Origin: Granulicella sp.
GTDB taxonomy: Bacteria > Acidobacteriota > Terriglobia > Terriglobales > Acidobacteriaceae
Length of the DNA: 64,000 nucleotides
Reading direction: 5' to 3'
Assembly (NCBI GenBank): GCA_027365345.1
Contig: DAHXNO010000066.1
Span: forward strand, 1 to 64,000
The notes beneath the pieces are model-generated. The model ran no database searches. It saw nothing but the letters and a program-made list of their open reading frames with translations, and was not told the origin of the DNA. Of the stretch, positions 1 through 64,000 are shown in pieces (the first letter of the stretch is position 1; each line of letters opens with the position of its first letter). The translations under genes were made by a program, and so were the position numbers.

Positions 1-47
1 GGCTGGTCCTCCGCTTCGCCCCTCCGGGGCTACGCTACGGACCAGCC
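1..47. repeat. Inverted repeat at window start
   Basis: Bases 1-9 (ggctggtcc) are the exact reverse complement of bases 39-47, with a GC-rich spacer containing ccgcttcg and ctacgctacgg. It can fold as a long hairpin and may be a dispersed intergenic palindromic element or a terminator of a gene left of the window. No gene can be supported in 48-290. Confidence 0.4.
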
Positions 48-290
48 AGCTTCAACGGCACAGACAGAAGAACTAAGAAGTCCTAACGACAATCGGGAAT
101 TTTGGTTGTCGTTGACCGGAACAAAAGGTTGACGCCAGACAGAGGTGAGAGGTGCGGCCTTGCTGTTCGTGCAACCGTTACACTTATCCCTCCGCCCTCC
201 GTGTTCTTCTTCGCCCAAGCGAACTACGGACACTGCGCCACAGCAGGGAGAGATCGAGATTGCGTAAAGTACCTACAAGGAGAGTGAGGG

Positions 291-2036
291 ATGAGAAGAC
301 TGCACTGGTGCTGTTTGATGGTGTCTGCGTTGCTTTGGCTTGAGCTGGGGAACGTTTGCATTGCCGGGGCGGAGCAGGCTACGAACCCGTTTGGGCCGAA
401 TGTGATTGTGCTGAGTCCGGAGCGCAGTTCCACCGCCATGCAGGCGGAGGTAGACCGCATTTACGCGCAACAGGAGCACAGCGAGTTCGGCCCGGGGCGC
501 TATGCCATTCTGCTGATGCCGGGCTCGTATCACCTGAACATCCCGGTGGGGTTCTATACGCAAGTGCTGGGGCTGGGCCTGACGCCGGAGGCGGTGCGCG
601 TCTCTGGCGATGTACACGCCGACGCTTCGCTGCCGCACAATAACGCCACCTGCACTTTCTGGCGCTCCGCCGAGGGCTTTACGGTTGTGCCTTCTACGGG
701 CACGATGCAGTGGGCCGTCTCGCAGGGGGTTGCGCTGCGCCGCATGCACATTGCGGGCAATCTGGTGCTGGACCAGAACCACGGCTGGGCCTCCGGCGGT
801 TGGCTCTCTGACAGCGTGATCGACGGAACGGTGGACTCCGGGACGCAGCAGCAGTGGATCTCACGCAACGTCGATTGGAAGAACTGGACGGGATCCAACT
901 GGAATATGGTGTTTGTGGGCGTGAACCATCCGCCCGCCGGAGCATGGCCGAAGCCGCCTTACACGGTGGTGGGCACGACTCCTGTGATCCGTGAGAAGCC
1001 GTTTCTGGTGTATGCCGCCGGCTCCTGGGAGGTGATGGTTCCGGGGCTGGAACACAACAGCTCTGGAGCGACCTGGCGCAATGGGTCTGCGCCAGCCGCC
1101 AAGGGCGTGCCGTTGTCGAGATTCTATGTGGCGCACGCGGATACGGACACAGCGGCGACGCTGAACGCCGCGCTGGAGCAAGGCAAAAACCTGTTGTTTA
1201 CGCCGGGCGTCTACGATCTGGCGAGCCCGCTGGAGGTAAAGCGCAAGGATACGATCGTCTTTGGGCTTGGTTTCGCTACGCTCCACGCGACCGGCGGCAA
1301 GCCGGCGATGCGGATTGCGGACGTAGCCGGCGTTACTGTCTCCGGGCTGCTGTTTGAGGCCGGGCTGGAGCGTTCGCCGTCGCTGCTGGAAGTTGGGGTT
1401 GCAGGCCAGCACGAACGCCATGCCGAGGACCCTATCTCCCTGCATGATGTCTTCTTCCGCGTGGGAGGAGCAGCGCCTGGCAGCGTACATGCGAATTTAA
1501 TCGTCAACGCGGACGACACGCTGATCGATAACACGTGGATATGGCGCGCCGACCACGGCATTGGCGTGGGCTGGAACCAGAATCGCAGCGATAACGGCTT
1601 GATTGTCAACGGCAACAACGTCACCGTCTATGGACTGTTTGTTGAGCACCACCAGCAGTTCCAGACGTTGTGGAATGGAAATTACGGCAGAGTGTATTTC
1701 TATCAATCGGAGATACCGTACCGTCCTCCTGCACAGGATGTTTGGAAGAGCACGCCTGAGACCGACGGGTGGGCTTCTTACAAAGTGGCGCCCAAGGTGC
1801 GCCACCACGAGGCCTGGGGGCTTGGCGTCTATAGCGTGTTCATGACGCCCCAGGTGGTTCTGACCCGGGCTATTGAGGTTCCGGATGTTCCGGGGGTGCG
1901 GTTCCACCATATGCTGACGACCGCGCTGGTGCAGAACGGCGCGATTGAGCACGTGATCAACAACACCGGCGCGACTGCCCATCCAGAGCCCAACCGCAAT
2001 ACGCCGACCGTGGCCGAGTATCCCACGACGCATTAG
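291..2036 (+). CDS. Secreted right-handed beta-helix protein (pectate-lyase-like fold)
   Basis: 581 residues. An N-terminal signal peptide spans about residues 1-26 (MRRLHWCCLMV..., ending near CIAGA). The body contains recurrent short beta-strand repeats typical of right-handed beta-helix proteins (for example VAGVTVSGLLFEAG, NADDTLIDNTWIWRADHG and NGNNVTVYGLFVEHH). Related proteins are annotated as pectate-lyase superfamily, GH55-like or 'coagulation factor 5/8 type', so an extracellular or periplasmic role on a polysaccharide is likely, but no catalytic residues can be assigned. AGGAG at 279-283 supports the ATG at 291. It is transcribed away from the mannan locus and separated from it by a minus-strand barrel gene, so it is probably not part of that operon. 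Specific substrate unknown. Confidence 0.75.
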   Translation: MRRLHWCCLMVSALLWLELGNVCIAGAEQATNPFGPNVIVLSPERSSTAMQAEVDRIYAQQEHSEFGPGRYAILLMPGSYHLNIPVGFYTQVLGLGLTPEAVRVSGDVHADASLPHNNATCTFWRSAEGFTVVPSTGTMQWAVSQGVALRRMHIAGNLVLDQNHGWASGGWLSDSVIDGTVDSGTQQQWISRNVDWKNWTGSNWNMVFVGVNHPPAGAWPKPPYTVVGTTPVIREKPFLVYAAGSWEVMVPGLEHNSSGATWRNGSAPAAKGVPLSRFYVAHADTDTAATLNAALEQGKNLLFTPGVYDLASPLEVKRKDTIVFGLGFATLHATGGKPAMRIADVAGVTVSGLLFEAGLERSPSLLEVGVAGQHERHAEDPISLHDVFFRVGGAAPGSVHANLIVNADDTLIDNTWIWRADHGIGVGWNQNRSDNGLIVNGNNVTVYGLFVEHHQQFQTLWNGNYGRVYFYQSEIPYRPPAQDVWKSTPETDGWASYKVAPKVRHHEAWGLGVYSVFMTPQVVLTRAIEVPDVPGVRFHHMLTTALVQNGAIEHVINNTGATAHPEPNRNTPTVAEYPTTH

Positions 2037-2296
2037 CCAGAGCGGCTATAGGACGAGGACTGCCCACGGCAGCAGTTCTTGGAATCTGGGCATAGAGGGA
2101 GCGCCCATTCCCACTGAAGAGCTCTTCTTCTCTCCGCTCCGAGTCCCCTTTCAGCTAAGAGCGGTGGAGAAACAGGCAGCGGAAGCCGCCCACCTGCGCG
2201 CCTTCCGCCAGCGGCTCTTGCCTCCGGTAGCGCTCGACGGCCGCCCGCTTCAAACAGGTGCGTCTTGTTTGAGAACGCGGCTTTGGGAGATCAGTC

Positions 2297-3013
2297 CTAA
2301 TCGTTACCAGCTCTCGCGGCGCCCTGAGCATGGGAAACCGCCGGGATGTGTCCAAAGTGGAAGAGCAGACCTGAACTCAGTTCAATCCCGTTCATATTGG
2401 TTCGCCCGCCCTGGACGTAGTCCAGCGAGTTCGCAACCCCAAAGTCGATATGGTCGTAGCGGTAGTCGGCCTCAAGCAGACGCCATCCAAGGCGATGGTT
2501 GAAGAACGGCAGTTGAATGTCCACGCCTCCGCCAGGCATGAGGCCAAGGCCCCAGGTGTAAGGGTTGTATCCAACGGCTCCAGGATTGTTCGGGCCAACG
2601 CCATCCACAGCGCCCACGAGGCCGTGGACAAAGGGGGTCATGTTGTGGAAGTTCCAGCGGAAGATGGGTCCGGAATAGAAGCCGTAGAAGCCGTCACCTT
2701 GACCATTCGGGTTGGCGGTAAGATTCACTTCAACGCCGACCAGCTTATTGAAGTAGTAGGCTCCGCTGCCCATGGCTCCAGCAACGACGGAGCCGAAGGT
2801 TCCACCGTAATAGCCGAAGTTCTGATTGTCGTTATCTTCAAGTTTGATCCTACTGTTCAACCAGTAGTAGGAGTATCCCGTAAACACCTCTATACGCGAG
2901 GAATCAGGGGCGCTGGGCAACGTGCTCTGCGCGCTGATGCCCATGGCTGCGAAGCTGACCGCGCATGCGCCCAGAACGAACCGGCCTATCTTGTGAAATG
3001 GATGAAAAGTCAT
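2297..3013 (-). CDS. Outer-membrane beta-barrel protein
   Basis: 238 residues with a signal peptide (about 1-29, ending GISAQS). The mature part alternates aromatic and small residues in amphipathic strands (VFTGYSYYWLN, YYGGTFGSVVAGAMG, AYYFNKLVGVEVNL, PIFRWNFHNMTPFVHGLVG), as in the small 8-stranded OmpA/OmpX-like barrels common in Acidobacteria. GGGAGGA seven bases before the ATG is a strong ribosome site. The protein ends in a soluble Ala/Gly tail rather than a terminal Phe. It is a single-gene unit downstream of nothing obvious. The function could be structural or adhesive; no enzyme motif is seen. Confidence 0.75.
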   Translation of the reverse strand: MTFHPFHKIGRFVLGACAVSFAAMGISAQSTLPSAPDSSRIEVFTGYSYYWLNSRIKLEDNDNQNFGYYGGTFGSVVAGAMGSGAYYFNKLVGVEVNLTANPNGQGDGFYGFYSGPIFRWNFHNMTPFVHGLVGAVDGVGPNNPGAVGYNPYTWGLGLMPGGGVDIQLPFFNHRLGWRLLEADYRYDHIDFGVANSLDYVQGGRTNMNGIELSSGLLFHFGHIPAVSHAQGAARAGND

Positions 3014-3130
3014 TTTGCGATCCTCCCGATCAAGCTGCTAAGTTGTATGTTTCCAGAGCGTATTTCATCATTGGTTTTGGCCTCAAGCTAAGAACCCAGC
3101 CCTGAGGGGGTGTTTGGTTGAGCTTCCGTT

Positions 3131-3199
3131 ATGAAGAAGCGGCAGAAGTGGGTGACGGATGAGCCGTTGGAGTTGATGGAGAGGTTGTTTCCCGAGTGA
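3131..3199 (+). pseudogene. Relic of an IS5/IS4-type transposase N-terminus
   Basis: A 22-codon frame (MKKRQKWVTDEPLELMERLFPE) resembles the opening helix of IS5-family transposases (typically ..KWVTDELWALIEPLLP) and then stops at TGA. No downstream transposase domain or terminal repeats are visible before the GH92 gene begins on the other strand. Either a truncated insertion-sequence fragment or a chance match. Confidence 0.35.
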
Positions 3200-3244
3200 T
3201 GCGTGAGGGAAGACAACCTTAAGCCGCGCCGAGGCGATCTCCAG

Positions 3245-5707
3245 TCAGTTGGAGGGCGATGCCCCACCTCCGTTCTGCGTATCGCCTTGGGGGGTCATGG
3301 ACGGTGGCGCGTCCTGAGGATCGCTTCCCCACTGCTGGTTGGGCGACGGCCCCATGGTTAGGACGAGCGTGGCTCCGTCTGCAATATCCGAGTAGCTGAA
3401 CCAGGGCTTATTCCATGGCCTTCCGTTCAGCGTTGCCGACTGGATGTAGATGTTCTGCGCCGAGTTGTGGTGGGCCAGGATCGTGAAGTCGTGCCCGTTG
3501 CCCATGTGGATGGTCGCCTTATTGAAGATTGGGCTGCCCATGATGTAGTCCGGCGAGGATGGATCGACCGGATAGAAGCCGAGGGCGCTCATGACATACC
3601 AGGATGACGTGGAGCCCTGGTCATCCATTCCGGGAAACGCGAAGCCGGAATAGTCGCTGCCATACATGAGCGCCAGGATCTGCCGGACGAGTTTCTGCGT
3701 CTTCCATGGCTGGCCGCCCCAATCATAAAGATAGGCTGCCTGCTGGTCGGGCTGGTTCCCCTGCACATATTGCCCGATGACGCCGGTGCAGTCCCGGCAG
3801 ATGCCCTTGGCCGTGTAGGGGGTGCTGAAGAACTGATCCAGTTTGGCGTCAAACTTCGGGCGGCCTCCGAGGAGATTGATGAGACCCTGGACATCGTGCG
3901 GAACAAGCCATAGGGTGGACCACCCGGAGGCTTCTTTCATCATGAAGTTGTAGTACGGCTCGCGAGGATCGAAGGGAGAGATCCAGTTACCGTCGGCAGT
4001 CCTGCCGCGCATGAAGCCGATGCTGGGATCAAAGACGTTCCTGTAGTTGTGGGCGCGTTTCAGAAACATCTGGTAGTCATCTTCGTTACCCAGGCGTTTG
4101 GCGTACTGCGCCATGGCATAGTCGTCCCAGCTGTATTCGAGGGTGGTTGCGACACCTGCCTTGCCGCCGGCATAAGGCGGGTCAGGGTTTCCGGGAGGAA
4201 TGAAATCCGAGATCCAACCGTTTTGCATGTACTCAGCGAGATAGGAACGGGGTCCGTTCGGGTCCATTGCATTCTTGCGCAGATATTGGTAGACGGCAGC
4301 GCGGTCGAACTTGAGCCCGCGCTCCCAATCCCCGAGGTACATGAAGACGGCGTTGTCGCCGTGGAAGGAGGTCTCCATATAGCCGGTCTCCCGCGCAGCA
4401 TCCAACTCCGAACGCAGGATATCTTCTTTTACCTTGGGCTCCAGCAGGGTGAGCAGGACGATCTGGTTGCGTCCTGTATCCCACAAGGGCACCGGCCCGT
4501 AGCGGCTATAGGTTGCCGTCTCGAGGTTTCCGTTGGGGTTATAGAACTGTTCACCTTTGTTGGCGAGAAGACGAGGACTATAGAACGAATGATAGAGGCA
4601 GGAGTACAAGAGCATCCTCTGCTCGCGGGTTCCGCCATTGACCTGGATGAGATTAAGCTTCTGCGCCCAAGCATCTTCCGCCTGGTGGCGGATCTTTTCA
4701 AAATCCCAACCTGGCTGCTCCGCTTTGAGGCGGTCTTCAGCGATCTGGAAGCTGGGCCCCGAGCCGATCTTCACGAGCACCTGTTCGCCCATGGTGGTCT
4801 GGAAGTTGAGGTAGACGCCGGCGAAGTTCCCTGAGACGGTTTGTGCTTCTGGATCGACCTGATTGCCCCCCAGCAGGGAATATCCGGGCCGCATGGGTGG
4901 ATTCTGCTTAAAGGTTCCGTAGCTGGTAAATGGCTGCGAGAACTCGGCGACAAAATAGCGATGCCCACCGCGGCTGCGTCCGCGCACTGTATGGTCATCG
5001 AGAATCTCAACAGTGCCTCCGCGACGCCCCAGGTCCATCAGGATGTGGGCTTTCTGGGAGTGTGGGAAGGTGAAGCGAAAGAGCCCTGTCCATGTGGTAA
5101 CGGTCATCTCCGCGAGGGTATGGTAGTCGTTGAGATAGACGCTGTAGTAGCCAGGGGACGACTTCTCGCGGGTTTTGTCATACACCGAGGCGCTGCGCTC
5201 CGGCGGCACGGTCCAGTCGCCTACCATTGGCATGACGTTGGGAAGCCCGTGGGCACCTCCGCTGAATCCATAGATCATCCGGTTGGGGTAGAAGTATGGC
5301 GCTCGCACGCCTGCCGGATAGCTGAGATCCAGGTTCGCGTTGATGGGGCCCAGTTCCGTGGAACTGTGAGGCAGAACTGCCGCAGGCGTGGTAAAGCCCG
5401 AATATAACTGCTCTCCGGGAGGTGGTGCGTTGCCAATTAGAATCTGCCGATCGAGGGGCGCGGTACCTACCAAACCGTTGGTATCCGCCAGCGGACTGTC
5501 ACTGCGGGCGCTCGGTTGCTGAGCCTGGGTTGCCGGTTGCAGCGAATGAGCAGCCAGCAGGACGAGAGCGAGACCAGCGATGGAGGAGCGGCGCGCTGTA
5601 ATTCGAGCCCTTCTGATAGTTTGCCGACACGCAACGCGGAGATCGCCAGCTCGACGCATGACGGGTAGACGATCGACCGTGCATGGAAATAATTGACGGA
5701 TTCGCAT
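3245..5707 (-). CDS. GH92 alpha-mannosidase, Gln at the catalytic-acid position
   Basis: 820 residues; a long basic n-region precedes a hydrophobic signal segment (about 44-62), so the protein is exported. The remainder matches the GH92 fold: an N-terminal beta-sandwich (about 90-340) and an (alpha/alpha)6 domain (about 340-800) with the hallmark GQPWKTQ (664-671), the G-M-D-D-x-G-x-x-S-S-W box with Asp695/Asp696, and GFYPVDP. Family members are calcium-dependent exo-acting alpha-mannosidases. The usual GNEP motif with catalytic-acid Glu reads GNQP here (Gln652, codon CAG, in GNQPDQQ), the substitution I recall from GH92 enzymes that cleave mannose-1-phospho-6-mannose. The ATG directly follows the TAG of the GH38 gene (TAGATG) and its AGGAG lies inside that gene, so translation is probably coupled. 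An alternative start is Met17. Confidence 0.9.
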   Translation of the reverse strand: MRIRQLFPCTVDRLPVMRRAGDLRVACRQTIRRARITARRSSIAGLALVLLAAHSLQPATQAQQPSARSDSPLADTNGLVGTAPLDRQILIGNAPPPGEQLYSGFTTPAAVLPHSSTELGPINANLDLSYPAGVRAPYFYPNRMIYGFSGGAHGLPNVMPMVGDWTVPPERSASVYDKTREKSSPGYYSVYLNDYHTLAEMTVTTWTGLFRFTFPHSQKAHILMDLGRRGGTVEILDDHTVRGRSRGGHRYFVAEFSQPFTSYGTFKQNPPMRPGYSLLGGNQVDPEAQTVSGNFAGVYLNFQTTMGEQVLVKIGSGPSFQIAEDRLKAEQPGWDFEKIRHQAEDAWAQKLNLIQVNGGTREQRMLLYSCLYHSFYSPRLLANKGEQFYNPNGNLETATYSRYGPVPLWDTGRNQIVLLTLLEPKVKEDILRSELDAARETGYMETSFHGDNAVFMYLGDWERGLKFDRAAVYQYLRKNAMDPNGPRSYLAEYMQNGWISDFIPPGNPDPPYAGGKAGVATTLEYSWDDYAMAQYAKRLGNEDDYQMFLKRAHNYRNVFDPSIGFMRGRTADGNWISPFDPREPYYNFMMKEASGWSTLWLVPHDVQGLINLLGGRPKFDAKLDQFFSTPYTAKGICRDCTGVIGQYVQGNQPDQQAAYLYDWGGQPWKTQKLVRQILALMYGSDYSGFAFPGMDDQGSTSSWYVMSALGFYPVDPSSPDYIMGSPIFNKATIHMGNGHDFTILAHHNSAQNIYIQSATLNGRPWNKPWFSYSDIADGATLVLTMGPSPNQQWGSDPQDAPPSMTPQGDTQNGGGASPSN

Positions 5708-8700
5708 CTACTTTTCTCCTGTTTCTGTCGGCACATTTTCTCCTGTTTCTGTCGGCACAAGCGTAATCGCGAATACGATTACGTTCCGGTTTTGCGGAAG
5801 GGTGAGGCTGGTGACCTGCTTGTTTGGGTCGAGCGGAAAGCTATAGGCATAAAGGTGGAATGGGTTGGGATCGACGGAGCCATCTCCCTGCAACCGATAC
5901 GGAACCTGGACGGCATCGGTCTCTCCGCGCAGGCCGCTGGAGCCGGCCCAGTCGCTGAGGCTTCGCATAAAAGGTGTTGACGTTCCATCGCTGTAGTTGA
6001 CGGTAAAGAGCTGGCGGCGCTGATCTCCTTCTACGGCGGTACCGAGCAAGCGCAGGCTTGCGAAGCTTCCCTTGGGAAGAGTGACGGTGCGGCTGGTGAC
6101 GGCATCCGGCACGCCTGCCGGCCCGAGGTTGAAGGGAACCTGATCGCCAACCTGCTGGGTTCCCAGGGTCTCCTCAGCCAGGGAGGAGCCATCGCCGTCC
6201 ATGCTCTCTTCCGAGGAGAATTTGGCGCCCTTCCGCTCGATGGCGCGTACGTTGTACACCGAGGAGAGGTTTACGGGCACCGTGTTCTTCAACACAGGCG
6301 TCACGTTGAGGGTGAGGGTTGCGCTGTGGATCAGGTTGCCCGATGTGGCCGAGATGGTAATGGTGCTAGTGGAAGGCGAAGCGTTAGCGGACGCTACGAC
6401 GGTGAGGCTGGTGCGTCCGCTTGCCGTGACCGGCTCAAAGGCCAGATGCACGTCCTGGGGAGCTCCCGACGCGCTGAGATGGACCTGCTGCTGGAAGCCC
6501 CCCATGGGCATGAGAAGGACGTGAGCGGAGTGGCTCATGCCCTGCGAGACGGATAGATCGGCGGGCGCCGAGATGGAAAAGTCCGGCGGTCCAGCATGCG
6601 GGGAGGGTAGGACGTCATAGAGCGGCTGCACGGGATGCGTAGCCGGGTTTTCCTGGGCTACGGAGATCGCCAGGATGCGAATGTGAGGATTATCGGGTAA
6701 ATCCAGGGTCCTGGCATCCGCAGGAAGGTTCATCTGGTAGCCGAAGAGATAGGAGTAGCTGTAGGCTACGTTCTTGCCGGCAGCGTCGTGATGGTGGGAG
6801 CAGTACCATGCCAGCTCGGCGCGTTTGATGAATCCGGGCTTGAGGCCGATCATCTCGCCGTAGCTGTCGCCGCCGCCTACGGAACTCCATTGGCGGTCAT
6901 CCCACTGGCCGATGAAGCCGCCCCAGTCTTCGACATCGAGTTCTTTTTTGGATGAGCCGGCCTGGAAGACGGCCTTCTGGTCGCCGTCATCGGATGCGGC
7001 CAGGATGTACACGCGGTTGAAGCCGCCCTGGGGCAGGGCGATCTTCTGGCCTTTGGTCACGATCGCATTCGGAACGTCTGTCTTGGCCGGCGCCAGCTTG
7101 AAGACGACTCCATTGAATCCAAGCTGAGCAGGGAGCATCCCTGCGGGAAGGGCGTCTCCTTTGCCATCGAAGCCAGTCTTGTCGACGGCGCCGACGTTGG
7201 TGGCAGTCGCAAGGTCATAATGCAGCGATACGGGCTGGGAACGCACCTTTGCGACGCTGGACTGTGGCGGCGTGAGACGGAGGGCGAAGGTGCGAGGCTG
7301 ATAGGCTCCGAAGGAGGTAACCAGCTCACCTTGCTTCAAATTCGCGGCTCCCAGCGGCTGCTCCTGGCCGTTGACTTCACGCGCGCTGGTGATGGGCGAG
7401 GCAAACGAGACGTGAACATCCGGCTCCGGCTTTCCATCGAGTTCGACGAGACGCAGGATATACTCGCCGCTCGCCTCGGCTCTTTTGAGGGCCATGATCC
7501 GGATGCGCGGATTGCTGAGCTTGACGAGCGAGAAGGTGCTGCCCAGCTCGCCGTTGTGTTTGGTGGCCTGAAAGGCAAGGAGCGGGTCGTTGAGACGCTC
7601 GGCCTGCCAATCGGTCTGGGCGGAACGCCATCCATCGGCGTGGCCGGAGATGCCGTAGGTAAACTCATGGTGACCGAGATCCTGCGTGCCCTGGTCCGGG
7701 TAGCCGCCCCTTGTTCCTGGCGTACGGATGAGGGTGAGGCGGATGGTGTGGTCGTTGGGCTTATCCGAGCCATTCTTGCAATCGGTCAAGATAGTGGCTC
7801 CAAACTTGCCGCTCATATCGGTGAGATCGATCCACTGGTGGGTGGCGACTTCAAAGGTTCTGGGCTGCGCCGTAGGCCGCTGGATGGTGCCGATGCCCAG
7901 GTTGTAGGTTGCCATCTGATTGGAGGCGGTCAGGGGAAAGACAGCTTTGAGATTGCGCTCCCGGGAGTTCCAGTCCACTACGTTTGCGAACTCAAGCCGT
8001 TTGCCGGCGTCACCGGCGGAGAGCTTGATGGTTTGAATAAATCGCGAGCCATCCGTGACGCGGGTTACCTGGATGGCAACCTGCACAGGGCCTGCCTCCA
8101 CGACTCGAATCTCTGCCGGACCTGAGACATACTCACGGGGAGGAGCCTGCTCCTGATCCCAGTCCATGTTCCATGCGGGCCACTGGGAGGGGTTGTCGTA
8201 GGAGAGCGCGAGGCGCGCCGGCGCAGCGAGCAACTCGCGGTTTGTCTGCTTGTCAAAGATGCTCGAAACGTCGCCATCGGCGTTCAAGCGAACGCGATAG
8301 TAGGCATTCTCCAGTTGGTCGCCGCTTACATGCAGCGTGGACTCCTGGCTGTCCGCGGCGGCTCCCGGCTGTACGTGGTAGACCGCATAGCCCACAGAGG
8401 GGACGCGGGCTTCAAAGAGCACTTTGCCATCGGCGATCTGCGCGGGCTGCACCTTGCCATCCGGCGCGACGACATGGACCTGGGCGGGCAGGCCGCCGGG
8501 GAAGTGGAGAGAAGCTTTTACGATGTCATCCCGCTGAATGTTGAGCGGGTTGAAAACGACCACGGGGACGCCTTGGCCGTCAGTGTCGAGAGCTGCTGAG
8601 ACGCCCTCTACGCCGCTCTTGAGCACATCCGCGAACTGATTGAGGGCAATGACGTCATCATTCCAGGCGAACTCATAGGCTTTGGGGGTCGCCGTACCTG

Positions 8701-10126
8701 CGGCGAGATCGTGGAAGTGAGCTCCCATGGCCAGCGTCCAAGCGCCATTGAGCCGCTCCATGGGATAGGTACGCGCTCCCAGCCACGACGCGGCGACTGA
8801 GGATTTTTCTGCCGCGTCCGCCAGCAACTCTTCTTTGCGGATCCAGCGTTTCTGATAGGCCTGCGAAGTGAGCGAGCCGGCAGAGTGATTGGTAAGCTCC
8901 AGTTCTCCGGTGTACCGAGGGAGCAGGTTCTCCTCGGCAGGAGTGAGGTCGCGGAACATCTGATCCGCCGTGGCAGAGATGACGTGAACCGGACCTTCGC
9001 CCACTTGCACCTGTGGCCAGGCAGCGTGATTCTGACCGCGGTAGTACATCCCGTTCTGCGGTGGAAGGCCGACTGTGCCTTTGGTGACGATGGCCTCAAG
9101 CCGCTTGACGGAGTCGTCGCTGGGTGCGCCGCCGACGTCGCCGGTGCCGTAGTAGTGGTAATCCGTGAAGACTCCTGTGACCTTGCCGTTATTCAACACG
9201 CGCGCGGCCCAGTCGCCCTGAAAGCGCCGACCCTCATTTTGCTGCTCAGCCAGTTCGATGCCTTCCTGCTCGGTGCGGAGAGTGAGAAACTGCTGCAGGT
9301 CGCCTGGGCTGATCTTGCTTCCCGGGGTTCTGCTCTGAAGCTTTTCCTGCAAGGCAGCCATCTTCTTTTGAACGTCGCTCATGGCTGGATTGGGCGGCAG
9401 GGGCGGTAGGGGCGTACTGAGATCGGTGCTGATGCCTCCGCTATAGGCTCCGGGGTTCAGCGCGGCGGCCACGCTCTCTCCATCCGGCCCCACCCAGATG
9501 CCGACGTTGAATGGCGTACCCACCGGAGTTCTCTCCAGTGAATCTGGTCCGCCGACGTTGGCCGAGGAGCCCCAGGTGAGCTTCTGCGTGGAGAAGCCCT
9601 TGACCCCGGCGTGGGCGAGGATGGTGGGCAGAGAGGCGGGGAAGCCGAAACAGTCCGGCAACATGAACTCTTCGCTGCTCTTCCCGAACTCACGTTGAAA
9701 CCACTCATTGCCGTAGAGAACCTGGCGGAGGATTGCCTCTGCGCTGGGGGCATTGACGTCGCCCTCTTCCATGGAGGAGCCGGCTGGGAACCAGCGACCT
9801 GCCGCGACGTCCTGTTTTACTTCGGCGAATTCGTCAGGGTAGTACTCCTTCATCAGGCGGTAGCGGTTGGCTCCGCTGAAGTTGAAGATGTAGTGCGGAT
9901 ACTTGGCAAAGAGTTTGAAGTTGTACTCCATGGTGTTCCGCAGGTATTGATTGATGACCTGCGGATACTCCCAGCGCCACTCGGTGTCCAGATGTGCGTA
10001 TCCCACAACATAGAGCGTGGGATCCTTCTCCAGGTTGGGCTTTTGAGCCGTTTGGGCGTTGCCGGCGCCAGCCAGGAGGAGACCGATCAACGGCCCGAAA
10101 AGGAAATGGCTACGAAAGGAATGCAT
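5708..10126 (-). CDS. GH38 alpha-mannosidase, secreted multidomain
   Basis: 1472 residues from the ATG at 10126, chosen because GGAG lies six bases upstream and a clean signal peptide follows (MHSFRSHFLFG..., cleaved near AGNAQ); an ATG 12 codons earlier lacks this. The N-terminal GH38 catalytic domain has the zinc-binding AHLDTEW (His45, Asp47) and nucleophile motif PDCFGFP (Asp158), followed by the family's middle helical and C-terminal beta domains (to about 960). A further ~480 residues hold two related beta-sandwich modules (about 980-1195 and 1330-1455) flanking an Ig-like stretch (about 1220-1320). It would trim alpha-mannosyl residues from mannan oligosaccharides. It is followed immediately by GH92 (TAGATG). 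The upstream TonB receptor gene is on the same strand about 480 bp away. Confidence 0.92.
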   Translation of the reverse strand: MHSFRSHFLFGPLIGLLLAGAGNAQTAQKPNLEKDPTLYVVGYAHLDTEWRWEYPQVINQYLRNTMEYNFKLFAKYPHYIFNFSGANRYRLMKEYYPDEFAEVKQDVAAGRWFPAGSSMEEGDVNAPSAEAILRQVLYGNEWFQREFGKSSEEFMLPDCFGFPASLPTILAHAGVKGFSTQKLTWGSSANVGGPDSLERTPVGTPFNVGIWVGPDGESVAAALNPGAYSGGISTDLSTPLPPLPPNPAMSDVQKKMAALQEKLQSRTPGSKISPGDLQQFLTLRTEQEGIELAEQQNEGRRFQGDWAARVLNNGKVTGVFTDYHYYGTGDVGGAPSDDSVKRLEAIVTKGTVGLPPQNGMYYRGQNHAAWPQVQVGEGPVHVISATADQMFRDLTPAEENLLPRYTGELELTNHSAGSLTSQAYQKRWIRKEELLADAAEKSSVAASWLGARTYPMERLNGAWTLAMGAHFHDLAAGTATPKAYEFAWNDDVIALNQFADVLKSGVEGVSAALDTDGQGVPVVVFNPLNIQRDDIVKASLHFPGGLPAQVHVVAPDGKVQPAQIADGKVLFEARVPSVGYAVYHVQPGAAADSQESTLHVSGDQLENAYYRVRLNADGDVSSIFDKQTNRELLAAPARLALSYDNPSQWPAWNMDWDQEQAPPREYVSGPAEIRVVEAGPVQVAIQVTRVTDGSRFIQTIKLSAGDAGKRLEFANVVDWNSRERNLKAVFPLTASNQMATYNLGIGTIQRPTAQPRTFEVATHQWIDLTDMSGKFGATILTDCKNGSDKPNDHTIRLTLIRTPGTRGGYPDQGTQDLGHHEFTYGISGHADGWRSAQTDWQAERLNDPLLAFQATKHNGELGSTFSLVKLSNPRIRIMALKRAEASGEYILRLVELDGKPEPDVHVSFASPITSAREVNGQEQPLGAANLKQGELVTSFGAYQPRTFALRLTPPQSSVAKVRSQPVSLHYDLATATNVGAVDKTGFDGKGDALPAGMLPAQLGFNGVVFKLAPAKTDVPNAIVTKGQKIALPQGGFNRVYILAASDDGDQKAVFQAGSSKKELDVEDWGGFIGQWDDRQWSSVGGGDSYGEMIGLKPGFIKRAELAWYCSHHHDAAGKNVAYSYSYLFGYQMNLPADARTLDLPDNPHIRILAISVAQENPATHPVQPLYDVLPSPHAGPPDFSISAPADLSVSQGMSHSAHVLLMPMGGFQQQVHLSASGAPQDVHLAFEPVTASGRTSLTVVASANASPSTSTITISATSGNLIHSATLTLNVTPVLKNTVPVNLSSVYNVRAIERKGAKFSSEESMDGDGSSLAEETLGTQQVGDQVPFNLGPAGVPDAVTSRTVTLPKGSFASLRLLGTAVEGDQRRQLFTVNYSDGTSTPFMRSLSDWAGSSGLRGETDAVQVPYRLQGDGSVDPNPFHLYAYSFPLDPNKQVTSLTLPQNRNVIVFAITLVPTETGENVPTETGEK
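5712..5759. repeat. Perfect 24-bp tandem duplication at the GH38 3' end
   Basis: Two identical 24-bp copies (5712-5735 and 5736-5759) encode the octapeptide VPTETGE(N/K) twice at the very C-terminus of the GH38 protein. The downstream copy supplies the AGGAG ribosome site for the GH92 start at 5707, so the duplication also doubled the Shine-Dalgarno motif. Confidence 0.9.
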
Positions 10127-10350
10127 TGGATCTCCACATCTTTGGAAGCGGTTCAAGAGCACACCAGGGCGTTTTGATTTCTCAATAGATTCCTCCGGAA
10201 GCCAGAGGCGATGGTGCGACGGGGTTTGTGGGTTGAGCTTGCTGCACGATTAAGAACATGTTTGATTTGTTGACGGATGGACTGCGGGGGCTCTGCTCGC
10301 AGGACCATTGGTTTCGTGGGCCAGGAGCAAGGAAATCGAGGGGACGAGCG

Positions 10351-10604
10351 CCGGGCCGCGCCGCTTGCAAAGAAAGGCTCAAACTGCCGCACTGCGAGCG
10401 GTGTCCGATGGCAAGAGGCTCCTGCGCCCGACACAGACCGTTCCGCTAACTCCTCCTCCTCCGCCACAACCACCTCCTTTGCAGGTATTGGGCCTTTCCG
10501 TCGCCTGCCTGTGGTTTGCCGCTCCCGGATCGAGCCAGGGATGGAAACGGATCGAACAGGCCACGCGTCCTGAAAAAGAGACGTGGCCTGCTCGCTCCCG
10601 AGAA
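10351..10604. repeat. 3' flanking repeat of TonB receptor 1 (copy of 14891-15141)
   Basis: About 250 bp downstream of the first receptor gene align almost base for base with 14891-15141 behind the second receptor, including CGACACAGACCGTTCCGCTA and a Ser/Pro-rich cctcctcc tract. The left edge (10351-10380) still matches the part of 14891-14925 that belongs to a GH76 remnant. The rest of the gap 10127-10350 holds no supported gene. Confidence 0.8.
10554..10593 (-). terminator. Hairpin after TonB receptor 1
   Basis: A 12-bp near-perfect stem (gaacaggccacg against cgtggcctgctc) with a 16-nt loop starts 11 bp past the receptor stop codon. There is no U-run after it on the minus strand, so it is either a weak terminator or an mRNA 3' stabilising hairpin that lets some read-through reach GH38/GH92. 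Confidence 0.5.
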
Positions 10605-13600
10605 TCAAAACTGGAACTTGCCTTGGATTTGCACCACTCTTGGCACGTTTGCCTGATCCGGACCAACGGTTCCGAAGCCGCTCCAACCAGCGCCCGGAGT
10701 ATAGGTAGCAGGTCCGGCTCCGGGGTTGGTGTTGGGGCCGCCGAACAGAACCGAGTTGGTTGCATTGAAGGCATCCATGCGCAGTTGGAAGGTCGCCTTT
10801 CTCCAGACCGGGAAGGTCTTCATGAGGGAGAGATCCAGATCCGGCATGGTCGGGTTCCGTACCTGCTGCGTGGTGCCGGTGAGGTTCATCAGACCGTAGG
10901 GCGGTATGCCCGACCAGCATTGGCTCGGATTGTTGGCGGTTGAGAACCAGTCGCCTAGCCGGGTCCCACCCTTTGGGCGGTAGCTTTGGGTGCAGGTGTA
11001 GTACCAACCGGTGTCTACTCCCACAGGTGTTCCACTCTCCGCAGTCAGCACGGCTCCCAGGATCCAGCCGCCTATTATGGTGTTCACGGCATCGGAGGGA
11101 TGGCTCCACAAGAGGCCTCCGCGGCCAATGGGCAGGTTGTACACCGAGGTGAGCACCATCACATGGGTGCGGTCATTGCCCCCAAGCTGATGAATGCGGT
11201 GGAGGTCCTGATATGGCCAGCCGTTCTCATAGCCGTCTTCGTTGATGGTTCTGGAGAAGGTATAGGCGAGCTGGAAGCTGAGCCCGTTGCCCCACCCGCT
11301 GGTCACGCGCTTGTTGAGTTTGACTTCCAGGCCGTTGTAAAAGCGGCCGCCGATGGGAGCGTTATACTCTCCCACCAGGCCGGTGCCGCCGGGGCTGCAG
11401 TACTGAGGCAGGATGGTGCGGAGCTCAACCGCGGGAATGGTTGGCGCGGTGCCGCATTCCCCGGGTCCAGAGATGCCAGGAACCTGGTAGTACGGATTCG
11501 GGACCTGCTCATTGAAGTAAGCGGGATTGTTGATCGCCTCCTCTTCCTGGGCCAGGCTTGCCGTTCCGTTCTTCCAAAGGAACGTGCGCAGGCGATTGGT
11601 GAAGTTCCCAGCATACCTTGCATCGAGCACGAGGCCGTGGGTTAGTTCACGCTGGAAGCCCAAGGACATGACCTGCTCGATGGGGATTCTGCGGTTGGGG
11701 AAGTCGACCGAGACGCCTCCGTCGCCGAGGTCGGTGAGCAAGCCAAGGGTGTCGTCCGTGGGTTTGACCAATCCGGTGGCGAATGGATTGCCGCTCTGGA
11801 AGTAGTTGGTTGGTATGATGCCGGAGTCGAGCGAGGAGGTATAGTTGGTGTTTTGAGCCATTCCTACGCTGGAACCGCCCTCCAGCCCAAAGGAGTACAA
11901 GATGCCGTAACCGCCCCGGATGACCGTCTTCGGATTGACGGTAAAGCCGAAGCCGAAGCGTGGACCCACGTCTGTCCAGTCGGTGTTGTAAGCATCCCGC
12001 GACTGGCCGTCGGTGCCCGCGAACTCAATGCCGCCCAGCACCGTCGACAGGTTGGAGACATTGATGCCGGCTGCATTCCAAGCAGCCACATTGGCTCCGT
12101 TCGCTACGTTTGCCTGGTAGGACGCCTCTTGGCCGATGGGGTTGATACAGGTCATGCAGATGCCGCGGTTCAAGTAGTTATGGCGCTCGCGTAAGCCCCT
12201 CTGGACGTCATACCGGATTCCCATGTCCAAGGTAAGGCGCCTTGTCATGCGCACATCGTCCTGGAAGTAGACGGAGAAGACCGGGTATCCCTCCATGAGC
12301 GATCCGATCCATTGAATGTCGCCGCTGGACGGGTAGCCGAGGTAGAAGGATGCAAGAGCAGAACCATTCTGGTCATTCTGGAGGGTGTTGCAGCTTGGAT
12401 TGGGTAAGCCGGAAGGACTGTAGCAGTACGCATCTTCCGGGTCGTACTGGGTAAACCCGGAGTTGTAGGAGAAGGCACCGCTGGCATTTCCGCCGCCGTA
12501 AGGATAGCCTCCGAACTGATCCTCGTCGATCTCACCGCCGAACTCCAGGGTGTGCCTGGAATGGGTTGCGGTGAAGTCCACGTTGAGCGAGTAATCATTG
12601 ACGACGCTCGCACTGGCAAAGATGTCGTTGCCAAAGAGGGTGTTATCGCCGTTGCTATTGTTATTCAAAAAGCCCGTGCCCCACTGGTCCAGGATGTTGA
12701 ACTGCGGGAAATACTGGACCCCGGTGGTGGGTGGCAGCGGCATGGTGAGTCCGATGGAAGTGGGATCGCTTGGCTTGTTGACGCCATTCGGGTCGTCCGC
12801 CCAATACCGGCTCCACGACACCTTGAAGTCGCCCGTCATGTTAGGCGAAAACACATGGGTCACGTCCTGGGTGGCGACGTAGGTCTGGTGAACTGCATCG
12901 ATGGTGCCATTCTCCGCGAGAGTGCTTATGCCGTTGGAGTTTTGAGTATCGGCGCCCTTGGAGTAGATGAAATAGCTGTAGAGCTTGGTTCTGTCGCTAA
13001 GGCTATAGTCCACCCGAAACTGCGGCTGGTTGTAATAGAGCTCGCTGGGAGTCTGCACAAAGTAATTGTTGCCGTTGACCAGGTTCAAGGCGTTAGGGAC
13101 GTTGGGCAATGGCAGATACTGCAGGAGGCCCGCCGCCGTGGGGTTGAGCATGGACCCTGGAATGTCGTCGTTGGGAAACTCGGTCTGGGCGAGTTCATTG
13201 CTGTTGCAGGAGTTTACAGGGCCGCCTGTGAGACAGACAGCGGATCCAGGTTCATATATCGGAAGCCCGTTGGGAAACTCGGAGGGGTCCATAGCTCCGA
13301 CCAGCCCGAAGTCTATGCCGGAGTTGCCCTGGTATCCCGGCCGTAAAAAGGCCGGAGCGACGTTCTCAAAGAGCGAATCCTGCAGCGATTGATGAAAGCC
13401 CTCAAAGCCGAAGAAGAAGAAGAGACGATTCTTGATGATCGGACCACCCGCAGTGATCCAGAACTGATTCTGCACCTCTCCGTTGCGAGGGGCTCCGGCC
13501 AGGTTGTTCTGATAGGAGTTGGCGTTGAGGGTTGTGCCCTGGAAGGCGTAACGCGCGGTGCCGTGAAACTGGTTGCTGCCGCTCTTGGTGACAGTATTGA

Positions 13601-14351
13601 CGGTTCCACCGCTGGTGCGTCCATATCGCGCATCGTAGGTGGTGGTCATAACGTCCATCTCTTGAACGCTGTCCATATTGGGCGCAACCGTCCACTCGCC
13701 GGCGCCCTGATTGTCATAGGTGTATTGGCTGGTGATGTTGGATCCATTCAAGGTGAATTGATTATTGCCGGTGATGCCGCCGCCGATACTGTAGGCGTTC
13801 TGGTTGTTGTAACCGTTAAGCGCCGTATTGGGAGCGTAAGTCGCCTGGGTTCCCGGCGTAGTCCCGATGAGGGCGTAGACCTCTCCGCCGTTGAGCGGTA
13901 CATCTTCGATGGTTCGCGCGCTGACAGGATTATTCTCCGAGGCGTCCGCAGCATCCAGTTGCGGGGGCGCCGCGCTGACGACGACCTGTTGAGAGAGCTG
14001 GCCCACCTGGAGGGTAAAGTTCTGTTTAAAGACCTGCGTTGTGGTTACCAGCACATTCTCCTGCACCGCAGTCTTGAAGTTCGCGGCGGTGACGGAAAGG
14101 GGATAGGTTCCCGGCAAAACGTACGGGATGAAATAACTGCCCTTCCCCGTGGTGACCGCGGTGTAGGTGATCTGGGTGCTGTCATTTACAGCGGTCACTT
14201 TGGCACCTGGGATGACGGCTCCCGACGTATCTGAAACCTGCCCAGTGAATGTTGCGCGGAAGTCCTGGGCATAGCCGCGGAAAACTCCAAATACGAAGAC
14301 AAAGACAAAGGCCAAAATGCTCTTCGCCCAACGATTTGCCATGGGAAACAT
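10605..14351 (-). CDS. TonB-dependent outer-membrane receptor 1 (Oar-like)
   Basis: 1248 residues: signal peptide (about 1-30), a carboxypeptidase-regulatory-like Ig domain (about 33-112, TGQVSDTSGAVIPGAKV), a plug domain (about 125-270, with RYGRTSGGTVNTVTKSGSN) and a large barrel ending in the Phe-terminated GKFQF typical of BAM substrates. The family imports large ligands through the outer membrane using TonB/ExbBD energy. No separate SusD-like partner is present. AAGGAGG followed by TTAAGC supports the ATG. It is nearly identical along its whole length to the receptor at 15142-18876, differing mostly in exposed-loop segments. Its position between GH76 and GH38/GH92 suggests mannan oligosaccharides as ligand. 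Confidence 0.93.
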   Translation of the reverse strand: MFPMANRWAKSILAFVFVFVFGVFRGYAQDFRATFTGQVSDTSGAVIPGAKVTAVNDSTQITYTAVTTGKGSYFIPYVLPGTYPLSVTAANFKTAVQENVLVTTTQVFKQNFTLQVGQLSQQVVVSAAPPQLDAADASENNPVSARTIEDVPLNGGEVYALIGTTPGTQATYAPNTALNGYNNQNAYSIGGGITGNNQFTLNGSNITSQYTYDNQGAGEWTVAPNMDSVQEMDVMTTTYDARYGRTSGGTVNTVTKSGSNQFHGTARYAFQGTTLNANSYQNNLAGAPRNGEVQNQFWITAGGPIIKNRLFFFFGFEGFHQSLQDSLFENVAPAFLRPGYQGNSGIDFGLVGAMDPSEFPNGLPIYEPGSAVCLTGGPVNSCNSNELAQTEFPNDDIPGSMLNPTAAGLLQYLPLPNVPNALNLVNGNNYFVQTPSELYYNQPQFRVDYSLSDRTKLYSYFIYSKGADTQNSNGISTLAENGTIDAVHQTYVATQDVTHVFSPNMTGDFKVSWSRYWADDPNGVNKPSDPTSIGLTMPLPPTTGVQYFPQFNILDQWGTGFLNNNSNGDNTLFGNDIFASASVVNDYSLNVDFTATHSRHTLEFGGEIDEDQFGGYPYGGGNASGAFSYNSGFTQYDPEDAYCYSPSGLPNPSCNTLQNDQNGSALASFYLGYPSSGDIQWIGSLMEGYPVFSVYFQDDVRMTRRLTLDMGIRYDVQRGLRERHNYLNRGICMTCINPIGQEASYQANVANGANVAAWNAAGINVSNLSTVLGGIEFAGTDGQSRDAYNTDWTDVGPRFGFGFTVNPKTVIRGGYGILYSFGLEGGSSVGMAQNTNYTSSLDSGIIPTNYFQSGNPFATGLVKPTDDTLGLLTDLGDGGVSVDFPNRRIPIEQVMSLGFQRELTHGLVLDARYAGNFTNRLRTFLWKNGTASLAQEEEAINNPAYFNEQVPNPYYQVPGISGPGECGTAPTIPAVELRTILPQYCSPGGTGLVGEYNAPIGGRFYNGLEVKLNKRVTSGWGNGLSFQLAYTFSRTINEDGYENGWPYQDLHRIHQLGGNDRTHVMVLTSVYNLPIGRGGLLWSHPSDAVNTIIGGWILGAVLTAESGTPVGVDTGWYYTCTQSYRPKGGTRLGDWFSTANNPSQCWSGIPPYGLMNLTGTTQQVRNPTMPDLDLSLMKTFPVWRKATFQLRMDAFNATNSVLFGGPNTNPGAGPATYTPGAGWSGFGTVGPDQANVPRVVQIQGKFQF

Positions 14352-14432
14352 GCTTAACCTCCTTGAAAGCCACTAATCCTCAGTTGTCGCCGCTCAGGGT
14401 CTGCGTGGAACTCTGGGGGCATCATGGTTTAC

Positions 14433-14517
14433 GGAAACGTTACCATCTGGGACAATGAATCTCTTCCGAACGCTGACATTGTTTAATAGCCACGCGGGTG
14501 TTGTCAAGCTATTTTTA
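14433..14517 (-). promoter_or_regulatory. Promoter and LacI-type operator of TonB receptor 1
   Basis: On the minus strand a TTGACA -35 (14512-14517) is followed by an AT-rich -10 region (14478-14487, ATTAAACAAT) and then by a quasi-palindrome at 14433-14444 (plus strand GGAAACGTTACC), centred about 87 bp before the ATG. A central CpG palindrome of this form is typical of LacI-family operators. It recurs before receptor 2 and before the receptor-3 stub. The operator lies downstream of the promoter, consistent with repression by blocking transcription. Confidence 0.65.
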
Positions 14518-14810
14518 CGCAGCTTGAGGTTTGCTGGGAGGACAAACGATGCGCCTACGCGTGCAGCCTGGGTGTACGGGCATTCAGGCGGCCCTGTCTG
14601 CGCCACGTTTACCGGAAGCGCCTCGCTGGTGACCGCTTCTACCTCATGATCTGCTGAGATCCGCGCCTTCTCTATTTGATTTGGCCGCGATGAAGGACTG
14701 CGCCGGCGTTTCCTGTTGCTCCGCTGCTCACAATGAACGGCGCTGGAATCCAGTTCCGGGCAATGGTCTTCTAGCGCCAGTGCGCCGCATGCGCCGTTCA
14801 GAGGGGGGGG

Positions 14811-14925
14811 TATTGGAACTCGGCAGCCGCGATCAGCGCCTTTAACGCTGACGTTTGATGGATGACATTGCTGGACTCGAACGGCCCTTGCCGGGCGGCG
14901 CCTGTTACAAATACGGACTCGAACT
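14811..14925 (-). pseudogene. C-terminal remnant of a second GH76 gene
   Basis: The minus-strand translation reads TGAARQGPFESS, then HQTSALKALIAAAEF, which matches the end of the intact GH76 at 19284 (FGAAWQGPFDSS, NQTSALDALIAAAQFP). DNA of about 115 bp aligns, and flanking non-coding DNA on both sides (about 14550-14810) also resembles that around 19050-19283. The rest of the enzyme is missing. The remnant follows receptor 2, so an ancestral receptor-GH76 pair has lost its enzyme here. Confidence 0.75.
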
Positions 14926-15141
14926 GCCGCACTGCGAACGGCATCCGACTGCAAGAGGCTCCTGCGCCCGACACAGACCGTTCCGCTAACTCCTCCTCCG
15001 CCACAACCACCTCCTTTGCAGGTAATTGGGCCTTTCTGTGGCCTGCCTGTGGTTTGCCGCTCCCGGATCGAGCCAGGGATGGAAATGGAGCGAACAGGCC
15101 ACGCGTCCTGAAAAGACGCACGGCCTGTTCGCTCCCGGGAA
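14891..15141. repeat. 3' flanking repeat of TonB receptor 2 (copy of 10351-10604)
   Basis: Direct repeat of the segment behind receptor 1; see that entry for the shared blocks. Together with the two receptor genes and their upstream regions it outlines duplicated units of about 4.5 kb. Confidence 0.8.
15088..15134 (-). terminator. Hairpin after TonB receptor 2
   Basis: A perfect 13-bp stem (gagcgaacaggcc against ggcctgttcgctc) with a 21-nt loop, starting 8 bp past the stop codon. It is homologous to the hairpin behind receptor 1 and, like it, lacks a U-run. Confidence 0.55.
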
Positions 15142-18100
15142 TCAAAATTGGAATTTACCCTGAATCTGCAGCACCCTTGGCACATTTTGCTGGTCCGGAC
15201 CAATGGTTCCGAAGCCGCTCCAGCCAGCGCCCCCAGTGTACTTGGCAGGTCCGGCTCCAGGGTTGGTATCCGGGCCGCCAAACAGGACCGAGTTGGTTGC
15301 ATTGAAGGCGTCGAGGCGCAGTTGGAAGGTCGCCCTTCTCCAGACCGGGAAGGTCTTCATCAGGGAGAGATCAAGATCCGGCGCGATAGGAGTCCGAACC
15401 TGCTGCGTGGTGCCGGTGAGGTTCATGAGACCGTAGGGCGGTATGCCGGACCAGCATTGGCTCGGATCGTTGGCGGTTGAGAACCAATCGCCTAAGCGGG
15501 TTCCACCGGTTGGGCGGTAGCTGTGGGTGCAGGTGTAAAACCAACCCGTATCGGGTTCCACAGGTGTTCCACTCTCCGCAGTCAGCACGGCTCCCAGGAT
15601 CCAACCGCCTATTATGGTATTCACAGGATCGGAGGGATGGCTCCAGAGGAGGCCTCCGCGGCCAATGGGCAGGTTGTAGACAGACGTGACCACCAGGACA
15701 TGGGTGCGGTCATTGTTCCCGAGCTGATGAATGCGGTGGAGGTCCTGATACGGCCAGCCGTTCCGGTAGCCGTCTTCATTCATGGTTCTGGAGAAGGTAT
15801 AGGCAATCTGGAAGCTGAGCCCGCTCCCCCATCCGCTGGTCACGCGCTTGTTCACTTTTACTTCCAGGCCATTGTAGAAGTTACCGCCGATGGGAGCATT
15901 AAACTCTCCCACCAGACCGTTGCCGCCGGGTTTGCAATACTGAGGCAGGATCGTGCGGAGGGTGACGGCGGGAATGGTCTTCCCGGTACCGCATTCCCCA
16001 GGTCCAGACATGCCGGGAACTCCATAGTACGGATTGGGTAGCTGCTCATTGAAGTAGGCGGGATCGTTGATCGCCTCCTCTTCCTGGGCCAGGCTTGCCG
16101 TTCCGTTCTTCCAGAGAAACGTTCGCAGGCGACCGGTGAAGGTTCCAGCATACCTGGCATCGAGCACGAGGCCGTGCGTGAGTTCACGCTGGAAGCCTAA
16201 GGACATGACCTGCTCGATGGGGATTCTGCGGTTGGGGAAGTCGACCTCGACGCCTCCATTACCGAGATCGGTGAGGAGGCCAAGGGTGTCGCCCGTGGGC
16301 TTCACCAATCCCGATGCGAATGGATTGCCGGTCTGGAAGTAGTTCGTGGGGATGATGCCGGAGTCGAGCGAGGACGTGTAATTCGTGTTCTCCGTCATGC
16401 CTACGCTGGAGCCACCCTCCAGCCCAAAGGAGTACAAGACGCCATAACCGCCGCGGATGACTGTTCTGGGATTGACGGTAAAGCCGAAGCCGAAGCGTGG
16501 ACCCACGTCTGTCCAGTCGGTGTTGTAGGCATCCCGCGACTGGCCGTCGGTACCCGCAAACTCAATGCCGCCCAGCACGGTGGACAGGCTGGAGACGTTG
16601 ATGCCAGCCGCATTCCAGGCCGCCACATTGGCTCCGTTCGCTACGTTTGCCTGGTAAGACGCCTGTTGGCCGATGGGGTTGATACAGGTCATGCAGATGC
16701 CGCGATTCAAGTAGTTATGCCGCTCGCGCAGACCTCTTTGGACGTCATACCGGATTCCCATGTCCAAGGTGAGGCGCTTTGTGATGCGGACATCGTCCTG
16801 GAAGTAGATTGAGGATACCGGGTATCCCTCCATGAGCGATCCGACCCATTCGATATGGCCGCTGGACGGGTAGCCGAGGTAGAAGGATGCAAGGGCAGAA
16901 CCGTTCTGGTCATTCGCGAAGGTCTTACAGGTCGGATTTGGTGAGCCGGAGGGGCTGTAGCAGTATGCATTTTCCGGATCAAATTGGGTAAACCCGGAGT
17001 CGTAGGAGAATGCACCGCTGGCATTGCCGCCGTCGTTTGGATACCCTCCGAACTGATCCTCATCGATCTCACCGCCAAACTCCAGGGTGTGCCTGGAGTG
17101 GGTCGCTGTGAAATCCACATTGAGAGAGTAATCATTGGTGACGCTCGCGCTGAGAGCGATGTCATTGCCAAACAAAGTGGTGTCGCCATTGCCGTGCAAA
17201 AAGCCCGTGCCCCAGCCGTCAAGGATGTTGAACTGCGGAAAATATTGAACGCCGACGGTGGGCGGCAGCGGCATAGTGAGTCCGATGGAGGTGGGGTCGC
17301 TTGGCTTGTTGACGCCGTTTGGGTTGTCTGCCCAATACCGGTTCCACGATATCTTGAAGTCGCCTGTCATGTTAGGCGTGAACACATGGGTTACGTCCTG
17401 TGTTGCAACATAGGTCTGGTGAACCGCATCGACGTTACCATTCTCTGCGAGGGTGGGTATGCCGTTCCCGTTGTGATAGTTCGCACCATCGGAGTAGACG
17501 AAGTAGCTGTAGAGCTTGGTTCGATCGCTGAGGCTGTAGTCCACCCGAAACTGCGGCTGATTGTAATGGAGCAGGGTAGGAGTCTGCACGAAGTAATTGT
17601 TCCCATTCACCAGGTTCAAGGCGTTGGGGACGTTGGGCAACGGCAGATACTGCAGCAGTCCCGCTGCGGTAGGGTTGATCATGGATCCTGGAATGTCGTC
17701 GTTGGGGAATTCGGTCTGGACGAGTTTGTTGCTGTTGCAGGAGTCCACAGATCCACCGGTCAGACAGATGGCGGATCCAGGTTGATACACCGGAAGCCCG
17801 TTGGGAAACTCCGATGGATCCATAGCTCCGACCAGCCCGAAGTTTATGCCGGAGTTGCCCTGGTATCCCGGCCGTAAGAAAGCGGGGGCGAGGTTCTCAA
17901 AGAGCGAACTCTGCAGCGACTGATGAAAGCCCTCAAAGCCGAAGAAGAAGAAGAGGCGATTCCTGATGATCGGGCCACCCGCGGTGATCCAGAACTGATT
18001 CTGCACCTCGCCGTTACGAGGGGCTCCGTCCAGATTGTTCTGGTAGTAGTTTGCATTGAGGGCCGTGCCCTGGAAGGCATAGCGCGCGGTGCCATGAAAC

Positions 18101-18876
18101 TGGTTGCTACCACTCTTGGTCACGGTATTGACGGTTCCACCGCTGGTGCGTCCATAGCGCGCATCGTAAGTGGTGGTCATTACGTCCATCTCTTGAACGC
18201 TGTCCATGTTCGGCGCAATGGTCCACTCGCCAGAGCTCTGGAGGTCATACGCGTACTGACTGGTGACGTTGGATCCATTCAAGGTAAATTGGTTGTTGCC
18301 GCTGATGCCTCCGCCCATGATGTAGCCGCTCTGACCGTTGTAGCCATTCAGCTTGGTGCCCGCGCCGTAGGTCGGCTGGCTGCCGGGCGTAGTCCCGATG
18401 AGGGCGTAGATCTCTCCGCCGTTGAGTGGTACATTCTCGATGGTTCGCGCACTGACCGGGTTATCCTCCGAGGCGTCCACAGCATCCAATTGCGGCGGCG
18501 CTGCGGTGACGACGACCTTTTCAGAGACCTGGCCGACCTGCAGGGTGAAGTTCTGTTTGAAGACCTGCGTTGCGGTTACCAGCACATGCTCCTGTACCAT
18601 AGTCTTGAAGTTCGCGGCGGTGACGGAAAGCGTGTAGGCTCCCGGCAAGACGTACGGAATGAAATAACCGCCCTTTGCTGTGGTGACGCCGGTGTAGGTG
18701 ATCTGGGTGCTGTTGTTCACAGCGGTCACTTTGGCGCCTGGGATCACCGCTCCTGACGTATCTGAGACCACACCCGTGAATGTCGCGCGGAAGTCCTGGG
18801 CGTAGCCGCGGAGAACTCCGAATACGAAGACAAAAGCCAAAAGGCTCTTGGCCCAACGATGTGCCATTGGAAACAT
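15142..18876 (-). CDS. TonB-dependent outer-membrane receptor 2 (Oar-like)
   Basis: 1244 residues with the same architecture as receptor 1: signal peptide (about 1-28), carboxypeptidase-regulatory domain (about 30-110), TonB plug (about 120-265) and barrel ending GKFQF. Long stretches are identical to receptor 1, for example the RRIPIEQVMSLGFQRELTHG region; differences cluster in loops (the GAGTKLNGYNGQSGYIMGGG region of the plug, and around DGANYHNGNG). The same AAGGAGG ribosome site and operator/promoter precede it. It is a recent tandem duplicate that remains intact, so either dosage or slightly different ligand loops is being kept. It presumably imports mannan fragments released by the lipoprotein GH76 encoded upstream. 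Confidence 0.93.
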   Translation of the reverse strand: MFPMAHRWAKSLLAFVFVFGVLRGYAQDFRATFTGVVSDTSGAVIPGAKVTAVNNSTQITYTGVTTAKGGYFIPYVLPGAYTLSVTAANFKTMVQEHVLVTATQVFKQNFTLQVGQVSEKVVVTAAPPQLDAVDASEDNPVSARTIENVPLNGGEIYALIGTTPGSQPTYGAGTKLNGYNGQSGYIMGGGISGNNQFTLNGSNVTSQYAYDLQSSGEWTIAPNMDSVQEMDVMTTTYDARYGRTSGGTVNTVTKSGSNQFHGTARYAFQGTALNANYYQNNLDGAPRNGEVQNQFWITAGGPIIRNRLFFFFGFEGFHQSLQSSLFENLAPAFLRPGYQGNSGINFGLVGAMDPSEFPNGLPVYQPGSAICLTGGSVDSCNSNKLVQTEFPNDDIPGSMINPTAAGLLQYLPLPNVPNALNLVNGNNYFVQTPTLLHYNQPQFRVDYSLSDRTKLYSYFVYSDGANYHNGNGIPTLAENGNVDAVHQTYVATQDVTHVFTPNMTGDFKISWNRYWADNPNGVNKPSDPTSIGLTMPLPPTVGVQYFPQFNILDGWGTGFLHGNGDTTLFGNDIALSASVTNDYSLNVDFTATHSRHTLEFGGEIDEDQFGGYPNDGGNASGAFSYDSGFTQFDPENAYCYSPSGSPNPTCKTFANDQNGSALASFYLGYPSSGHIEWVGSLMEGYPVSSIYFQDDVRITKRLTLDMGIRYDVQRGLRERHNYLNRGICMTCINPIGQQASYQANVANGANVAAWNAAGINVSSLSTVLGGIEFAGTDGQSRDAYNTDWTDVGPRFGFGFTVNPRTVIRGGYGVLYSFGLEGGSSVGMTENTNYTSSLDSGIIPTNYFQTGNPFASGLVKPTGDTLGLLTDLGNGGVEVDFPNRRIPIEQVMSLGFQRELTHGLVLDARYAGTFTGRLRTFLWKNGTASLAQEEEAINDPAYFNEQLPNPYYGVPGMSGPGECGTGKTIPAVTLRTILPQYCKPGGNGLVGEFNAPIGGNFYNGLEVKVNKRVTSGWGSGLSFQIAYTFSRTMNEDGYRNGWPYQDLHRIHQLGNNDRTHVLVVTSVYNLPIGRGGLLWSHPSDPVNTIIGGWILGAVLTAESGTPVEPDTGWFYTCTHSYRPTGGTRLGDWFSTANDPSQCWSGIPPYGLMNLTGTTQQVRTPIAPDLDLSLMKTFPVWRRATFQLRLDAFNATNSVLFGGPDTNPGAGPAKYTGGAGWSGFGTIGPDQQNVPRVLQIQGKFQF

Positions 18877-18956
18877 GCTTAACCTCCTTGAAAATCGATC
18901 ATCCTCGGTTGGCGCCGCTCCCGGTCTGCGTAAGATCCCGGGGCGTTATGGTTTAC

Positions 18957-19024
18957 GGAAACGTTACTGGTGACAGATTTTGGCGTTTTTGCGAACAACA
19001 GATTATTTATTCCCCAGTTGTCAA
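18957..19024 (-). promoter_or_regulatory. Promoter and LacI-type operator of TonB receptor 2
   Basis: Minus strand: TTGACA (19019-19024), AT-rich -10 region (19001-19010, ATAAATAATC) and operator at 18957-18968 (plus strand GGAAACGTTACT), centred about 86 bp before the ATG. The layout equals that before receptor 1. The remainder of the 18877-19283 gap carries no supported gene; its 19050-19283 part is homologous to the DNA next to the GH76 remnant. Confidence 0.65.
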
Positions 19025-19283
19025 GAGTTTCTGGCTGCAGTCGGCGTCCAGCCGCTTGGGGGTAAAGCATCCAAGCAGCGCTTTCTGCGGCACATTTGCC
19101 GGAGACGCCTGCCTTGTGACCGCTTTTGTGTCTGGTCCGCAAAATTTCACATCTTCCATAAGTTGTTCCTGACGAAAGTTCCCTCTCCCAATTCCCGTTG
19201 CTCAACCGTTCACGGTGATCGACGCTAAGATACCTTTCCCGGCAATGACCCGGCGCCACGGCGCCGAGTGTGCCGTCCGGGTA

Positions 19284-20393
19284 TTATGGAAACTGGGCAG
19301 CCGCAATCAGAGCATCTAGCGCCGATGTTTGATTAATGGGACTGCTCGAATCGAACGGCCCTTGCCATGCAGCGCCAAAATAAGAGCTGTACCGATCGCT
19401 CGTCCAGATGCTGCTCGCATTGGCATCGATGAACGTCTTGTATTGCGAATTGGAGTCGGCCTTATAGAGCACCGCTAAATTGCGCATAAATATACCTTTG
19501 AACTGAGGGGCGTCGGTTCCTGACAGGGTTCCAGGCTCTACCAGAATGCCATTCGTGCTCAGATTGGTGATGGCTGCAGTGGCGATCGCTTCTGCTTGCG
19601 GCAAGAGCGTTGGATCCTGGTCGGCTTTGTAGAGCGATGCAAGACCTCCAAGAATAACCCCCTGATTGTAGGTCCACGTGGTTGCGCCGTTGTTTTTGCA
19701 GGCGGTTGGGTCAGTTGAAGTCAAACCATCATTGATCAGGTTTTGCGAATTGATCATGCCGGAGGCCTTGAACCATGTCCATTCTTTTTGCGCCCACGCC
19801 AAATATCCGGCCGATGTGGTTCCAGTGGTCCTGTTTGCCAGTTTGGCGGCGACCGTAAGAAACAGTTCATTGGCGATGGCGTTCTTGTATCCGGTGACGC
19901 CTTTGCCTGGCTTCTCCCACCAGACTCCCCCTCCGCAGGTGGAGGTGTCCCACTCGGTGGCGATGTTCGCGAAGATGGTCTCAGCCATGGACAGATAAGA
20001 CTGTGTGCCGGTCAGGTCATAGGCTGCGATCCACGCCAGCGCCCACCAGCCTTCGTCGTCATCGTAGTTGTCGAGGAAGTTCGTATGACCCGATGACGCA
20101 TTTGCATTGGCGAACGTAGAGGCAAATGCAGGATTATAGGTCTTATCGCCAGTGACGCTTGAATAATCTGCGAGCACGGTGATTGAGTTTGCGGCGTTCC
20201 ACCAGCCCGACGGCGAAAAGTAGAGACCCGTGCTCGCGTCATACCAATTACTTTGCAGCGTGGCGACACCTTTGGCGGCCTCCTGGGAGTACTTCGAAGT
20301 GCCGGAGCCGTTGCTGCCACATGCGGTCAACTCTAAGAGGCACACGCCGGAGAAGAGAGCCCCCAATATGAATGTAATCATCCTTTTGTTCAT
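19284..20393 (-). CDS. GH76 endo-alpha-1,6-mannanase, lipoprotein
   Basis: 369 residues. The signal peptide ends in a lipobox, LTAC with Cys25, so the enzyme is lipid-anchored. The rest is an (alpha/alpha)6 GH76 domain: the catalytic Asp cluster lies in DNYDDDEGWW (Asp111-113), preceded by YFSPSGWWNAANSITVLADY and followed by CGGGVWWEK and NEL, all family-typical. GH76 enzymes cut the alpha-1,6-mannan backbone of fungal cell-wall mannoprotein. GAGG just before the ATG supports the start. Upstream lie a third receptor's promoter, operator and first codons, so GH76 is probably now transcribed from that receptor promoter. It has relatively low GC and many Asn/Ser/Thr residues, as expected for a secreted enzyme. 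Confidence 0.93.
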   Translation of the reverse strand: MNKRMITFILGALFSGVCLLELTACGSNGSGTSKYSQEAAKGVATLQSNWYDASTGLYFSPSGWWNAANSITVLADYSSVTGDKTYNPAFASTFANANASSGHTNFLDNYDDDEGWWALAWIAAYDLTGTQSYLSMAETIFANIATEWDTSTCGGGVWWEKPGKGVTGYKNAIANELFLTVAAKLANRTTGTTSAGYLAWAQKEWTWFKASGMINSQNLINDGLTSTDPTACKNNGATTWTYNQGVILGGLASLYKADQDPTLLPQAEAIATAAITNLSTNGILVEPGTLSGTDAPQFKGIFMRNLAVLYKADSNSQYKTFIDANASSIWTSDRYSSYFGAAWQGPFDSSSPINQTSALDALIAAAQFP

Positions 20394-20514
20394 AACTTCC
20401 TCTCTGTTTGCATCGCTTGAATCCCATTGCCGCTCTGCGCGGTGCGAGAGATCTCCACCTGCTGGCGTCTGAAGAATGCGCGGGCTTCATTTGGCGACTC
20501 CTGAGAATCCTGGT

Positions 20515-20570
20515 TGGGCGGGGACTAGGGTCCGAAGGCCCTTCGCTCAACGATGTGCGCCTGGAACCAT
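20515..20570 (-). pseudogene. 5' stub of a third TonB receptor gene
   Basis: DNA 20515-20590 aligns with the start region of receptor 2 (18821-18890): the AGGAGGTCAAGC ribosome site, an ATG at 20570 and codons for M-V-P-G-A-H-R, matching M-F-P-M-A-H-R. The next codon, Trp in receptor 2, is TGA here. Only about 18 codons are recognisable before the homology fades toward GH76. The receptor body is gone, leaving its leader in front of GH76. Confidence 0.7.
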
Positions 20571-20650
20571 GCTTGACCTCCTTGACAACCGAGCATCCTC
20601 AGTTGGCGCCGCTCAGGATCTGCGTGAGACTCTGGCGCATCCTGGTCTCC

Positions 20651-20726
20651 GGAAACGTTACCAACCGGGTAAATTTGACCTCTGGGAAACGAAAACATTG
20701 TTTATTGCCGGAACGGGCGTTGTCAA
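20651..20726 (-). promoter_or_regulatory. Promoter and LacI-type operator before the receptor-3 stub and GH76
   Basis: Minus strand: TTGACA (20721-20726), AT-rich -10 region (20697-20705, TAAACAATG) and operator at 20651-20662 (plus strand GGAAACGTTACC), centred about 86 bp before the stub ATG. This is the same spacing as in front of receptors 1 and 2. It is the best candidate promoter for GH76, about 260 bp upstream of that gene's ATG, and lies some 230 bp beyond the LacI regulator's stop codon. Confidence 0.65.
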
Positions 20727-20890
20727 GCCTGTTTTGCCGGCCTGGCTTTTGCCAGCAAAGAATTCCGGCGGGAGTGGCCCCCTGACCCTACCCGAGAGAT
20801 TCCGTGGCTAAACCGACTTGGTCTTAGACGGTAGGATCTGAAGTGGCGCCTGCGCATCCTGACGCGGCGATTTCAGTGAGAGGATGCTTC

Positions 20891-21937
20891 TCAGGGTTGG
20901 TTCGGACGGCATCCGCAGGATTCCCGTATGAGCAAGGATGTCTTGAGCACGACAGGCTTCTGAGTGCCGGTTGGCGCAGGCTTAGCCGAGACTGCGGCGC
21001 CGTTGAGATGGCGGAATAACAACTGACCAGCCGTTTGCGCGAGTTCCTGAATCGGCTGCTGCACCACGGTGATGGCTGGACGCACCGTTCCGGCGAGTTG
21101 AAAGTCGTCATAGCCTATGATGGCGACTTTCTGCGGAACCGGAACACGCAATTGCAGCAGGGCCTGAAACGCGTCCACCGTAGTGCTGTTCTTCAACGTG
21201 AAGACGGCGTCCAGCGAACCGGGTTGCCGAAGCATCTTCGCTATCGCATTTTCGCAGGAGGCGTAGTCGTGGATGGAGGTGTGCAGCAAAACCTTGAGGT
21301 TGGCGGCAGCCATGGCCGCCTGGTAGCCACGGACCCGTTCGCGGATGGTAAAGAGGTTCATCTCCCCGGTGAGACACGCAATTTTCTTGTATCCGTGCGC
21401 GATGAGATGCCGGGTTGCATGTTGCGCTCCAACAAAGTTATCGGCCACCACCGAGGGCACGACGGCTCCCGCTACCGGACGGTCCAAGGCTACGATCGGT
21501 ACCGAAGCGCGCATGAGCAGACTGCACAACTCGCCGCTCTCCGAGTCTGACGGCGCGATGATAAACCCATCGACGCGATGCTGCATCAGCGTATTGACCG
21601 CGTCCCGTTCCATGGATTTCTCATTGTGCGTCGCCATGACGATCAGCAGACATTCATGCCGGCGTGCGATACCCTGCAACACCTCAGCACAACTGGAAAA
21701 GAAGGGATCGGCAATGCTTGGCACCACAAGACCGACAGTGCGGGTTCTATGCCCCTTGAGAACCCGAGCGGCGTGATTGGGCAGATATCCCAGTTCTTTG
21801 ATGGCGCGCTCCACGCGAGCGAGCGTCTGAGGCTCTACGTGCTCCACCCCGTTAATGACTCGCGACACGGTGGTTGTACCAACGCCGGCGCGCTTGGCCA
21901 CTTCATGTAACGTGGGAAGCTTTCTCGGTTTTCTCAT
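20891..21937 (-). CDS. LacI-family transcriptional regulator
   Basis: 348 residues. The N-terminal LacI helix-turn-helix spans about residues 8-60 (TLHEVAKRAGVGTTTVSRVINGVEHV, with hinge NHAARVLKG), followed by a periplasmic-binding-protein-like effector domain (about 66-335, VGLVVPSIADPFFS, AIIGYDDFQLAG). Such proteins bind palindromes with a central CpG and release them on sugar binding. Three matching palindromes stand before the receptor genes downstream, so this is the likely local regulator of mannan utilisation, with a mannose or mannobiose-type inducer inferred. It is transcribed in the same direction as the locus. No copy of the operator is seen at its own promoter. Confidence 0.9.
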   Translation of the reverse strand: MRKPRKLPTLHEVAKRAGVGTTTVSRVINGVEHVEPQTLARVERAIKELGYLPNHAARVLKGHRTRTVGLVVPSIADPFFSSCAEVLQGIARRHECLLIVMATHNEKSMERDAVNTLMQHRVDGFIIAPSDSESGELCSLLMRASVPIVALDRPVAGAVVPSVVADNFVGAQHATRHLIAHGYKKIACLTGEMNLFTIRERVRGYQAAMAAANLKVLLHTSIHDYASCENAIAKMLRQPGSLDAVFTLKNSTTVDAFQALLQLRVPVPQKVAIIGYDDFQLAGTVRPAITVVQQPIQELAQTAGQLLFRHLNGAAVSAKPAPTGTQKPVVLKTSLLIRESCGCRPNQP

Positions 21938-22398
21938 GGTTCGTCCCAGCCCATACCGTTGCGGAGTATGAGCAGACCTCCAATCCTTAGCAGCACGGAC
22001 AATCTGAAAGGCAGCATACTACGGAACGATCGAGATAGGTTCTTCCCCCCCTCGCTCGCTCGAAGCGGATTGGCCGCCGGCCAATGATCGCTGAGCCAGC
22101 GGTGAAGCTGAATGCAGATACCGGTCTGTTAGCAAAGCTACCGTGCAGCGATGGTACTACGATAGACGCGAAGATTTGCAGGCCGAGATTGCAGGCCGGA
22201 CGGCTTGATGCGAGTCCGCCAACGGGCTGAAGGCTCTGCGGAGGCTTCCGGCGTCTCAGAATCTACTCCAAAAAAGCGGGCCGGGCTTGTTTTTGGACGC
22301 AGCGGGAGCAGATGCAGATGAGAGCAGAGAGAAAGCCTGCACGCTCGGCGCGCCGGGACGGAGAGGATTCGACGGGCAGGCATGCTCAGCAGGGACCG
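21938..22398. other. Intergenic, no supported feature
   Basis: Between the LacI gene and the LOG-family gene. Open frames here have no recognisable domain or ribosome site; I see no repeat or RNA gene. Confidence 0.5.
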
Positions 22399-23412
22399 CT
22401 ACCCGTGCGGATGGTGGTTCGATGCTCGCCGGAAGGAGCGGGTCTGCGCGATATCCGGGCCGAGAAGATCCTGGACGTCCGCCTCCGGCTCTTCTGGGAT
22501 GGGAGCTTCCGTGCGGGGTTGTGCCGCCTCGGCATCGTGACGGGTGAGCCCCTCTTTGAGGATGGCGAAGGCCTGCTCCGGAGTGTCGGCGAAGTGGAAG
22601 AGTTCGAGGTCCTTGACGGCGATGGCTCCTTTTTCGGCGAGCAGCTCCAGGTTGATCACGTTCCTCCAATAGCTGGAGCCGTAGATGACGACCGTGATGG
22701 GTTTGGAGAGCTTGTGGGTCTGGGATAGAGTGAGCAGCTCAAACATCTCATCCAGTGTGCCAAAGCCGCCGGGAAAGACGACCAAAGCCTTGGCCAGGTA
22801 GGCAAACCAGAACTTGCGCATGAAGAAGTAGTGGAAGTTGAAGTTGAGCGCCGGAGTGATGTAGGGGTTCGGACGCTGCTCGAAGGGGAGCATGATGTTG
22901 AGGCCGATGGTCTTGCCACCCGCTTCCCAGGCTCCCCGGTTGGCTGCCTCCATAATGCCCGGACCACCGCCGGAGGTGATGACGAAGCGGTGACGGCGGC
23001 CAGGAAGGCTCCTGGACCACTGGGTGATGAGGCGGGAGAGGGAGCGGGCGTCCTCGTAGTAGCGGGCCATCTCGACGGCGGCCTCGGCGCGTTTGAGGCG
23101 CAGCGCGGAGGACTCCGCTTCCCCGGAGCGTGCGGGTTGCTCTTCCGGAGGCGCGGGCTGGATGGATCCGGTGTTCTCCAGAAGTTCCAGTTCGTGGAAG
23201 GCTACGTCCCGGGCGCGGAAACGAGCGGAGCCGAAGAAGACAACTGTGTCCTGGATGCGTTCGCGGCGAAAGCGCGCCATGGGTTCGTTGTACTCGGCGA
23301 GGATGCGGAGGATGCGGGCATCGGGTGAGTTGAGAAACTCAGGATTTTCATAGGCCAGAGGCGCGGAGGCGAGGGGTTCAGGAGTGGGCTTGGGAGTGTG
23401 ATTGCCAGACAT
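22399..23412 (-). CDS. LOG-family protein (TIGR00730, lysine-decarboxylase-like fold)
   Basis: 337 residues. A Rossmann-like LOG domain occupies about 50-290, with VVFFGSARF, the glycine-rich GGGPGIMEAANRGAWEAGG and the diagnostic PGGFGTLDEMFE. Family members are cytosolic; characterised ones are cytokinin-riboside-monophosphate phosphoribohydrolases or nucleotide-5'-monophosphate nucleosidases. This version carries an N-terminal extension of about 50 residues and an acidic/Pro-rich C-terminal tail (about 300-337). It is followed on the strand by no gene for some 460 bp and preceded closely by a small membrane-protein gene. Exact substrate unknown. Confidence 0.88.
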   Translation of the reverse strand: MSGNHTPKPTPEPLASAPLAYENPEFLNSPDARILRILAEYNEPMARFRRERIQDTVVFFGSARFRARDVAFHELELLENTGSIQPAPPEEQPARSGEAESSALRLKRAEAAVEMARYYEDARSLSRLITQWSRSLPGRRHRFVITSGGGPGIMEAANRGAWEAGGKTIGLNIMLPFEQRPNPYITPALNFNFHYFFMRKFWFAYLAKALVVFPGGFGTLDEMFELLTLSQTHKLSKPITVVIYGSSYWRNVINLELLAEKGAIAVKDLELFHFADTPEQAFAILKEGLTRHDAEAAQPRTEAPIPEEPEADVQDLLGPDIAQTRSFRRASNHHPHG

Positions 23413-23429
23413 GCCGGATTCTCATTTCG

Positions 23430-23774
23430 TTAGCCGCGGTAGTCGCGGTAGTGGAGGAGTTCGCTGACGCCGATCCAGATATCGAGCAGACCGATGCCGG
23501 AGATGAAGCCGCGGGCCCAGCCGGTGTTCAGGGTGCTTTGCAGGGAGGGATGGGCGAGCAGCCAGCCGTTCTGGTCCCAATAGCGGGGAGACCAGGGGAG
23601 CACGGCCAACAAGGCACCGATGTAGAAACAGAAGAGGACCAAAACCACCAGGCTCATGCGCTGCAACCACACGGGCGCTAGCTTCGAAGCTCCGGAAGAG
23701 GCGGAGCCGCGGGCAAGCGGCGCGGGATCGACCGCGGCCGGTGTCTCCGCTATGGGTTCCGGGTGAACTGCCAT
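23430..23774 (-). CDS. Small membrane protein of unknown function
   Basis: 114 residues. A Pro/Ala-rich N-terminus (about 1-35) precedes one clear membrane helix (about 38-60, SLVVLVLFCFYIGALLAVLPW) and a weaker hydrophobic stretch (about 88-104). The segment between them, WSPRYWDQNGWLL, recalls small conserved acidobacterial membrane proteins. The stop lies 17 bp before the LOG gene start on the same strand, so the two probably form an operon. No functional motif recognised. Confidence 0.65.
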   Translation of the reverse strand: MAVHPEPIAETPAAVDPAPLARGSASSGASKLAPVWLQRMSLVVLVLFCFYIGALLAVLPWSPRYWDQNGWLLAHPSLQSTLNTGWARGFISGIGLLDIWIGVSELLHYRDYRG

Positions 23775-23917
23775 CGTCTCCTAAAGTTATCAGGGTCCGG
23801 CGCGAAGGGCGAGGGCTGAGGGCCAGGCTTGGGATCTCCGCTGCCGATCCGGGAGGGGCCAGGGAGGGGCAGTGAGGAGCAGAAGTTGGGGATTTGGGCG
23901 TAGGGATTTATGGGGGG

Positions 23918-25801
23918 TTACGGTTGAGAGGCCGGATGGTTCCCCGCGGCGTTTTGAGGGATGCTTTTGGGTGCGCCGGCGGGCTGCGAGGGGAAGGTGG
24001 CGCGCAGGTCGTCGGCGATGAGCGAAGCCGGTTCATCCACGCGGTTCCGGGCCAGGCCAAAACGAACGGTGTTGTTGCTGCCGGTGATGACGACAGGGAG
24101 TTGGAGGCCGGCTCCGCGCGCCTTGAACAGGGGGTTGAGTGATTTGAGAAGGGCGGACTTCCATCCGGTGACCATCTGCGAGGGCATGGCCTGAGTGCGG
24201 ATGTGGCCGAGAAACTCAAAGGCTCCAGCGTTGAGGAAGTAGGCTCCGTGAAGTTGCGCGGCGCCTCCGGGAACGAGGTACTGGAGAGATGGGACAACCA
24301 GCATGGCCTTATCGAGGGAGAACTCCAGGTCCATCTGGGCGGGGGCCAGAGGTAGATTGGCTCCGGTTTGCCTTGCGGCGGCAGCCTGCTCGGCCTGACC
24401 CTGGGCGCGCAGGCTTAGGGAGTTGATGCGGTCCTGCAGTTTAGGGTTGGTGAATTGGACTCCATGAATGCTGACCGTGCCGACGATCTGGATCTTTTCA
24501 ATGACACGCTGCTTGCCGGGTGGGATGTGGATGCGAAGATCGAGCGCTACGGCTCCGAGCATGACGGGCTGGGGAGATTTCATGCCCAGCATCAAGAGGT
24601 CTTCCATACGCCCGTTGGACATGTGGGCGGTTAGGTGAATGTCATGACCCTGGCCATGGATATTGAGGATGGTTCCCTGGGTGGTGAAGCGGGAGTGGGA
24701 CAAGAGGGCGTGGACGGAGGTGAGCGTGGTGTCTCCGCTGGCTCCGTCGACGCTGGCGTGGAAGGTGGTGAAGAGAGGCAGGGGATGCTGACCGACGTCG
24801 AGAAAGAAGTTGGGCGTGCGGGTGGTTCCATCGATCTGGATGCGATCCAAAGGGCCGTAGAAGTTGCCGGTGGAGAAGAGCGTTCCGCCGATGCCCTTGA
24901 TGGTGCTGAGGTCGGCGTTGCTGAAGGTGTAGTGGCCGTCAATGGGCGTAGAGCGGGGATTGTTGCGGTTCCAGGGGCCGAAGTGGCCGGTGGCATGGAC
25001 GGCGCCGATGGGCTTGGGGTTGATGATTTGAGCGTCGTAGAGGAGCGCCGGGCCCGGCGCCGCAGAGCCGGAGGGTGGAGCGCCAGAGTCCGGCACGGTG
25101 AGCTTGAGATCCTGAATGCGGAAGGTGAGCGGCTGCTTGGCGGGGTTGGAGGAGGCGATAAAGAGATTGGCGTTCCGGCACTCGATGTGGTGAAGAGTGA
25201 TGTGGATGGGCGACTGGGGAGCAAGGAGCCTGGGCTGGGACTGGGGAGCTCCGCCAGCGGGAGCATGGTGAGGGGGAAGGTGGAGGTCGAGGCCGTCGAT
25301 GCTGACCCAGGCGAGATCGAGGTGACGATGCAGGAGGGCATCCAAGGAGGCGCGAAAGCGGAAGTGGGCGACGCTGAGCAGAGGCTGAGCGGAGCGGATG
25401 GCGCCAGGGGGAGCGGGGCCTGCGCCAACAGGGGCGACGGGAGTAAGAACATGCAGGCCGGCTCCCTCTACCTGAATTCCGCCCCATCCTTTGACCACGG
25501 AGACCCGCAAGGAGTCGAGTTCGACAGGCGCGTGGAGACGCTGGCTGAGCGTGGCGACGATGCTGGAGCGCAGCAACGGGCTGAGGTGACGGGCTGCGTA
25601 CTCGGCGGCTGCGAGGAAGGCGAGGAGGAGAAGAGCGAGGGTGAGGGCGATGGCGCGGAGCCAGCGCCAGCGGCGGGAGCTTTGGCGGCGGGAGTCTTTC
25701 TCAGGGTTGGAGTTTGGCTCGGGGTTGGAGTTTGGCTCGGGATTGGCCAGCGGGCTTTGCCCAGCGATGCCGTCACCTGCGATCATGCTTCTCCCAGACA
25801 T
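23918..25801 (-). CDS. AsmA-like/DUF748-type envelope protein
   Basis: 627 residues. A polar N-terminus with a repeated NPEPNS motif is followed by one membrane helix (about 50-70) and a long periplasmic region of beta-rich repeats. HAPVELDSLRVSVVKGWGGIQVEG is the typical start of AsmA-type domains; the C-terminal part (about 400-600) contains AsmA_2-like features. AsmA-like proteins bridge the envelope and assist lipid or outer-membrane protein traffic. Convergent small genes lie downstream and the divergent ABC-F gene begins 120 bp upstream. An 18-bp direct repeat (about 25706-25743) encodes the NPEPNS units. Confidence 0.7.
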   Translation of the reverse strand: MSGRSMIAGDGIAGQSPLANPEPNSNPEPNSNPEKDSRRQSSRRWRWLRAIALTLALLLLAFLAAAEYAARHLSPLLRSSIVATLSQRLHAPVELDSLRVSVVKGWGGIQVEGAGLHVLTPVAPVGAGPAPPGAIRSAQPLLSVAHFRFRASLDALLHRHLDLAWVSIDGLDLHLPPHHAPAGGAPQSQPRLLAPQSPIHITLHHIECRNANLFIASSNPAKQPLTFRIQDLKLTVPDSGAPPSGSAAPGPALLYDAQIINPKPIGAVHATGHFGPWNRNNPRSTPIDGHYTFSNADLSTIKGIGGTLFSTGNFYGPLDRIQIDGTTRTPNFFLDVGQHPLPLFTTFHASVDGASGDTTLTSVHALLSHSRFTTQGTILNIHGQGHDIHLTAHMSNGRMEDLLMLGMKSPQPVMLGAVALDLRIHIPPGKQRVIEKIQIVGTVSIHGVQFTNPKLQDRINSLSLRAQGQAEQAAAARQTGANLPLAPAQMDLEFSLDKAMLVVPSLQYLVPGGAAQLHGAYFLNAGAFEFLGHIRTQAMPSQMVTGWKSALLKSLNPLFKARGAGLQLPVVITGSNNTVRFGLARNRVDEPASLIADDLRATFPSQPAGAPKSIPQNAAGNHPASQP

Positions 25802-25920
25802 GGTGCATGCTCCAGTCTTCCGCGGCGAGGGCTTGCTCTTGTGTGCGCCACTCAGGGTTCGATGCGGCCCGGCATGGAGGCGTCGCAGCGAGCTGAGACT
25901 GGGATGGGAGAGATGAGAGA

Positions 25921-27990
25921 ATGGAAGCGATGCTTCAACTCTCCGGGGCCGGCAAACGCTACGGCCACAAGCTCCTCTTCGAAGACGTGAACTGGCTGGT
26001 GACGCCCAAGGAACGAACCGGCCTGGTGGGCGGCAACGGCACAGGCAAATCGACGCTGCTGAAGATTCTGGCAGGATTGGAGACGCTGGATTACGGGCAG
26101 AGGACGCACATCAAAGGGATGACGCTGGGGTATCTGCCCCAGGATGGGTTGGCGCTGGTGGGGCGCACGGTCTTCGAGGAGTGCCTCTCGGTGTTTGACG
26201 AGTTGCGCGCCATGGAGAGCGAACAGGAGCGGCTGACCCACGTACTGAGCGACGCCAATCCAAAGTCACGCGAGTATGCGGAGGCAGCCGACCGGTACTC
26301 CGAGATCGCCGACCTGCTGGTGCACCATGACATCTATACCCTGGATGCGCAGGTGGGCGCGGTGCTGGGCGGGCTGGGGTTCCGCAAAGAGGACTGGGAG
26401 CGGCGAACGGAGGAGTTTTCCGGCGGCTGGCAGATGCGGATTGCGCTGGCCAAGCTGCTGTTGCAGAAGCCCTCTCTGCTGCTGCTGGATGAGCCGACCA
26501 ACCATCTGGATCTGGAGAGCCGGAACTGGCTGGAAGAGTATCTGCACAACTACGAGAACGCCTATGTGCTGATCTCGCATGACCGGTACTTTCTGGATGT
26601 GACCGTGAACAAGACGGTGGAGGTGTGGAACAAGCGCCTGCATGTCTACCACGGCAACTATGAGAAGTACCAGCAGCTCAAAGAGGAGCGGCGAACGCTG
26701 CTGATGAATGCGTACAAGAACCAGCGCGACCGGATTGAGGCGCTGGAGACCTTTATCAGCCGCTTCCGCTACCAGGCGACCAAGGCCAAGCAGGTGCAGT
26801 CGCGGATCAAAGAGCTGGAGAAGATTGAACGGATCGAAGTGCCGGAGGAAGAGGCTACGATTCACTTCAGCTTTCCGCAGCCGCCGGCGAGCGGGCGGAC
26901 GGTGATCGAGGTGAACAACCTGACCAAGATCTATCCGACGCCAGGAGGCGGAGAGAAGGTGGTGCTGGAGGATGTGAGCTTCACCATTGAGCGCGGCGAC
27001 CGGATCGCCCTGGTGGGAGCGAACGGGGCTGGGAAGTCCACGCTGATCCGGATGCTGAGCGGGCAGGAGGCTCCCACGCGCGGGACCGTCAAACTGGGGC
27101 ACAATGTATTGGCCGATTTTTTTGCTCAGGATCAGTACAAGGTGCTGGATGGTTCGGCACAGATGCTGGACGACATTACGGGCAGCAACCCCAGGGTGGA
27201 TGTGGTGACGCTGCGCTCGCTGCTGGGATGCTTTCTGTTCTCCGGTGACGACGTGTTCAAGAAACTGGGTGTGCTGAGCGGCGGAGAGCGCAACCGCTAT
27301 GCGATGGCCAAGATGCTGGTGAGCCCGGCCAACTTTCTGCTGCTGGATGAGCCGACCAACCATCTGGACCTGCGCGCCAAGGATGTGCTGCTGGACGCGA
27401 TTCGGGAGTTTACGGGCACGGTGATCTTCGTCTCGCACGACCGGTACTTTATCGACGGGCTGGCCACGCGGGTGTTCGAGGTGGAGGAGCGGCGAGTGCA
27501 CATCTACCCCGGCAACTACGAGGATTACCTGTTCCGCAAGCAGGGGGGAACGCCCACCAACAGCGCCGAGGCGGAGAGGATGCTGACCCACGATGCGGTG
27601 ACCAACGCCCGAGTGGATGCTGCGACCGGGATGTTCAAGGCGGTGAAGCAGGTAGCGGTGGCAGAAGAACAGGTTGCCGCAGTGGGGGGCGAGGCGGCGA
27701 GCGAGGATGGCTCTGGAGCGGGGACCGCCGCGAGATCCGGCGTGAAACGGTTGAACCCGATCAAGCTGAAGCAGCTTGAGGAGCGCGTGGCCGCCATTGA
27801 GGTGGAGTTGCAGGAGCTGGAGGCCAGGATTCGCACCGGCGAGCAGCAGCAGGCGGTGTATACAACAGCCGAGGCGGCACAGGAGCTGGCCCGCGAGATG
27901 GACGCGCTGCGGCAACGGCACGAGGAGCGCACAGGCGAGTGGGAGACCCTGGCGATGCAACTGGACGAGCAGGCGATCGCCCAGAGCTGA
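25921..27990 (+). CDS. ABC-F family ribosome-associated ATPase
   Basis: 689 residues with two ATP-binding cassettes and no membrane domain. Cassette 1 has Walker A GGNGTGKST (about 38-46), signature FSGGW and Walker B LLLLDEPTNHLDL. Cassette 2 has GANGAGKST (about 361-369), LSGGERNR and LLLDEPTNHLDL. The linker (about 235-310) is the charged helical P-site-tRNA-interacting motif of ABC-F proteins, and a C-terminal coiled coil (about 615-685, KLKQLEERVAAIEVELQELE) resembles Uup. ABC-F proteins act on the ribosomal E site in translation quality control or antibiotic protection. Subgroup cannot be fixed by eye. GAGAG precedes the ATG. Confidence 0.93.
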   Translation: MEAMLQLSGAGKRYGHKLLFEDVNWLVTPKERTGLVGGNGTGKSTLLKILAGLETLDYGQRTHIKGMTLGYLPQDGLALVGRTVFEECLSVFDELRAMESEQERLTHVLSDANPKSREYAEAADRYSEIADLLVHHDIYTLDAQVGAVLGGLGFRKEDWERRTEEFSGGWQMRIALAKLLLQKPSLLLLDEPTNHLDLESRNWLEEYLHNYENAYVLISHDRYFLDVTVNKTVEVWNKRLHVYHGNYEKYQQLKEERRTLLMNAYKNQRDRIEALETFISRFRYQATKAKQVQSRIKELEKIERIEVPEEEATIHFSFPQPPASGRTVIEVNNLTKIYPTPGGGEKVVLEDVSFTIERGDRIALVGANGAGKSTLIRMLSGQEAPTRGTVKLGHNVLADFFAQDQYKVLDGSAQMLDDITGSNPRVDVVTLRSLLGCFLFSGDDVFKKLGVLSGGERNRYAMAKMLVSPANFLLLDEPTNHLDLRAKDVLLDAIREFTGTVIFVSHDRYFIDGLATRVFEVEERRVHIYPGNYEDYLFRKQGGTPTNSAEAERMLTHDAVTNARVDAATGMFKAVKQVAVAEEQVAAVGGEAASEDGSGAGTAARSGVKRLNPIKLKQLEERVAAIEVELQELEARIRTGEQQQAVYTTAEAAQELAREMDALRQRHEERTGEWETLAMQLDEQAIAQS

Positions 27991-28181
27991 AGCAGCGGGC
28001 GAAGGACGCTTAGAGCATTTTCCCCGTGGATGGGTATCCAAAAGCGATTGTGCAGTGGCGTTTTCATTGGGGAAGACACCCATCAATCTCGATCTGCTGG
28101 ACTACACCTACGGGAAAAATGCTCACGGCGTTGGCCGGGTGGGGGAGTTTCGGGCTGGAACGCGGGCGCGCCGCGCCGGAC

Positions 28182-29159
28182 TCAGGCGCCGACGGGGTGG
28201 GATGAGGCTGGATGGATCTGCAGCGAAGGCGCCGCGTTGGCTTGAGCCTGTTCGTGCGCGTGGTAGCTGCTGCGCACCAGGGGGCCGGACTCGACGTGGC
28301 GGAAGCCCATCTGCAGGGCCTGATGCTTGAGGAAGGCGAACTCGTCCGGGGTGTAGTAGCGGGAGATGGGGAGGTGGTCGCGGCTGGGGCGAAGGTACTG
28401 GCCGATGGTGAGGATGTCCACTTTGCGGTCGGCGAGGTCGCGGAAGACGCTGAGCAGCTCATGCATCTCTTCGCCCAGGCCGACGATGATCCCTGTCTTG
28501 GTGACCAGGGATGGAGAGCCGGGGAGGCCGGCGGCGTCGCGCTTGGCCTCTGCGAGGAACTCCAGGCTGCGCTGGTAGCGGCCACCGGATTTGGCGATGG
28601 CGTAGAGGCGCGGCACAGTCTCAATGTTGTGGTTCAGGATCTCCGGCTGAGCGGCGACAACCATGCGGCGAGCCTGGGGGAGGCCCTGGAAGTCTGGGGT
28701 GAGGACCTCGACCTGCGTGCCGGGGGAGAGGCGGCGAATCTCCTGAATGACGTTGACGAAGGCCTGCGCAGCTCCCAGGTTGTCATCATCACGATTGACG
28801 CTGGTGACAACGGCGAAGGCCAGGCCAAGGGCTGCGACGGCCTGAGCGACGCGGGTGGGTTCGGCGTGGTCGATGGGTTCGGGTTTGCCCTTGGGCACGG
28901 CACAGAAGCCGCAGCGGCGGGTGCAGAGATTGCCCAACATCATGAAGGTGGCGGTTTTATGATTCCAACACTCGCCGATGTTGGGGCAGTGGGCGCTCTC
29001 GCAGACGGTGTGCAGGTTGAGTTCGCGGGCCAGAACCTTGAGGTTATGGAAGGTCTCACCCATGGGAGCGCTGGCCTTGAGCCACTCCGGCTTGGGCGCG
29101 GGCTTGCGGGGGGTTAGGTCAATCTGGATGAGGCTTTCGGATTGGACGAGAGAGGCCAC
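28182..29159 (-). CDS. lipA: Lipoyl synthase
   Basis: Radical-SAM enzyme that inserts two sulfurs into octanoyl-lipoyl domains. It has the auxiliary cluster motif CESAHCPNIGECW, the SAM-cluster motif CTRRCGFC, and the C-terminal RSSYHA that donates a cluster-ligating Ser. I chose a GTG start at 29159, giving 325 residues, the normal family length, with AGGTGG 13 bases upstream. The frame stays open to 29696, with possible ATG starts at 29291 and 29282, but that extension is low-complexity and not LipA-like. The enzyme supplies lipoate for pyruvate and 2-oxoglutarate dehydrogenases. No lipB is adjacent. Confidence 0.93.
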   Translation of the reverse strand: MASLVQSESLIQIDLTPRKPAPKPEWLKASAPMGETFHNLKVLARELNLHTVCESAHCPNIGECWNHKTATFMMLGNLCTRRCGFCAVPKGKPEPIDHAEPTRVAQAVAALGLAFAVVTSVNRDDDNLGAAQAFVNVIQEIRRLSPGTQVEVLTPDFQGLPQARRMVVAAQPEILNHNIETVPRLYAIAKSGGRYQRSLEFLAEAKRDAAGLPGSPSLVTKTGIIVGLGEEMHELLSVFRDLADRKVDILTIGQYLRPSRDHLPISRYYTPDEFAFLKHQALQMGFRHVESGPLVRSSYHAHEQAQANAAPSLQIHPASSHPVGA

Positions 29160-29252
29160 GCTGGGATTGCTTCCACCTGCCAGGGGGCTTTGATTCAGAG
29201 AAAAGATTCTGACAAAGGATGCTACCCCGCTGCTTTGATTGTAGATGGTTTT

Positions 29253-29327
29253 GAGTTTCGCTCCTGCGGATTTCACGGCCATGGATTTCATGCCCACGGA
29301 TTTCGTTCCCACCGGTTTCCCTGCAAA
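29253..29327. repeat. 15-bp imperfect tandem repeat upstream of lipA
   Basis: Five units of 15 bp around the core ggatttc (29253, 29268, 29283, 29298, 29313) fill the region before lipA. Read in the lipA frame they give xGxKS pentapeptides; the region is more likely non-coding leader, since the family has no such N-terminus. Confidence 0.7.
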
Positions 29328-29436
29328 GGAAGGGCGACGGGTTGGGATAGGGGAGTTGGGGTCTGGCGGAGTGTTGCGTTTTAGGACGCCTTCCCTCCGG
29401 ACTAAAGTTGGTTGCCGGTTCGCCGATGGGACTGGT

Positions 29437-29706
29437 ATGGTGTACGACTTTCTCCTCGCTGTGGCCGTGGTGGGACTTTTGCTCTCGCCGCTGATGATCG
29501 ATGCGTATCCGAGCCGCGAACTTCGCCGCCGGATTCGGGCGCGGCGGCAGAGAGCGATACAAGCAGAAGAGCCGGCGTTGGCGGAAGAGGCTCCGGCGCT
29601 GGTCGGCGCTCCAGGGAGGGTGCGGGTGCATCCCAGGAACGTGCTGAAGTGGCTCTTTTTGCAGCCGGAGGCGGTCCGACCGAGGTCGAGCGGCAAGTCC
29701 GCATAG
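29437..29706 (+). CDS. Small single-pass membrane protein, hypothetical
   Basis: 89 residues from the ATG at 29437. The N-terminus is a membrane helix (about 4-24, FLLAVAVVGLLLSPLMIDAY) followed by a basic stretch (RELRRRIRARRQR) and an Ala/Glu-rich tail. The helix-then-positive-charge pattern favours a real inner-membrane protein over a chance frame, but the ribosome site is weak and no family is recognised. It is divergent from lipA. Confidence 0.45.
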   Translation: MVYDFLLAVAVVGLLLSPLMIDAYPSRELRRRIRARRQRAIQAEEPALAEEAPALVGAPGRVRVHPRNVLKWLFLQPEAVRPRSSGKSA

Positions 29707-29865
29707 CCTCCCTGCGAAATCCCCGCGGCTGAGTGCGCGCTGCGTTGGTGAGGGTCTTCGTCGAAAGATCTCCGATTGGATCCAGTCGATGTTGGTTGCT
29801 GGTTTGTGGGTGCGGGTGGCCCCGCTGCGCACTCTTATCGGGCGCTGTTCCCTACTCTGTTTGCC

Positions 29866-30396
29866 TCAATGCAGGCGCTCGCGGACCTCTGTGCGGCTGA
29901 GGTAGAGGAAGAAGACGATGCTGAAGAGCGCGCGGATGAGCAGAAAACCGATGTGCCGCCGGGAGTAGAAGTAGAAGTCGCCAGCGGCCAGCAGAAGAAA
30001 GCCGGCCGTGACCAGGGACCATCCCCAGCGACGCAGGCGAAGGAAGCCGAAGACGCCGATGGCCATCAGGGTGCAGAGGATGAAGATGCCATAGCGGGCC
30101 AGGCCGACGCCGTAGACTCCCTGCACCGCCGCTACGGCGTTGAGCGCGGACAGAAGCAAGAGATACAGGGCAATAAAGGCCATGCCGGGCAACATGCCTT
30201 TTAGCTCGCCAGCCGGGGTGCCGGGAAGGTGGCGTGAGGCGAAGCCTGTATCTTGCGCCGCGGGTGAGACGGCTGGCGGGATGCCGTGTTGCTGGGCCGG
30301 TTGGCCGGCGTTGCCGGTAGGCTGCTCCGAAAAGATGGACTCCTGAGCCGGAGTGCGGGAAGGAGAGGCGGCGGGGTGGGGGTCGGGTGAGTTCAT
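29866..30396 (-). CDS. Multi-pass membrane protein of unknown function
   Basis: 176 residues: a Pro/Ala/Gln-rich cytosolic N-terminus (about 1-65), then four hydrophobic segments (about 70-92, 98-117, 125-143 and 150-168; for example MAFIALYLLLLSALNAVAAV and YGIFILCTLMAIGVFGFL). Arg-rich loops such as RLRRWGWS support an inner-membrane topology. The gene follows the cytochrome c lipoprotein gene on the same strand (68 bp gap), so they may be co-transcribed. No catalytic motif is visible. Confidence 0.65.
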   Translation of the reverse strand: MNSPDPHPAASPSRTPAQESIFSEQPTGNAGQPAQQHGIPPAVSPAAQDTGFASRHLPGTPAGELKGMLPGMAFIALYLLLLSALNAVAAVQGVYGVGLARYGIFILCTLMAIGVFGFLRLRRWGWSLVTAGFLLLAAGDFYFYSRRHIGFLLIRALFSIVFFLYLSRTEVRERLH

Positions 30397-30463
30397 GAGG
30401 TTGGCTTCATGAGAAGAGCTTCGGAGATCCGAATGGGCAATGACCGGCTGTTGTGCCTGCCGT

Positions 30464-30826
30464 CTACAGCGTGTGCAGGTAGGCGAGCAGATCCTGGGTC
30501 TGCTGCGAGTCGATATCGATGGGCGGCATGAGGCCGTGACCGTCCCTTATGGTGGCCGCGACGCGCTCATCGTTGGCCGGGGCTCCGCTGGGCAGGTAGG
30601 GCTGCTTGAAGACCCCAAGAAGGGGTGGGCCGTGCAAGGAGTCTGCGTCGCGATCGTCGTGGCACTGGGAGCAGTAGACGTGGAAGTCCCGGTAGCCTTG
30701 CCGTTGCTGCGCGTTGAGCTGGCTGAGGGGCGTGGGTGGAGGAGTTGCCGGGCGGCAGCCGGCGAGCAGCGGGCAGAGAACGATGAGTCCGCATGGACGC
30801 AGCAGGTTCCGGCGGAGTAGGTTCAT
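30464..30826 (-). CDS. Cytochrome c lipoprotein
   Basis: 120 residues. The signal peptide ends in a lipobox-like LAGC (Cys24). The mature part is a small class-I cytochrome c: haem attachment site CSQCH (about 52-56) and a C-terminal Met ligand in HGLMPP (about 98-103), ending in the usual helix TQDLLAYLHTL. It would be a membrane-anchored periplasmic electron carrier. AAGGAG nine bases before the ATG supports the start. It is encoded between a PpiC-type chaperone gene (43 bp upstream) and a multi-pass membrane protein gene, all on the minus strand; its redox partners are not in the window. Confidence 0.85.
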   Translation of the reverse strand: MNLLRRNLLRPCGLIVLCPLLAGCRPATPPPTPLSQLNAQQRQGYRDFHVYCSQCHDDRDADSLHGPPLLGVFKQPYLPSGAPANDERVAATIRDGHGLMPPIDIDSQQTQDLLAYLHTL

Positions 30827-30868
30827 GGGCGATCGCTCCTTCGGCGGCTGCTGGGGGTGGTGCGGAGC

Positions 30869-31933
30869 CTACTGAGCATCCCGCTTGAAGACCTGTTCCG
30901 CGAAGAAGTTCTCTACCTTGGTTTGATCGGTGAGGATCTCAAAGTAGGCGGACTTGAGGAGCTGGGCGCGGCTGTCGTGGAGTTGCTGACGGATGCTCTG
31001 CTGCACGCGAGGGTCGTTGAGGTCGCGCTGGCCAGCGGAGTCTTTGCTGATGAGCTTGAAGATGAAGTAGGCCACGGGCTTGTGGGTGGTGGAGTCGACC
31101 TGGGGGATGATGTCTGTGACCTGACCGGGGCTGAGCTTGGAGATGGCAGCGTAGATGGTGGGGTTGGTTTTGAGCTGGGACTCTGTGATGAAGCCCATAT
31201 CGCCGCCGTTGGGCGCCGTCTGCGGGTTCTCAGAGAAGTTGGCGGCAAGCTCTCCGAAGTCTTCTCCGGAGGCGATGCGGTTCTGGATGGCCTGGATCTT
31301 TTTGCGCGCATCCGCATCGTTGGTGGCCTTGTTGTTCTGGAGGTTGCCAGCCTGGCTTGCTCCCTGGTCCGTTACCTCAATCTGAGCGAGATGATAAGCC
31401 GGCTCGATGAGGTTGAAGTCCGCCTTATGGGTGTTGTAGTAGTTGGTGACGTCGGCGTCGCTGACGTTGATGCGAGAGTTGATCTCCTTGTTGAGGAGCT
31501 TGTCTTCTGTGATGCTGCGGCGAACGTCGCTACGAAGCTCATCCAGGGTGAGGTTGGAGGCCTTCAGCTTGGCCTGGAACTGCTCTTCGGTGTAAGGGGC
31601 CTTCATCTCAGCCAGCTTGGCGTCCACCTCAGCGTCGGTGGCGGTGAGGCCCTGCTTGGCGGCGCGCTGATCGATGATGGCCTCAACGATCAACGTGTGC
31701 AGGATGTTCAACTTGAGCGAGTCCTCCTGATCCTGCGTGGGCGTCTGCTGCTGAGCGTTGGAGGCTAGTTGAGCCTGATAGGCTTTATCGACTTCGGTCT
31801 GGAAGATGGGGTTGCCGTTGACGGTGGCTACAACGCCCTGCTGTGGACCTTTGTGGCATCCCGCGAGGAAGACGAGCGCAAGCGCGAGCGGAGACGCAAG
31901 CAGGAGATGGACGGAGCGAACGGGCTTAGGCAT
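30869..31933 (-). CDS. SurA/PrsA-like peptidyl-prolyl isomerase lipoprotein
   Basis: 354 residues. A signal peptide with lipobox LAGC (Cys26) is followed by a SurA_N-type chaperone domain (about 33-180, VVATVNGNPIFQTEVDKAY, with the helical ILHTLIVEAIIDQRAAKQG) and a parvulin (PpiC) domain (about 183-305, YHLAQIEVTDQ, GEDFGELAANFSENPQTAPNGGDMGF). Such proteins fold outer-membrane proteins in the periplasm. It stands 55 bp downstream of serA on the same strand, and the LptD gene, a classic SurA client, is 4.5 kb away. Whether it or another copy is the main SurA cannot be told here. Confidence 0.88.
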   Translation of the reverse strand: MPKPVRSVHLLLASPLALALVFLAGCHKGPQQGVVATVNGNPIFQTEVDKAYQAQLASNAQQQTPTQDQEDSLKLNILHTLIVEAIIDQRAAKQGLTATDAEVDAKLAEMKAPYTEEQFQAKLKASNLTLDELRSDVRRSITEDKLLNKEINSRINVSDADVTNYYNTHKADFNLIEPAYHLAQIEVTDQGASQAGNLQNNKATNDADARKKIQAIQNRIASGEDFGELAANFSENPQTAPNGGDMGFITESQLKTNPTIYAAISKLSPGQVTDIIPQVDSTTHKPVAYFIFKLISKDSAGQRDLNDPRVQQSIRQQLHDSRAQLLKSAYFEILTDQTKVENFFAEQVFKRDAQ

Positions 31934-31988
31934 CGGGGAGGATTCCTGGAGTTCAAGGCTGCGGAGTAAACGCCGCAGCCCTATAAGT

Positions 31989-33707
31989 TTACAACTTGCC
32001 GAGGTTTACGGTGCGGACGCTGGTAATGGCTGGAACCTGACGCAGGGCGGCAACCGCCCGGTGGAGGGTTTCCTGAGTCTCCGGGGAGGCGTCTTCCGAG
32101 GGAATGTCGAGTTGAACAAAGGCCAAGGCATGGCCCGGAGTGGCGGCCTGACCAGCTTGAGGCGCCGAACCGGCAGCCGGGGTGGACCTCTCCCGGCCCA
32201 GCGCGAAGCTGGCGATGTTCAGCCCAGCCTCACCCAGGATGGCGCCGATGCGGCCGATGACGCCGGGAACGTCCTGATTGCGGGAGAGGATCAAAGTGCC
32301 GGCGAGTTCGGCCTCAATGTCGATGTTGTCGTAGCGGAGGAGACGCGGGGACCGGCCATGCTGGACGGTAGCCTCGCCGGTCCAGAGGCCATCCCGGCCT
32401 GCTCCGGCCGCGGCTCCAGCCGGACGTGTCCAGTGGAGATTCATGCCGAGGGTCGAGCCGGTTCCGCCGGTAATCTGCTCGCGCTTCTCCTCCTGGATGC
32501 GGATACCGCGCTCAGCAGCGGCAGCCATGGCGTTGATGCGGTTGACGCCGTCGGCTCCATAGAGCACGCCGGCGATGGCGGCGTTGCGGATCAGATCTGT
32601 TTTGAGCGCCGCCAGGCGGCCGTTGTAGGTGAGCGAGATGCTATCCACGGAACCCGGGGAGGCGTCTGAGCCGGCGGAGCTGCCGGCGTGGCTAAGAAGC
32701 TGGCCGAGGCGAGCGGCCATCTCGACGTAGGGCGAGACCTCGGCGTACTCCTCTTCGCTGAGCGAGGTTGCGTTGACCGCGTTCTGCACGACGCCGAGCT
32801 TGAGATAGTCGCGGACCTGGTTGGCGAGCTGGATGCCGATGGCCTCCTGGGCTTCGTCGGTTGAGCCGGCGATGTGAGGGCTGAGCAGAACCTGCTCCAA
32901 TTCAAAGTAGGGCGAATCTTTCAGCGGCTCCTTACGGAAGACGTCGAGGGCTGCGCCGGCGACGTGGCCGGAGCGAATGGCTTCCACCAGCGCCTGATCC
33001 ACGATGAGTTCGCCGCGCGCACAGTTGACGATGCGAACCCCTTTCTTCATCCCGGCGATGGAGCGCTGGTTGATGAGGCCTTCGGTCTGGGGAGTGAGGC
33101 CGACGTGCAGGGAGAGGAAGTCAGAGGCAGCGAAGACCTCTTCCAGCGCGAGCAAGGCGACGTGATTCTCGCGGGCGATGACCGGAGCGATGAAGGGATC
33201 GTATCCGATGACGGTCATGCCAAAGGCCTGGGCGCGCCGGGCGACCTCCAGGCCAACGCGGCCGAGGCCGATGATGCCGAGGGTCTTGCCGCGGAGTTCC
33301 GAGCCCTGCAGGGACTTCTTCTCCCAGCGGCCGGCGTGCATGCCGGCGTTGGCGCGGCAGATGCCGCGGCACATGGAGATCATGAGGGCGAGGGTAAGCT
33401 CGGCGACAGCCACGGCATTGGCTCCGGGGGTGTTCATGACGACGATGCCGCGGCGGGTGGCCTCTTCGGCATCGATGTTATCGACGCCAACGCCGGCGCG
33501 GCCGATGACGCGCAGTCTGGGCGCCGCCGCCAGCAGCTCCGCATCGACTTGAACTGCCGATCGCACCACCAGGGCGTCGGCGTCGGCGAGCTCAGCAGGC
33601 AGGCCGCCGGGGGCGATCTGGTCGGCGGAGACGACCTTCCAGTCCGGTTCCTTTTGGAAGATGGCAAGAGTGGCGGGAGAGACTTTTTCTGCAAGAACGA
33701 TCTTCAA
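31989..33707 (-). CDS. serA: D-3-phosphoglycerate dehydrogenase
   Basis: 572 residues from a TTG start at 33707, preferred because GGAG lies six bases upstream and the protein then opens with LKIVLAEKVSP, the normal SerA start; the frame continues upstream to 34166 with non-conserved sequence. It has the NAD-binding GIIGLGRVG and catalytic Arg (NCARGELIVD), Glu (FRKEP) and His (LSPHIAGST), then the intervening ASB domain (about 320-460) and a C-terminal ACT domain (about 490-572, SRNQDVPGVIGRIGAILGE). It catalyses the first step of serine synthesis and is usually feedback-inhibited through ACT. The ASB/ACT region carries Ala/Gly-rich inserts (about 455-475 and 525-540). Confidence 0.93.
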   Translation of the reverse strand: MKIVLAEKVSPATLAIFQKEPDWKVVSADQIAPGGLPAELADADALVVRSAVQVDAELLAAAPRLRVIGRAGVGVDNIDAEEATRRGIVVMNTPGANAVAVAELTLALMISMCRGICRANAGMHAGRWEKKSLQGSELRGKTLGIIGLGRVGLEVARRAQAFGMTVIGYDPFIAPVIARENHVALLALEEVFAASDFLSLHVGLTPQTEGLINQRSIAGMKKGVRIVNCARGELIVDQALVEAIRSGHVAGAALDVFRKEPLKDSPYFELEQVLLSPHIAGSTDEAQEAIGIQLANQVRDYLKLGVVQNAVNATSLSEEEYAEVSPYVEMAARLGQLLSHAGSSAGSDASPGSVDSISLTYNGRLAALKTDLIRNAAIAGVLYGADGVNRINAMAAAAERGIRIQEEKREQITGGTGSTLGMNLHWTRPAGAAAGAGRDGLWTGEATVQHGRSPRLLRYDNIDIEAELAGTLILSRNQDVPGVIGRIGAILGEAGLNIASFALGRERSTPAAGSAPQAGQAATPGHALAFVQLDIPSEDASPETQETLHRAVAALRQVPAITSVRTVNLGKL

Positions 33708-34262
33708 CGACGGCTCCAGGAGTAGATTGAGGCACACGAAAGCTTGATTTCGCGCATCCCTTCCAGTGTACTTCCTGAGACTGCGGGGCACGATGCTTGA
33801 AGCCGAGAGGCAGGCTCTAACTGCGGGAACCAGTCCGGGTACTGCGGTTCGGGGTGCGGGGTGCTGCTTGCCGCAGAGAAGTACAGAAGAGGTGAGGCGT
33901 CGCTGGGCAAAGCTGCCGAGATAGCCGGTCTGCCTGTAGGAAGCTGATCGATTCACCTTCCGTTTGACAGCGTTTGTATCAGGGGAGAAGCGATGGTTGC
34001 CACCAGTCGCGAGTGAGTTGCACAGGCTGCTTCGGGCCGAGTTCGGAAGGGCGGGCGGTTGGGCGCACTCGAGGCTACACTGGAGCAAGTGGCCGCGGCG
34101 GGAAACGGGCAGCCTCGCGAGGGGCGAATTGCCGGAGCCGAGCGTAACGATCCCAGCGCCGCACACCCCATGCTGTACTCCGCTTCGTGCGCTACGCCCG
34201 GCGACTTACATGTTTCGTGCAGCAGCCTGCCAGTAGCGCCGATAAATGCGGAGGCAACGGAA
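33708..34262. other. Intergenic between serA and the PaiB-like gene
   Basis: Divergent promoter region of about 555 bp. Frames that extend both neighbours into it have atypical composition and no family similarity. No operator, riboswitch or RNA gene could be recognised. Confidence 0.5.
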
Positions 34263-34919
34263 ATGTATACGCCGAAGGCGTTCGCAGTTGACGATCTAAA
34301 GGCTCTGCATGCCCAGATGCAGGGGATAACTTTGGCCACACTGGTGACGATGACCCCGAATGGGTTGCTGGCCACGCACTTGCCGTTGCTGCTCGACGAG
34401 GACGCAGGACCCTGGGGAACGCTGCTAGGACATGTTTCCCGGGCGAATGCGCAATGGCGCGAAAGTGCCTCCGATGTGGAGGCCTTGGCCATCTTCACCG
34501 GTCCGGACGCCTATGTTTCGCCCTCGTGGTACCCGGCGAAAAAACAGGGAGGGCGGGTTGTGCCCACATGGAACTACGTCGCCATCCATGCGTACGGGCC
34601 GATCGCATTCTTCGAGGACCCCGAGCGACTGCGATCGGTCGTGACCCGCCTGACGGAAAAGCATGAGCGGAGCCGCCCAGTCCCGTGGCGGGTAAGCGAT
34701 GCTCCGGTGGAGTATGTCGAAGCGCAGCTTAAGGCTATCGTGGGCTTCTCCCTTCCTATCCGGCGCCTGGAAGGCAAGCATAAATTGAATCAGAACCGGT
34801 CACTGGAAGATATGCAGGGGGTGGTGGAGGGATTGCTCGCGTTGGGCGGGGAGAAGAACCTGGAAACTGTGCGACTGATGGAGCAAGCGGCGGCGGCGCG
34901 GCGCGCCAAAGAGGGATGA
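34263..34919 (+). CDS. PaiB-family FMN-binding protein
   Basis: 218 residues from the ATG at 34263, preceded by GGAGG at eight bases; an in-frame upstream ATG would add an unconserved N-terminus. It matches the FMN-binding split-barrel PaiB family along its full length: MYTPKAF, MTPNGLLATHLPLLLD, GHVSRANAQW, PDAYVSPSWYPAKK, VPTWNY, and the C-terminal IRRLEGKHKLNQNRS. In Bacillus, PaiB is a negative regulator of sporulation and protease genes; most family members probably act as flavin-dependent redox proteins. The gene stands alone, divergent from serA. Confidence 0.9.
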   Translation: MYTPKAFAVDDLKALHAQMQGITLATLVTMTPNGLLATHLPLLLDEDAGPWGTLLGHVSRANAQWRESASDVEALAIFTGPDAYVSPSWYPAKKQGGRVVPTWNYVAIHAYGPIAFFEDPERLRSVVTRLTEKHERSRPVPWRVSDAPVEYVEAQLKAIVGFSLPIRRLEGKHKLNQNRSLEDMQGVVEGLLALGGEKNLETVRLMEQAAAARRAKEG

Positions 34920-35211
34920 TCCCCGATCCAGCCGCGCGGCTCGACGTAAGGCTCAGCATTTGGGTGAATCCTGAGAATCGGTTCGCGAAGCTCGTAACTT
35001 CGCGTCCCTACTGTTGTGAAACAGAATCCTCAGGAGTTGCCAGATGGCCGCTGTGCATTATTCAGGTGATAAGAAACAATCCTCCGCTGCAACTTCACAG
35101 CAAAATGAGCACTCAAGGATGTCATCAGACTGAACATCTGAAGGCCTGGATTACCCGGAGGCTGGGAGTGGCCGCGTCTGATGGCCGGGAAGGCAGAGGC
35201 GACGGACGAGG

Positions 35212-36348
35212 TTATTGGTTCGCGGCGGATGGAGCTGCCGCCGCTGGCGTCGCCGGTGTGGGATGATATGGCGGAGGAGGTTGGACCCCCTGGGCGCGCA
35301 GGGCATCGTCGATCTGGGAGAAGATGTAGTCCGTCGGCAAGGCTCCCTCATACTTGGCGCCGTTGATATAGAAGGTGGGCGTGGACTCCACGTTGAGATT
35401 GTTGCCGATCTGGCGTTCGGCGTCGATGGTTGAGGTGTCCTGTTTTTTGATGCAGGCGTCGAGGCGCGGCATGTCTACCTTCTGGAGGACTCCCTGGTCG
35501 TGGGTAACCTCGTCGAGCTGCACGAAGCTTCGGTTCAAGGTGCGCAGAGCCGACTCTGCCTGCTGGGTGCCGGCCGCGCCGCCGGCTTTGGCATCCGAGC
35601 CGGAGGGATCGGCGGCGGCGGCGGTTCCTATCTCATCGTGGTGTTTGTGAACGTAATCCACCACGTTCCAGTAACCAGCGGGTGACTGCTGGGCCAGGCA
35701 GTTGGCGTCCACGGCAGCGTGCATGGCCCAGGGGTGCTGATCGAGTGGAAAGTCCAGATAGACGATGTGCACCTTGTCTCCGTAGCGCTGGGTGATGGCG
35801 GGGAAGAGGCTGTCATGAAAGCGTGCGCAGAAGGGGCACTCGAGGTCATCGAAGTTGACGAGGACCACAGGCGCCGAGGCCGGGCCGCCGCGGAAGGGAC
35901 GGCCGGAGGACGGAATCATGGTGCGGGGATCGGCGGAGAGGTCGTAACGGATGAACTGCGCCAGTGTCTTGCCGTCGGCGGAGATGAGGAAGCTGACTGG
36001 ACGGGAGGTTTTGCCTTCAGCCGTAAAGGTGACGGTGATGGTGTCATACCCAGGCAGCGTGGCGGGCTGTGGCGTGGAGATGGCAATGGTGGAGCCGGGG
36101 GGCAACTCCGCTCTGTTGCGCAGCAGAACCTGGATACGATGTGTCATGGCCGGTGACAACGGGACGCCGATACTCACCTGGTTGGGCGATGATGGTTCCG
36201 CAGAACCATGGTTCGCGGTGCTGGTTCCGGCAGAGGATTGAGCGTAGCCGTTGAAGGAGGCCAGCAGCGTGACGCAGAGGACAAGGACGAGAGGACGAGA
36301 AATCCGCACAATCTTTCCATTAAAGCATCTTTGGAGGGGAAGAGGCAT
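35212..36348 (-). CDS. DsbA-like thiol oxidoreductase, exported
   Basis: 378 residues from the ATG at 36348; an upstream in-frame ATG at 36438 would add 30 residues before the signal peptide (IVRISRPLVLVLCVTLLASF). The N-terminal part (about 40-160) is beta-rich with no known family. A DsbA/thioredoxin fold (about 165-350) follows, with the CPFC redox motif in FDDLECPFCARFHD and the cis-Pro segment ESTPTFYINGAKY. Extra Cys residues (DANCLAQ, DACIKKQD) may form a second pair. The C-terminus is Pro/Ala-rich. Such DSBA_4-type proteins introduce disulfides in the periplasm. It follows lptD on the same strand, and LptD needs disulfides for activity in other bacteria. Confidence 0.87.
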   Translation of the reverse strand: MPLPLQRCFNGKIVRISRPLVLVLCVTLLASFNGYAQSSAGTSTANHGSAEPSSPNQVSIGVPLSPAMTHRIQVLLRNRAELPPGSTIAISTPQPATLPGYDTITVTFTAEGKTSRPVSFLISADGKTLAQFIRYDLSADPRTMIPSSGRPFRGGPASAPVVLVNFDDLECPFCARFHDSLFPAITQRYGDKVHIVYLDFPLDQHPWAMHAAVDANCLAQQSPAGYWNVVDYVHKHHDEIGTAAAADPSGSDAKAGGAAGTQQAESALRTLNRSFVQLDEVTHDQGVLQKVDMPRLDACIKKQDTSTIDAERQIGNNLNVESTPTFYINGAKYEGALPTDYIFSQIDDALRAQGVQPPPPYHPTPATPAAAAPSAANQ

Positions 36349-36449
36349 TGCGGCACCAGTGGGGCTGGGGCCGCAACGGGAAAGGCGCGTCGATTTTCCT
36401 CCCAGGATCTGCTCCCAAGCGGGCGAGCATGGCCGCAAGGAGTAGAGAC

Positions 36450-39371
36450 CTAAAACAGGCTCTCAGAGCGGCGCAGGCTCCCGGCAGAGCCGATGTTGGC
36501 CAGGGTGAAGTTGAAGCTATATTCGCCCTCGTCGCGGATGGTGCCGAGCTCGTACTTACGGTACTCGAGGGAGATTCCACAGCAGTTCCAGTTGTAGTTG
36601 GTCTGGATGGTGATGTACTGGGGAACTTTGAGATTCAGGTCGTAGCCGCCGGAGATCGCTCCGGAGAAGCCAGCCTCATTCGCCTTGCCGTAGCCGAAGA
36701 GAGCGCGCATCTGCGAGAAGTTGGAGGTGAGCGAGCTGGTGAGACCGGTGACGACGTTGTCAGAGTAGTTGATGACCTCCGAGTAGGTTTTGCCGGGGGC
36801 ATCGAGGCGGGAGTAGGAGAAGCCACCGAAGAAGCGGTTCTCATGCATATCGAGGTAGGTATTTGATCCGGTGACCTTTTTGACGACGGGGTCGTAGTCC
36901 AGGTCCCAAGCGATGTCCGTGTGGCCGGAGGTGCGGAAGCGCATGCGGCTGATGATGGGGGAGAGGTTGCGCAACTGGGTGAGGAAGGCGACGCCGGAGA
37001 AGTTGAGCGTGGAGTCAAAGACGTTGCGTTCGCCGTTGACGAGCGCATTGCCGAAGGTAGGGTCGAAGAAATACTTCTGGGCCAGAAGCCAACTGAACCA
37101 CTCGCGCTGAGGAGGAAGAGCGGGTGTCTGAGCGCAGGGGTCGGGTTTGCGGGGGTGGGTGCGCAGCGGCTCGCCGGGCGCGATATCGTCAGCGCTGGAG
37201 ATTCCGTTGGCGTCGTTGGCGGATTGCGGGTCAGGGGTGAGGGCATCTGGCTGAGGTGGAGAAGCGGCGTTGCTGGGGGTGGTTGCAGGGGGAGTGGCTG
37301 GGCAGCCGGGCTTTGGCTTGGCCGGAGGCTTGGGGTGGGGGCGGAAGTAGAGGTGCTGGGTGAAGCCGTATTGGATCTCATTGGTATCACTGTCCAGATC
37401 GACGCCGTCAAAGCGGAGAATGGAGCGAAAATTATTGATGCCGCTGGTGTTGCGATAGATGATCTCCGGCTCGATGGTGTGCCGGACCTGATCGCCCAGG
37501 AAGCGTTGCCAGCGTGCCGGAACGGTGAAGGTGCGCTCGACGACGGGTGGACGGATATCAACGTGGAGGTCCGTGTCGGCACGGTTGAGCGGGATGCTTT
37601 GTTCGACGATGGGAGTGCCGAGACCGATCGTGGTGCTGCTGACGCTGCTGGCTCCGGAGCTGTGGACGGGGAGCTGAGAACGGGAGTAGGCGGTCTCGCG
37701 GACGGCTGCGCCGGCGAGGACGTGCCAGCCGTCAAAGCGGAGAGGAAGGGAGAGTTCAGGGCGAAGGTCCAGCCGCCAGGTGAGGCCGGCGGTGGAGAAG
37801 TTGGGGTCGACGCGTTTGAGGCCGGCTGCGCTGCCGGTAAAGCTCCACAGCAGGGGTGTGCCGGCAATGGGATGATCGAGGCTGGTGAGATCCAGCGAGG
37901 GAACATGGTAGATCTTTACTTCCTCGCTCGGGCTGAAGTCGGTTGGCACGATCTTGAGGCCCTGGTAGCGGTCAAAGCGCACATCGTAGGAGAAGCCTTT
38001 CTTCTGATCGATGAGATAGAGAACCGAGTTGATGTCTGTACTGACGGCCTGATTGAAGTTTTCAGCGAAGGCTTCGACGTAGATGAAGGAGTTGAGATAC
38101 TCGGCATCGCCGACGGCGCGCAGAGTGGGGGTGAGTTGGCGGCGGAAGCTGCTGATGATGTCCACGCCGCCCTGGTTGTTGTAGACCTCAACCGTCTGAC
38201 CGGCGGCATTGATGCCGGGTGCGTAGAAGCCGCGGTCCTGGAGGGCGGAGAAGTGGGCGGTGAAGAAGTTCTGGCCCATGCCTTTGAAGCGGAACGCTCC
38301 ATTCTCTGACCAGCCGCGCAGGGAGTAATAGAGCATGCCCAGAGTGAGATCGGCTGAGTTACCCAAAACCTGATAGTACTGGTCGCCGAAGGTGAGGCCC
38401 TGCGAGCCGGTATTTTTGCTGGCGCTGGAGTAGCCGAACTCCGGGATGAGAAGACCCGACTGGCGTTGGGAGGTATCCACCGGGTGGGTGATGTACGGAA
38501 GGAAGAGGACAGGCAGGCCAATGAGCTTGAAGGTGGAGGCGGCTGCGCTGGCCTTTCCTCCCGGGGCGCTATCGACGGCGATCTTGCCGGCGAAGAATTG
38601 CCAGTCCGGATTGGGCAGCAGGCAGGTGGTCACGGAGCCGTTGTAGATGGTGTAGGCGGTGGGAGTGGTTTTGACCACCATGCGGCCTTGAAAGACGAAG
38701 GGGTTGGAGTTCTGGTAGCCACGCTCATGCGAGGTGGAGGCGGAGGCGATGCCGGCGTTGGTGTTGATGGTCTGCGCGCCGGTGGACCGGAAGAGGCCAA
38801 CGGAGCCATGGACGGCATAGAAGACGCCGGTCTGGGTACGCAGGTTGTAGATTCCGTGGGTGGCCTTGATGTGCTCGTTGTTGACCCCGCCGGTGAGCTC
38901 CACATGGCCGGTTGCGGTGACGGTATCGGTGGTCTGATCCCAGGAGAGTTTGTCGGCGCGAAGGATGTGGTCGCCGTAGGTGAGCCTGGCGTGTCCAGCG
39001 GCGTCAAAGATCACGCCGTGGCGGGTCTCCTTATCCGCCTCGACGACGGCTGTTTTGGGCGCTTGACTTGGAGGCAGCGGTGAGGCGCGCGGAATGTTGG
39101 ACAAGTCTGGGATGTTGTTGGTGGATGGGGAGGCCTGGGGGACGGCGTTCTGATTTGGCGCCGGAGCCTGAGGGAGTTCCTTTGCGGTTACGACCTGCGC
39201 CACGAGATGTGGATGACCTGCGGCGAGGAGGGTGATAGTTATGAGAAGAGGGATGAGGCGAACGGCCCGTCCAGACCAAGGAAGACGCGACCGGTGGAAG
39301 CCCCCGGGGCCGCAGGTTCCAGCCTGAACACCTGGGGCGCTTAGACCGAGAGATTGGATCAATCCTTCCAC
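36450..39371 (-). CDS. lptD: LPS-assembly outer-membrane protein LptD
   Basis: 973 residues. No ATG exists before the signal peptide (VRLIPLLITITLLAAGHP), so the start is GTG at 39371 or the TTG three codons later (AGGAG eight bases before it). An OstA/LptA-like periplasmic domain (about 110-260, RLTYGDHILRADKLSWD, TDTVTATGHVELTGG) precedes the large barrel (about 300-973, LPVLFLPYITHPVD, RQSGLLIPEFGYSS) that inserts LPS into the outer leaflet. A Pro-rich loop (about 680-745, with Cys at CPATPP and PCAQTP) interrupts the barrel. The terminal residue is Phe. It indicates a didermic, LPS-bearing organism. Confidence 0.92.
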   Translation of the reverse strand: MEGLIQSLGLSAPGVQAGTCGPGGFHRSRLPWSGRAVRLIPLLITITLLAAGHPHLVAQVVTAKELPQAPAPNQNAVPQASPSTNNIPDLSNIPRASPLPPSQAPKTAVVEADKETRHGVIFDAAGHARLTYGDHILRADKLSWDQTTDTVTATGHVELTGGVNNEHIKATHGIYNLRTQTGVFYAVHGSVGLFRSTGAQTINTNAGIASASTSHERGYQNSNPFVFQGRMVVKTTPTAYTIYNGSVTTCLLPNPDWQFFAGKIAVDSAPGGKASAAASTFKLIGLPVLFLPYITHPVDTSQRQSGLLIPEFGYSSASKNTGSQGLTFGDQYYQVLGNSADLTLGMLYYSLRGWSENGAFRFKGMGQNFFTAHFSALQDRGFYAPGINAAGQTVEVYNNQGGVDIISSFRRQLTPTLRAVGDAEYLNSFIYVEAFAENFNQAVSTDINSVLYLIDQKKGFSYDVRFDRYQGLKIVPTDFSPSEEVKIYHVPSLDLTSLDHPIAGTPLLWSFTGSAAGLKRVDPNFSTAGLTWRLDLRPELSLPLRFDGWHVLAGAAVRETAYSRSQLPVHSSGASSVSSTTIGLGTPIVEQSIPLNRADTDLHVDIRPPVVERTFTVPARWQRFLGDQVRHTIEPEIIYRNTSGINNFRSILRFDGVDLDSDTNEIQYGFTQHLYFRPHPKPPAKPKPGCPATPPATTPSNAASPPQPDALTPDPQSANDANGISSADDIAPGEPLRTHPRKPDPCAQTPALPPQREWFSWLLAQKYFFDPTFGNALVNGERNVFDSTLNFSGVAFLTQLRNLSPIISRMRFRTSGHTDIAWDLDYDPVVKKVTGSNTYLDMHENRFFGGFSYSRLDAPGKTYSEVINYSDNVVTGLTSSLTSNFSQMRALFGYGKANEAGFSGAISGGYDLNLKVPQYITIQTNYNWNCCGISLEYRKYELGTIRDEGEYSFNFTLANIGSAGSLRRSESLF

Positions 39372-39451
39372 TCCTCTCAGATTAGACGATCGCTCGCCGC
39401 CATTTGCCTACGCAAGGGCAGATGGTGTTGTAGACAGAAGGACAGAGGAAG

Positions 39452-41092
39452 ATGAGCAGCGCCGCGCAACGCGAAGATCCATCCGAAGGCTTTAGGCCGG
39501 CCGGAGCGGAGAGACGCAGCGCCTTGAAACAAATCGCAGCAGAGCGCCTGGCGGCGCATCGCAGTCGTAGACCGGCTCCGGAGAGACGAGCCGCGCAGGC
39601 CGAGGCGGTGCGGCTGGAGGCGCAGAGCGAGGCAGCACGTGCGGCAGCGCATCCGGATGTTGCGCGGGTGCGCGAGGCGGTTGCGGCGAGGTATCGGCAG
39701 AGTGAGAGCTATCGCGAGTTTCTAGCCCGCGAGGCTGAGCGCGCGCTGGAGCATGCCCAGGCCCAGGCTGAGATGGCCACACGCACCGCAAAGGCCGTGG
39801 CAGAGGCGCAGCGCCAGCTTCTGGATGAGATGGAGCAGTGGGGCAAACCAGCAGCACCGGCCACTCCAGACGAGTTGTGCGCGGAGCGTCCGCCGCTGGA
39901 GACGGCGGGGCCGGTGGAGGATAGACTACAGAGCCAGAGCGCGAAGGATGGCGCGCGGAGGGACGGCCTCCCAGGCGGAGAAGAGACCGCGTTCGAGCAC
40001 CAGTCTCGGCCCCTGTTCCAGACTGCGGCAGAGACGATCTCTGGTGGGCTCCAGCGGCAGCCATCCGATGGGAGAGAAGATCGGCTGGAGCGGGAAGATG
40101 CGCAGCCTGGCTTTGACTTTGCGGCCACGGCTGGTCCTGCAGGCGCGTTTTCACCAGCACAGTTGCAGGTGCTGCTGCCCGGTGAGGTAGGACTTTCCTT
40201 GCCGGTTGAGACCCGCTGCGCACCTTCACCGCAGTGGCCGACAGCGACCGAAGAACTAGCCGAACTGGATGAGGAGATTGAATTCCGGCGGGCTCCGGAG
40301 TTCGACGACATCCTGTTGGAGCCGCAGCCTATACCGGCAAACATCATCGAATTTCCGCGCGAGCTGGTGGCTCCGCGAAAGGCTCGTCCACGGCTGGCGG
40401 AGGGCCCTTTGCGCGGCGACGGAGTTGTGCCGGGGGCGCTGCCGCAGGGCGCGGAGACGGCTTCCCGCGCGGAGAGAGCGTCGGCTTCCCAGCTTCGCAT
40501 CTTCGAGGTCGAGCCGGAGCAGATCTCAACCGCGTCGGCGCCAGCCGTGCCGGCTCCAGAACTGACGGATGCTCCGGTGTGGCAGGGGATGATGTTGAAC
40601 GCAGGGCCGGCAGCCGAGGCGCGGGTGGTTATTTCTGCGGCGATGGAGGAGCAGCTTCATCTGGATCAGCCGATGTATGCGGCTCCCGTACGGCGGCGTA
40701 TCTTGTCGGCTGGGGTGGATTTGGTCTGCGTTGGCTGTGGCTTTGCCGCGGCTTGCGCGGTGGCGGTGCGGCTGGCCGGGAACAGTTCCCTGGCGAGGAC
40801 GCCCTTTCCGTTGCTGGCCGGGTCGGCAGCCGGGGTCCTTCTCGCCTTTCTGCTGATCTATCAGGTGTTGTTCTTTACCTTGAATGATGCGACACCGGGA
40901 ATGCGAGCCGCGCGCCTGGCCTTCTGCACCTTCCACGAGAGGAATCCATCGCGCCGGGAGATGCGCCGCAGGCTGATCGCAACCGCTCTGGCGGCGTGCC
41001 CGCTTGGTCTAGGCCTGGTGTGGATGGTGCTGGACCATGACAGCCTGGGCTGGCATGACCGCATGTCTCGGATGTATCCGCGGGCTTACTGA
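39452..41092 (+). CDS. RDD-family membrane protein with long N-terminal region
   Basis: 546 residues. The first ~390 residues are Ala/Glu/Arg-rich and of low complexity, with a coiled-coil-like segment (about 85-145, AREAERALEHAQAQAEMATR). The C-terminal RDD domain (about 405-546) has the Arg-Asp signature of the family (APVRRRILSAGVDLV), three membrane helices (for example VGCGFAAACAVAVRLAG, LLAGSAAGVLLAFLLIYQ, LIATALAACPLGLGLVWMV) and the closing Asp motif HDRMSRMYP. RDD proteins are poorly defined integral membrane proteins, some linked to transport. It is divergent from lptD with 80 bp between. Confidence 0.8.
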   Translation: MSSAAQREDPSEGFRPAGAERRSALKQIAAERLAAHRSRRPAPERRAAQAEAVRLEAQSEAARAAAHPDVARVREAVAARYRQSESYREFLAREAERALEHAQAQAEMATRTAKAVAEAQRQLLDEMEQWGKPAAPATPDELCAERPPLETAGPVEDRLQSQSAKDGARRDGLPGGEETAFEHQSRPLFQTAAETISGGLQRQPSDGREDRLEREDAQPGFDFAATAGPAGAFSPAQLQVLLPGEVGLSLPVETRCAPSPQWPTATEELAELDEEIEFRRAPEFDDILLEPQPIPANIIEFPRELVAPRKARPRLAEGPLRGDGVVPGALPQGAETASRAERASASQLRIFEVEPEQISTASAPAVPAPELTDAPVWQGMMLNAGPAAEARVVISAAMEEQLHLDQPMYAAPVRRRILSAGVDLVCVGCGFAAACAVAVRLAGNSSLARTPFPLLAGSAAGVLLAFLLIYQVLFFTLNDATPGMRAARLAFCTFHERNPSRREMRRRLIATALAACPLGLGLVWMVLDHDSLGWHDRMSRMYPRAY

Positions 41093-41392
41093 CGGGCGAG
41101 ACAACGAGAAGCCGGCGGCAGGAACGGGTGCGCGACAACCAAGCGGGAGATGAGCGTAGCTAAACCGGGGGGAGACGTTCTTTGCGAGCGAGCCCAGTAG
41201 ATTCCGGGCTCTGCGGACAGGGATGATGGTTGACCGGCCAAGGGGTCTCTGGGTCTGAATGGTTTCCATACCGGGAGCGCTCCGGCTAGCAATGCTTTGC
41301 TGGGCATTGGACACATGGCTTCGCTTGTGGGTAGCGCAGGCCATATTTCGCGCAACCCTTCTTTTCCTCTCTCTGCGGACCACGGAGGAGAT

Positions 41393-41405
41393 GTATACTG
41401 TATAC
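41393..41405. promoter_or_regulatory. Perfect palindrome gtatac-t-gtatac upstream of a secreted-protein gene
   Basis: A 13-bp perfect inverted repeat with a one-base centre, 84 bp before the ATG at 41489, in an otherwise gene-free 41093-41488 interval. The tGTATACt form resembles half-sites of GntR-type regulators; the binding protein is unknown. Confidence 0.4.
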
Positions 41406-41488
41406 GTCCAGATGCCTCCAAGGCAATTATTGGATCAGCATTTTCAATTTGAATTCCAATCCGACAGTTCGATCGAGAGGGTGAACCG

Positions 41489-43285
41489 ATGCTCCATCTG
41501 CGGCAATTGCAATTTGAGCGTGCGAGTGCGAAGTGTGTTGAGCGCGCAAGAGCAGACGTCTGTGCGGTGCAGGCTGGATTCCAACAGCTAGCGCCGGCGA
41601 GACGCAAAGCTGGAACGGGCACAGGGATTTTGAGATGGTGCGCAAGGCTCCTGGTCCTGATCTTTGTCTGTTCGGCGACATTTGGAGCCTACGCCGCGAA
41701 CGATGTGCAGAAGGCAGAGATGGCGGGGTATCTGATCGTGCCGCACACGAACGTTCCTGACTCTTACGGTGCCGGGTTCTCCATGTATTCTGCCGCGTGG
41801 CCTTTGTTGAAGATATACCCGGGAGCGAGTTTTCAATCGGGTCTGTTAGGCACGTGGATGTTCGCTAAAGAGAATCCGCACGGGCATGGCCATATGTATT
41901 CCGATGTCGAGGGCGGCCTGGGTTGGTGGAATAGCACGCAATTTGCCTCCGACGCGCCGAAGTTCATTATGGGCGGCGTGGCTCCAAATTTTGGAGCATG
42001 GGCCAACAGTCCGGGTGTGGGCAAAGGAGATGATTGGAACCACCCGGAGGGCCAGTATGGCGTGGTGCAACTGAGTCCGTGGTTACTGTTCCCGCCGGAT
42101 GGCCTGAACATCAAAGAAGGCACGGTAGGAGGGCTGGTGGGCTATGGCTACCTGGCGCTGCCCCTCACCGAGCCCAAAGCCACCACCGACGGGAGGAAGA
42201 TTCCCACGGGAAACAACTGCTGGACTTTGTTTCTGAACACGGGAAACTTCAAGGGTCCGGTTGCGTTCTTCGCCCCGTATTTCTGGTCCCACTGGGCTGT
42301 GGTGTATCCACAACTGGCGGGAAAGCTTTTGGATACGAGCCCCGCCGATCCGAATCGAGCGATCGAGATGGAGACGCAATTTATTCCCGCGGATATGGCT
42401 ACGGACGCGAAGGGGAACACGTACGCGCGCGTAACGCAGATGCAGTTTCCGCTGGGATCGGATGATGAGTCGGTGGTGCTGAACCGGGTGATGTCTTACA
42501 ACAAGAGCGCGCTGTGGGACGAAGTGAATGCCTGGTTCCAAGGTGGGCCAGCGCCCAGCGGAGCGATTAACCCCGACGACGCGAGCGTGTACACCTTTAG
42601 CGCCACGGGGAGAGCTACCTGGAGCATTGATCTCTCCGGGCGAAAGCTGACCTGGGCAAACCGGACGCCCATCCAGTGGAGTTCCATGGTGAAACCGGTG
42701 GCTCCGAATCCCATCACCTACGGTTATCAGTGGAACAAGCAACTGGTTAAGAGGAAGGTGACCAGGAATGGCGCCTTGGCGGAACTGCCGCAATATTACC
42801 GTTTGACGAAGGCCGACAATGGAAAGCCGGAGTGGGTTCCCATAGAAGCCAAAGATGTTCCTGCTGAAACGGGTTTGACGAGGACCGAATTTACTCGGCC
42901 CGAAGAACACCCGAAAGCACTCGTGACACCTGATAATCCTGAGAGTTGCTGGAAGAAGCCCGGCCCTGCGTCAGGACCATTCAAGGCGCATCTGGAAGAC
43001 GGCAGTACGGTGACCTATTACTGGTATCGATTTGCTGACCAGCCTGCGTTGCTGAATGCCGACCTGACTCCAGCAGAACGGGAGAACTTGCAGAAGCGCG
43101 TGGAGATGATCCAAAGGCACTGGACCAAAGACCGGAACTATCTGCCTCCGCCCACTGTGGGCAGGCTGGCGGATATTGATCCGGCGTTGATTGTGACCCC
43201 GCCACCGGGCATGGAGGTGGGGTATGTGCCTATCGCTACGCGGCAGGATTGGAGTGGCGCAGCAGGCCATCCGGGCAAGCAGTAG
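41489..43285 (+). CDS. Large secreted protein of unknown function
   Basis: 598 residues. The ATG has GAGAGGG eight bases upstream, but the hydrophobic export signal sits unusually far in (about 50-70, LLVLIFVCSATFGAYA), so a later non-ATG start is possible. The mature part is rich in Trp, Gly, Pro and Tyr with motifs such as MYSDVEGGLGWWNS, DDWNHPEGQYGVVQLSPW and AFFAPYFWSHWAVVYP, suggesting an extracellular beta-rich, perhaps carbohydrate-facing fold. I do not recognise a family or catalytic residues. Only two Cys are seen in the mature region (NNCWTLF, ESCWKKP). It stands alone between the RDD gene and the DUF5715 gene; the G+C is slightly lower than its neighbours. Confidence 0.75.
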   Translation: MLHLRQLQFERASAKCVERARADVCAVQAGFQQLAPARRKAGTGTGILRWCARLLVLIFVCSATFGAYAANDVQKAEMAGYLIVPHTNVPDSYGAGFSMYSAAWPLLKIYPGASFQSGLLGTWMFAKENPHGHGHMYSDVEGGLGWWNSTQFASDAPKFIMGGVAPNFGAWANSPGVGKGDDWNHPEGQYGVVQLSPWLLFPPDGLNIKEGTVGGLVGYGYLALPLTEPKATTDGRKIPTGNNCWTLFLNTGNFKGPVAFFAPYFWSHWAVVYPQLAGKLLDTSPADPNRAIEMETQFIPADMATDAKGNTYARVTQMQFPLGSDDESVVLNRVMSYNKSALWDEVNAWFQGGPAPSGAINPDDASVYTFSATGRATWSIDLSGRKLTWANRTPIQWSSMVKPVAPNPITYGYQWNKQLVKRKVTRNGALAELPQYYRLTKADNGKPEWVPIEAKDVPAETGLTRTEFTRPEEHPKALVTPDNPESCWKKPGPASGPFKAHLEDGSTVTYYWYRFADQPALLNADLTPAERENLQKRVEMIQRHWTKDRNYLPPPTVGRLADIDPALIVTPPPGMEVGYVPIATRQDWSGAAGHPGKQ

Positions 43286-43692
43286 AGCTTTGGGCGTTTC
43301 ATGAGAAGGGAGGCTGCCCGCTTTGCGGCGGCGCGGGAGTTGTCGCTATTTGGGACCCTGGGATTGGGGCGGCCAGAGGGTGGAATGCGTACAGCGCGAG
43401 TTGAGAGGATGCACCTGCTCACGACCTGGTCACGAAGCCACTTTGCTGCTGGACGCGACTGCGAAGGCTAAAGTGAAGAATCGTTTGGCGTAAGGCCTCG
43501 GACTGGATGCTCGGGAGCGAGGCTTAGGCAGGCGCAGTGAATGGATCCGGCATGTTGGCGCGTCCAGCCCCGGACCAGGGGGTGTATTCCTTCCGGTAGT
43601 ATGAATCTGCCAGGGCACTATGACAGATTGGGTGCGAAGCGATAGTCTATAGAGGCTCGGCGGCTTCGCGGCCACCTTTAAAATCTGGACAG
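43286..43692. other. Intergenic, no supported feature
   Basis: About 400 bp between two plus-strand genes. Only overlapping frames without domain or ribosome site are present. Confidence 0.5.
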
Positions 43693-45147
43693 ATGATGAC
43701 GCAGTTGGGCCAAGGTTCGCCGGTAGAAGGCGAGCGCGCGAACAGGCATAGGTCGCGCGTGACAGCGCTGATTTTTGTACTGAGCCTGCTAGGGGGGATG
43801 GTGGTGTGCTCGGGAGCCTCAGCGCACACTGTGGCATATACGACGCCGCACATCCGTCACCGAGTTGTACGCCGTAACGCGCACCGAAGCACGCAGCGAG
43901 CCGGGAACGTGCGCGCCGCGACGCACAGAACGGCGCCGGCTTCTGCCGCCCGCAAAGAGAGCGCCTACCGGCCGGGAGCGGAGCGGGGACGCCGGTTGCA
44001 TTCCGCCCACGAGCCTCTCCGCACGAGCCATGTCCGCGTGGCCAGGAGCGCGAGGAGAGGAAGAGGCGGTGCGCCCGAGACACGTCGAGTGAACCTGCAC
44101 AGCCGGCGCCGGCGGCGCAGGTTCAGAAGCGGCGAGCCAGAGGTTCTGGCCGAGGCCGGCAGAGGCAATGGGTTAGGGCCAGCGGAGGAGAGAGCGAGCG
44201 GGCGGCAGCCGGTTCTGGATCCTGGTTCGAATAGAGGCGTGGAAGAAGCCTCCGGGGAAGGCGAAGCCATGACGGGAGGCTATGCGACGGGGGTTGCTCA
44301 TCCGGATGAGGATGTGAGCGTAGCTCCGCAGGCGGTTGGAGCATCGCCGGAGGCCGAGACGAGCGCCGATGTGGCGGAGGCGCGGCCCGAGCGGCGCAAC
44401 GCTCCTGAACCCAGCATGGCCCCAGGGGCTGGGACCGATTTGCGCGAGCAGCCGGCGGTGGGGGTTGCGCAGACCGCTGTGCAGCCGATGGTTTCGCCGG
44501 TCGTTGAGCCGGTGTTGTATCACAATGGACGCCTGGCGGTGACGCCGCCTCTGCGTGGGTCGCGGGAGATTCTGGAGCATCAGAACGTGATGGCCGATGC
44601 GGAGGGACTGAACCGGGTAGAGGATGATGCGGAGTTGCGGCAGATGCGCGCTGATCATCTGCTGGTGGACTTTCCGGAGAGCGCCGCGCTGCGGGTGAAT
44701 CCGGAGTTGGAGAGCGATCGGCGTTGCGCGAGGCCGTGGACGGTGCTGTTTGCCACCGACATTGCGCGCGCCTACTATGCGCGTTTCCATGAGCCCCTGC
44801 AGGTGAACTCCGCGGTACGGACGGTGGCCTACCAGTTGCGGCTGCGCAGGGTGAATGGCAACGCCGCGGGGATCGAGGGGGATCTGGCCTCACCGCATCT
44901 TACCGGCGAGGCCATGGACTTTGGAAAGCACGGCATGACGAGGGTGGAGATTGCGTGGATGCGACTGTATCTACGGCCACTGATGCAAGCCGGCAAGCTG
45001 GATGTGGAGGAGGAGTTTCAGCAAGCCTGTTTCCACATTAGCGTTTATCGTTCCTATGCGCCGGAGCTGCAGCGGCGGGAGTTTGCTCGCGCCGGTCAAC
45101 CGGAGACCGACTACACCGGGGTTCAGGCCGGAAGCTACGAACAGTAG
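43693..45147 (+). CDS. DUF5715/M15-like cell-wall protein
   Basis: 484 residues. A basic N-terminus with a membrane or signal helix (about 20-38, TALIFVLSLLGGMVVCSGA) is followed by ~230 residues of Arg/Ala/Glu-rich linker. The C-terminal domain (about 300-465) fits DUF5715: NSAVRTVAYQ, then SPHLTGEAMDF (about 398-408), which has the HxxGxAxD zinc-binding pattern of M15 D,D-/L,D-carboxypeptidases, and a later CFHISVY (His about 447) that could be the third metal ligand. A periplasmic peptidoglycan-directed role is likely by fold. The long disordered linker suggests it reaches the wall from the inner membrane. Confidence 0.75.
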   Translation: MMTQLGQGSPVEGERANRHRSRVTALIFVLSLLGGMVVCSGASAHTVAYTTPHIRHRVVRRNAHRSTQRAGNVRAATHRTAPASAARKESAYRPGAERGRRLHSAHEPLRTSHVRVARSARRGRGGAPETRRVNLHSRRRRRRFRSGEPEVLAEAGRGNGLGPAEERASGRQPVLDPGSNRGVEEASGEGEAMTGGYATGVAHPDEDVSVAPQAVGASPEAETSADVAEARPERRNAPEPSMAPGAGTDLREQPAVGVAQTAVQPMVSPVVEPVLYHNGRLAVTPPLRGSREILEHQNVMADAEGLNRVEDDAELRQMRADHLLVDFPESAALRVNPELESDRRCARPWTVLFATDIARAYYARFHEPLQVNSAVRTVAYQLRLRRVNGNAAGIEGDLASPHLTGEAMDFGKHGMTRVEIAWMRLYLRPLMQAGKLDVEEEFQQACFHISVYRSYAPELQRREFARAGQPETDYTGVQAGSYEQ

Positions 45148-45265
45148 GCAGGGAGCACGCGAGCACAGCCCAAGCTGTTCGCCTGGCACGCTGCCGGATC
45201 GGGAGGGTTGAGCGCCTGACCCTGGCCGAGGTGCGGGGCGTCTGGTTGGCATTTTGCAAGGATCT

Positions 45266-45337
45266 GTCTGGTTTTAAGACTGCCAGATCGTCTGGTTTCA
45301 AGACTGCCGACTCAGCGGGTTTTCAGACTGCCAACTC
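45266..45337. repeat. 24-bp tandem repeat overlapping the gatB 3' end
   Basis: Three 24-bp units (45266-45289, 45290-45313, 45314-45337) share tctggtttnaagactgcc and run into the last codons of gatB, whose final eight codons (45338-45361) are a diverged fourth unit. In the gatB frame each unit reads K-x-x-x-x-A-V-x, with the real stop TGA inside the first repeat junction. Confidence 0.85.
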
Positions 45338-46810
45338 GTCCAGTTTTTTTACCACCAGCTCATTGAGCAGCACTGGGTTTACCTGGCCTTTGCTGAGCCG
45401 CATCACCTGCCCGATGAAGAAGGCGGAGACGGTGCGCTTGCCGGCTTTGAACTGCGCCACCTGAGCGGGGTTGGCAGCGATCACCTGATCGATCATGGTT
45501 TCAATGGCTGAGGCGTCAGAGATCTGCTGTGGTTTGTCGCGATCGTAGATGGCGGTGAAGTCGCTGCCCTCAGTGAAACAGCTATCGAGCAGTTGCTTGA
45601 GCTGTTTGCTGCTGATGGCTCCAGACTCGGCCAGGTCAGCGGCTGCAACCAGACCTGCGAGCGAGATGGGGCTCTTGTCCAGGGTGATGTCAGCAGCGCG
45701 CAGGCGCATGGTGATCTCGCTGAGCAAGATGGCTGCCACCCGCCGGGGTGACTTGGCCGCCTTGGCGGCAGTTTCGAAGAGATCCCCGAGCGCGCGGTCC
45801 GTGGTGAGGGTAGCAGCGTCCTGCGGGCTGAGGCCGAACTCCGACGCCAGGCGGGTACGGCGAGCTTCAGGAAGCTCTGGCATGGCGGAGAGGATCTGCT
45901 GCTGCCAATGGGGACCGACCACGAGCGGGGGAAGGTCGGGCTCTGGGAAGTAGCGATAGTCGTGGGCGTGCTCCTTGCTGCGCATGGAGAAGGTGCGGCC
46001 TTCGGCGTTGTTCCACAGGCGCGACTCCTGCACCACGCGGCCTCCCTCTTCGAGGATGCCGATCTGGCGCTCGATCTCATACTGCAAGGCGGCGCGGATG
46101 TAGCGGAAGGAGTTTACGTTCTTGACCTCAGCCTTGGCTCCAAACTTTTGCGCGCCTTTGAGCATGACGCTGACGTTGGCGTCGCAGCGCAGCGAACCCT
46201 CCTCCATGTTGCAGTCTGAGACGCCGGTGTAGAGCAGGATCTCCTTGAGGCGGGTGAGGTACTCGAAGGCCTCGTCGGGGCTGCGGAGATCGGGTTCGGA
46301 GACGATCTCTACCAGCGGCGTGCCGCAGCGGTTGAGGTCGATGTAGCTGCGCGAGGCGGAGTCCGGAAAGCCGTCGTGCAGGCTCTTGCCGGCATCCTCT
46401 TCCAGGTGCAGGCGGGTGACGCCGATGGATTTGGGATTGCCCTCGGCATCCGAGACGATGATCTCTCCGTGCTCGGCGATGGGTTTATCGAACTGCGAGA
46501 TCTGGTAGCCCTTGGGAAGGTCAGGGTAGAAGTAGTTTTTGCGGGCAAAGATGCTGGTCTGACGGATCTGGCAGCCGATGGCTTTGGCGGCCAGCACGGC
46601 GAACTCCACGGCCTGGCGGTTGAGCACCGGCAAGGCTCCGGGGAGGCCCAGGCAGACGGGACAGACGTGGGTGTTGGGTTCGCCACCGTACTCGTTTCGG
46701 CAGCCGCAGAAGGCCTTGGAGCGGGTGAGGAGCTGGACGTGAACCTCCAGGCCGATCACGGGCTGGTACTTGGCGAGGACTTCCGGCGAGAGAGAAAGTG
46801 CTGCGGGCAT
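45323..46810 (-). CDS. gatB: Aspartyl/glutamyl-tRNA amidotransferase subunit B
   Basis: 495 residues, normal for GatB. The cradle domain has the conserved IGLEVHVQLLT, CPVCLGLPGALPVLN, KNYFYPDLPKGYQISQ, DLNRCGTPLVEIVSEPDLRS and EGSLRCDANVS; the C-terminal part (about 340-490) is the helical and YqeY-like tRNA-binding tail. It transamidates misacylated Glu-tRNAGln and/or Asp-tRNAAsn together with GatA and GatC, which are not in the window. It is divergent from mfd. The last codons belong to a 24-bp repeat array. Confidence 0.95.
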   Translation of the reverse strand: MPAALSLSPEVLAKYQPVIGLEVHVQLLTRSKAFCGCRNEYGGEPNTHVCPVCLGLPGALPVLNRQAVEFAVLAAKAIGCQIRQTSIFARKNYFYPDLPKGYQISQFDKPIAEHGEIIVSDAEGNPKSIGVTRLHLEEDAGKSLHDGFPDSASRSYIDLNRCGTPLVEIVSEPDLRSPDEAFEYLTRLKEILLYTGVSDCNMEEGSLRCDANVSVMLKGAQKFGAKAEVKNVNSFRYIRAALQYEIERQIGILEEGGRVVQESRLWNNAEGRTFSMRSKEHAHDYRYFPEPDLPPLVVGPHWQQQILSAMPELPEARRTRLASEFGLSPQDAATLTTDRALGDLFETAAKAAKSPRRVAAILLSEITMRLRAADITLDKSPISLAGLVAAADLAESGAISSKQLKQLLDSCFTEGSDFTAIYDRDKPQQISDASAIETMIDQVIAANPAQVAQFKAGKRTVSAFFIGQVMRLSKGQVNPVLLNELVVKKLDELAV

Positions 46811-46936
46811 AGGGTTGATTTTATCAACGCCGGCCGAGGGCGAAGCGGAGAGAGTTGCGGCGGCCCAGGCGCAGAGCCGACGGCGCGCATGAGCCTGGAA
46901 AGATCCGCGGCTGCGGGTTGATAGACTGAAGGCTGC

Positions 46937-49900
46937 ATGATTCTACCCTTCGTCCGCGAGCTGGTGGCGGACCTGGAACACTCCGAAGCCTTTGAGCGTG
47001 CGCGTCGCCATCTGGCGGGCGGTGTGGGGCGGAGACGTGTGTCTGGACTGACCACGACCGCGCGCGCCTTGTATCTTCCCTACTTTGTGCGCGCCGCGCA
47101 GCCGATCTCTGGCGGCGATGCGCCGGTGCTGGTTCTGGTGGCCGATAACAAGGCTGCGGAGACGCTCCACGCCGCGGTGCTGGCGGCCTGCGAGCTGACC
47201 GGAGCGCTGGATCCGGCGGAGGTGCTGCGCCTGCCCGCGCATGATGTACTTCCGTTTGAGAATCTGTCTCCCCACGGCGAGATCCAGGAGCAGCGCGCGG
47301 CGACGCTGTGGAAGCTGGCCAGCCGCGGTGCGGGGCAAGCCCACGGTGAGCCGCCCGCCAGGCTGGTGATTGCCCCGGTTGAGGCTGCGTGCATGCGGCT
47401 GTTTCCGCGCGAGTACTATGCGGCGCTGGCCCTGCGGCTGCGGCTGGGCGAGGAGCATCTGCCGGAGATGCTGGTGGAGCACTTGCAGTCCGTGGGTTAC
47501 ACCCGCGTGGATGTGGTGGAGATGAGGGGGCAGGTGTCGATTCGGGGAGGGATTCTGGATGTGTATGGGCCGGAGATGGAGCGGCCGGTGCGCGTGGAGT
47601 TTCTGGGGGATGAGATTGAGTCGATGCGCAGATTCGATCCGGAGACGCAGCGTTCCAGCTCTGCCGTGGATGAGGTGGTGCTGTTGCCGCTGACGGAGAC
47701 GCCGGCTACCGAGGCGCTGCTGGGAGCGATCCATGCGCGGCTGACGCGAAGCGCGGCAGCGGGTGCGGGTGCGGTGAAGGATGCGGCGGAGGCGATGGAG
47801 CCCGCGCGTGAGGCTCCGATGCGCGCTGCTCCCACGGGAGCGCACGCGGGACAGGCGACCATCTTCCCAGGCTGGGAGTTCTACGCCGCCGTGGCCGGTG
47901 CGCGGTGTTCCCTGCTGGAGTTGCTGGGAGCGCGTGCGCGCGTGCTGGTGGAAGAGCCGGCGATGGTGGAGAACCAGGGAGAGCGCTGGTGGAACAAGGT
48001 GGAGCAGCGCCATGACCGCTCCGGGGTGGGCTCGCTGGTGCGGCCGGCGGATCTTTACCTTTCTCCGTGGGAGTTGCAGGACGCCATGCGTGGATACTGC
48101 GGCTTTGAGTTGGATCAACTGGGCGCGGTGGATGTGCTGGATGGCGACCGCAGCGACGCCGCGGAGATCGAGTTCGCTACCCGGCCGACGATGCGCTTCC
48201 ACGGTTCGATTCCAGCGCTGATCGACCATCTGAAGCTGCTGATGCAGAGCGAAGCGCGGGTGTTGATCGCTGCTCCCAACCAGGGTGAGGTGGAGCGGCT
48301 GGCGGGATTGATGCAGGAGTACGGGGTTCCTTACCGCATCGGCTCGCGGGTGGATACGGCCGGCGGCGCAGGGGCCACGATGTACTCGGAGTCAAGCCAT
48401 CTGGCTGGAGATCTGCGCACGCCGGTGATTGTGCGGCTGGCGATTGCCAACGGGGTGCAGGTGCTGGATCTGGATCGGCGGACGGCGAGACAGGTGGTGA
48501 TCCTGGGGGCCAATGACATCAGCGACGATGCCGACGTGATGGCCCGGCCGGAGCGGCGGAGGTCAAAGAGCGCGGCGTTTGTCTCTGACTTCCGCGACCT
48601 GAGCGTGGGTGACTTTGTGGTGCATGTGGAGCACGGCATTGCACGCTACGACGGGCTACGCACGATTGAACAGCTAGATGGCACGGACCTGGAGCTGATG
48701 ATCCTGACCTTTGCCGACGAGGCAAAGTTGTATGTTCCGTTGACGCGGCTGGATCTGATCCAGAAGTATCGCTCGACCGAGACCGGCCCGGCTCCGCAGT
48801 TGAACCGGTTGGGAAGCCCAGCCTGGAGCAAGACCAAGGCGCGGGTGAAGAAGGCGATGCAGGATATGGCCGAGGAGTTGCTGAAGCTGTATGCGCAGCG
48901 CAAGGCCGCGGTGGGAACAGCCTTTAGTCCGGACAGCAACCTGCAGCGGGAGTTCGAGGACGCCTTCGACTTCAACGAGACCGACGATCAGCTTGCGGCG
49001 ATTGCCGATATCAAAGCTGATATGGAGTCCGTACAGCCTATGGACCGGCTGCTGTGCGGCGATGTGGGATACGGCAAGACCGAGGTGGCGATGCGCGCGG
49101 CCTTCAAGGCCGTGCAGGACGGCAAGCAGGTGGCGGTACTGGCTCCCACGACGGTGCTCTGCTTCCAACACTTTGAGAGCTTCAAGCGGCGCTTCAGCAA
49201 GTTTCCGGTGGTGGTGGAGATGCTCTCGCGGTTCCGAAGCGCGAAGGAGAAGAAGGAGATTCTGGAGCGCTGCGAGCAGGGCAAGGTGGACATTTTGATT
49301 GGAACCCATGCGCTGCTGTCAAAGGATGTGCGGTTCCAGGATCTGGGTCTGCTGGTTGTGGATGAGGAGCAGCGCTTCGGCGTGCGGCACAAGGAGCGGC
49401 TGAAGCAGATGCGGGCGGCCATCGACGTTTTGAGCATGAGCGCCACGCCGATCCCACGCACGCTGCATATGTCTCTGGTGGGCCTGCGGGATATGAGTGT
49501 GATCGAGACGCCGCCCAAGGATCGCATGGCGATCCAGACGATTGTGGCGAAGTTCGATGAGAAGTTGATTCGCACCGCAATCGAGGTGGAGTTGGAGCGC
49601 GGCGGGCAGGTGTATCTGGTACACAACCGCGTGGAGACCATTTACGATCTGGCCGCGAAGGTGCGCGAACTGGTTCCCCAGGCGCGGGTGGCGGTGGGGC
49701 ATGGGCAGATGCCGGAGGCGGAGCTGGAGCGCACCATGCTGGCCTTTATGGACGGCGAGTTCGATGTGCTGTGCGCGACTTCGATTATTGAGAACGGGCT
49801 GGATATTCCACGGGCCAATACGATTATCATCAGCCGCGCCGACCGGCATGGATTGAGCGAGCTGTACCAGTTGCGTGGACGCGTTGGGCGCTCCAATCGA

Positions 49901-50911
49901 AGGGCGTATGCGTATCTGTTGATTCCCCCCGAGCAGCAGTTGACGGAGATTGCGCGGCGCAGGCTGGCGGCGCTGAAAGAGTTCTCTGACCTGGGCGCGG
50001 GCTTCAAGATTGCAGCGCTGGACCTGGAACTGCGTGGCGCAGGCAACATGCTGGGAGGCGAACAGTCTGGCCACATCGAGGCCATCGGCTTTGAGATGTA
50101 CACCACCATGCTGGAAGAGGCGGTGAGCCGGATGAAGGGCGAGGTGCGCGAAGAGCGGCCACAGGTGACGGTGAACCTGGGCATCTCACTGCGCATCGAC
50201 GACGGGTACATCCCTGAGGAGGGGCAACGGCTGAGGATGTACAAGCGGATCGCCGCAGCGGAGAGCGCTGCGGCGCTGGCTGAGGTGCGCGCGGAGTTGG
50301 AGGATCGCTACGGCAAGCCGCCGGAGAGCGTACTGCATCTGCTGCTGGCGGGCGAGATCCGGCTGCTGTGCGAGCAGTTGGGCATCACGCAGATCGAGCG
50401 CAAGCGAACGGTTGTCGAGAGCCCCAAGCCGGTTGCTGCTGCGAAGCCGGGGGCGCGGGCTGGCGGAGCGCCGATGCAGCGGCCATGGCTGGGCGGCTGG
50501 TCCCCTGCCCCGCCGCTCGCTGGGCGGCATGGCCAGGCTCCGCAAACCGCCAGCTTGCAGTTTTCCAGCCGTGCGGCGGTGAGCCGGCCTGTGACCAACG
50601 CCACCATGGCGCTGCGCCAGAGCACGCCGGCGCGTGGCTCCGGCGCTGCGCAGGCTGGGGTGCTGAAGCCGATGCGGGAGATGCTCTACGTCAGCTTTAG
50701 CGAGAAGCTGCACGGGGCGCAACAGCCGGAAGAGGCTGGGATCGATGTGGGCGCACTGATGAAGTTGGTGGCGCGAAACGCCAAACAGGGAGCGCAGCTT
50801 ACCCCGCAGGGAACCCTGCGCTGGCCGCTCACAGGCGCGCAGGCCGATGTGGTGTTGGCCGAGACGCGCCAACTGCTGGAGATGCTGCGGCCGCAACGCG
50901 GGCGGGGTTGA
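46937..50911 (+). CDS. mfd: Transcription-repair coupling factor
   Basis: 1324 residues, longer than the usual ~1150. In order: UvrB-like N-terminal domains (about 30-500; VLRLPAHDVLPFEN, GYTRVDVVEMRGQVSIRGGILDVY), the RNA-polymerase-interacting domain (about 540-620; DFVVHVEHGIARYDGL), the RecG-like translocase (about 670-1030; Walker A DVGYGKTEV, DEEQRFG box, SATPIPRTLHMS) and the C-terminal TRCF domain. It strips stalled RNA polymerase from lesions and recruits UvrA. Two low-complexity inserts are visible: Ala/Pro-rich at about 275-305 and a Pro/Gly/Gln-rich one at about 1155-1245 inside or just after the C-terminal domain. GAAGG lies just before the ATG. Confidence 0.95.
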   Translation: MILPFVRELVADLEHSEAFERARRHLAGGVGRRRVSGLTTTARALYLPYFVRAAQPISGGDAPVLVLVADNKAAETLHAAVLAACELTGALDPAEVLRLPAHDVLPFENLSPHGEIQEQRAATLWKLASRGAGQAHGEPPARLVIAPVEAACMRLFPREYYAALALRLRLGEEHLPEMLVEHLQSVGYTRVDVVEMRGQVSIRGGILDVYGPEMERPVRVEFLGDEIESMRRFDPETQRSSSAVDEVVLLPLTETPATEALLGAIHARLTRSAAAGAGAVKDAAEAMEPAREAPMRAAPTGAHAGQATIFPGWEFYAAVAGARCSLLELLGARARVLVEEPAMVENQGERWWNKVEQRHDRSGVGSLVRPADLYLSPWELQDAMRGYCGFELDQLGAVDVLDGDRSDAAEIEFATRPTMRFHGSIPALIDHLKLLMQSEARVLIAAPNQGEVERLAGLMQEYGVPYRIGSRVDTAGGAGATMYSESSHLAGDLRTPVIVRLAIANGVQVLDLDRRTARQVVILGANDISDDADVMARPERRRSKSAAFVSDFRDLSVGDFVVHVEHGIARYDGLRTIEQLDGTDLELMILTFADEAKLYVPLTRLDLIQKYRSTETGPAPQLNRLGSPAWSKTKARVKKAMQDMAEELLKLYAQRKAAVGTAFSPDSNLQREFEDAFDFNETDDQLAAIADIKADMESVQPMDRLLCGDVGYGKTEVAMRAAFKAVQDGKQVAVLAPTTVLCFQHFESFKRRFSKFPVVVEMLSRFRSAKEKKEILERCEQGKVDILIGTHALLSKDVRFQDLGLLVVDEEQRFGVRHKERLKQMRAAIDVLSMSATPIPRTLHMSLVGLRDMSVIETPPKDRMAIQTIVAKFDEKLIRTAIEVELERGGQVYLVHNRVETIYDLAAKVRELVPQARVAVGHGQMPEAELERTMLAFMDGEFDVLCATSIIENGLDIPRANTIIISRADRHGLSELYQLRGRVGRSNRRAYAYLLIPPEQQLTEIARRRLAALKEFSDLGAGFKIAALDLELRGAGNMLGGEQSGHIEAIGFEMYTTMLEEAVSRMKGEVREERPQVTVNLGISLRIDDGYIPEEGQRLRMYKRIAAAESAAALAEVRAELEDRYGKPPESVLHLLLAGEIRLLCEQLGITQIERKRTVVESPKPVAAAKPGARAGGAPMQRPWLGGWSPAPPLAGRHGQAPQTASLQFSSRAAVSRPVTNATMALRQSTPARGSGAAQAGVLKPMREMLYVSFSEKLHGAQQPEEAGIDVGALMKLVARNAKQGAQLTPQGTLRWPLTGAQADVVLAETRQLLEMLRPQRGRG

Positions 50912-51017
50912 GTCCGACGCCCACGACGGGCTGCCGGGCGCGCCGGCCACCGTGGTCCGAGGCTATGTTTTGAGGAAGGCTTGCGCCGCAGGGGGGCAGT
51001 AGCGGAAAATCCAGCGT

Positions 51018-51431
51018 ATGCCTCTGGATCAACGTTACAAGTCCGCTGTCTCTACCCCGGCCGCTCCCGCGGCCATTGGCCCTTACTCTCAAGCTATTCG
51101 CAGCGGCGATTTCCTCTACACCTCCGGCCAGGTGGGGATGGATCCGGCCACCGGGCAACTGGTTCCGGGCGGAATCGAAGCCCAGACCGCGCGCGTCCTG
51201 GAGAACGTGAAGGCGCTGCTAAGCGCCGCTGGTTTGGAGATGGCCCACGTGGTGAAGACCGTGGTCTACTTGAAGGATCTGGCTGACTTTGCCGCCATGA
51301 ACTCGGTCTACGCCACTTATCTGGCCACGGAGGGCACGGTGGCTCCGGCGCGCACCACCGTGCAGGTAGCCGCTCTGCCCAAAGATGCGCTGGTGGAGAT
51401 GGAGTGCGTCGCCGTGATCCCTGCGGCCTGA
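51018..51431 (+). CDS. RidA/YjgF-family enamine/imine deaminase
   Basis: 137 residues covering the whole family: AIGPYSQAIRSGDFLYTSGQVGMDP, the MAHVVKTVVYLKDL segment, and PARTTVQVAALPKDALVEMECVA, where the conserved Arg and Glu form the deaminase site. RidA enzymes hydrolyse reactive 2-aminoacrylate-type imines produced by PLP enzymes. Monofunctional and alone, 106 bp downstream of mfd, possibly with its own promoter. Assignment to RidA itself rather than a paralogous Rid group is by the Arg/Glu pattern only. Confidence 0.92.
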   Translation: MPLDQRYKSAVSTPAAPAAIGPYSQAIRSGDFLYTSGQVGMDPATGQLVPGGIEAQTARVLENVKALLSAAGLEMAHVVKTVVYLKDLADFAAMNSVYATYLATEGTVAPARTTVQVAALPKDALVEMECVAVIPAA

Positions 51432-51520
51432 GGCCGGGTGCGCTGCATCGCTGCCTGGCGACGACCGACATCATGGAGAGCCCGCACTCCGGCCTACGCA
51501 TCCGGACCCGCCGCTTTACC

Positions 51521-51673
51521 CATGGGCAGAAGGGCAGGATGGTTCGGAGCTGGATGACGTCGGCGCTCCTCCGGAGCGAGCAGCATTTCAACAAGATCAT
51601 GGGCCATCGCGATCTCTGGGCCCTGGGAGCGATCCTCAACCCCTCTGCGACCGCCAGCCAAAAGACGGCGTAG
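51521..51673 (+). pseudogene. C-terminal relic of a mutator-type (IS256-like) transposase
   Basis: A 50-codon segment reads ..MVRSWMTSALLRSEQHFNKIMGHRDLWALGAIL.. and then stops. It resembles the last helices of IS256-family transposases (W-x-x-A-x-L-x-x-E-x-x-F-x-x-I-x-G-H/Y-R-D/E). The catalytic core is absent and no inverted repeats are seen. The rest of 51432-52168 carries no supported gene except a hairpin at its right end. Confidence 0.45.
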
Positions 51674-52090
51674 TAACATCAACCTATCCGCCGCCCGCAA
51701 CTTTCAACTACGCGCGGGACATCCTCTGGCAGCTTCTTTGGCCGCCTTGGGGCGCTGTTCTGTGCCGTTGTTTTCCTGGACATTCTCAGGCACCGATCTT
51801 GATGGTCGCCGTCTTCCGCGGCCACCCCTCGGCGTGACGCTCATTCACTACCTTGGCGCCTGTTCGCTCACCGCTTATGCTCTCCGCTCGGCTCGGACGA
51901 CTTTCAGCCTTTGCCTTTGCCAAGGCGGCGAATCGCGGGGAGGATCTGGTAGATGCGCCTGGGAGTGGCAGAACCCGCGCAGACGCGCTCGGAGAGGCTC
52001 ACCATGGCAATCCTTGGCCCCCCGGGCGTGTTCTCATCCTGTGATGGGTTGACAGGAGAAGAAGCAGCCGCAGCAAGCGGCGCTTTAAGA

Positions 52091-52124
52091 CCAAAAGGCC
52101 TTCCCAGTTGGGAGGCCCTTTTGG
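52091..52124 (-). terminator. Terminator hairpin after the TPR lipoprotein gene
   Basis: The arms ccaaaaggccttccc and gggaggcccttttgg pair almost perfectly (one slipped base) around a 4-nt loop. It lies 45 bp past the stop of the minus-strand gene and reads out into a short U-containing stretch. Confidence 0.65.
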
Positions 52125-52168
52125 CTTGGGGGGGAGCCCGTTATCCAATCGCGGGGGTAGGGGCGGCT

Positions 52169-52993
52169 TTACTGCTGCGGAACGATTCCGCCGTGCTCTG
52201 CAATCTTTTCTTTCTCCAGTTCGTTGGCCTTGCGGGCTCCCATCGCACGCTGCACCCATGCATCCGCCTGCGCCAGGTCGGCTTTGCGGGCAGCGTCGTT
52301 GCCGCACTCAAGATCGGCCTTGCGGCGATCGGTGAGGTTCAGGTACGCCATGGCGTCATCATAATTTGGATTGATGTCCACGGCCTGCTGAAGATACTTT
52401 TGGGCGTCGTTGACCAGATCGGAGTTCGCGGCAACCAACTGCTGGCAAATCTGTTTGGACTTCTTAACGTTCCCCTCGCCGTCATCCTGAAGCCCTGCAG
52501 ACGCCAGGATGTTGGTGGCGTTCTTGTAGGCCTGCGTCCAATCAATCACGCCTAACGTGTAGTAGGCTTCGGAGTCGTGCGGGTCAATCTGGATGATCTT
52601 CAGCTCATCGGCCTTAGCCTGGCTGAACCTGTGGATGTTGCGATCCAGCGAAGCCACCTGCCGCAGTGCGTCCAGGTCGTTTGGGTTCTGGGCTAGCACG
52701 GCGTCAAAGCCGCTGATCGCCTTCTGCGCAATCGCAATATTTTGCGGCGTGGTAAGGTCGGGAACTACTTGATAGCTGTATGCGGTTGCAAGGTAGAGAC
52801 GGCTCTCCGCACTGCTCGGGTCGAGCGCGACGGACCGTTGAAAGAAGTCAACAGCCTCTTCATACTTGCCTGCTTTGAAGGCCTGAACACCCTTGACGAG
52901 TTGATCTCGCGCCTTGAGCTTCGTGCATCCTACGCTACTTCCCAGTATCACAAGCAGCGCTGCACTTGCGGTGATTCGTGCACTAAGTTTCAT
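52169..52993 (-). CDS. TPR-repeat lipoprotein
   Basis: 274 residues from the ATG at 52993, chosen over an ATG 15 codons upstream because GGAAGGG lies eight bases before it and it starts directly with a signal peptide ending in lipobox SVGC. At least four tetratricopeptide-type repeats follow (about 28-215: AFKAGKYEEAVDFFQRSVALDP, ALRQVASLDRNI, DSEAYYTLGVIDWTQAY, AQKYLQQAVDINPNYDDAMAY). It would be an envelope-anchored protein-interaction scaffold; similar acidobacterial proteins are common and uncharacterised. The C-terminus is charged (NELEKEKIAEHGG). Confidence 0.82.
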   Translation of the reverse strand: MKLSARITASAALLVILGSSVGCTKLKARDQLVKGVQAFKAGKYEEAVDFFQRSVALDPSSAESRLYLATAYSYQVVPDLTTPQNIAIAQKAISGFDAVLAQNPNDLDALRQVASLDRNIHRFSQAKADELKIIQIDPHDSEAYYTLGVIDWTQAYKNATNILASAGLQDDGEGNVKKSKQICQQLVAANSDLVNDAQKYLQQAVDINPNYDDAMAYLNLTDRRKADLECGNDAARKADLAQADAWVQRAMGARKANELEKEKIAEHGGIVPQQ

Positions 52994-53364
52994 CCGTGAA
53001 CCCTTCCCAATGATTTGACAAAATCCCCCACGGCCCATCGAAGGGCTCTGTAATCAGAATACTACTACCATAGTTGGGCCACGAACGATTGTACTGCTCG
53101 CTGCGAAGGTTTGTCAGCGCCATGCATCGGCCGAACCGTCTTCGGTACCCGGCCAATCCTCACGTCCGGCCGGGGACTCCTGCATCAACCCGCAGGCGTA
53201 ACCCGGGGCCGCGAAGTCAATGGGCGTCTTCCACTAAGAAACATGCCGCCGCAGGGTTCCTCTCTCCGGATGCCTGGAAGCAGAAGAGACGCCAGAAGCG
53301 ATCCCAGAAGCCCGGCAAACGACACGCCTCTTCCGCTTGGCGTCCATCCTCACGGAACCTTGTC
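52994..53364. other. Intergenic, no supported feature
   Basis: About 370 bp between two minus-strand genes. Short frames only, without ribosome site or recognisable domain. Confidence 0.5.
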
Positions 53365-53922
53365 TTAATCCTTGCGCTTCTTGCCAGCCACCCTTTTGCG
53401 CGGGAGCGCGCCTCTGCCGGAAAGTTTTCTGCCGGCTAGCCGTTTGACCCCCGGCCTGCCAGCCGACGCCGCCGAAGACGCTGAACTCTTGCGCGCCAAT
53501 GTTGGCCGTTTGGCCGGAGCTGCGGCGCAGTTGGCCAGCCGCTGGAGCTTGGCTGCGTGCGCTTCCAGCATCTTCTCAATCTGACGAAGCAGGACCGCCG
53601 TTTGCATGGGTTTCACCAGCATCTTGTCCGCGCCGATGTCCGCCCACTCGTCATCCGGGAAGGAGGTCAGCAGCGCAACGGCAGGATGGTAAGGCGCCGA
53701 GCGGGCGGCCAGGATAACGTCCCGCCCGGCGGCGTCGCTCTCCATGCGCATATCCGTTATCACCATCTGGTACTCGTGCAGCTTGATCTTGGAGCGGGCT
53801 TCGCGCGCGCTCGCGGCTGTATCCACCTCAAACCCGTTGAGCTCAAGAACGGTCTTCATGGTCAGCAGAACAGCTACTTCATCATCGACAAGTAGTATGC
53901 GGCGTTTTGCCAAGGGAATCAC
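53365..53922 (-). CDS. Receiver-domain response regulator with histone-H1-like tail
   Basis: 185 residues. The first ~120 form a CheY-like receiver: acidic pair Asp13/Asp14 (LLVDDE), phospho-acceptor Asp57 (VITDMRM), switch Thr86/Ser87 and Lys104 (LVKPM). In place of a DNA-binding output domain there is a 60-residue tail rich in Lys, Arg, Ala, Ser and Pro (AKRPTLARKSSASSAAS, then GVKRLAGRKLSGRG), resembling histone-H1-like C-termini. This suggests phosphorylation-controlled nucleic-acid or polyanion binding. No histidine kinase is adjacent. The gene stands alone, with the antiporter gene 263 bp upstream on the same strand. Confidence 0.85.
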   Translation of the reverse strand: MIPLAKRRILLVDDEVAVLLTMKTVLELNGFEVDTAASAREARSKIKLHEYQMVITDMRMESDAAGRDVILAARSAPYHPAVALLTSFPDDEWADIGADKMLVKPMQTAVLLRQIEKMLEAHAAKLQRLANCAAAPAKRPTLARKSSASSAASAGRPGVKRLAGRKLSGRGALPRKRVAGKKRKD

Positions 53923-54185
53923 TCCTGCTTCTGCAAACCTGGGAGGACCGGTAAGACCCGATCGCTTTCACCGGTTGCGCGAGATACGGGACTTCTATCA
54001 CGCTGCGGGGCGGTTCGCGGTCTTCCGCGTACGGGGTCCCGGGTGAAGAGCGGCCTTCTCCCCAGAATACGCCACAGTTGCGGGGCGTACGCTGTCCCCG
54101 CAGTGTGTCAAGGTGATCTGTCCAGCTCCGTACTGTTCGCAGCTTGCCTCTGCACGGGCGGGGGCCATGCGGAGTGATCCCCCCC

Positions 54186-55535
54186 TTACCTGGATGGGAG
54201 CAGTCCCTCCCGCGGGGAGCCCTTGCGTCCGCTGCGCAAGCGCAGCAAGCGGTTCATTGACCCGCCCTGGACGACGATGGAGAACACGACGACGATGTAG
54301 GCCGTGGGCAGAATCCAGCGGTCGGCCGCCGTAGGGGGTACCGCGAAGGCCAGGGCAAGGCCCAGGCCGCCGCGCAGGCCTCCCCAGCTCAGCACGGCAA
54401 TGGAACTCCCATGGAGCCCATCAGCAGGCCGGGCAGCGCCCGCCGTCCGTACCGGTCCCGGAGCGCTCAGCAGGCCAAGCGTCCGGACAATCCCCACCAT
54501 GGAGGCAACCACGCCTACCCGAACGGCGAGCACCACCAGGATGGCTACCGTCCCCAGCATCAGATCGCCACGGCCAAAGGGGATGGAGAGCACCTCCAGA
54601 CCGAGCAGGACGAAGAGCAGCGCGTTCTGGATCTCGTCGACCATCTCCCAGAAGCGGTCCATGCTCTCGTGATCCATCCCTTCAGAGCCGCTGGAGAGCG
54701 GTGAGCCGTGGTTCCGATGGCTCCGAAGGAACTGGCGCAGACTGATGCCGGCAGTCACGGCTTCCAGCGGCGCGGAGAGATGGAGCGCCTCGGCGAGCGC
54801 GTAGCCGCCCAAGGCCAGGGCGAGCGTAATCAGTATCTCGACCTGGTAGGAAGGCGTTTTGCGCATCAGGCAAGCGGCCAGCCAGGCGCCGAGCAGGGCC
54901 AGCACGACTCCGCCGCCGACTTGCAGCAGGAAAACCCAGGCGATGTTCGCCGCGGTGGGCCAGGCTCCGCTGGAGGCGGAGAGAAGAGTGAGAAAGATCG
55001 CAGCGCCGATGCCATCATTAAAGAGCGACTCACCGGCTAGCTGCGCCTGCAGGTGAGGCGGCGCGCCGGCCCGTCCCAGCATCTCCAGCACGGCGATCGG
55101 GTCGGTGGGAGAGATCAGGGCGCCGAAGAACAGGCAGGCAAGCCACACAGGATGAAAACCAACCAGAGGAAGCACCAGCCACATCAGGCCGGCGACGGCG
55201 CCGGTAGAGAGGAGGGTGCCGGGAGCGGAGAGCAGAGCGATCAGCAGACGCTCCTGGAACAGAGACTCCAGGTCGAGAAGGAAGGCGCCGGCAAAGAGCA
55301 GCATGGGCAGCATCCCATGCAGGATCAGCGATCCGAAGTGGATCTGCTGCACCAGATGGATCGCCCAGGCGTGCAGACTGGGGGCGCGGGCGCCGATGGC
55401 CTGCAGCAGCAGGGAGAAAAAGATCGTGAGCAGAACGCTCCCAAGGGTGATCGGGACCTTGAGCCAACGGGAGCTGATCCAGCCCAACCCGGCCGCAATC
55501 ACCAGCAGAGCCCCAAGGATGTGCAGTGTGGTCAT
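54186..55535 (-). CDS. CPA1-family Na+(K+)/H+ antiporter
   Basis: 449 residues with about 12 hydrophobic helices from the N-terminus (HILGALLVIAAGLGWISS). The family's core motifs are present: ALISPTDPIAVLEML (helix 5-6 Asp), and AGESLFNDGIGAAIFL containing the Asn-Asp ion-binding pair. The N-terminal FAGAFLLDLESL is also typical of NhaP/CPA1. Basic Arg/Lys residues dominate the short C-terminus, so no regulatory TrkA-type domain is present. It would exchange monovalent cations for protons at the inner membrane. Transcribed away from infC. Confidence 0.9.
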   Translation of the reverse strand: MTTLHILGALLVIAAGLGWISSRWLKVPITLGSVLLTIFFSLLLQAIGARAPSLHAWAIHLVQQIHFGSLILHGMLPMLLFAGAFLLDLESLFQERLLIALLSAPGTLLSTGAVAGLMWLVLPLVGFHPVWLACLFFGALISPTDPIAVLEMLGRAGAPPHLQAQLAGESLFNDGIGAAIFLTLLSASSGAWPTAANIAWVFLLQVGGGVVLALLGAWLAACLMRKTPSYQVEILITLALALGGYALAEALHLSAPLEAVTAGISLRQFLRSHRNHGSPLSSGSEGMDHESMDRFWEMVDEIQNALLFVLLGLEVLSIPFGRGDLMLGTVAILVVLAVRVGVVASMVGIVRTLGLLSAPGPVRTAGAARPADGLHGSSIAVLSWGGLRGGLGLALAFAVPPTAADRWILPTAYIVVVFSIVVQGGSMNRLLRLRSGRKGSPREGLLPSR

Positions 55536-55875
55536 GGCGGGAAGTCCGGTAGTTCGAGTCTATCTGGATCCTGCTCCTGGGGCCGAATGAGGCTCTCGGA
55601 GAGCCTTTGGAGGGAGAGCGTCGAGCGAGAACGGGGCGCGAGAAGATGCCTATCGCCGCGCCGGAGTGGCCGGAGCGGCAAGGACGAGAGGCGTTTGGGA
55701 TCCGGCCAGGCGGACCCCTGACGCCGGATCCTTCTGCCATCCGGAGAGCAGAGTTCTTCGCGGCTTTGCATTCGCCAAGCCGTCGCGGAGGCGGTCTCTG
55801 TTGTAGACTATGGATTTAGCGAGTCTTCATGGCCATGGCAAGCCACTGCCTCTTTCCTGCGCCTGCCGGTGAGAT

Positions 55876-55903
55876 TTGGCTGTCGCGGGGCCAATGCTAT
55901 ACT
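55876..55903 (+). promoter_or_regulatory. Putative infC promoter
   Basis: TTGGCT (55876-55881), a 16-bp spacer and TATACT (55898-55903) form a sigma-70-like promoter about 95 bp before the infC start. It overlaps the only upstream in-frame start codons, which argues against those being used. The remainder of 55536-55998 contains no supported gene and separates the divergent antiporter and infC. Confidence 0.5.
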
Positions 55904-55998
55904 CGCCAGTGCTCCGTGATCTCCGCTGGACCGTAGCGGGAATCCAAACCATTTTCTTTGAACATGGCCGCAGAGCCTGCGCGCCGTGGAGGCCGAAG

Positions 55999-56592
55999 AT
56001 TCCACCATTCGATAAGCGTTCCGCAAAATCCCTTGTCCGCACCAATGAACGTATCCGCGCACGCGAAGTCCGCGTGATCGATGAGAACGGAGAACAACTG
56101 GGCGTTATGCCGCCGTTTGAGGCCCTGAAGATGGCCCGCGAGCGCAGCCTGGATCTGGTGGAGATCTCGCCCAACGCGGTCCCGCCTGTCTGCAAGATTC
56201 AGGACTACGGCAAGTACCTTTACGAGAAGGACAAGAGTGAGCGTGCGGCGCGCAAGAAGCAGAAGGTGATCACCATCAAGGAAGTCAAGTTTTCGGTCAC
56301 CGTGGACGAGCATGACTACCAGACCAAGAAAAACCAGGCAATCCGGTTTCTTGGCGAAGGCGACAAGGTGAAGGCGAGTCTGCGTTTCAAAGGCCGCCAG
56401 ATGGCGCACCGCGATCTGGGCTACAAGATCATCAATCGCCTGATTATGGACATTGGCGACGCCGGGACCGTGGAATTTATGCCGCGCATGGAGGGAACCA
56501 CCCTGCATGCCATTCTGGCTTCGACCAAGAAGGCAGACTCCCTGCCGGCAACGCCCAAACCCAAAGCCGTCCCTGAGGCGCCTAGCGCTTAG
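55999..56592 (+). CDS. infC: Translation initiation factor IF-3, AUU start
   Basis: 197 residues from an ATT codon at 55999, which has GGAGG at 55988-55992 and a 6-base spacer and gives IPPFDKRSAKSLVRTNERIR, a normal IF-3 opening. IF-3 genes are known for using AUU, which IF-3 itself discriminates against, giving autoregulation. Upstream in-frame starts add sequence unlike IF-3 and lie in the promoter. The N-domain (EVRVIDENGEQLGVMPPFEALKMA, DLVEISPNAVPPVCKIQDYGKYLYE) and C-domain (KEVKFSVTVDEHDYQTK, RFKGRQMAHRDLG) are complete, with a short Pro/Ala tail. No rpmI-rplT follows; the next gene is convergent. Confidence 0.95.
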   Translation: MPPFDKRSAKSLVRTNERIRAREVRVIDENGEQLGVMPPFEALKMARERSLDLVEISPNAVPPVCKIQDYGKYLYEKDKSERAARKKQKVITIKEVKFSVTVDEHDYQTKKNQAIRFLGEGDKVKASLRFKGRQMAHRDLGYKIINRLIMDIGDAGTVEFMPRMEGTTLHAILASTKKADSLPATPKPKAVPEAPSA

Positions 56593-56615
56593 GGCTTGGT
56601 GAATCCAAGCCGCGC

Positions 56616-58130
56616 CTAGCGCGACTCCAAGCCGCTCCCAGCGAAACCCGGCAGCGCATCCCGCTGACGGCTCGGCATCAAGCTGCCCCCATGGTCCTTC
56701 CATGCCGCCAGGGCAGCGAGGTGTCCGCACATGCCATGCACGGCGCCGCCGGGCGGCGTCGAGGAGCTGCACAGATAGATCCTGCTATTGCTGGTGCGGT
56801 AGAGGCTGGCGGTCGGGCGGAAGAAGAGTTGCCCCAGCGTCATCGCGCCGCCGCTGATGTCGCCGCCAATCAGGTTCGGATTCCACTCCTCCAGTCCCTT
56901 GGCGTTGCTCACCCGGCGGCCCAGCACGCACTCCGCAAAGCCGGGAGCGTACCGTGTGATCTGCTCTTCGATCGCCTGCGTGCGGTCCAGGTTGCAGCCT
57001 GTCGGTACGTGGCAGTAGGCCCAGGCCGTGTGCCGGCCGGCCGGGGCCCGAGCCGGATCAAACAGGCTGGGCTGCACCAGCAGGACAAAGGGCCGAGCGC
57101 CAGAAGGCCGACTCGGGGAACCGTAAAACGCCTCCTGCTCGGCGTGGGCGATCTCCGCCAAAGAGCCTCCCAGATGCACCGTAGCCGCGCGCGCACAGGC
57201 TGCGGCTCGCCACGGGATCGGCCGGCGAAGAGCGTAATCGATCTTGAAGATCCCCGGCCCGCGCTTAAACGACTGCAAGCGCTGCCGGTAGCCAACCGTC
57301 AGTTCCTGTCCGGCGATGCGTAGCAGCGCCTCCACGCTGGTGTCCAACAGGGTCACGTCGGCCCGCGGCAGGTCGCTGAGCCGGCCAACTTCGGAGTTCA
57401 GCACCACCCGGCCACCCAGAACGCCCAGCAGGCTGGCCATCGCGTGGCTCAGGGCCTGTGCGCCATAGATCCCCGGGATGGCGCTACCGGCCACCGGCCA
57501 GCCGCCGGCCTGCGCGGCTGCGGAGAGCACAATCCCCGTGGCCGCGCTGGCCACGCTGCTGAGGGGAAGTACGGAGTGTGCGGCGACGCCTGCAAACAAA
57601 GCCTTGGTGCGCTCGTCCTCAAAGAGTGCGCCGGCCAGCAACTGTGCGGGTAACAGCCCCGGCGCTCCAAACGCCGCCATCACCCAGGGATGGCTGGGCA
57701 GCCGGAGCAGCGGCTGGGTGACGTCCTCCACCAGCCATGGCCAATTGCGTACGGCAGAAGAAAAAAGCCGACGCCAGGCCCGGCCATCCCGGGCGCTGAG
57801 TTGAGCGGCGGTGGCCTCCAGCGTGTGCTCCAGCGTCAGGGCAGAGCCGTCGTCAAAGGGATGCGCCAGCGGAGCGGAGGGATGGATCCAGCGCAGGCCA
57901 TGGCCGGCCAGCGGCAGGCTACGGTAGAAAGGGCTGCTGACGCCCAGCGGAAAAACGGAGGCGCCCAGATCGTGGTGAAAGCCCGGCAGGGTGACTTCAG
58001 CATTGGAGCAGGCTCCGCCCAGGGCAGCGTTGCGCTCATACACCGTAACCGCAACGCCTCGCTGGGCCAGCGTGACGGCTGCCGCAAGACCATTGGGACC
58101 GGAGCCGATGATGTTGGCTGTGCGCAGCAT
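56616..58130 (-). CDS. FAD-dependent phytoene-desaturase-like oxidoreductase
   Basis: 504 residues. The N-terminal dinucleotide-binding motif is IIGSGPNGLAAAVTLAQRG (about 7-25) with the following ERNAALGGACSN, as in the CrtI/amine-oxidase and PYROXD2-like (COG1233) group. The C-terminus carries the second FAD contact (LYLCSSSTPPGGAVHGMCGHLAA). Sequence between these resembles uncharacterised acidobacterial and proteobacterial 'NAD(P)/FAD-dependent oxidoreductases' more than true carotenoid desaturases; no other carotenoid genes are near. Substrate unknown. Its 3' end is 24 bp from infC's stop, a convergent pair with no room for long UTRs. Confidence 0.87.
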   Translation of the reverse strand: MLRTANIIGSGPNGLAAAVTLAQRGVAVTVYERNAALGGACSNAEVTLPGFHHDLGASVFPLGVSSPFYRSLPLAGHGLRWIHPSAPLAHPFDDGSALTLEHTLEATAAQLSARDGRAWRRLFSSAVRNWPWLVEDVTQPLLRLPSHPWVMAAFGAPGLLPAQLLAGALFEDERTKALFAGVAAHSVLPLSSVASAATGIVLSAAAQAGGWPVAGSAIPGIYGAQALSHAMASLLGVLGGRVVLNSEVGRLSDLPRADVTLLDTSVEALLRIAGQELTVGYRQRLQSFKRGPGIFKIDYALRRPIPWRAAACARAATVHLGGSLAEIAHAEQEAFYGSPSRPSGARPFVLLVQPSLFDPARAPAGRHTAWAYCHVPTGCNLDRTQAIEEQITRYAPGFAECVLGRRVSNAKGLEEWNPNLIGGDISGGAMTLGQLFFRPTASLYRTSNSRIYLCSSSTPPGGAVHGMCGHLAALAAWKDHGGSLMPSRQRDALPGFAGSGLESR

Positions 58131-58258
58131 GGGAAGAGGGGCGTCGCTGCCTGCAAGATCATGCTACTCCACCCATCCCCGCGGCAACGATCCCCAACTG
58201 GCGAAGGTGGTTCACGGACGCCGGCCAGGGAAAGATCTGTCTGGAGAAGGGGAAGCGC

Positions 58259-59572
58259 TTAGCGAATCACCGCAATCCTGGTCTGTCTTCCGCAGCGCAC
58301 GGTGAGTTCGCGCGGGCGGCTGGCGAGTTCGAAGAACTTCTCGAAGGTCTTCTCCCCGTCCAGAAAGACCCCAGCGGTCTGCACCTGGGTCTCCGCCGCG
58401 CGTCTGGACTCTTTGATCCCCAGGCGAACCAGCAGCCGGGCAACATCGACGAAGGCTGGATGATTCAGGTCCCGCTTCGCGCGGTCGAGGTCGAAACCGC
58501 CCATGACAGCGACCTCGGCCAGCGCAACGGCAATTCTCTCCACATTCTCTGCGACGCCCTTCTGCTGGAACTGCGTCGCCCAGTCTGCGGCTGCGCCGGC
58601 GGCTGCAGATGCGCCGTGGAAGTCCGCGGTAATCGCCTGGGCCAGATTCTTCTTGGCCTGCATGGGGTGCAGCTTCTCCGCAAGAACCTCCGCCCGCATC
58701 GCGTCGATGCGGGACTGCGGAAGGTCGGTGAGGAAGGTCCAGTAGCGCCACATCAGATCATCGGAGATGCTCATCAGCTTGCCGTACATCTCCGCGGCCG
58801 GCTCCTGGATGCCAATGGCGTTATTGAGCGACTTGGACATCTTCTGCAGTCCGTCCAGACCCTCCAGGATGGGCGTCATCAGGATGATCTGCGGCTTTTG
58901 TCCGGCGTCGCGCTGCAGGTCGCGGCCACGCATCAGGTTGAACTTCTGGTCGGTGCCGCCCAGCTCGACGTCGCACTCCAGCGCCACCGAGTCATAGCCC
59001 TGGGCCATCGGGTACAGAAGTTCGTGTACGTGGATCGGCTGCTCATCCTGAAAGCGTTTGTGAAAGTCCTCGCGCTCCAGCATCTGGGAGACAGTGAACC
59101 TGGCGGCCAGGCGGACCATGCCGGCGTAGCCCAGCTTGTCCAGCCACTCGGAGTTGTAGCGGACCTCAGTCTTATCCCGGTCCAGGATCTTGAAGACCTG
59201 ATCCTTGTAGGTTTCGGCGTTGCGATCGATCTCTTCGCGAGAGAGCGGCTTGCGGGTCTGGTTCTTGCCGGTGGGATCACCGATCAGGGCGGTGGAATCG
59301 CCGATCAGGAAGATCACCGTATGGCCAAGCTGCTGGAAGTGCTTCAGCTTGCGCATCAGCACCGTGTGCCCCAGGTGGAGATCGGGCGCCGTGGGGTCAA
59401 ATCCGGCCTTTATGCGCAGCGGGACGCCGCTGCGCCGGGACTCTTCCAGGCGGGCTGCAAGGGCCTCCGGAGCGGTGGAGGCCACCGGGGGAATGATCTC
59501 GGCAGCGCCCTTGGTGATCAGGTCAAGCTGTTCGGCGACCGGGGCAAAGTTGGCGTGGGATTCCGTTGGCAT
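58259..59572 (-). CDS. tyrS: Tyrosyl-tRNA synthetase
   Basis: 437 residues. Class-Ic catalytic core with HIGH motif HLGHT (about 66-70), [19 protein letters not shown]-equivalent [11 protein letters not shown], the [10 protein letters not shown] Tyr/ATP motif and KMSKS (about 246-250). A C-terminal S4-type RNA-binding domain (about 360-437) ends with [13 protein letters not shown]. It belongs to the TyrZ-like group by the [21 protein letters not shown] spelling. It charges tRNA-Tyr. Ribosome site weak; start set by the family's N-terminal length. It stands upstream of the FAD oxidoreductase gene on the same strand with 128 bp between. Confidence 0.95.
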
Positions 59573-59769
59573 GGGTCAGTTTGAAGTATAGCCGCGCTGC
59601 CCGAACTTCCACTACGTCTGCGCGGCTGCGGCGGATGCGGCCCCAGCTCTGCGCGCAGCGCGGCAGCGGCCCCTCAAAACCGCCACGGGCCCGTGCGAGG
59701 GCCCGCACAGGGATCTGGCGCAGGGGCCTGCGCGTTGGAATCGCTCGGCAGACCTGCTACAACTTCCGC

Positions 59770-60579
59770 ATGACTCTCTCCACACAGCAGGATGGTCTCT
59801 CCCTCTCGTTGCACGGCAAAGTGGCTCTGGTCAGCGGCGGATCGCGGGGGATCGGCGCGGCGACGGTGCGCCTGTTGCGGCAGGCCGGGGCGCGGGTGGT
59901 CTTCAGCTATCGCCAGGCGCAGCCCCAGGCGGAGGAACTGGCGCAGGCCTGCGGGGGCGAGAGCTGCTGCCGCGCGCTGCGCCAGGAGTTGACCTGCGTC
60001 GAAGATGGACAGGCCCTGGCAGCCGCGGCGGCTAAAGTCTTTGGCCGGCTGGACTGCCTGATCGTCAACCACGGCATCTGGCCTCCGCACGACCAGCCCT
60101 TGGCCACCATGCCCGCGCGGCAGTGGCGCACCACGCTCGGGGTGAATCTGGAGAGCGTCTTTGGTCTGGTGCAGGCCGGGGTAGCGCAGATGCTCAACCA
60201 GCCCGGCCCGCCGGAGGGCGCGCGCGGGCATCTGGTGCTCATCGCCTCTACCGCGGCCCAGCGGGGAGAGGCGTTGCATGCCGACTACGCGGCCAGCAAG
60301 GGAGCGCTTATCTCACTCACCAAAAGTCTCTCCAGCGAACTGGCCCCGCAGGGGATTCTCTGCAACTGCGTGGCTCCGGGATGGGTGCGCACGGAGATGT
60401 CGGAGGCCACGCTCGGCGACCCGCGGGCTGCCGAGCGCGCGCTGCGCCTCATTCCGCTGGGCAGAGCCGCAACGCCGGAGGAGATCGCAGGGCCGGTGGT
60501 CTTTCTCTGTACCCGCTATGCGGGTTTTGTCTCCGGAGAGGTCTTCAACGTCAATGGAGGCGCGGTACTGGCCGGGTGA
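59770..60579 (+). CDS. SDR-family oxidoreductase (FabG-like)
   Basis: 269 residues from the ATG at 59770. Classical short-chain dehydrogenase: NAD(P)-binding VALVSGGSRGIGAATVRLL (TGxxxGxG equivalent), NHG instead of NNAG at the adenine motif (LIVNHGIWPP), Ser in LIASTAAQRG, catalytic YAASKGAL (Tyr-x-x-x-Lys) and the closing RTEMSEATL and FNVNGGAVL. It could reduce a 3-oxoacyl or sugar/alcohol substrate; the substrate cannot be read. An in-frame ATG at 59566 would add an unconserved 68-residue extension overlapping the tyrS start, so it was not used. No operon partner. Confidence 0.9.
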   Translation: MTLSTQQDGLSLSLHGKVALVSGGSRGIGAATVRLLRQAGARVVFSYRQAQPQAEELAQACGGESCCRALRQELTCVEDGQALAAAAAKVFGRLDCLIVNHGIWPPHDQPLATMPARQWRTTLGVNLESVFGLVQAGVAQMLNQPGPPEGARGHLVLIASTAAQRGEALHADYAASKGALISLTKSLSSELAPQGILCNCVAPGWVRTEMSEATLGDPRAAERALRLIPLGRAATPEEIAGPVVFLCTRYAGFVSGEVFNVNGGAVLAG

Positions 60580-61067
60580 GCCCGCCATGCGCAAGGAACG
60601 CGCCCCCCCAGAGCCCTCGCCCGGCGGCCCGGGACCAGAGGTCCTGGGAAACCGGCCGAAGCATCGGGCGTCTTTCCTGTTGCCGGATACCCCGGAGAAG
60701 GCCTGTGGCGGAGCCTCAGCCGGCAATCCTGCCGGGGAATCCCGCACGTTTGAGAGAAGCCGATCCACGTCGAGGCCGAGCGTGGCGCCGAAAGGAAAAT
60801 AACCCAAACGGGGCCAGCCTTACCAGCCCAGGATCACTCCGAACACCCAAGGATGACCTTCTCGCTGTCCGGAACCAACCTGCTCCTCCAGGCGAAGGGA
60901 AGAAGCAGGTTGTCTTCCGGAGACATCCCAAAACGCGGCACGTGATCTGATGCAACCAGATAGCAGCCGGGGGCGAACGGGTACTATGGCGGAAAGGCGG
61001 AGCGAAAAGGCCCATTCGCAGGGAGGACGTCGGCAGCTATGGCCGAGGCTCCGCTACACTGGCGCAT
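60580..61067. other. Intergenic, no supported feature
   Basis: About 490 bp between the SDR gene and the MFS gene, both on the plus strand. No recognisable coding sequence, repeat or operator. Confidence 0.5.
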
Positions 61068-62393
61068 ATGTCCGCCGAAGCTCCTCTCCCTGGACCCCCC
61101 GCTCCGGAGCCCGATCGCCCAGAGCCCTATCGCTGGTCCATAGGTCTGTTGCTCGGCCTCGGCGTGCTCGTCAATTACTTCGACCGTGTCAACCTGGCCG
61201 TCTCGCACGATGCGCTGGTGAAGAGCTTTCACGTCACCCCAGTGGTCTTCGGACAGCTCTCCGCGGCGTACTCCTGGACCTACGCGGCGTGCCAGTTACC
61301 CACCGGCATGCTGCTGGACAGCTTCGGCGTTCGCAAGGTCTCCTTGTTATCCATCTTTATCTGGGGCGCTGCCTCGATGGCTGCCGCATTTGCGCCCAGC
61401 GTCTTGTTGTTCTTCGCTGCCCGGCTCTTGCTGGGCATTGGGGAGGCGCCCACGTTCCCAGCCAGCGCCAAGGCTGTGGGAGCATGGTTTCCAGCCCATG
61501 AACGCTCCTTTGCCACCGCCATCTTTGACAGCACAGCCAAGCTGGCCAACGCCGTTGGCGTGCCTTTGCTCGGGCTGCTCTTGCTGCAGATCGGATGGCG
61601 CTGGTCGTTCGGATTTACAGCCCTCCTCTCGTTTGCTTACCTCATCTTGTTTGCGGCTGGATATCGCGAGCCGCATCGCTTCTCGTTACGCAACTTCATG
61701 CCTTGTGACAGCGGAGGGAGCGACTTGGAAGCAGTTGCGGCGCCTACGATTCCTCTGCGCCGCCTGCTATGCGAGCGCAAGGTGCTGGGAGCGGCGATTG
61801 GCTCCGGCGCCTACAACTATGTGTTCTATCTTCTGCTCACGTGGCTGCCTACCTACCTGGATCAGACCCAGCACATCACACTCCGTCAATCGTTTTTGTT
61901 CACCGGAGTACCCTGGCTGGTGGCGGCAGCTTGTGGGCTGCTGATCGGCGGCCTATTGGTCGACTGGCTGATCCAGCGCGGCCTGGACGCCAGCACCGTA
62001 CGGCGCACAGTCTTGATCACCGGAACCTGTTGCGGCCTCGGCATCGCCGGAGCAGCCTTTGCGCACAGCGTTACCTCCGCGTTGATAGCCATCACCATCT
62101 CCATCGGCGGGCTCTCCGCGGCGTCGCCGGTGCTATGGAGCCTGCCGTCGCTACTGGCGCCCAACTCAAGCAGCGGCTCCGTCGGGGGCATCATGAACTT
62201 CTCAAACCAGATTTCGGCTATCGCCGCGCCGATCCTCACCGGTCTGGTGGTGGAGTGGACCCACAGCTACGTGTACGCCTTCGTGATTCCCGCCGCATAC
62301 ATTCTGGTGGGCATCGTGGCCTACCTGACGCTGCTGCGGCGCATTGAAGTGATTGACGTGCGCGGAGCGCTCGCCGGAGTGTCGATTCCATAG
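61068..62393 (+). CDS. MFS transporter, ACS (anion:cation symporter) family
   Basis: 441 residues with 12 hydrophobic helices. The N-terminal half has the family's NYFDRVNLAVSHDAL (helix 1), YSWTYAACQLPTGMLLDSFGVRKV (motif A loop) and GIGEAPTFPASAKAVGAWFP, typical of hexuronate/galactonate/glucarate carriers (ExuT, GarP, DgoT). Such proteins import sugar acids with protons. It lies convergent to an SDR/zinc-ADH pair that looks like an idonate/gluconate oxidation module, which fits a sugar-acid substrate, though the exact ligand is not determinable. Confidence 0.9.
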   Translation: MSAEAPLPGPPAPEPDRPEPYRWSIGLLLGLGVLVNYFDRVNLAVSHDALVKSFHVTPVVFGQLSAAYSWTYAACQLPTGMLLDSFGVRKVSLLSIFIWGAASMAAAFAPSVLLFFAARLLLGIGEAPTFPASAKAVGAWFPAHERSFATAIFDSTAKLANAVGVPLLGLLLLQIGWRWSFGFTALLSFAYLILFAAGYREPHRFSLRNFMPCDSGGSDLEAVAAPTIPLRRLLCERKVLGAAIGSGAYNYVFYLLLTWLPTYLDQTQHITLRQSFLFTGVPWLVAAACGLLIGGLLVDWLIQRGLDASTVRRTVLITGTCCGLGIAGAAFAHSVTSALIAITISIGGLSAASPVLWSLPSLLAPNSSSGSVGGIMNFSNQISAIAAPILTGLVVEWTHSYVYAFVIPAAYILVGIVAYLTLLRRIEVIDVRGALAGVSIP

Positions 62394-62429
62394 CCCTGCA
62401 GGGTGCGTTGCACCCGGACGCGCCTCTCT

Positions 62430-63218
62430 CTACTTGCTGACAAGCGCGCGCGTATGGCCTACCGTGATGCCGCCATCCACCAGCAGCGTCTGTCCCGTCA
62501 CATAGCGGGAGGCTTCGCCGGCAAGAAAGACGACCGCCCCATCCAGATCGTCGGGGCGTCCCGGACGGTTCAATGGTATGCGCTCCTTCAGGTACTCCAC
62601 CCATTCCTCGTTCTCGTACATCACCTTGTTTTGCTCGGTCCTGAACCATCCCGGAGCGAGCGCATTCACGGTAATGCCATATTTGCCCCAATCGTCCGCC
62701 AGGCTCATCGTAAGCTGGCGAATGCCGCCGCGGCTGGCTCCATAGGGCGCCAAACCCGCATACCCAAAGACACTGGTGACAGAGCCGATATGGATGATGC
62801 GGCCGTAGCCACGCCGCATCATGCCGCGCGCTACGGCCTGCGCCACAAAGAAAGCCCCTCGCAGGTTGGTATCCAGGATGGTGTTCCAGTCCTCCCACGT
62901 CACGTCCAGCGCGGGCTTGCGGATATTGCAACCGGCGTTGTTCACCAGGATATCCACCTTGCCGTAGGCCGCCTCTGCCGCCACGCCAAACGCCGTGATG
63001 CTGTCGCGCTGGCGCACATCCAGCGCCAGCGCCTTCGCCTCGATCCCCAGGTTCCCTAGCTCCTCCAGAAACGGGTCGCAATCGCCCACTCTGCGGCTGG
63101 TGATCACCAACTTTGCGCCGGCGCGGCCAAGCGCGCGGGAAAAGTACTGCCCCAGGCCGCGCGATGCTCCTGTGACTACGGCCACTTGCCCGGTAAGATC
63201 AAAAAAGTTGTGGCTCAC
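62430..63218 (-). CDS. SDR oxidoreductase, gluconate-5-dehydrogenase-like
   Basis: 262 residues from the GTG at 63218, which overlaps the TGA of the upstream dehydrogenase gene (GTGA), a translational-coupling arrangement. It opens FFDLTGQVAVVTGASRGLG, close to IdnO-type gluconate 5-dehydrogenases, then shows NNAG (LVNNAGCNIRKPA), the catalytic Ser (IHIGSVTSVFG) and Tyr-Lys pair altered to YGASRGG (Tyr-x-x-x-Arg), and the tail QTLLVDGGITVGHT. The Lys-to-Arg change in Y-x-x-x-K is unusual and may impair activity or reflect a variant. It is a cytosolic NAD(P)-dependent enzyme, likely interconverting a keto-sugar acid. Confidence 0.88.
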   Translation of the reverse strand: MSHNFFDLTGQVAVVTGASRGLGQYFSRALGRAGAKLVITSRRVGDCDPFLEELGNLGIEAKALALDVRQRDSITAFGVAAEAAYGKVDILVNNAGCNIRKPALDVTWEDWNTILDTNLRGAFFVAQAVARGMMRRGYGRIIHIGSVTSVFGYAGLAPYGASRGGIRQLTMSLADDWGKYGITVNALAPGWFRTEQNKVMYENEEWVEYLKERIPLNRPGRPDDLDGAVVFLAGEASRYVTGQTLLVDGGITVGHTRALVSK

Positions 63219-64000
63219 GCGTGTTCCTCCGCCGTACGGTTTGGCGTAACCACCACCTTCAGCAGACCCTTCTCGCCACCGTGCAGGCGTTGGAACCACT
63301 GGGAGGCTTCCGCCAGTGACGACCTGGCGGAGATCAACGGCTTCACGTTGATGCTGCCATTGCCCACCAGGCGGATCGCCTCCGGATATTCGCCTGCCGA
63401 AGCGCAGGAACCCTGCAGCCTGATCTCCCGCGTGACCACCCGCTGCAACGGCAGCGGAACCTCTGGCTGAATGTTGCCAATCAGCGTCACTTTGCCTCCT
63501 CGGCGCACGCACTCGATGGAGGCGACCACCGTCTCCGCGCGGCCCACCGCCTCCAGCACCACATCGACGCCACGCCCACCGGTGCGGCGCAGGACCTCGT
63601 TGACCAGTTCTGGTCCGCTCAGGTGAAGCGTCTCTGGGATGCCGACCTGCTCCGCCAGCTTCAGGCGGGTTGCGTCCACGTCGGCAATCGTCACGGATGC
63701 GCATCCGGCGGCGCGCGCCGCCTGTGCGGTGAGCAGGCCAATCATCCCCGCCCCGATGACCAGAGCCGATTCGCCGCCCTTCATCTGCGTGATGCGCACC
63801 GCATGCAACGCGACAGAGACAGCTTCGAGCATCGCGGCCTCTTCAAAGGGAAACGTGTCGGGTAGGGGATAGAGGATGCGTGCCGGAACCGCAACCAGCT
63901 CCGCAAAGGCGCCGTTACGCCGATACTCCCCGCAAGAGACGCCCAGCACCTCGCGGCTATCGCATAGATTCACTTCGCCGCGGCGGCAGAACTCGCAATC
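63215..64000 (-). CDS. Zinc-dependent alcohol/polyol dehydrogenase, 5' end beyond window
   Basis: Incomplete: the frame is open at base 64000, so the N-terminal catalytic half is missing. What is present starts with the structural-zinc loop CEFCRRGEVNLC, then LPDTFPFEEAAMLEAVSVALHAV, the Rossmann motif ALVIGAGMIGLLTAQAA, and the C-terminus FQRLHGGEKGLLKVVV. It fits the MDR family near L-idonate 5-dehydrogenase, galactitol-1-phosphate dehydrogenase and threonine dehydrogenase. Overlap with the downstream SDR (GTGA) suggests a two-step oxidation-reduction of a sugar acid or polyol. Confidence 0.88.
   Translation of the reverse strand, partial: DCEFCRRGEVNLCDSREVLGVSCGEYRRNGAFAELVAVPARILYPLPDTFPFEEAAMLEAVSVALHAVRITQMKGGESALVIGAGMIGLLTAQAARAAGCASVTIADVDATRLKLAEQVGIPETLHLSGPELVNEVLRRTGGRGVDVVLEAVGRAETVVASIECVRRGGKVTLIGNIQPEVPLPLQRVVTREIRLQGSCASAGEYPEAIRLVGNGSINVKPLISARSSLAEASQWFQRLHGGEKGLLKVVVTPNRTAEEHA

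Follow-up and report, generated by a model that had tools for sequence, protein, structure and literature searches.

A GH76 gene tail between tandem receptor genes of a Granulicella sp. as the probable scar of a single tandem duplication

The window analysed here is a 64,000-nucleotide stretch of a Granulicella sp. genome (assembly GCA_027365345.1, made up of 208 contigs; positions 1 to 64,000 of contig DAHXNO010000066.1), and all features of the locus lie on its minus strand. Read along this strand, the order is LacI, a promoter/operator with a receptor-like start, GH76, receptor 2, a GH76 tail, receptor 1, GH38, and GH92. The first gene (20891-21937) encodes a LacI-family regulator (PF00356 and Peripla_BP), whose position is kept in close relatives, and the last two encode alpha-mannosidases of the families GH38 (5708-10162; PF01074/PF07748) and GH92 (3245-5707; PF07971/PF17678). 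A perfect 24-nt tandem repeat is present at the 3' end of the GH38 gene (5712-5759). The intact GH76 gene (19284-20393), of the endo-alpha-1,6-mannanase family, matched profile PF03663 with an E value of 3.9e-51 and 175 bits, against a curated cutoff of 25.9, and its translation contains a lipobox-like LTAC motif (an apparent lipoprotein signal) and the sequence YDDDEGWW, whose DD pair is a candidate for the adjacent catalytic aspartates described for GH76 enzymes (PMC9213526).

Receptor 1 (10605-14351) and receptor 2 (15142-18876) are Oar-like, TonB-dependent-type outer-membrane receptors. In profile searches, both consisted of a CarboxypepD_reg N-terminal domain (PF13620) and an outer-membrane barrel (PF25183), with no match reported for a plug domain, and no SusD was found among the six locus genes scanned. 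An earlier note on this DNA, made from the sequence alone, had described a set of two intact receptors and one intact GH76, and this 2:1 ratio is borne out here. The same note considered the receptors nearly identical; their reading frames are indeed open, but they share only 87% nucleotide and 88% amino acid identity, with a dS of 0.455. The dN/dS ratio of 0.147 indicates purifying selection on both receptors, which appears to have kept the two copies since the duplication. In a small receptor tree, the window copies were sisters (support 1.0), and the dS between them is about half of that to the receptors of the relatives at loci L071 to L073 (0.86 to 1.04). Since the copies are each other's closest relatives and are separated by the lower dS, the duplication appears to postdate the split from these relatives, unless gene conversion has homogenised the copies.

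Each receptor gene is preceded by a promoter/operator region, and a third such region lies 5' of GH76. The receptor-1 promoter/operator (14352-14558) contains -35/-10 elements at 14507-14478 (TTGACA-18-AACAAT) and an operator at 14433-14444. The third region (20515-20728), which comprises a promoter, operator, ribosome binding site, and degenerate receptor start, has the same TTGACA-18-AACAAT elements and a palindromic LacI-type site, GGTAACGTTTCC, at 20651-20662. Its segment from 20728 to 20535 is 75% identical over 195 nt to the promoter, operator, and start of receptor 1 and 80% identical over 127 nt to the receptor-2 counterpart. The third receptor start that had been proposed at 20515-20570, directly before GH76, is real, but its coding part, with 36 to 37 of 56 nt identical, runs into a TGA at codon 8. 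The receptor-2 promoter/operator (18877-19030) was delimited by alignment with that of receptor 1, and its -35/-10 spacer is 7 nt shorter; a promoter scan detected two of the three promoters and missed only this one. Given the shortened spacing and the missed detection, transcripts that read through from GH76 may be needed for expression of receptor 2. The operators before the receptor are conserved in relatives. A genome-wide search with the operator pattern gave 12 matches versus 18 for the reversed control, and the pattern alone is therefore uninformative on this scale.

The spacers that follow the receptor genes are the most similar noncoding parts of the locus. T1 (10163-10604) is the 442-nt spacer between receptor 1 and GH38, and T2 (14890-15141), which follows receptor 2, is 89 to 90% identical to its first part. 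This 90% identity (10350-10604 versus 14890-15141) compares with 66% at synonymous sites and 63 to 66% in the other noncoding parts, which suggests that gene conversion or constraint has acted on the spacers; this could make the duplication harder to date. A 13-bp hairpin lies right after each receptor stop codon (10552-10597 and 15089-15135) and is kept in four relatives, among which 4 of the 13 pairs have changes on both sides that preserve pairing. The hairpin has no match among the known RNA families of Rfam. It may act on the downstream message, either limiting or stabilising it. Two other roles for the spacer were considered and rejected: it is not a dispersed repeat that could have mediated the duplication, as the genome holds only two local copies, nor a conserved small gene, as no open frame is common to the relatives.

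The GH76 tail copy between the receptors comprises about 30 codons (14811-14902), with 72 of 92 nt (78%) identical to 19285-19376 at the 3' end of GH76 and the GH76 reading frame kept. The match scored 119, whereas none of 300 dinucleotide-shuffled sequences scored above 34, and runs on past the GH76 stop codon into the 3' flank. The copy of this flank (F1, 14559-14810) is 63 to 65% identical to the flank beside the intact gene (F2, 19031-19283), versus 37 to 50% in shuffles (z of 28). A GH76 C-terminal remnant had previously been placed at 14811-14925; the remnant is real, but its homology begins at 14902 and not at 14925. This abrupt start coincides with the end of the T1/T2 spacer homology. 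T2 tracks T1 at 89 to 90% up to 14890 and thereafter tracks GH76 at 78%, and homology falls to chance on each side, with 16 of 83 positions identical between GH76 and T2 before the junction and 17 of 79 between T1 and T2 after it. The maximum-likelihood point for the switch from T1-like to GH76-like sequence is 14890-14893. At the junction (14890-14902), the end of the T1-like sequence and the beginning of the GH76-like sequence coincide in GGCGCCGCCCGGC, and GGCGCnGCnnGGC is common to T1, T2, and GH76. Today, GH76 and T1 are identical there at 10 of 13 positions, including the first five bases (GGCGC); the ends of the repeat thus appear to have an imperfect microhomology of about 13 nt in common, whose original length is uncertain. 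The segments 19376-14890 and 14902-10350 are colinear from end to end, with identities of 77% in the GH76 tail, 63% in the flank, 66% in the promoter, 87% in the receptor, and 90% in the spacer. An open frame across the junction (14798-15145) joins the spacer to the GH76 C terminus and shows no sign of expression.

A remnant that starts exactly where the T1/T2 homology ends is what a single tandem duplication would leave if its left boundary fell within GH76. We therefore consider the tail at 14811-14902 to be a duplication scar rather than a decayed whole gene, and no enzyme copy need have been lost. Our preferred explanation, in which we have considerable confidence, is that one 4.5-kb tandem duplication took place in the LacI-controlled alpha-mannan cluster after GH76 had come to lie between LacI and the receptor. 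The older arrangement would have been LacI-receptor-GH38-GH92. A first event would have brought GH76 to its place downstream of LacI and upstream of the receptor, where a duplicate promoter and receptor start precede it. The second event, which is well supported, would have been a single head-to-tail duplication of about 4.5 kb (19376 to 14890), joined at about 5 to 13 nt of microhomology. The copied segment would begin near codon 340 of GH76, include the 3' flank of this gene, the promoter, and the receptor, and end some 250 nt beyond the receptor. This event would have given rise to the receptor pair and to the GH76 tail that separates its members.

The earlier note had instead proposed that a promoter-receptor-GH76 unit was triplicated and that two enzymes and one receptor were then lost. 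The three promoter/receptor starts are real, a GH76 tail does lie after receptor 2, and one related locus, L006 (Acidobacteriaceae MAG bog_218, PLGM01000407; receptor 51% identical), has the order receptor-GH76-GH38-GH92. We nevertheless regard this history as very improbable. The receptor module is duplicated, but repetition of the complete receptor-GH76 unit is not supported, and the supposed GH76 trace at 10351-10380 proved to be ordinary receptor-GH38 spacer: a search for GH76 sequence in the 442-nt spacer before GH38 gave a score of 20 against a shuffle mean of 22, i.e., chance, whereas the match of 14811-14902 lies above it. T1 aligns unbroken through this segment with the spacers between receptor and GH38 at three related loci (L071, L072, and L073) that carry no GH76 at this position (scores of 40 to 48, shuffle maxima of 32 to 33); the spacer of L077 scored at noise level against T1. 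The junction microhomology contained in T1 explains why a short GH76-like trace was seen after receptor 1. A triplication also requires more events than a single duplication and, because the T2 remnant starts exactly where the T1/T2 homology ends, it would need two separate losses to have stopped at the same point.

Related loci likewise bear on this history. GH38 directly follows the receptor in 13 loci of the same genus and family, and GH92 follows it in four more. The relatives at L071-L073 have the order LacI-receptor-GH38, with GH92 next where the contig extends that far, and a distant GH76 (43 to 53% identical) follows GH92 in some related loci. In L077 (relative G015; 4445-8166), two overlapping frames, with the break near codon 875, make up the receptor gene, through either a frameshift or an assembly error. 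GH76 adjoins this receptor in none of the seven same-genus loci, and the receptor-GH76 pair whose occurrence in relatives had been suggested as a check was found only in the distant L006. Like the window, L006 has a receptor, GH76, GH38, and GH92 in one cluster; however, it has a single receptor, and its GH76 lies between the receptor and GH38, whereas that of the window lies upstream of the receptors. A pair of the proposed kind does occur in L006, but genomes closer to the window have no GH76 in that arrangement. None of the genomes searched carries the arrangement inferred for the pre-duplication state.

As to the origin of the GH76 gene, none of the 27 other genomes in the genus has its subfamily, and the best GH76 match among them is only 62% identical. 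Relatives at 65 to 72% occur in other genera of the family, where the subfamily is patchy. The nearest relative is a second copy on another contig (C22) of the same genome, 80% identical and sister to the window gene with support of 1.0. The trees are small, with weak support for the deeper branches of the GH76 clade. The absence of the subfamily from the genus, together with a nearest relative in the same genome, suggests that the window GH76 is probably a later arrival at the locus. The C22 copy (locus L078, 5328-14549) has another Oar-like receptor on one side and a GH3 gene on the other, accompanied by a divergent LacI. Its similarity to the window copy covers the coding sequence and roughly 20 nt upstream, and no flank beyond these. 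With flank identity limited to these 20 nt, copying of GH76 from C22 together with its flanks was rejected. Another locus similar to C22 (L009) has no GH76 at that spot but one nearby.

Within the preferred history, the third promoter and receptor start, which are attributed to the first event, require a further duplication or deletion, and the data do not separate two variants of this event well. One, which we hold to be a realistic option though a little short of an even chance, is that a single-crossover integration or template switch brought in GH76 and left the insert flanked by a duplication of about 200 bp, made up of promoter and receptor start. A direct repeat, from the promoter to about codon 18, does bound GH76 and its flank on both sides, and both the patchiness of the subfamily and the second GH76 on C22 with its shared coding sequence and 20 nt are in keeping with such an import; against it stand the lack of a known donor with the promoter attached, a 3' flank for which no source was found in the genome, LacI, or the spacers, and the indeterminable direction of copying between the two loci. 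The other variant, possible but rather unlikely in our estimation, supposes that a receptor-GH76 pair was duplicated, that the first receptor (except for its promoter and start) and the second GH76 were deleted, and that the 4.5-kb duplication followed. This would account for the third promoter and start, fits the junction, and begins from a gene order that occurs in L006. However, GH76 would have had to leave the receptor-GH38 spacer without a scar, although that spacer is still colinear with those of the relatives, and neither the seven same-genus loci without GH76 beside this receptor nor the merely 62% identical best match in the genus favours such an ancestral pair. We also entertain, as a doubtful proposal, that members of this GH76 subfamily repeatedly settle beside mannan receptors at differing positions (the window, C22, and L006), and that a captured receptor promoter precedes the one in the window. 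If true, this would be a modular route by which a roaming mannanase comes under the control of a LacI operator already in place.

Judged from its gene families, the locus appears to be a LacI-controlled system of an ordinary kind for alpha-mannan uptake and breakdown. GH76 at the surface would cut alpha-1,6-mannan, the receptors would import the oligosaccharide products, and GH38 and GH92 would trim these, as is known from Bacteroidota mannan loci (PMC9213526); LacI, at operators shared by the units, would keep them off in the absence of inducer. The alpha-mannan polysaccharide utilization loci of Bacteroidota, such as those of Bacteroides thetaiotaomicron and Salegentibacter Hel_I_6 (PMC9213526), similarly combine GH76 with GH92/GH38 and outer-membrane uptake, and the GH76 copy number differs between strains (PMC9213526). 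Unlike these loci, the locus here has Oar-like receptors (PF13620 and PF25183), a LacI regulator, two tandem receptors to one GH76, and no SusD among the six genes scanned. The duplication itself resembles lac amplification in E. coli, in which microhomology was found at 40 of 40 sequenced junctions (PMC3161906), in that the copy is head to tail, the junction appears to lie at a few to tens of shared bases, and the breakpoints fall within genes. Such microhomology junctions are common in bacterial amplification. In contrast to the lac case, the duplication in the window is old and fixed (dS about 0.46), its copies are divergent, and its mechanism is deduced from the scar alone.

Taken together, the locus illustrates that what looks like a pseudogene among nutrient-uptake genes can be the scar of a duplication and not evidence of gene loss. 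It provides a readable case in Acidobacteria in which receptor number was raised, to two receptors for one enzyme, and both copies appear to have been kept by selection. Such evolution of a gene cluster is of an ordinary kind and unusually legible at this locus.
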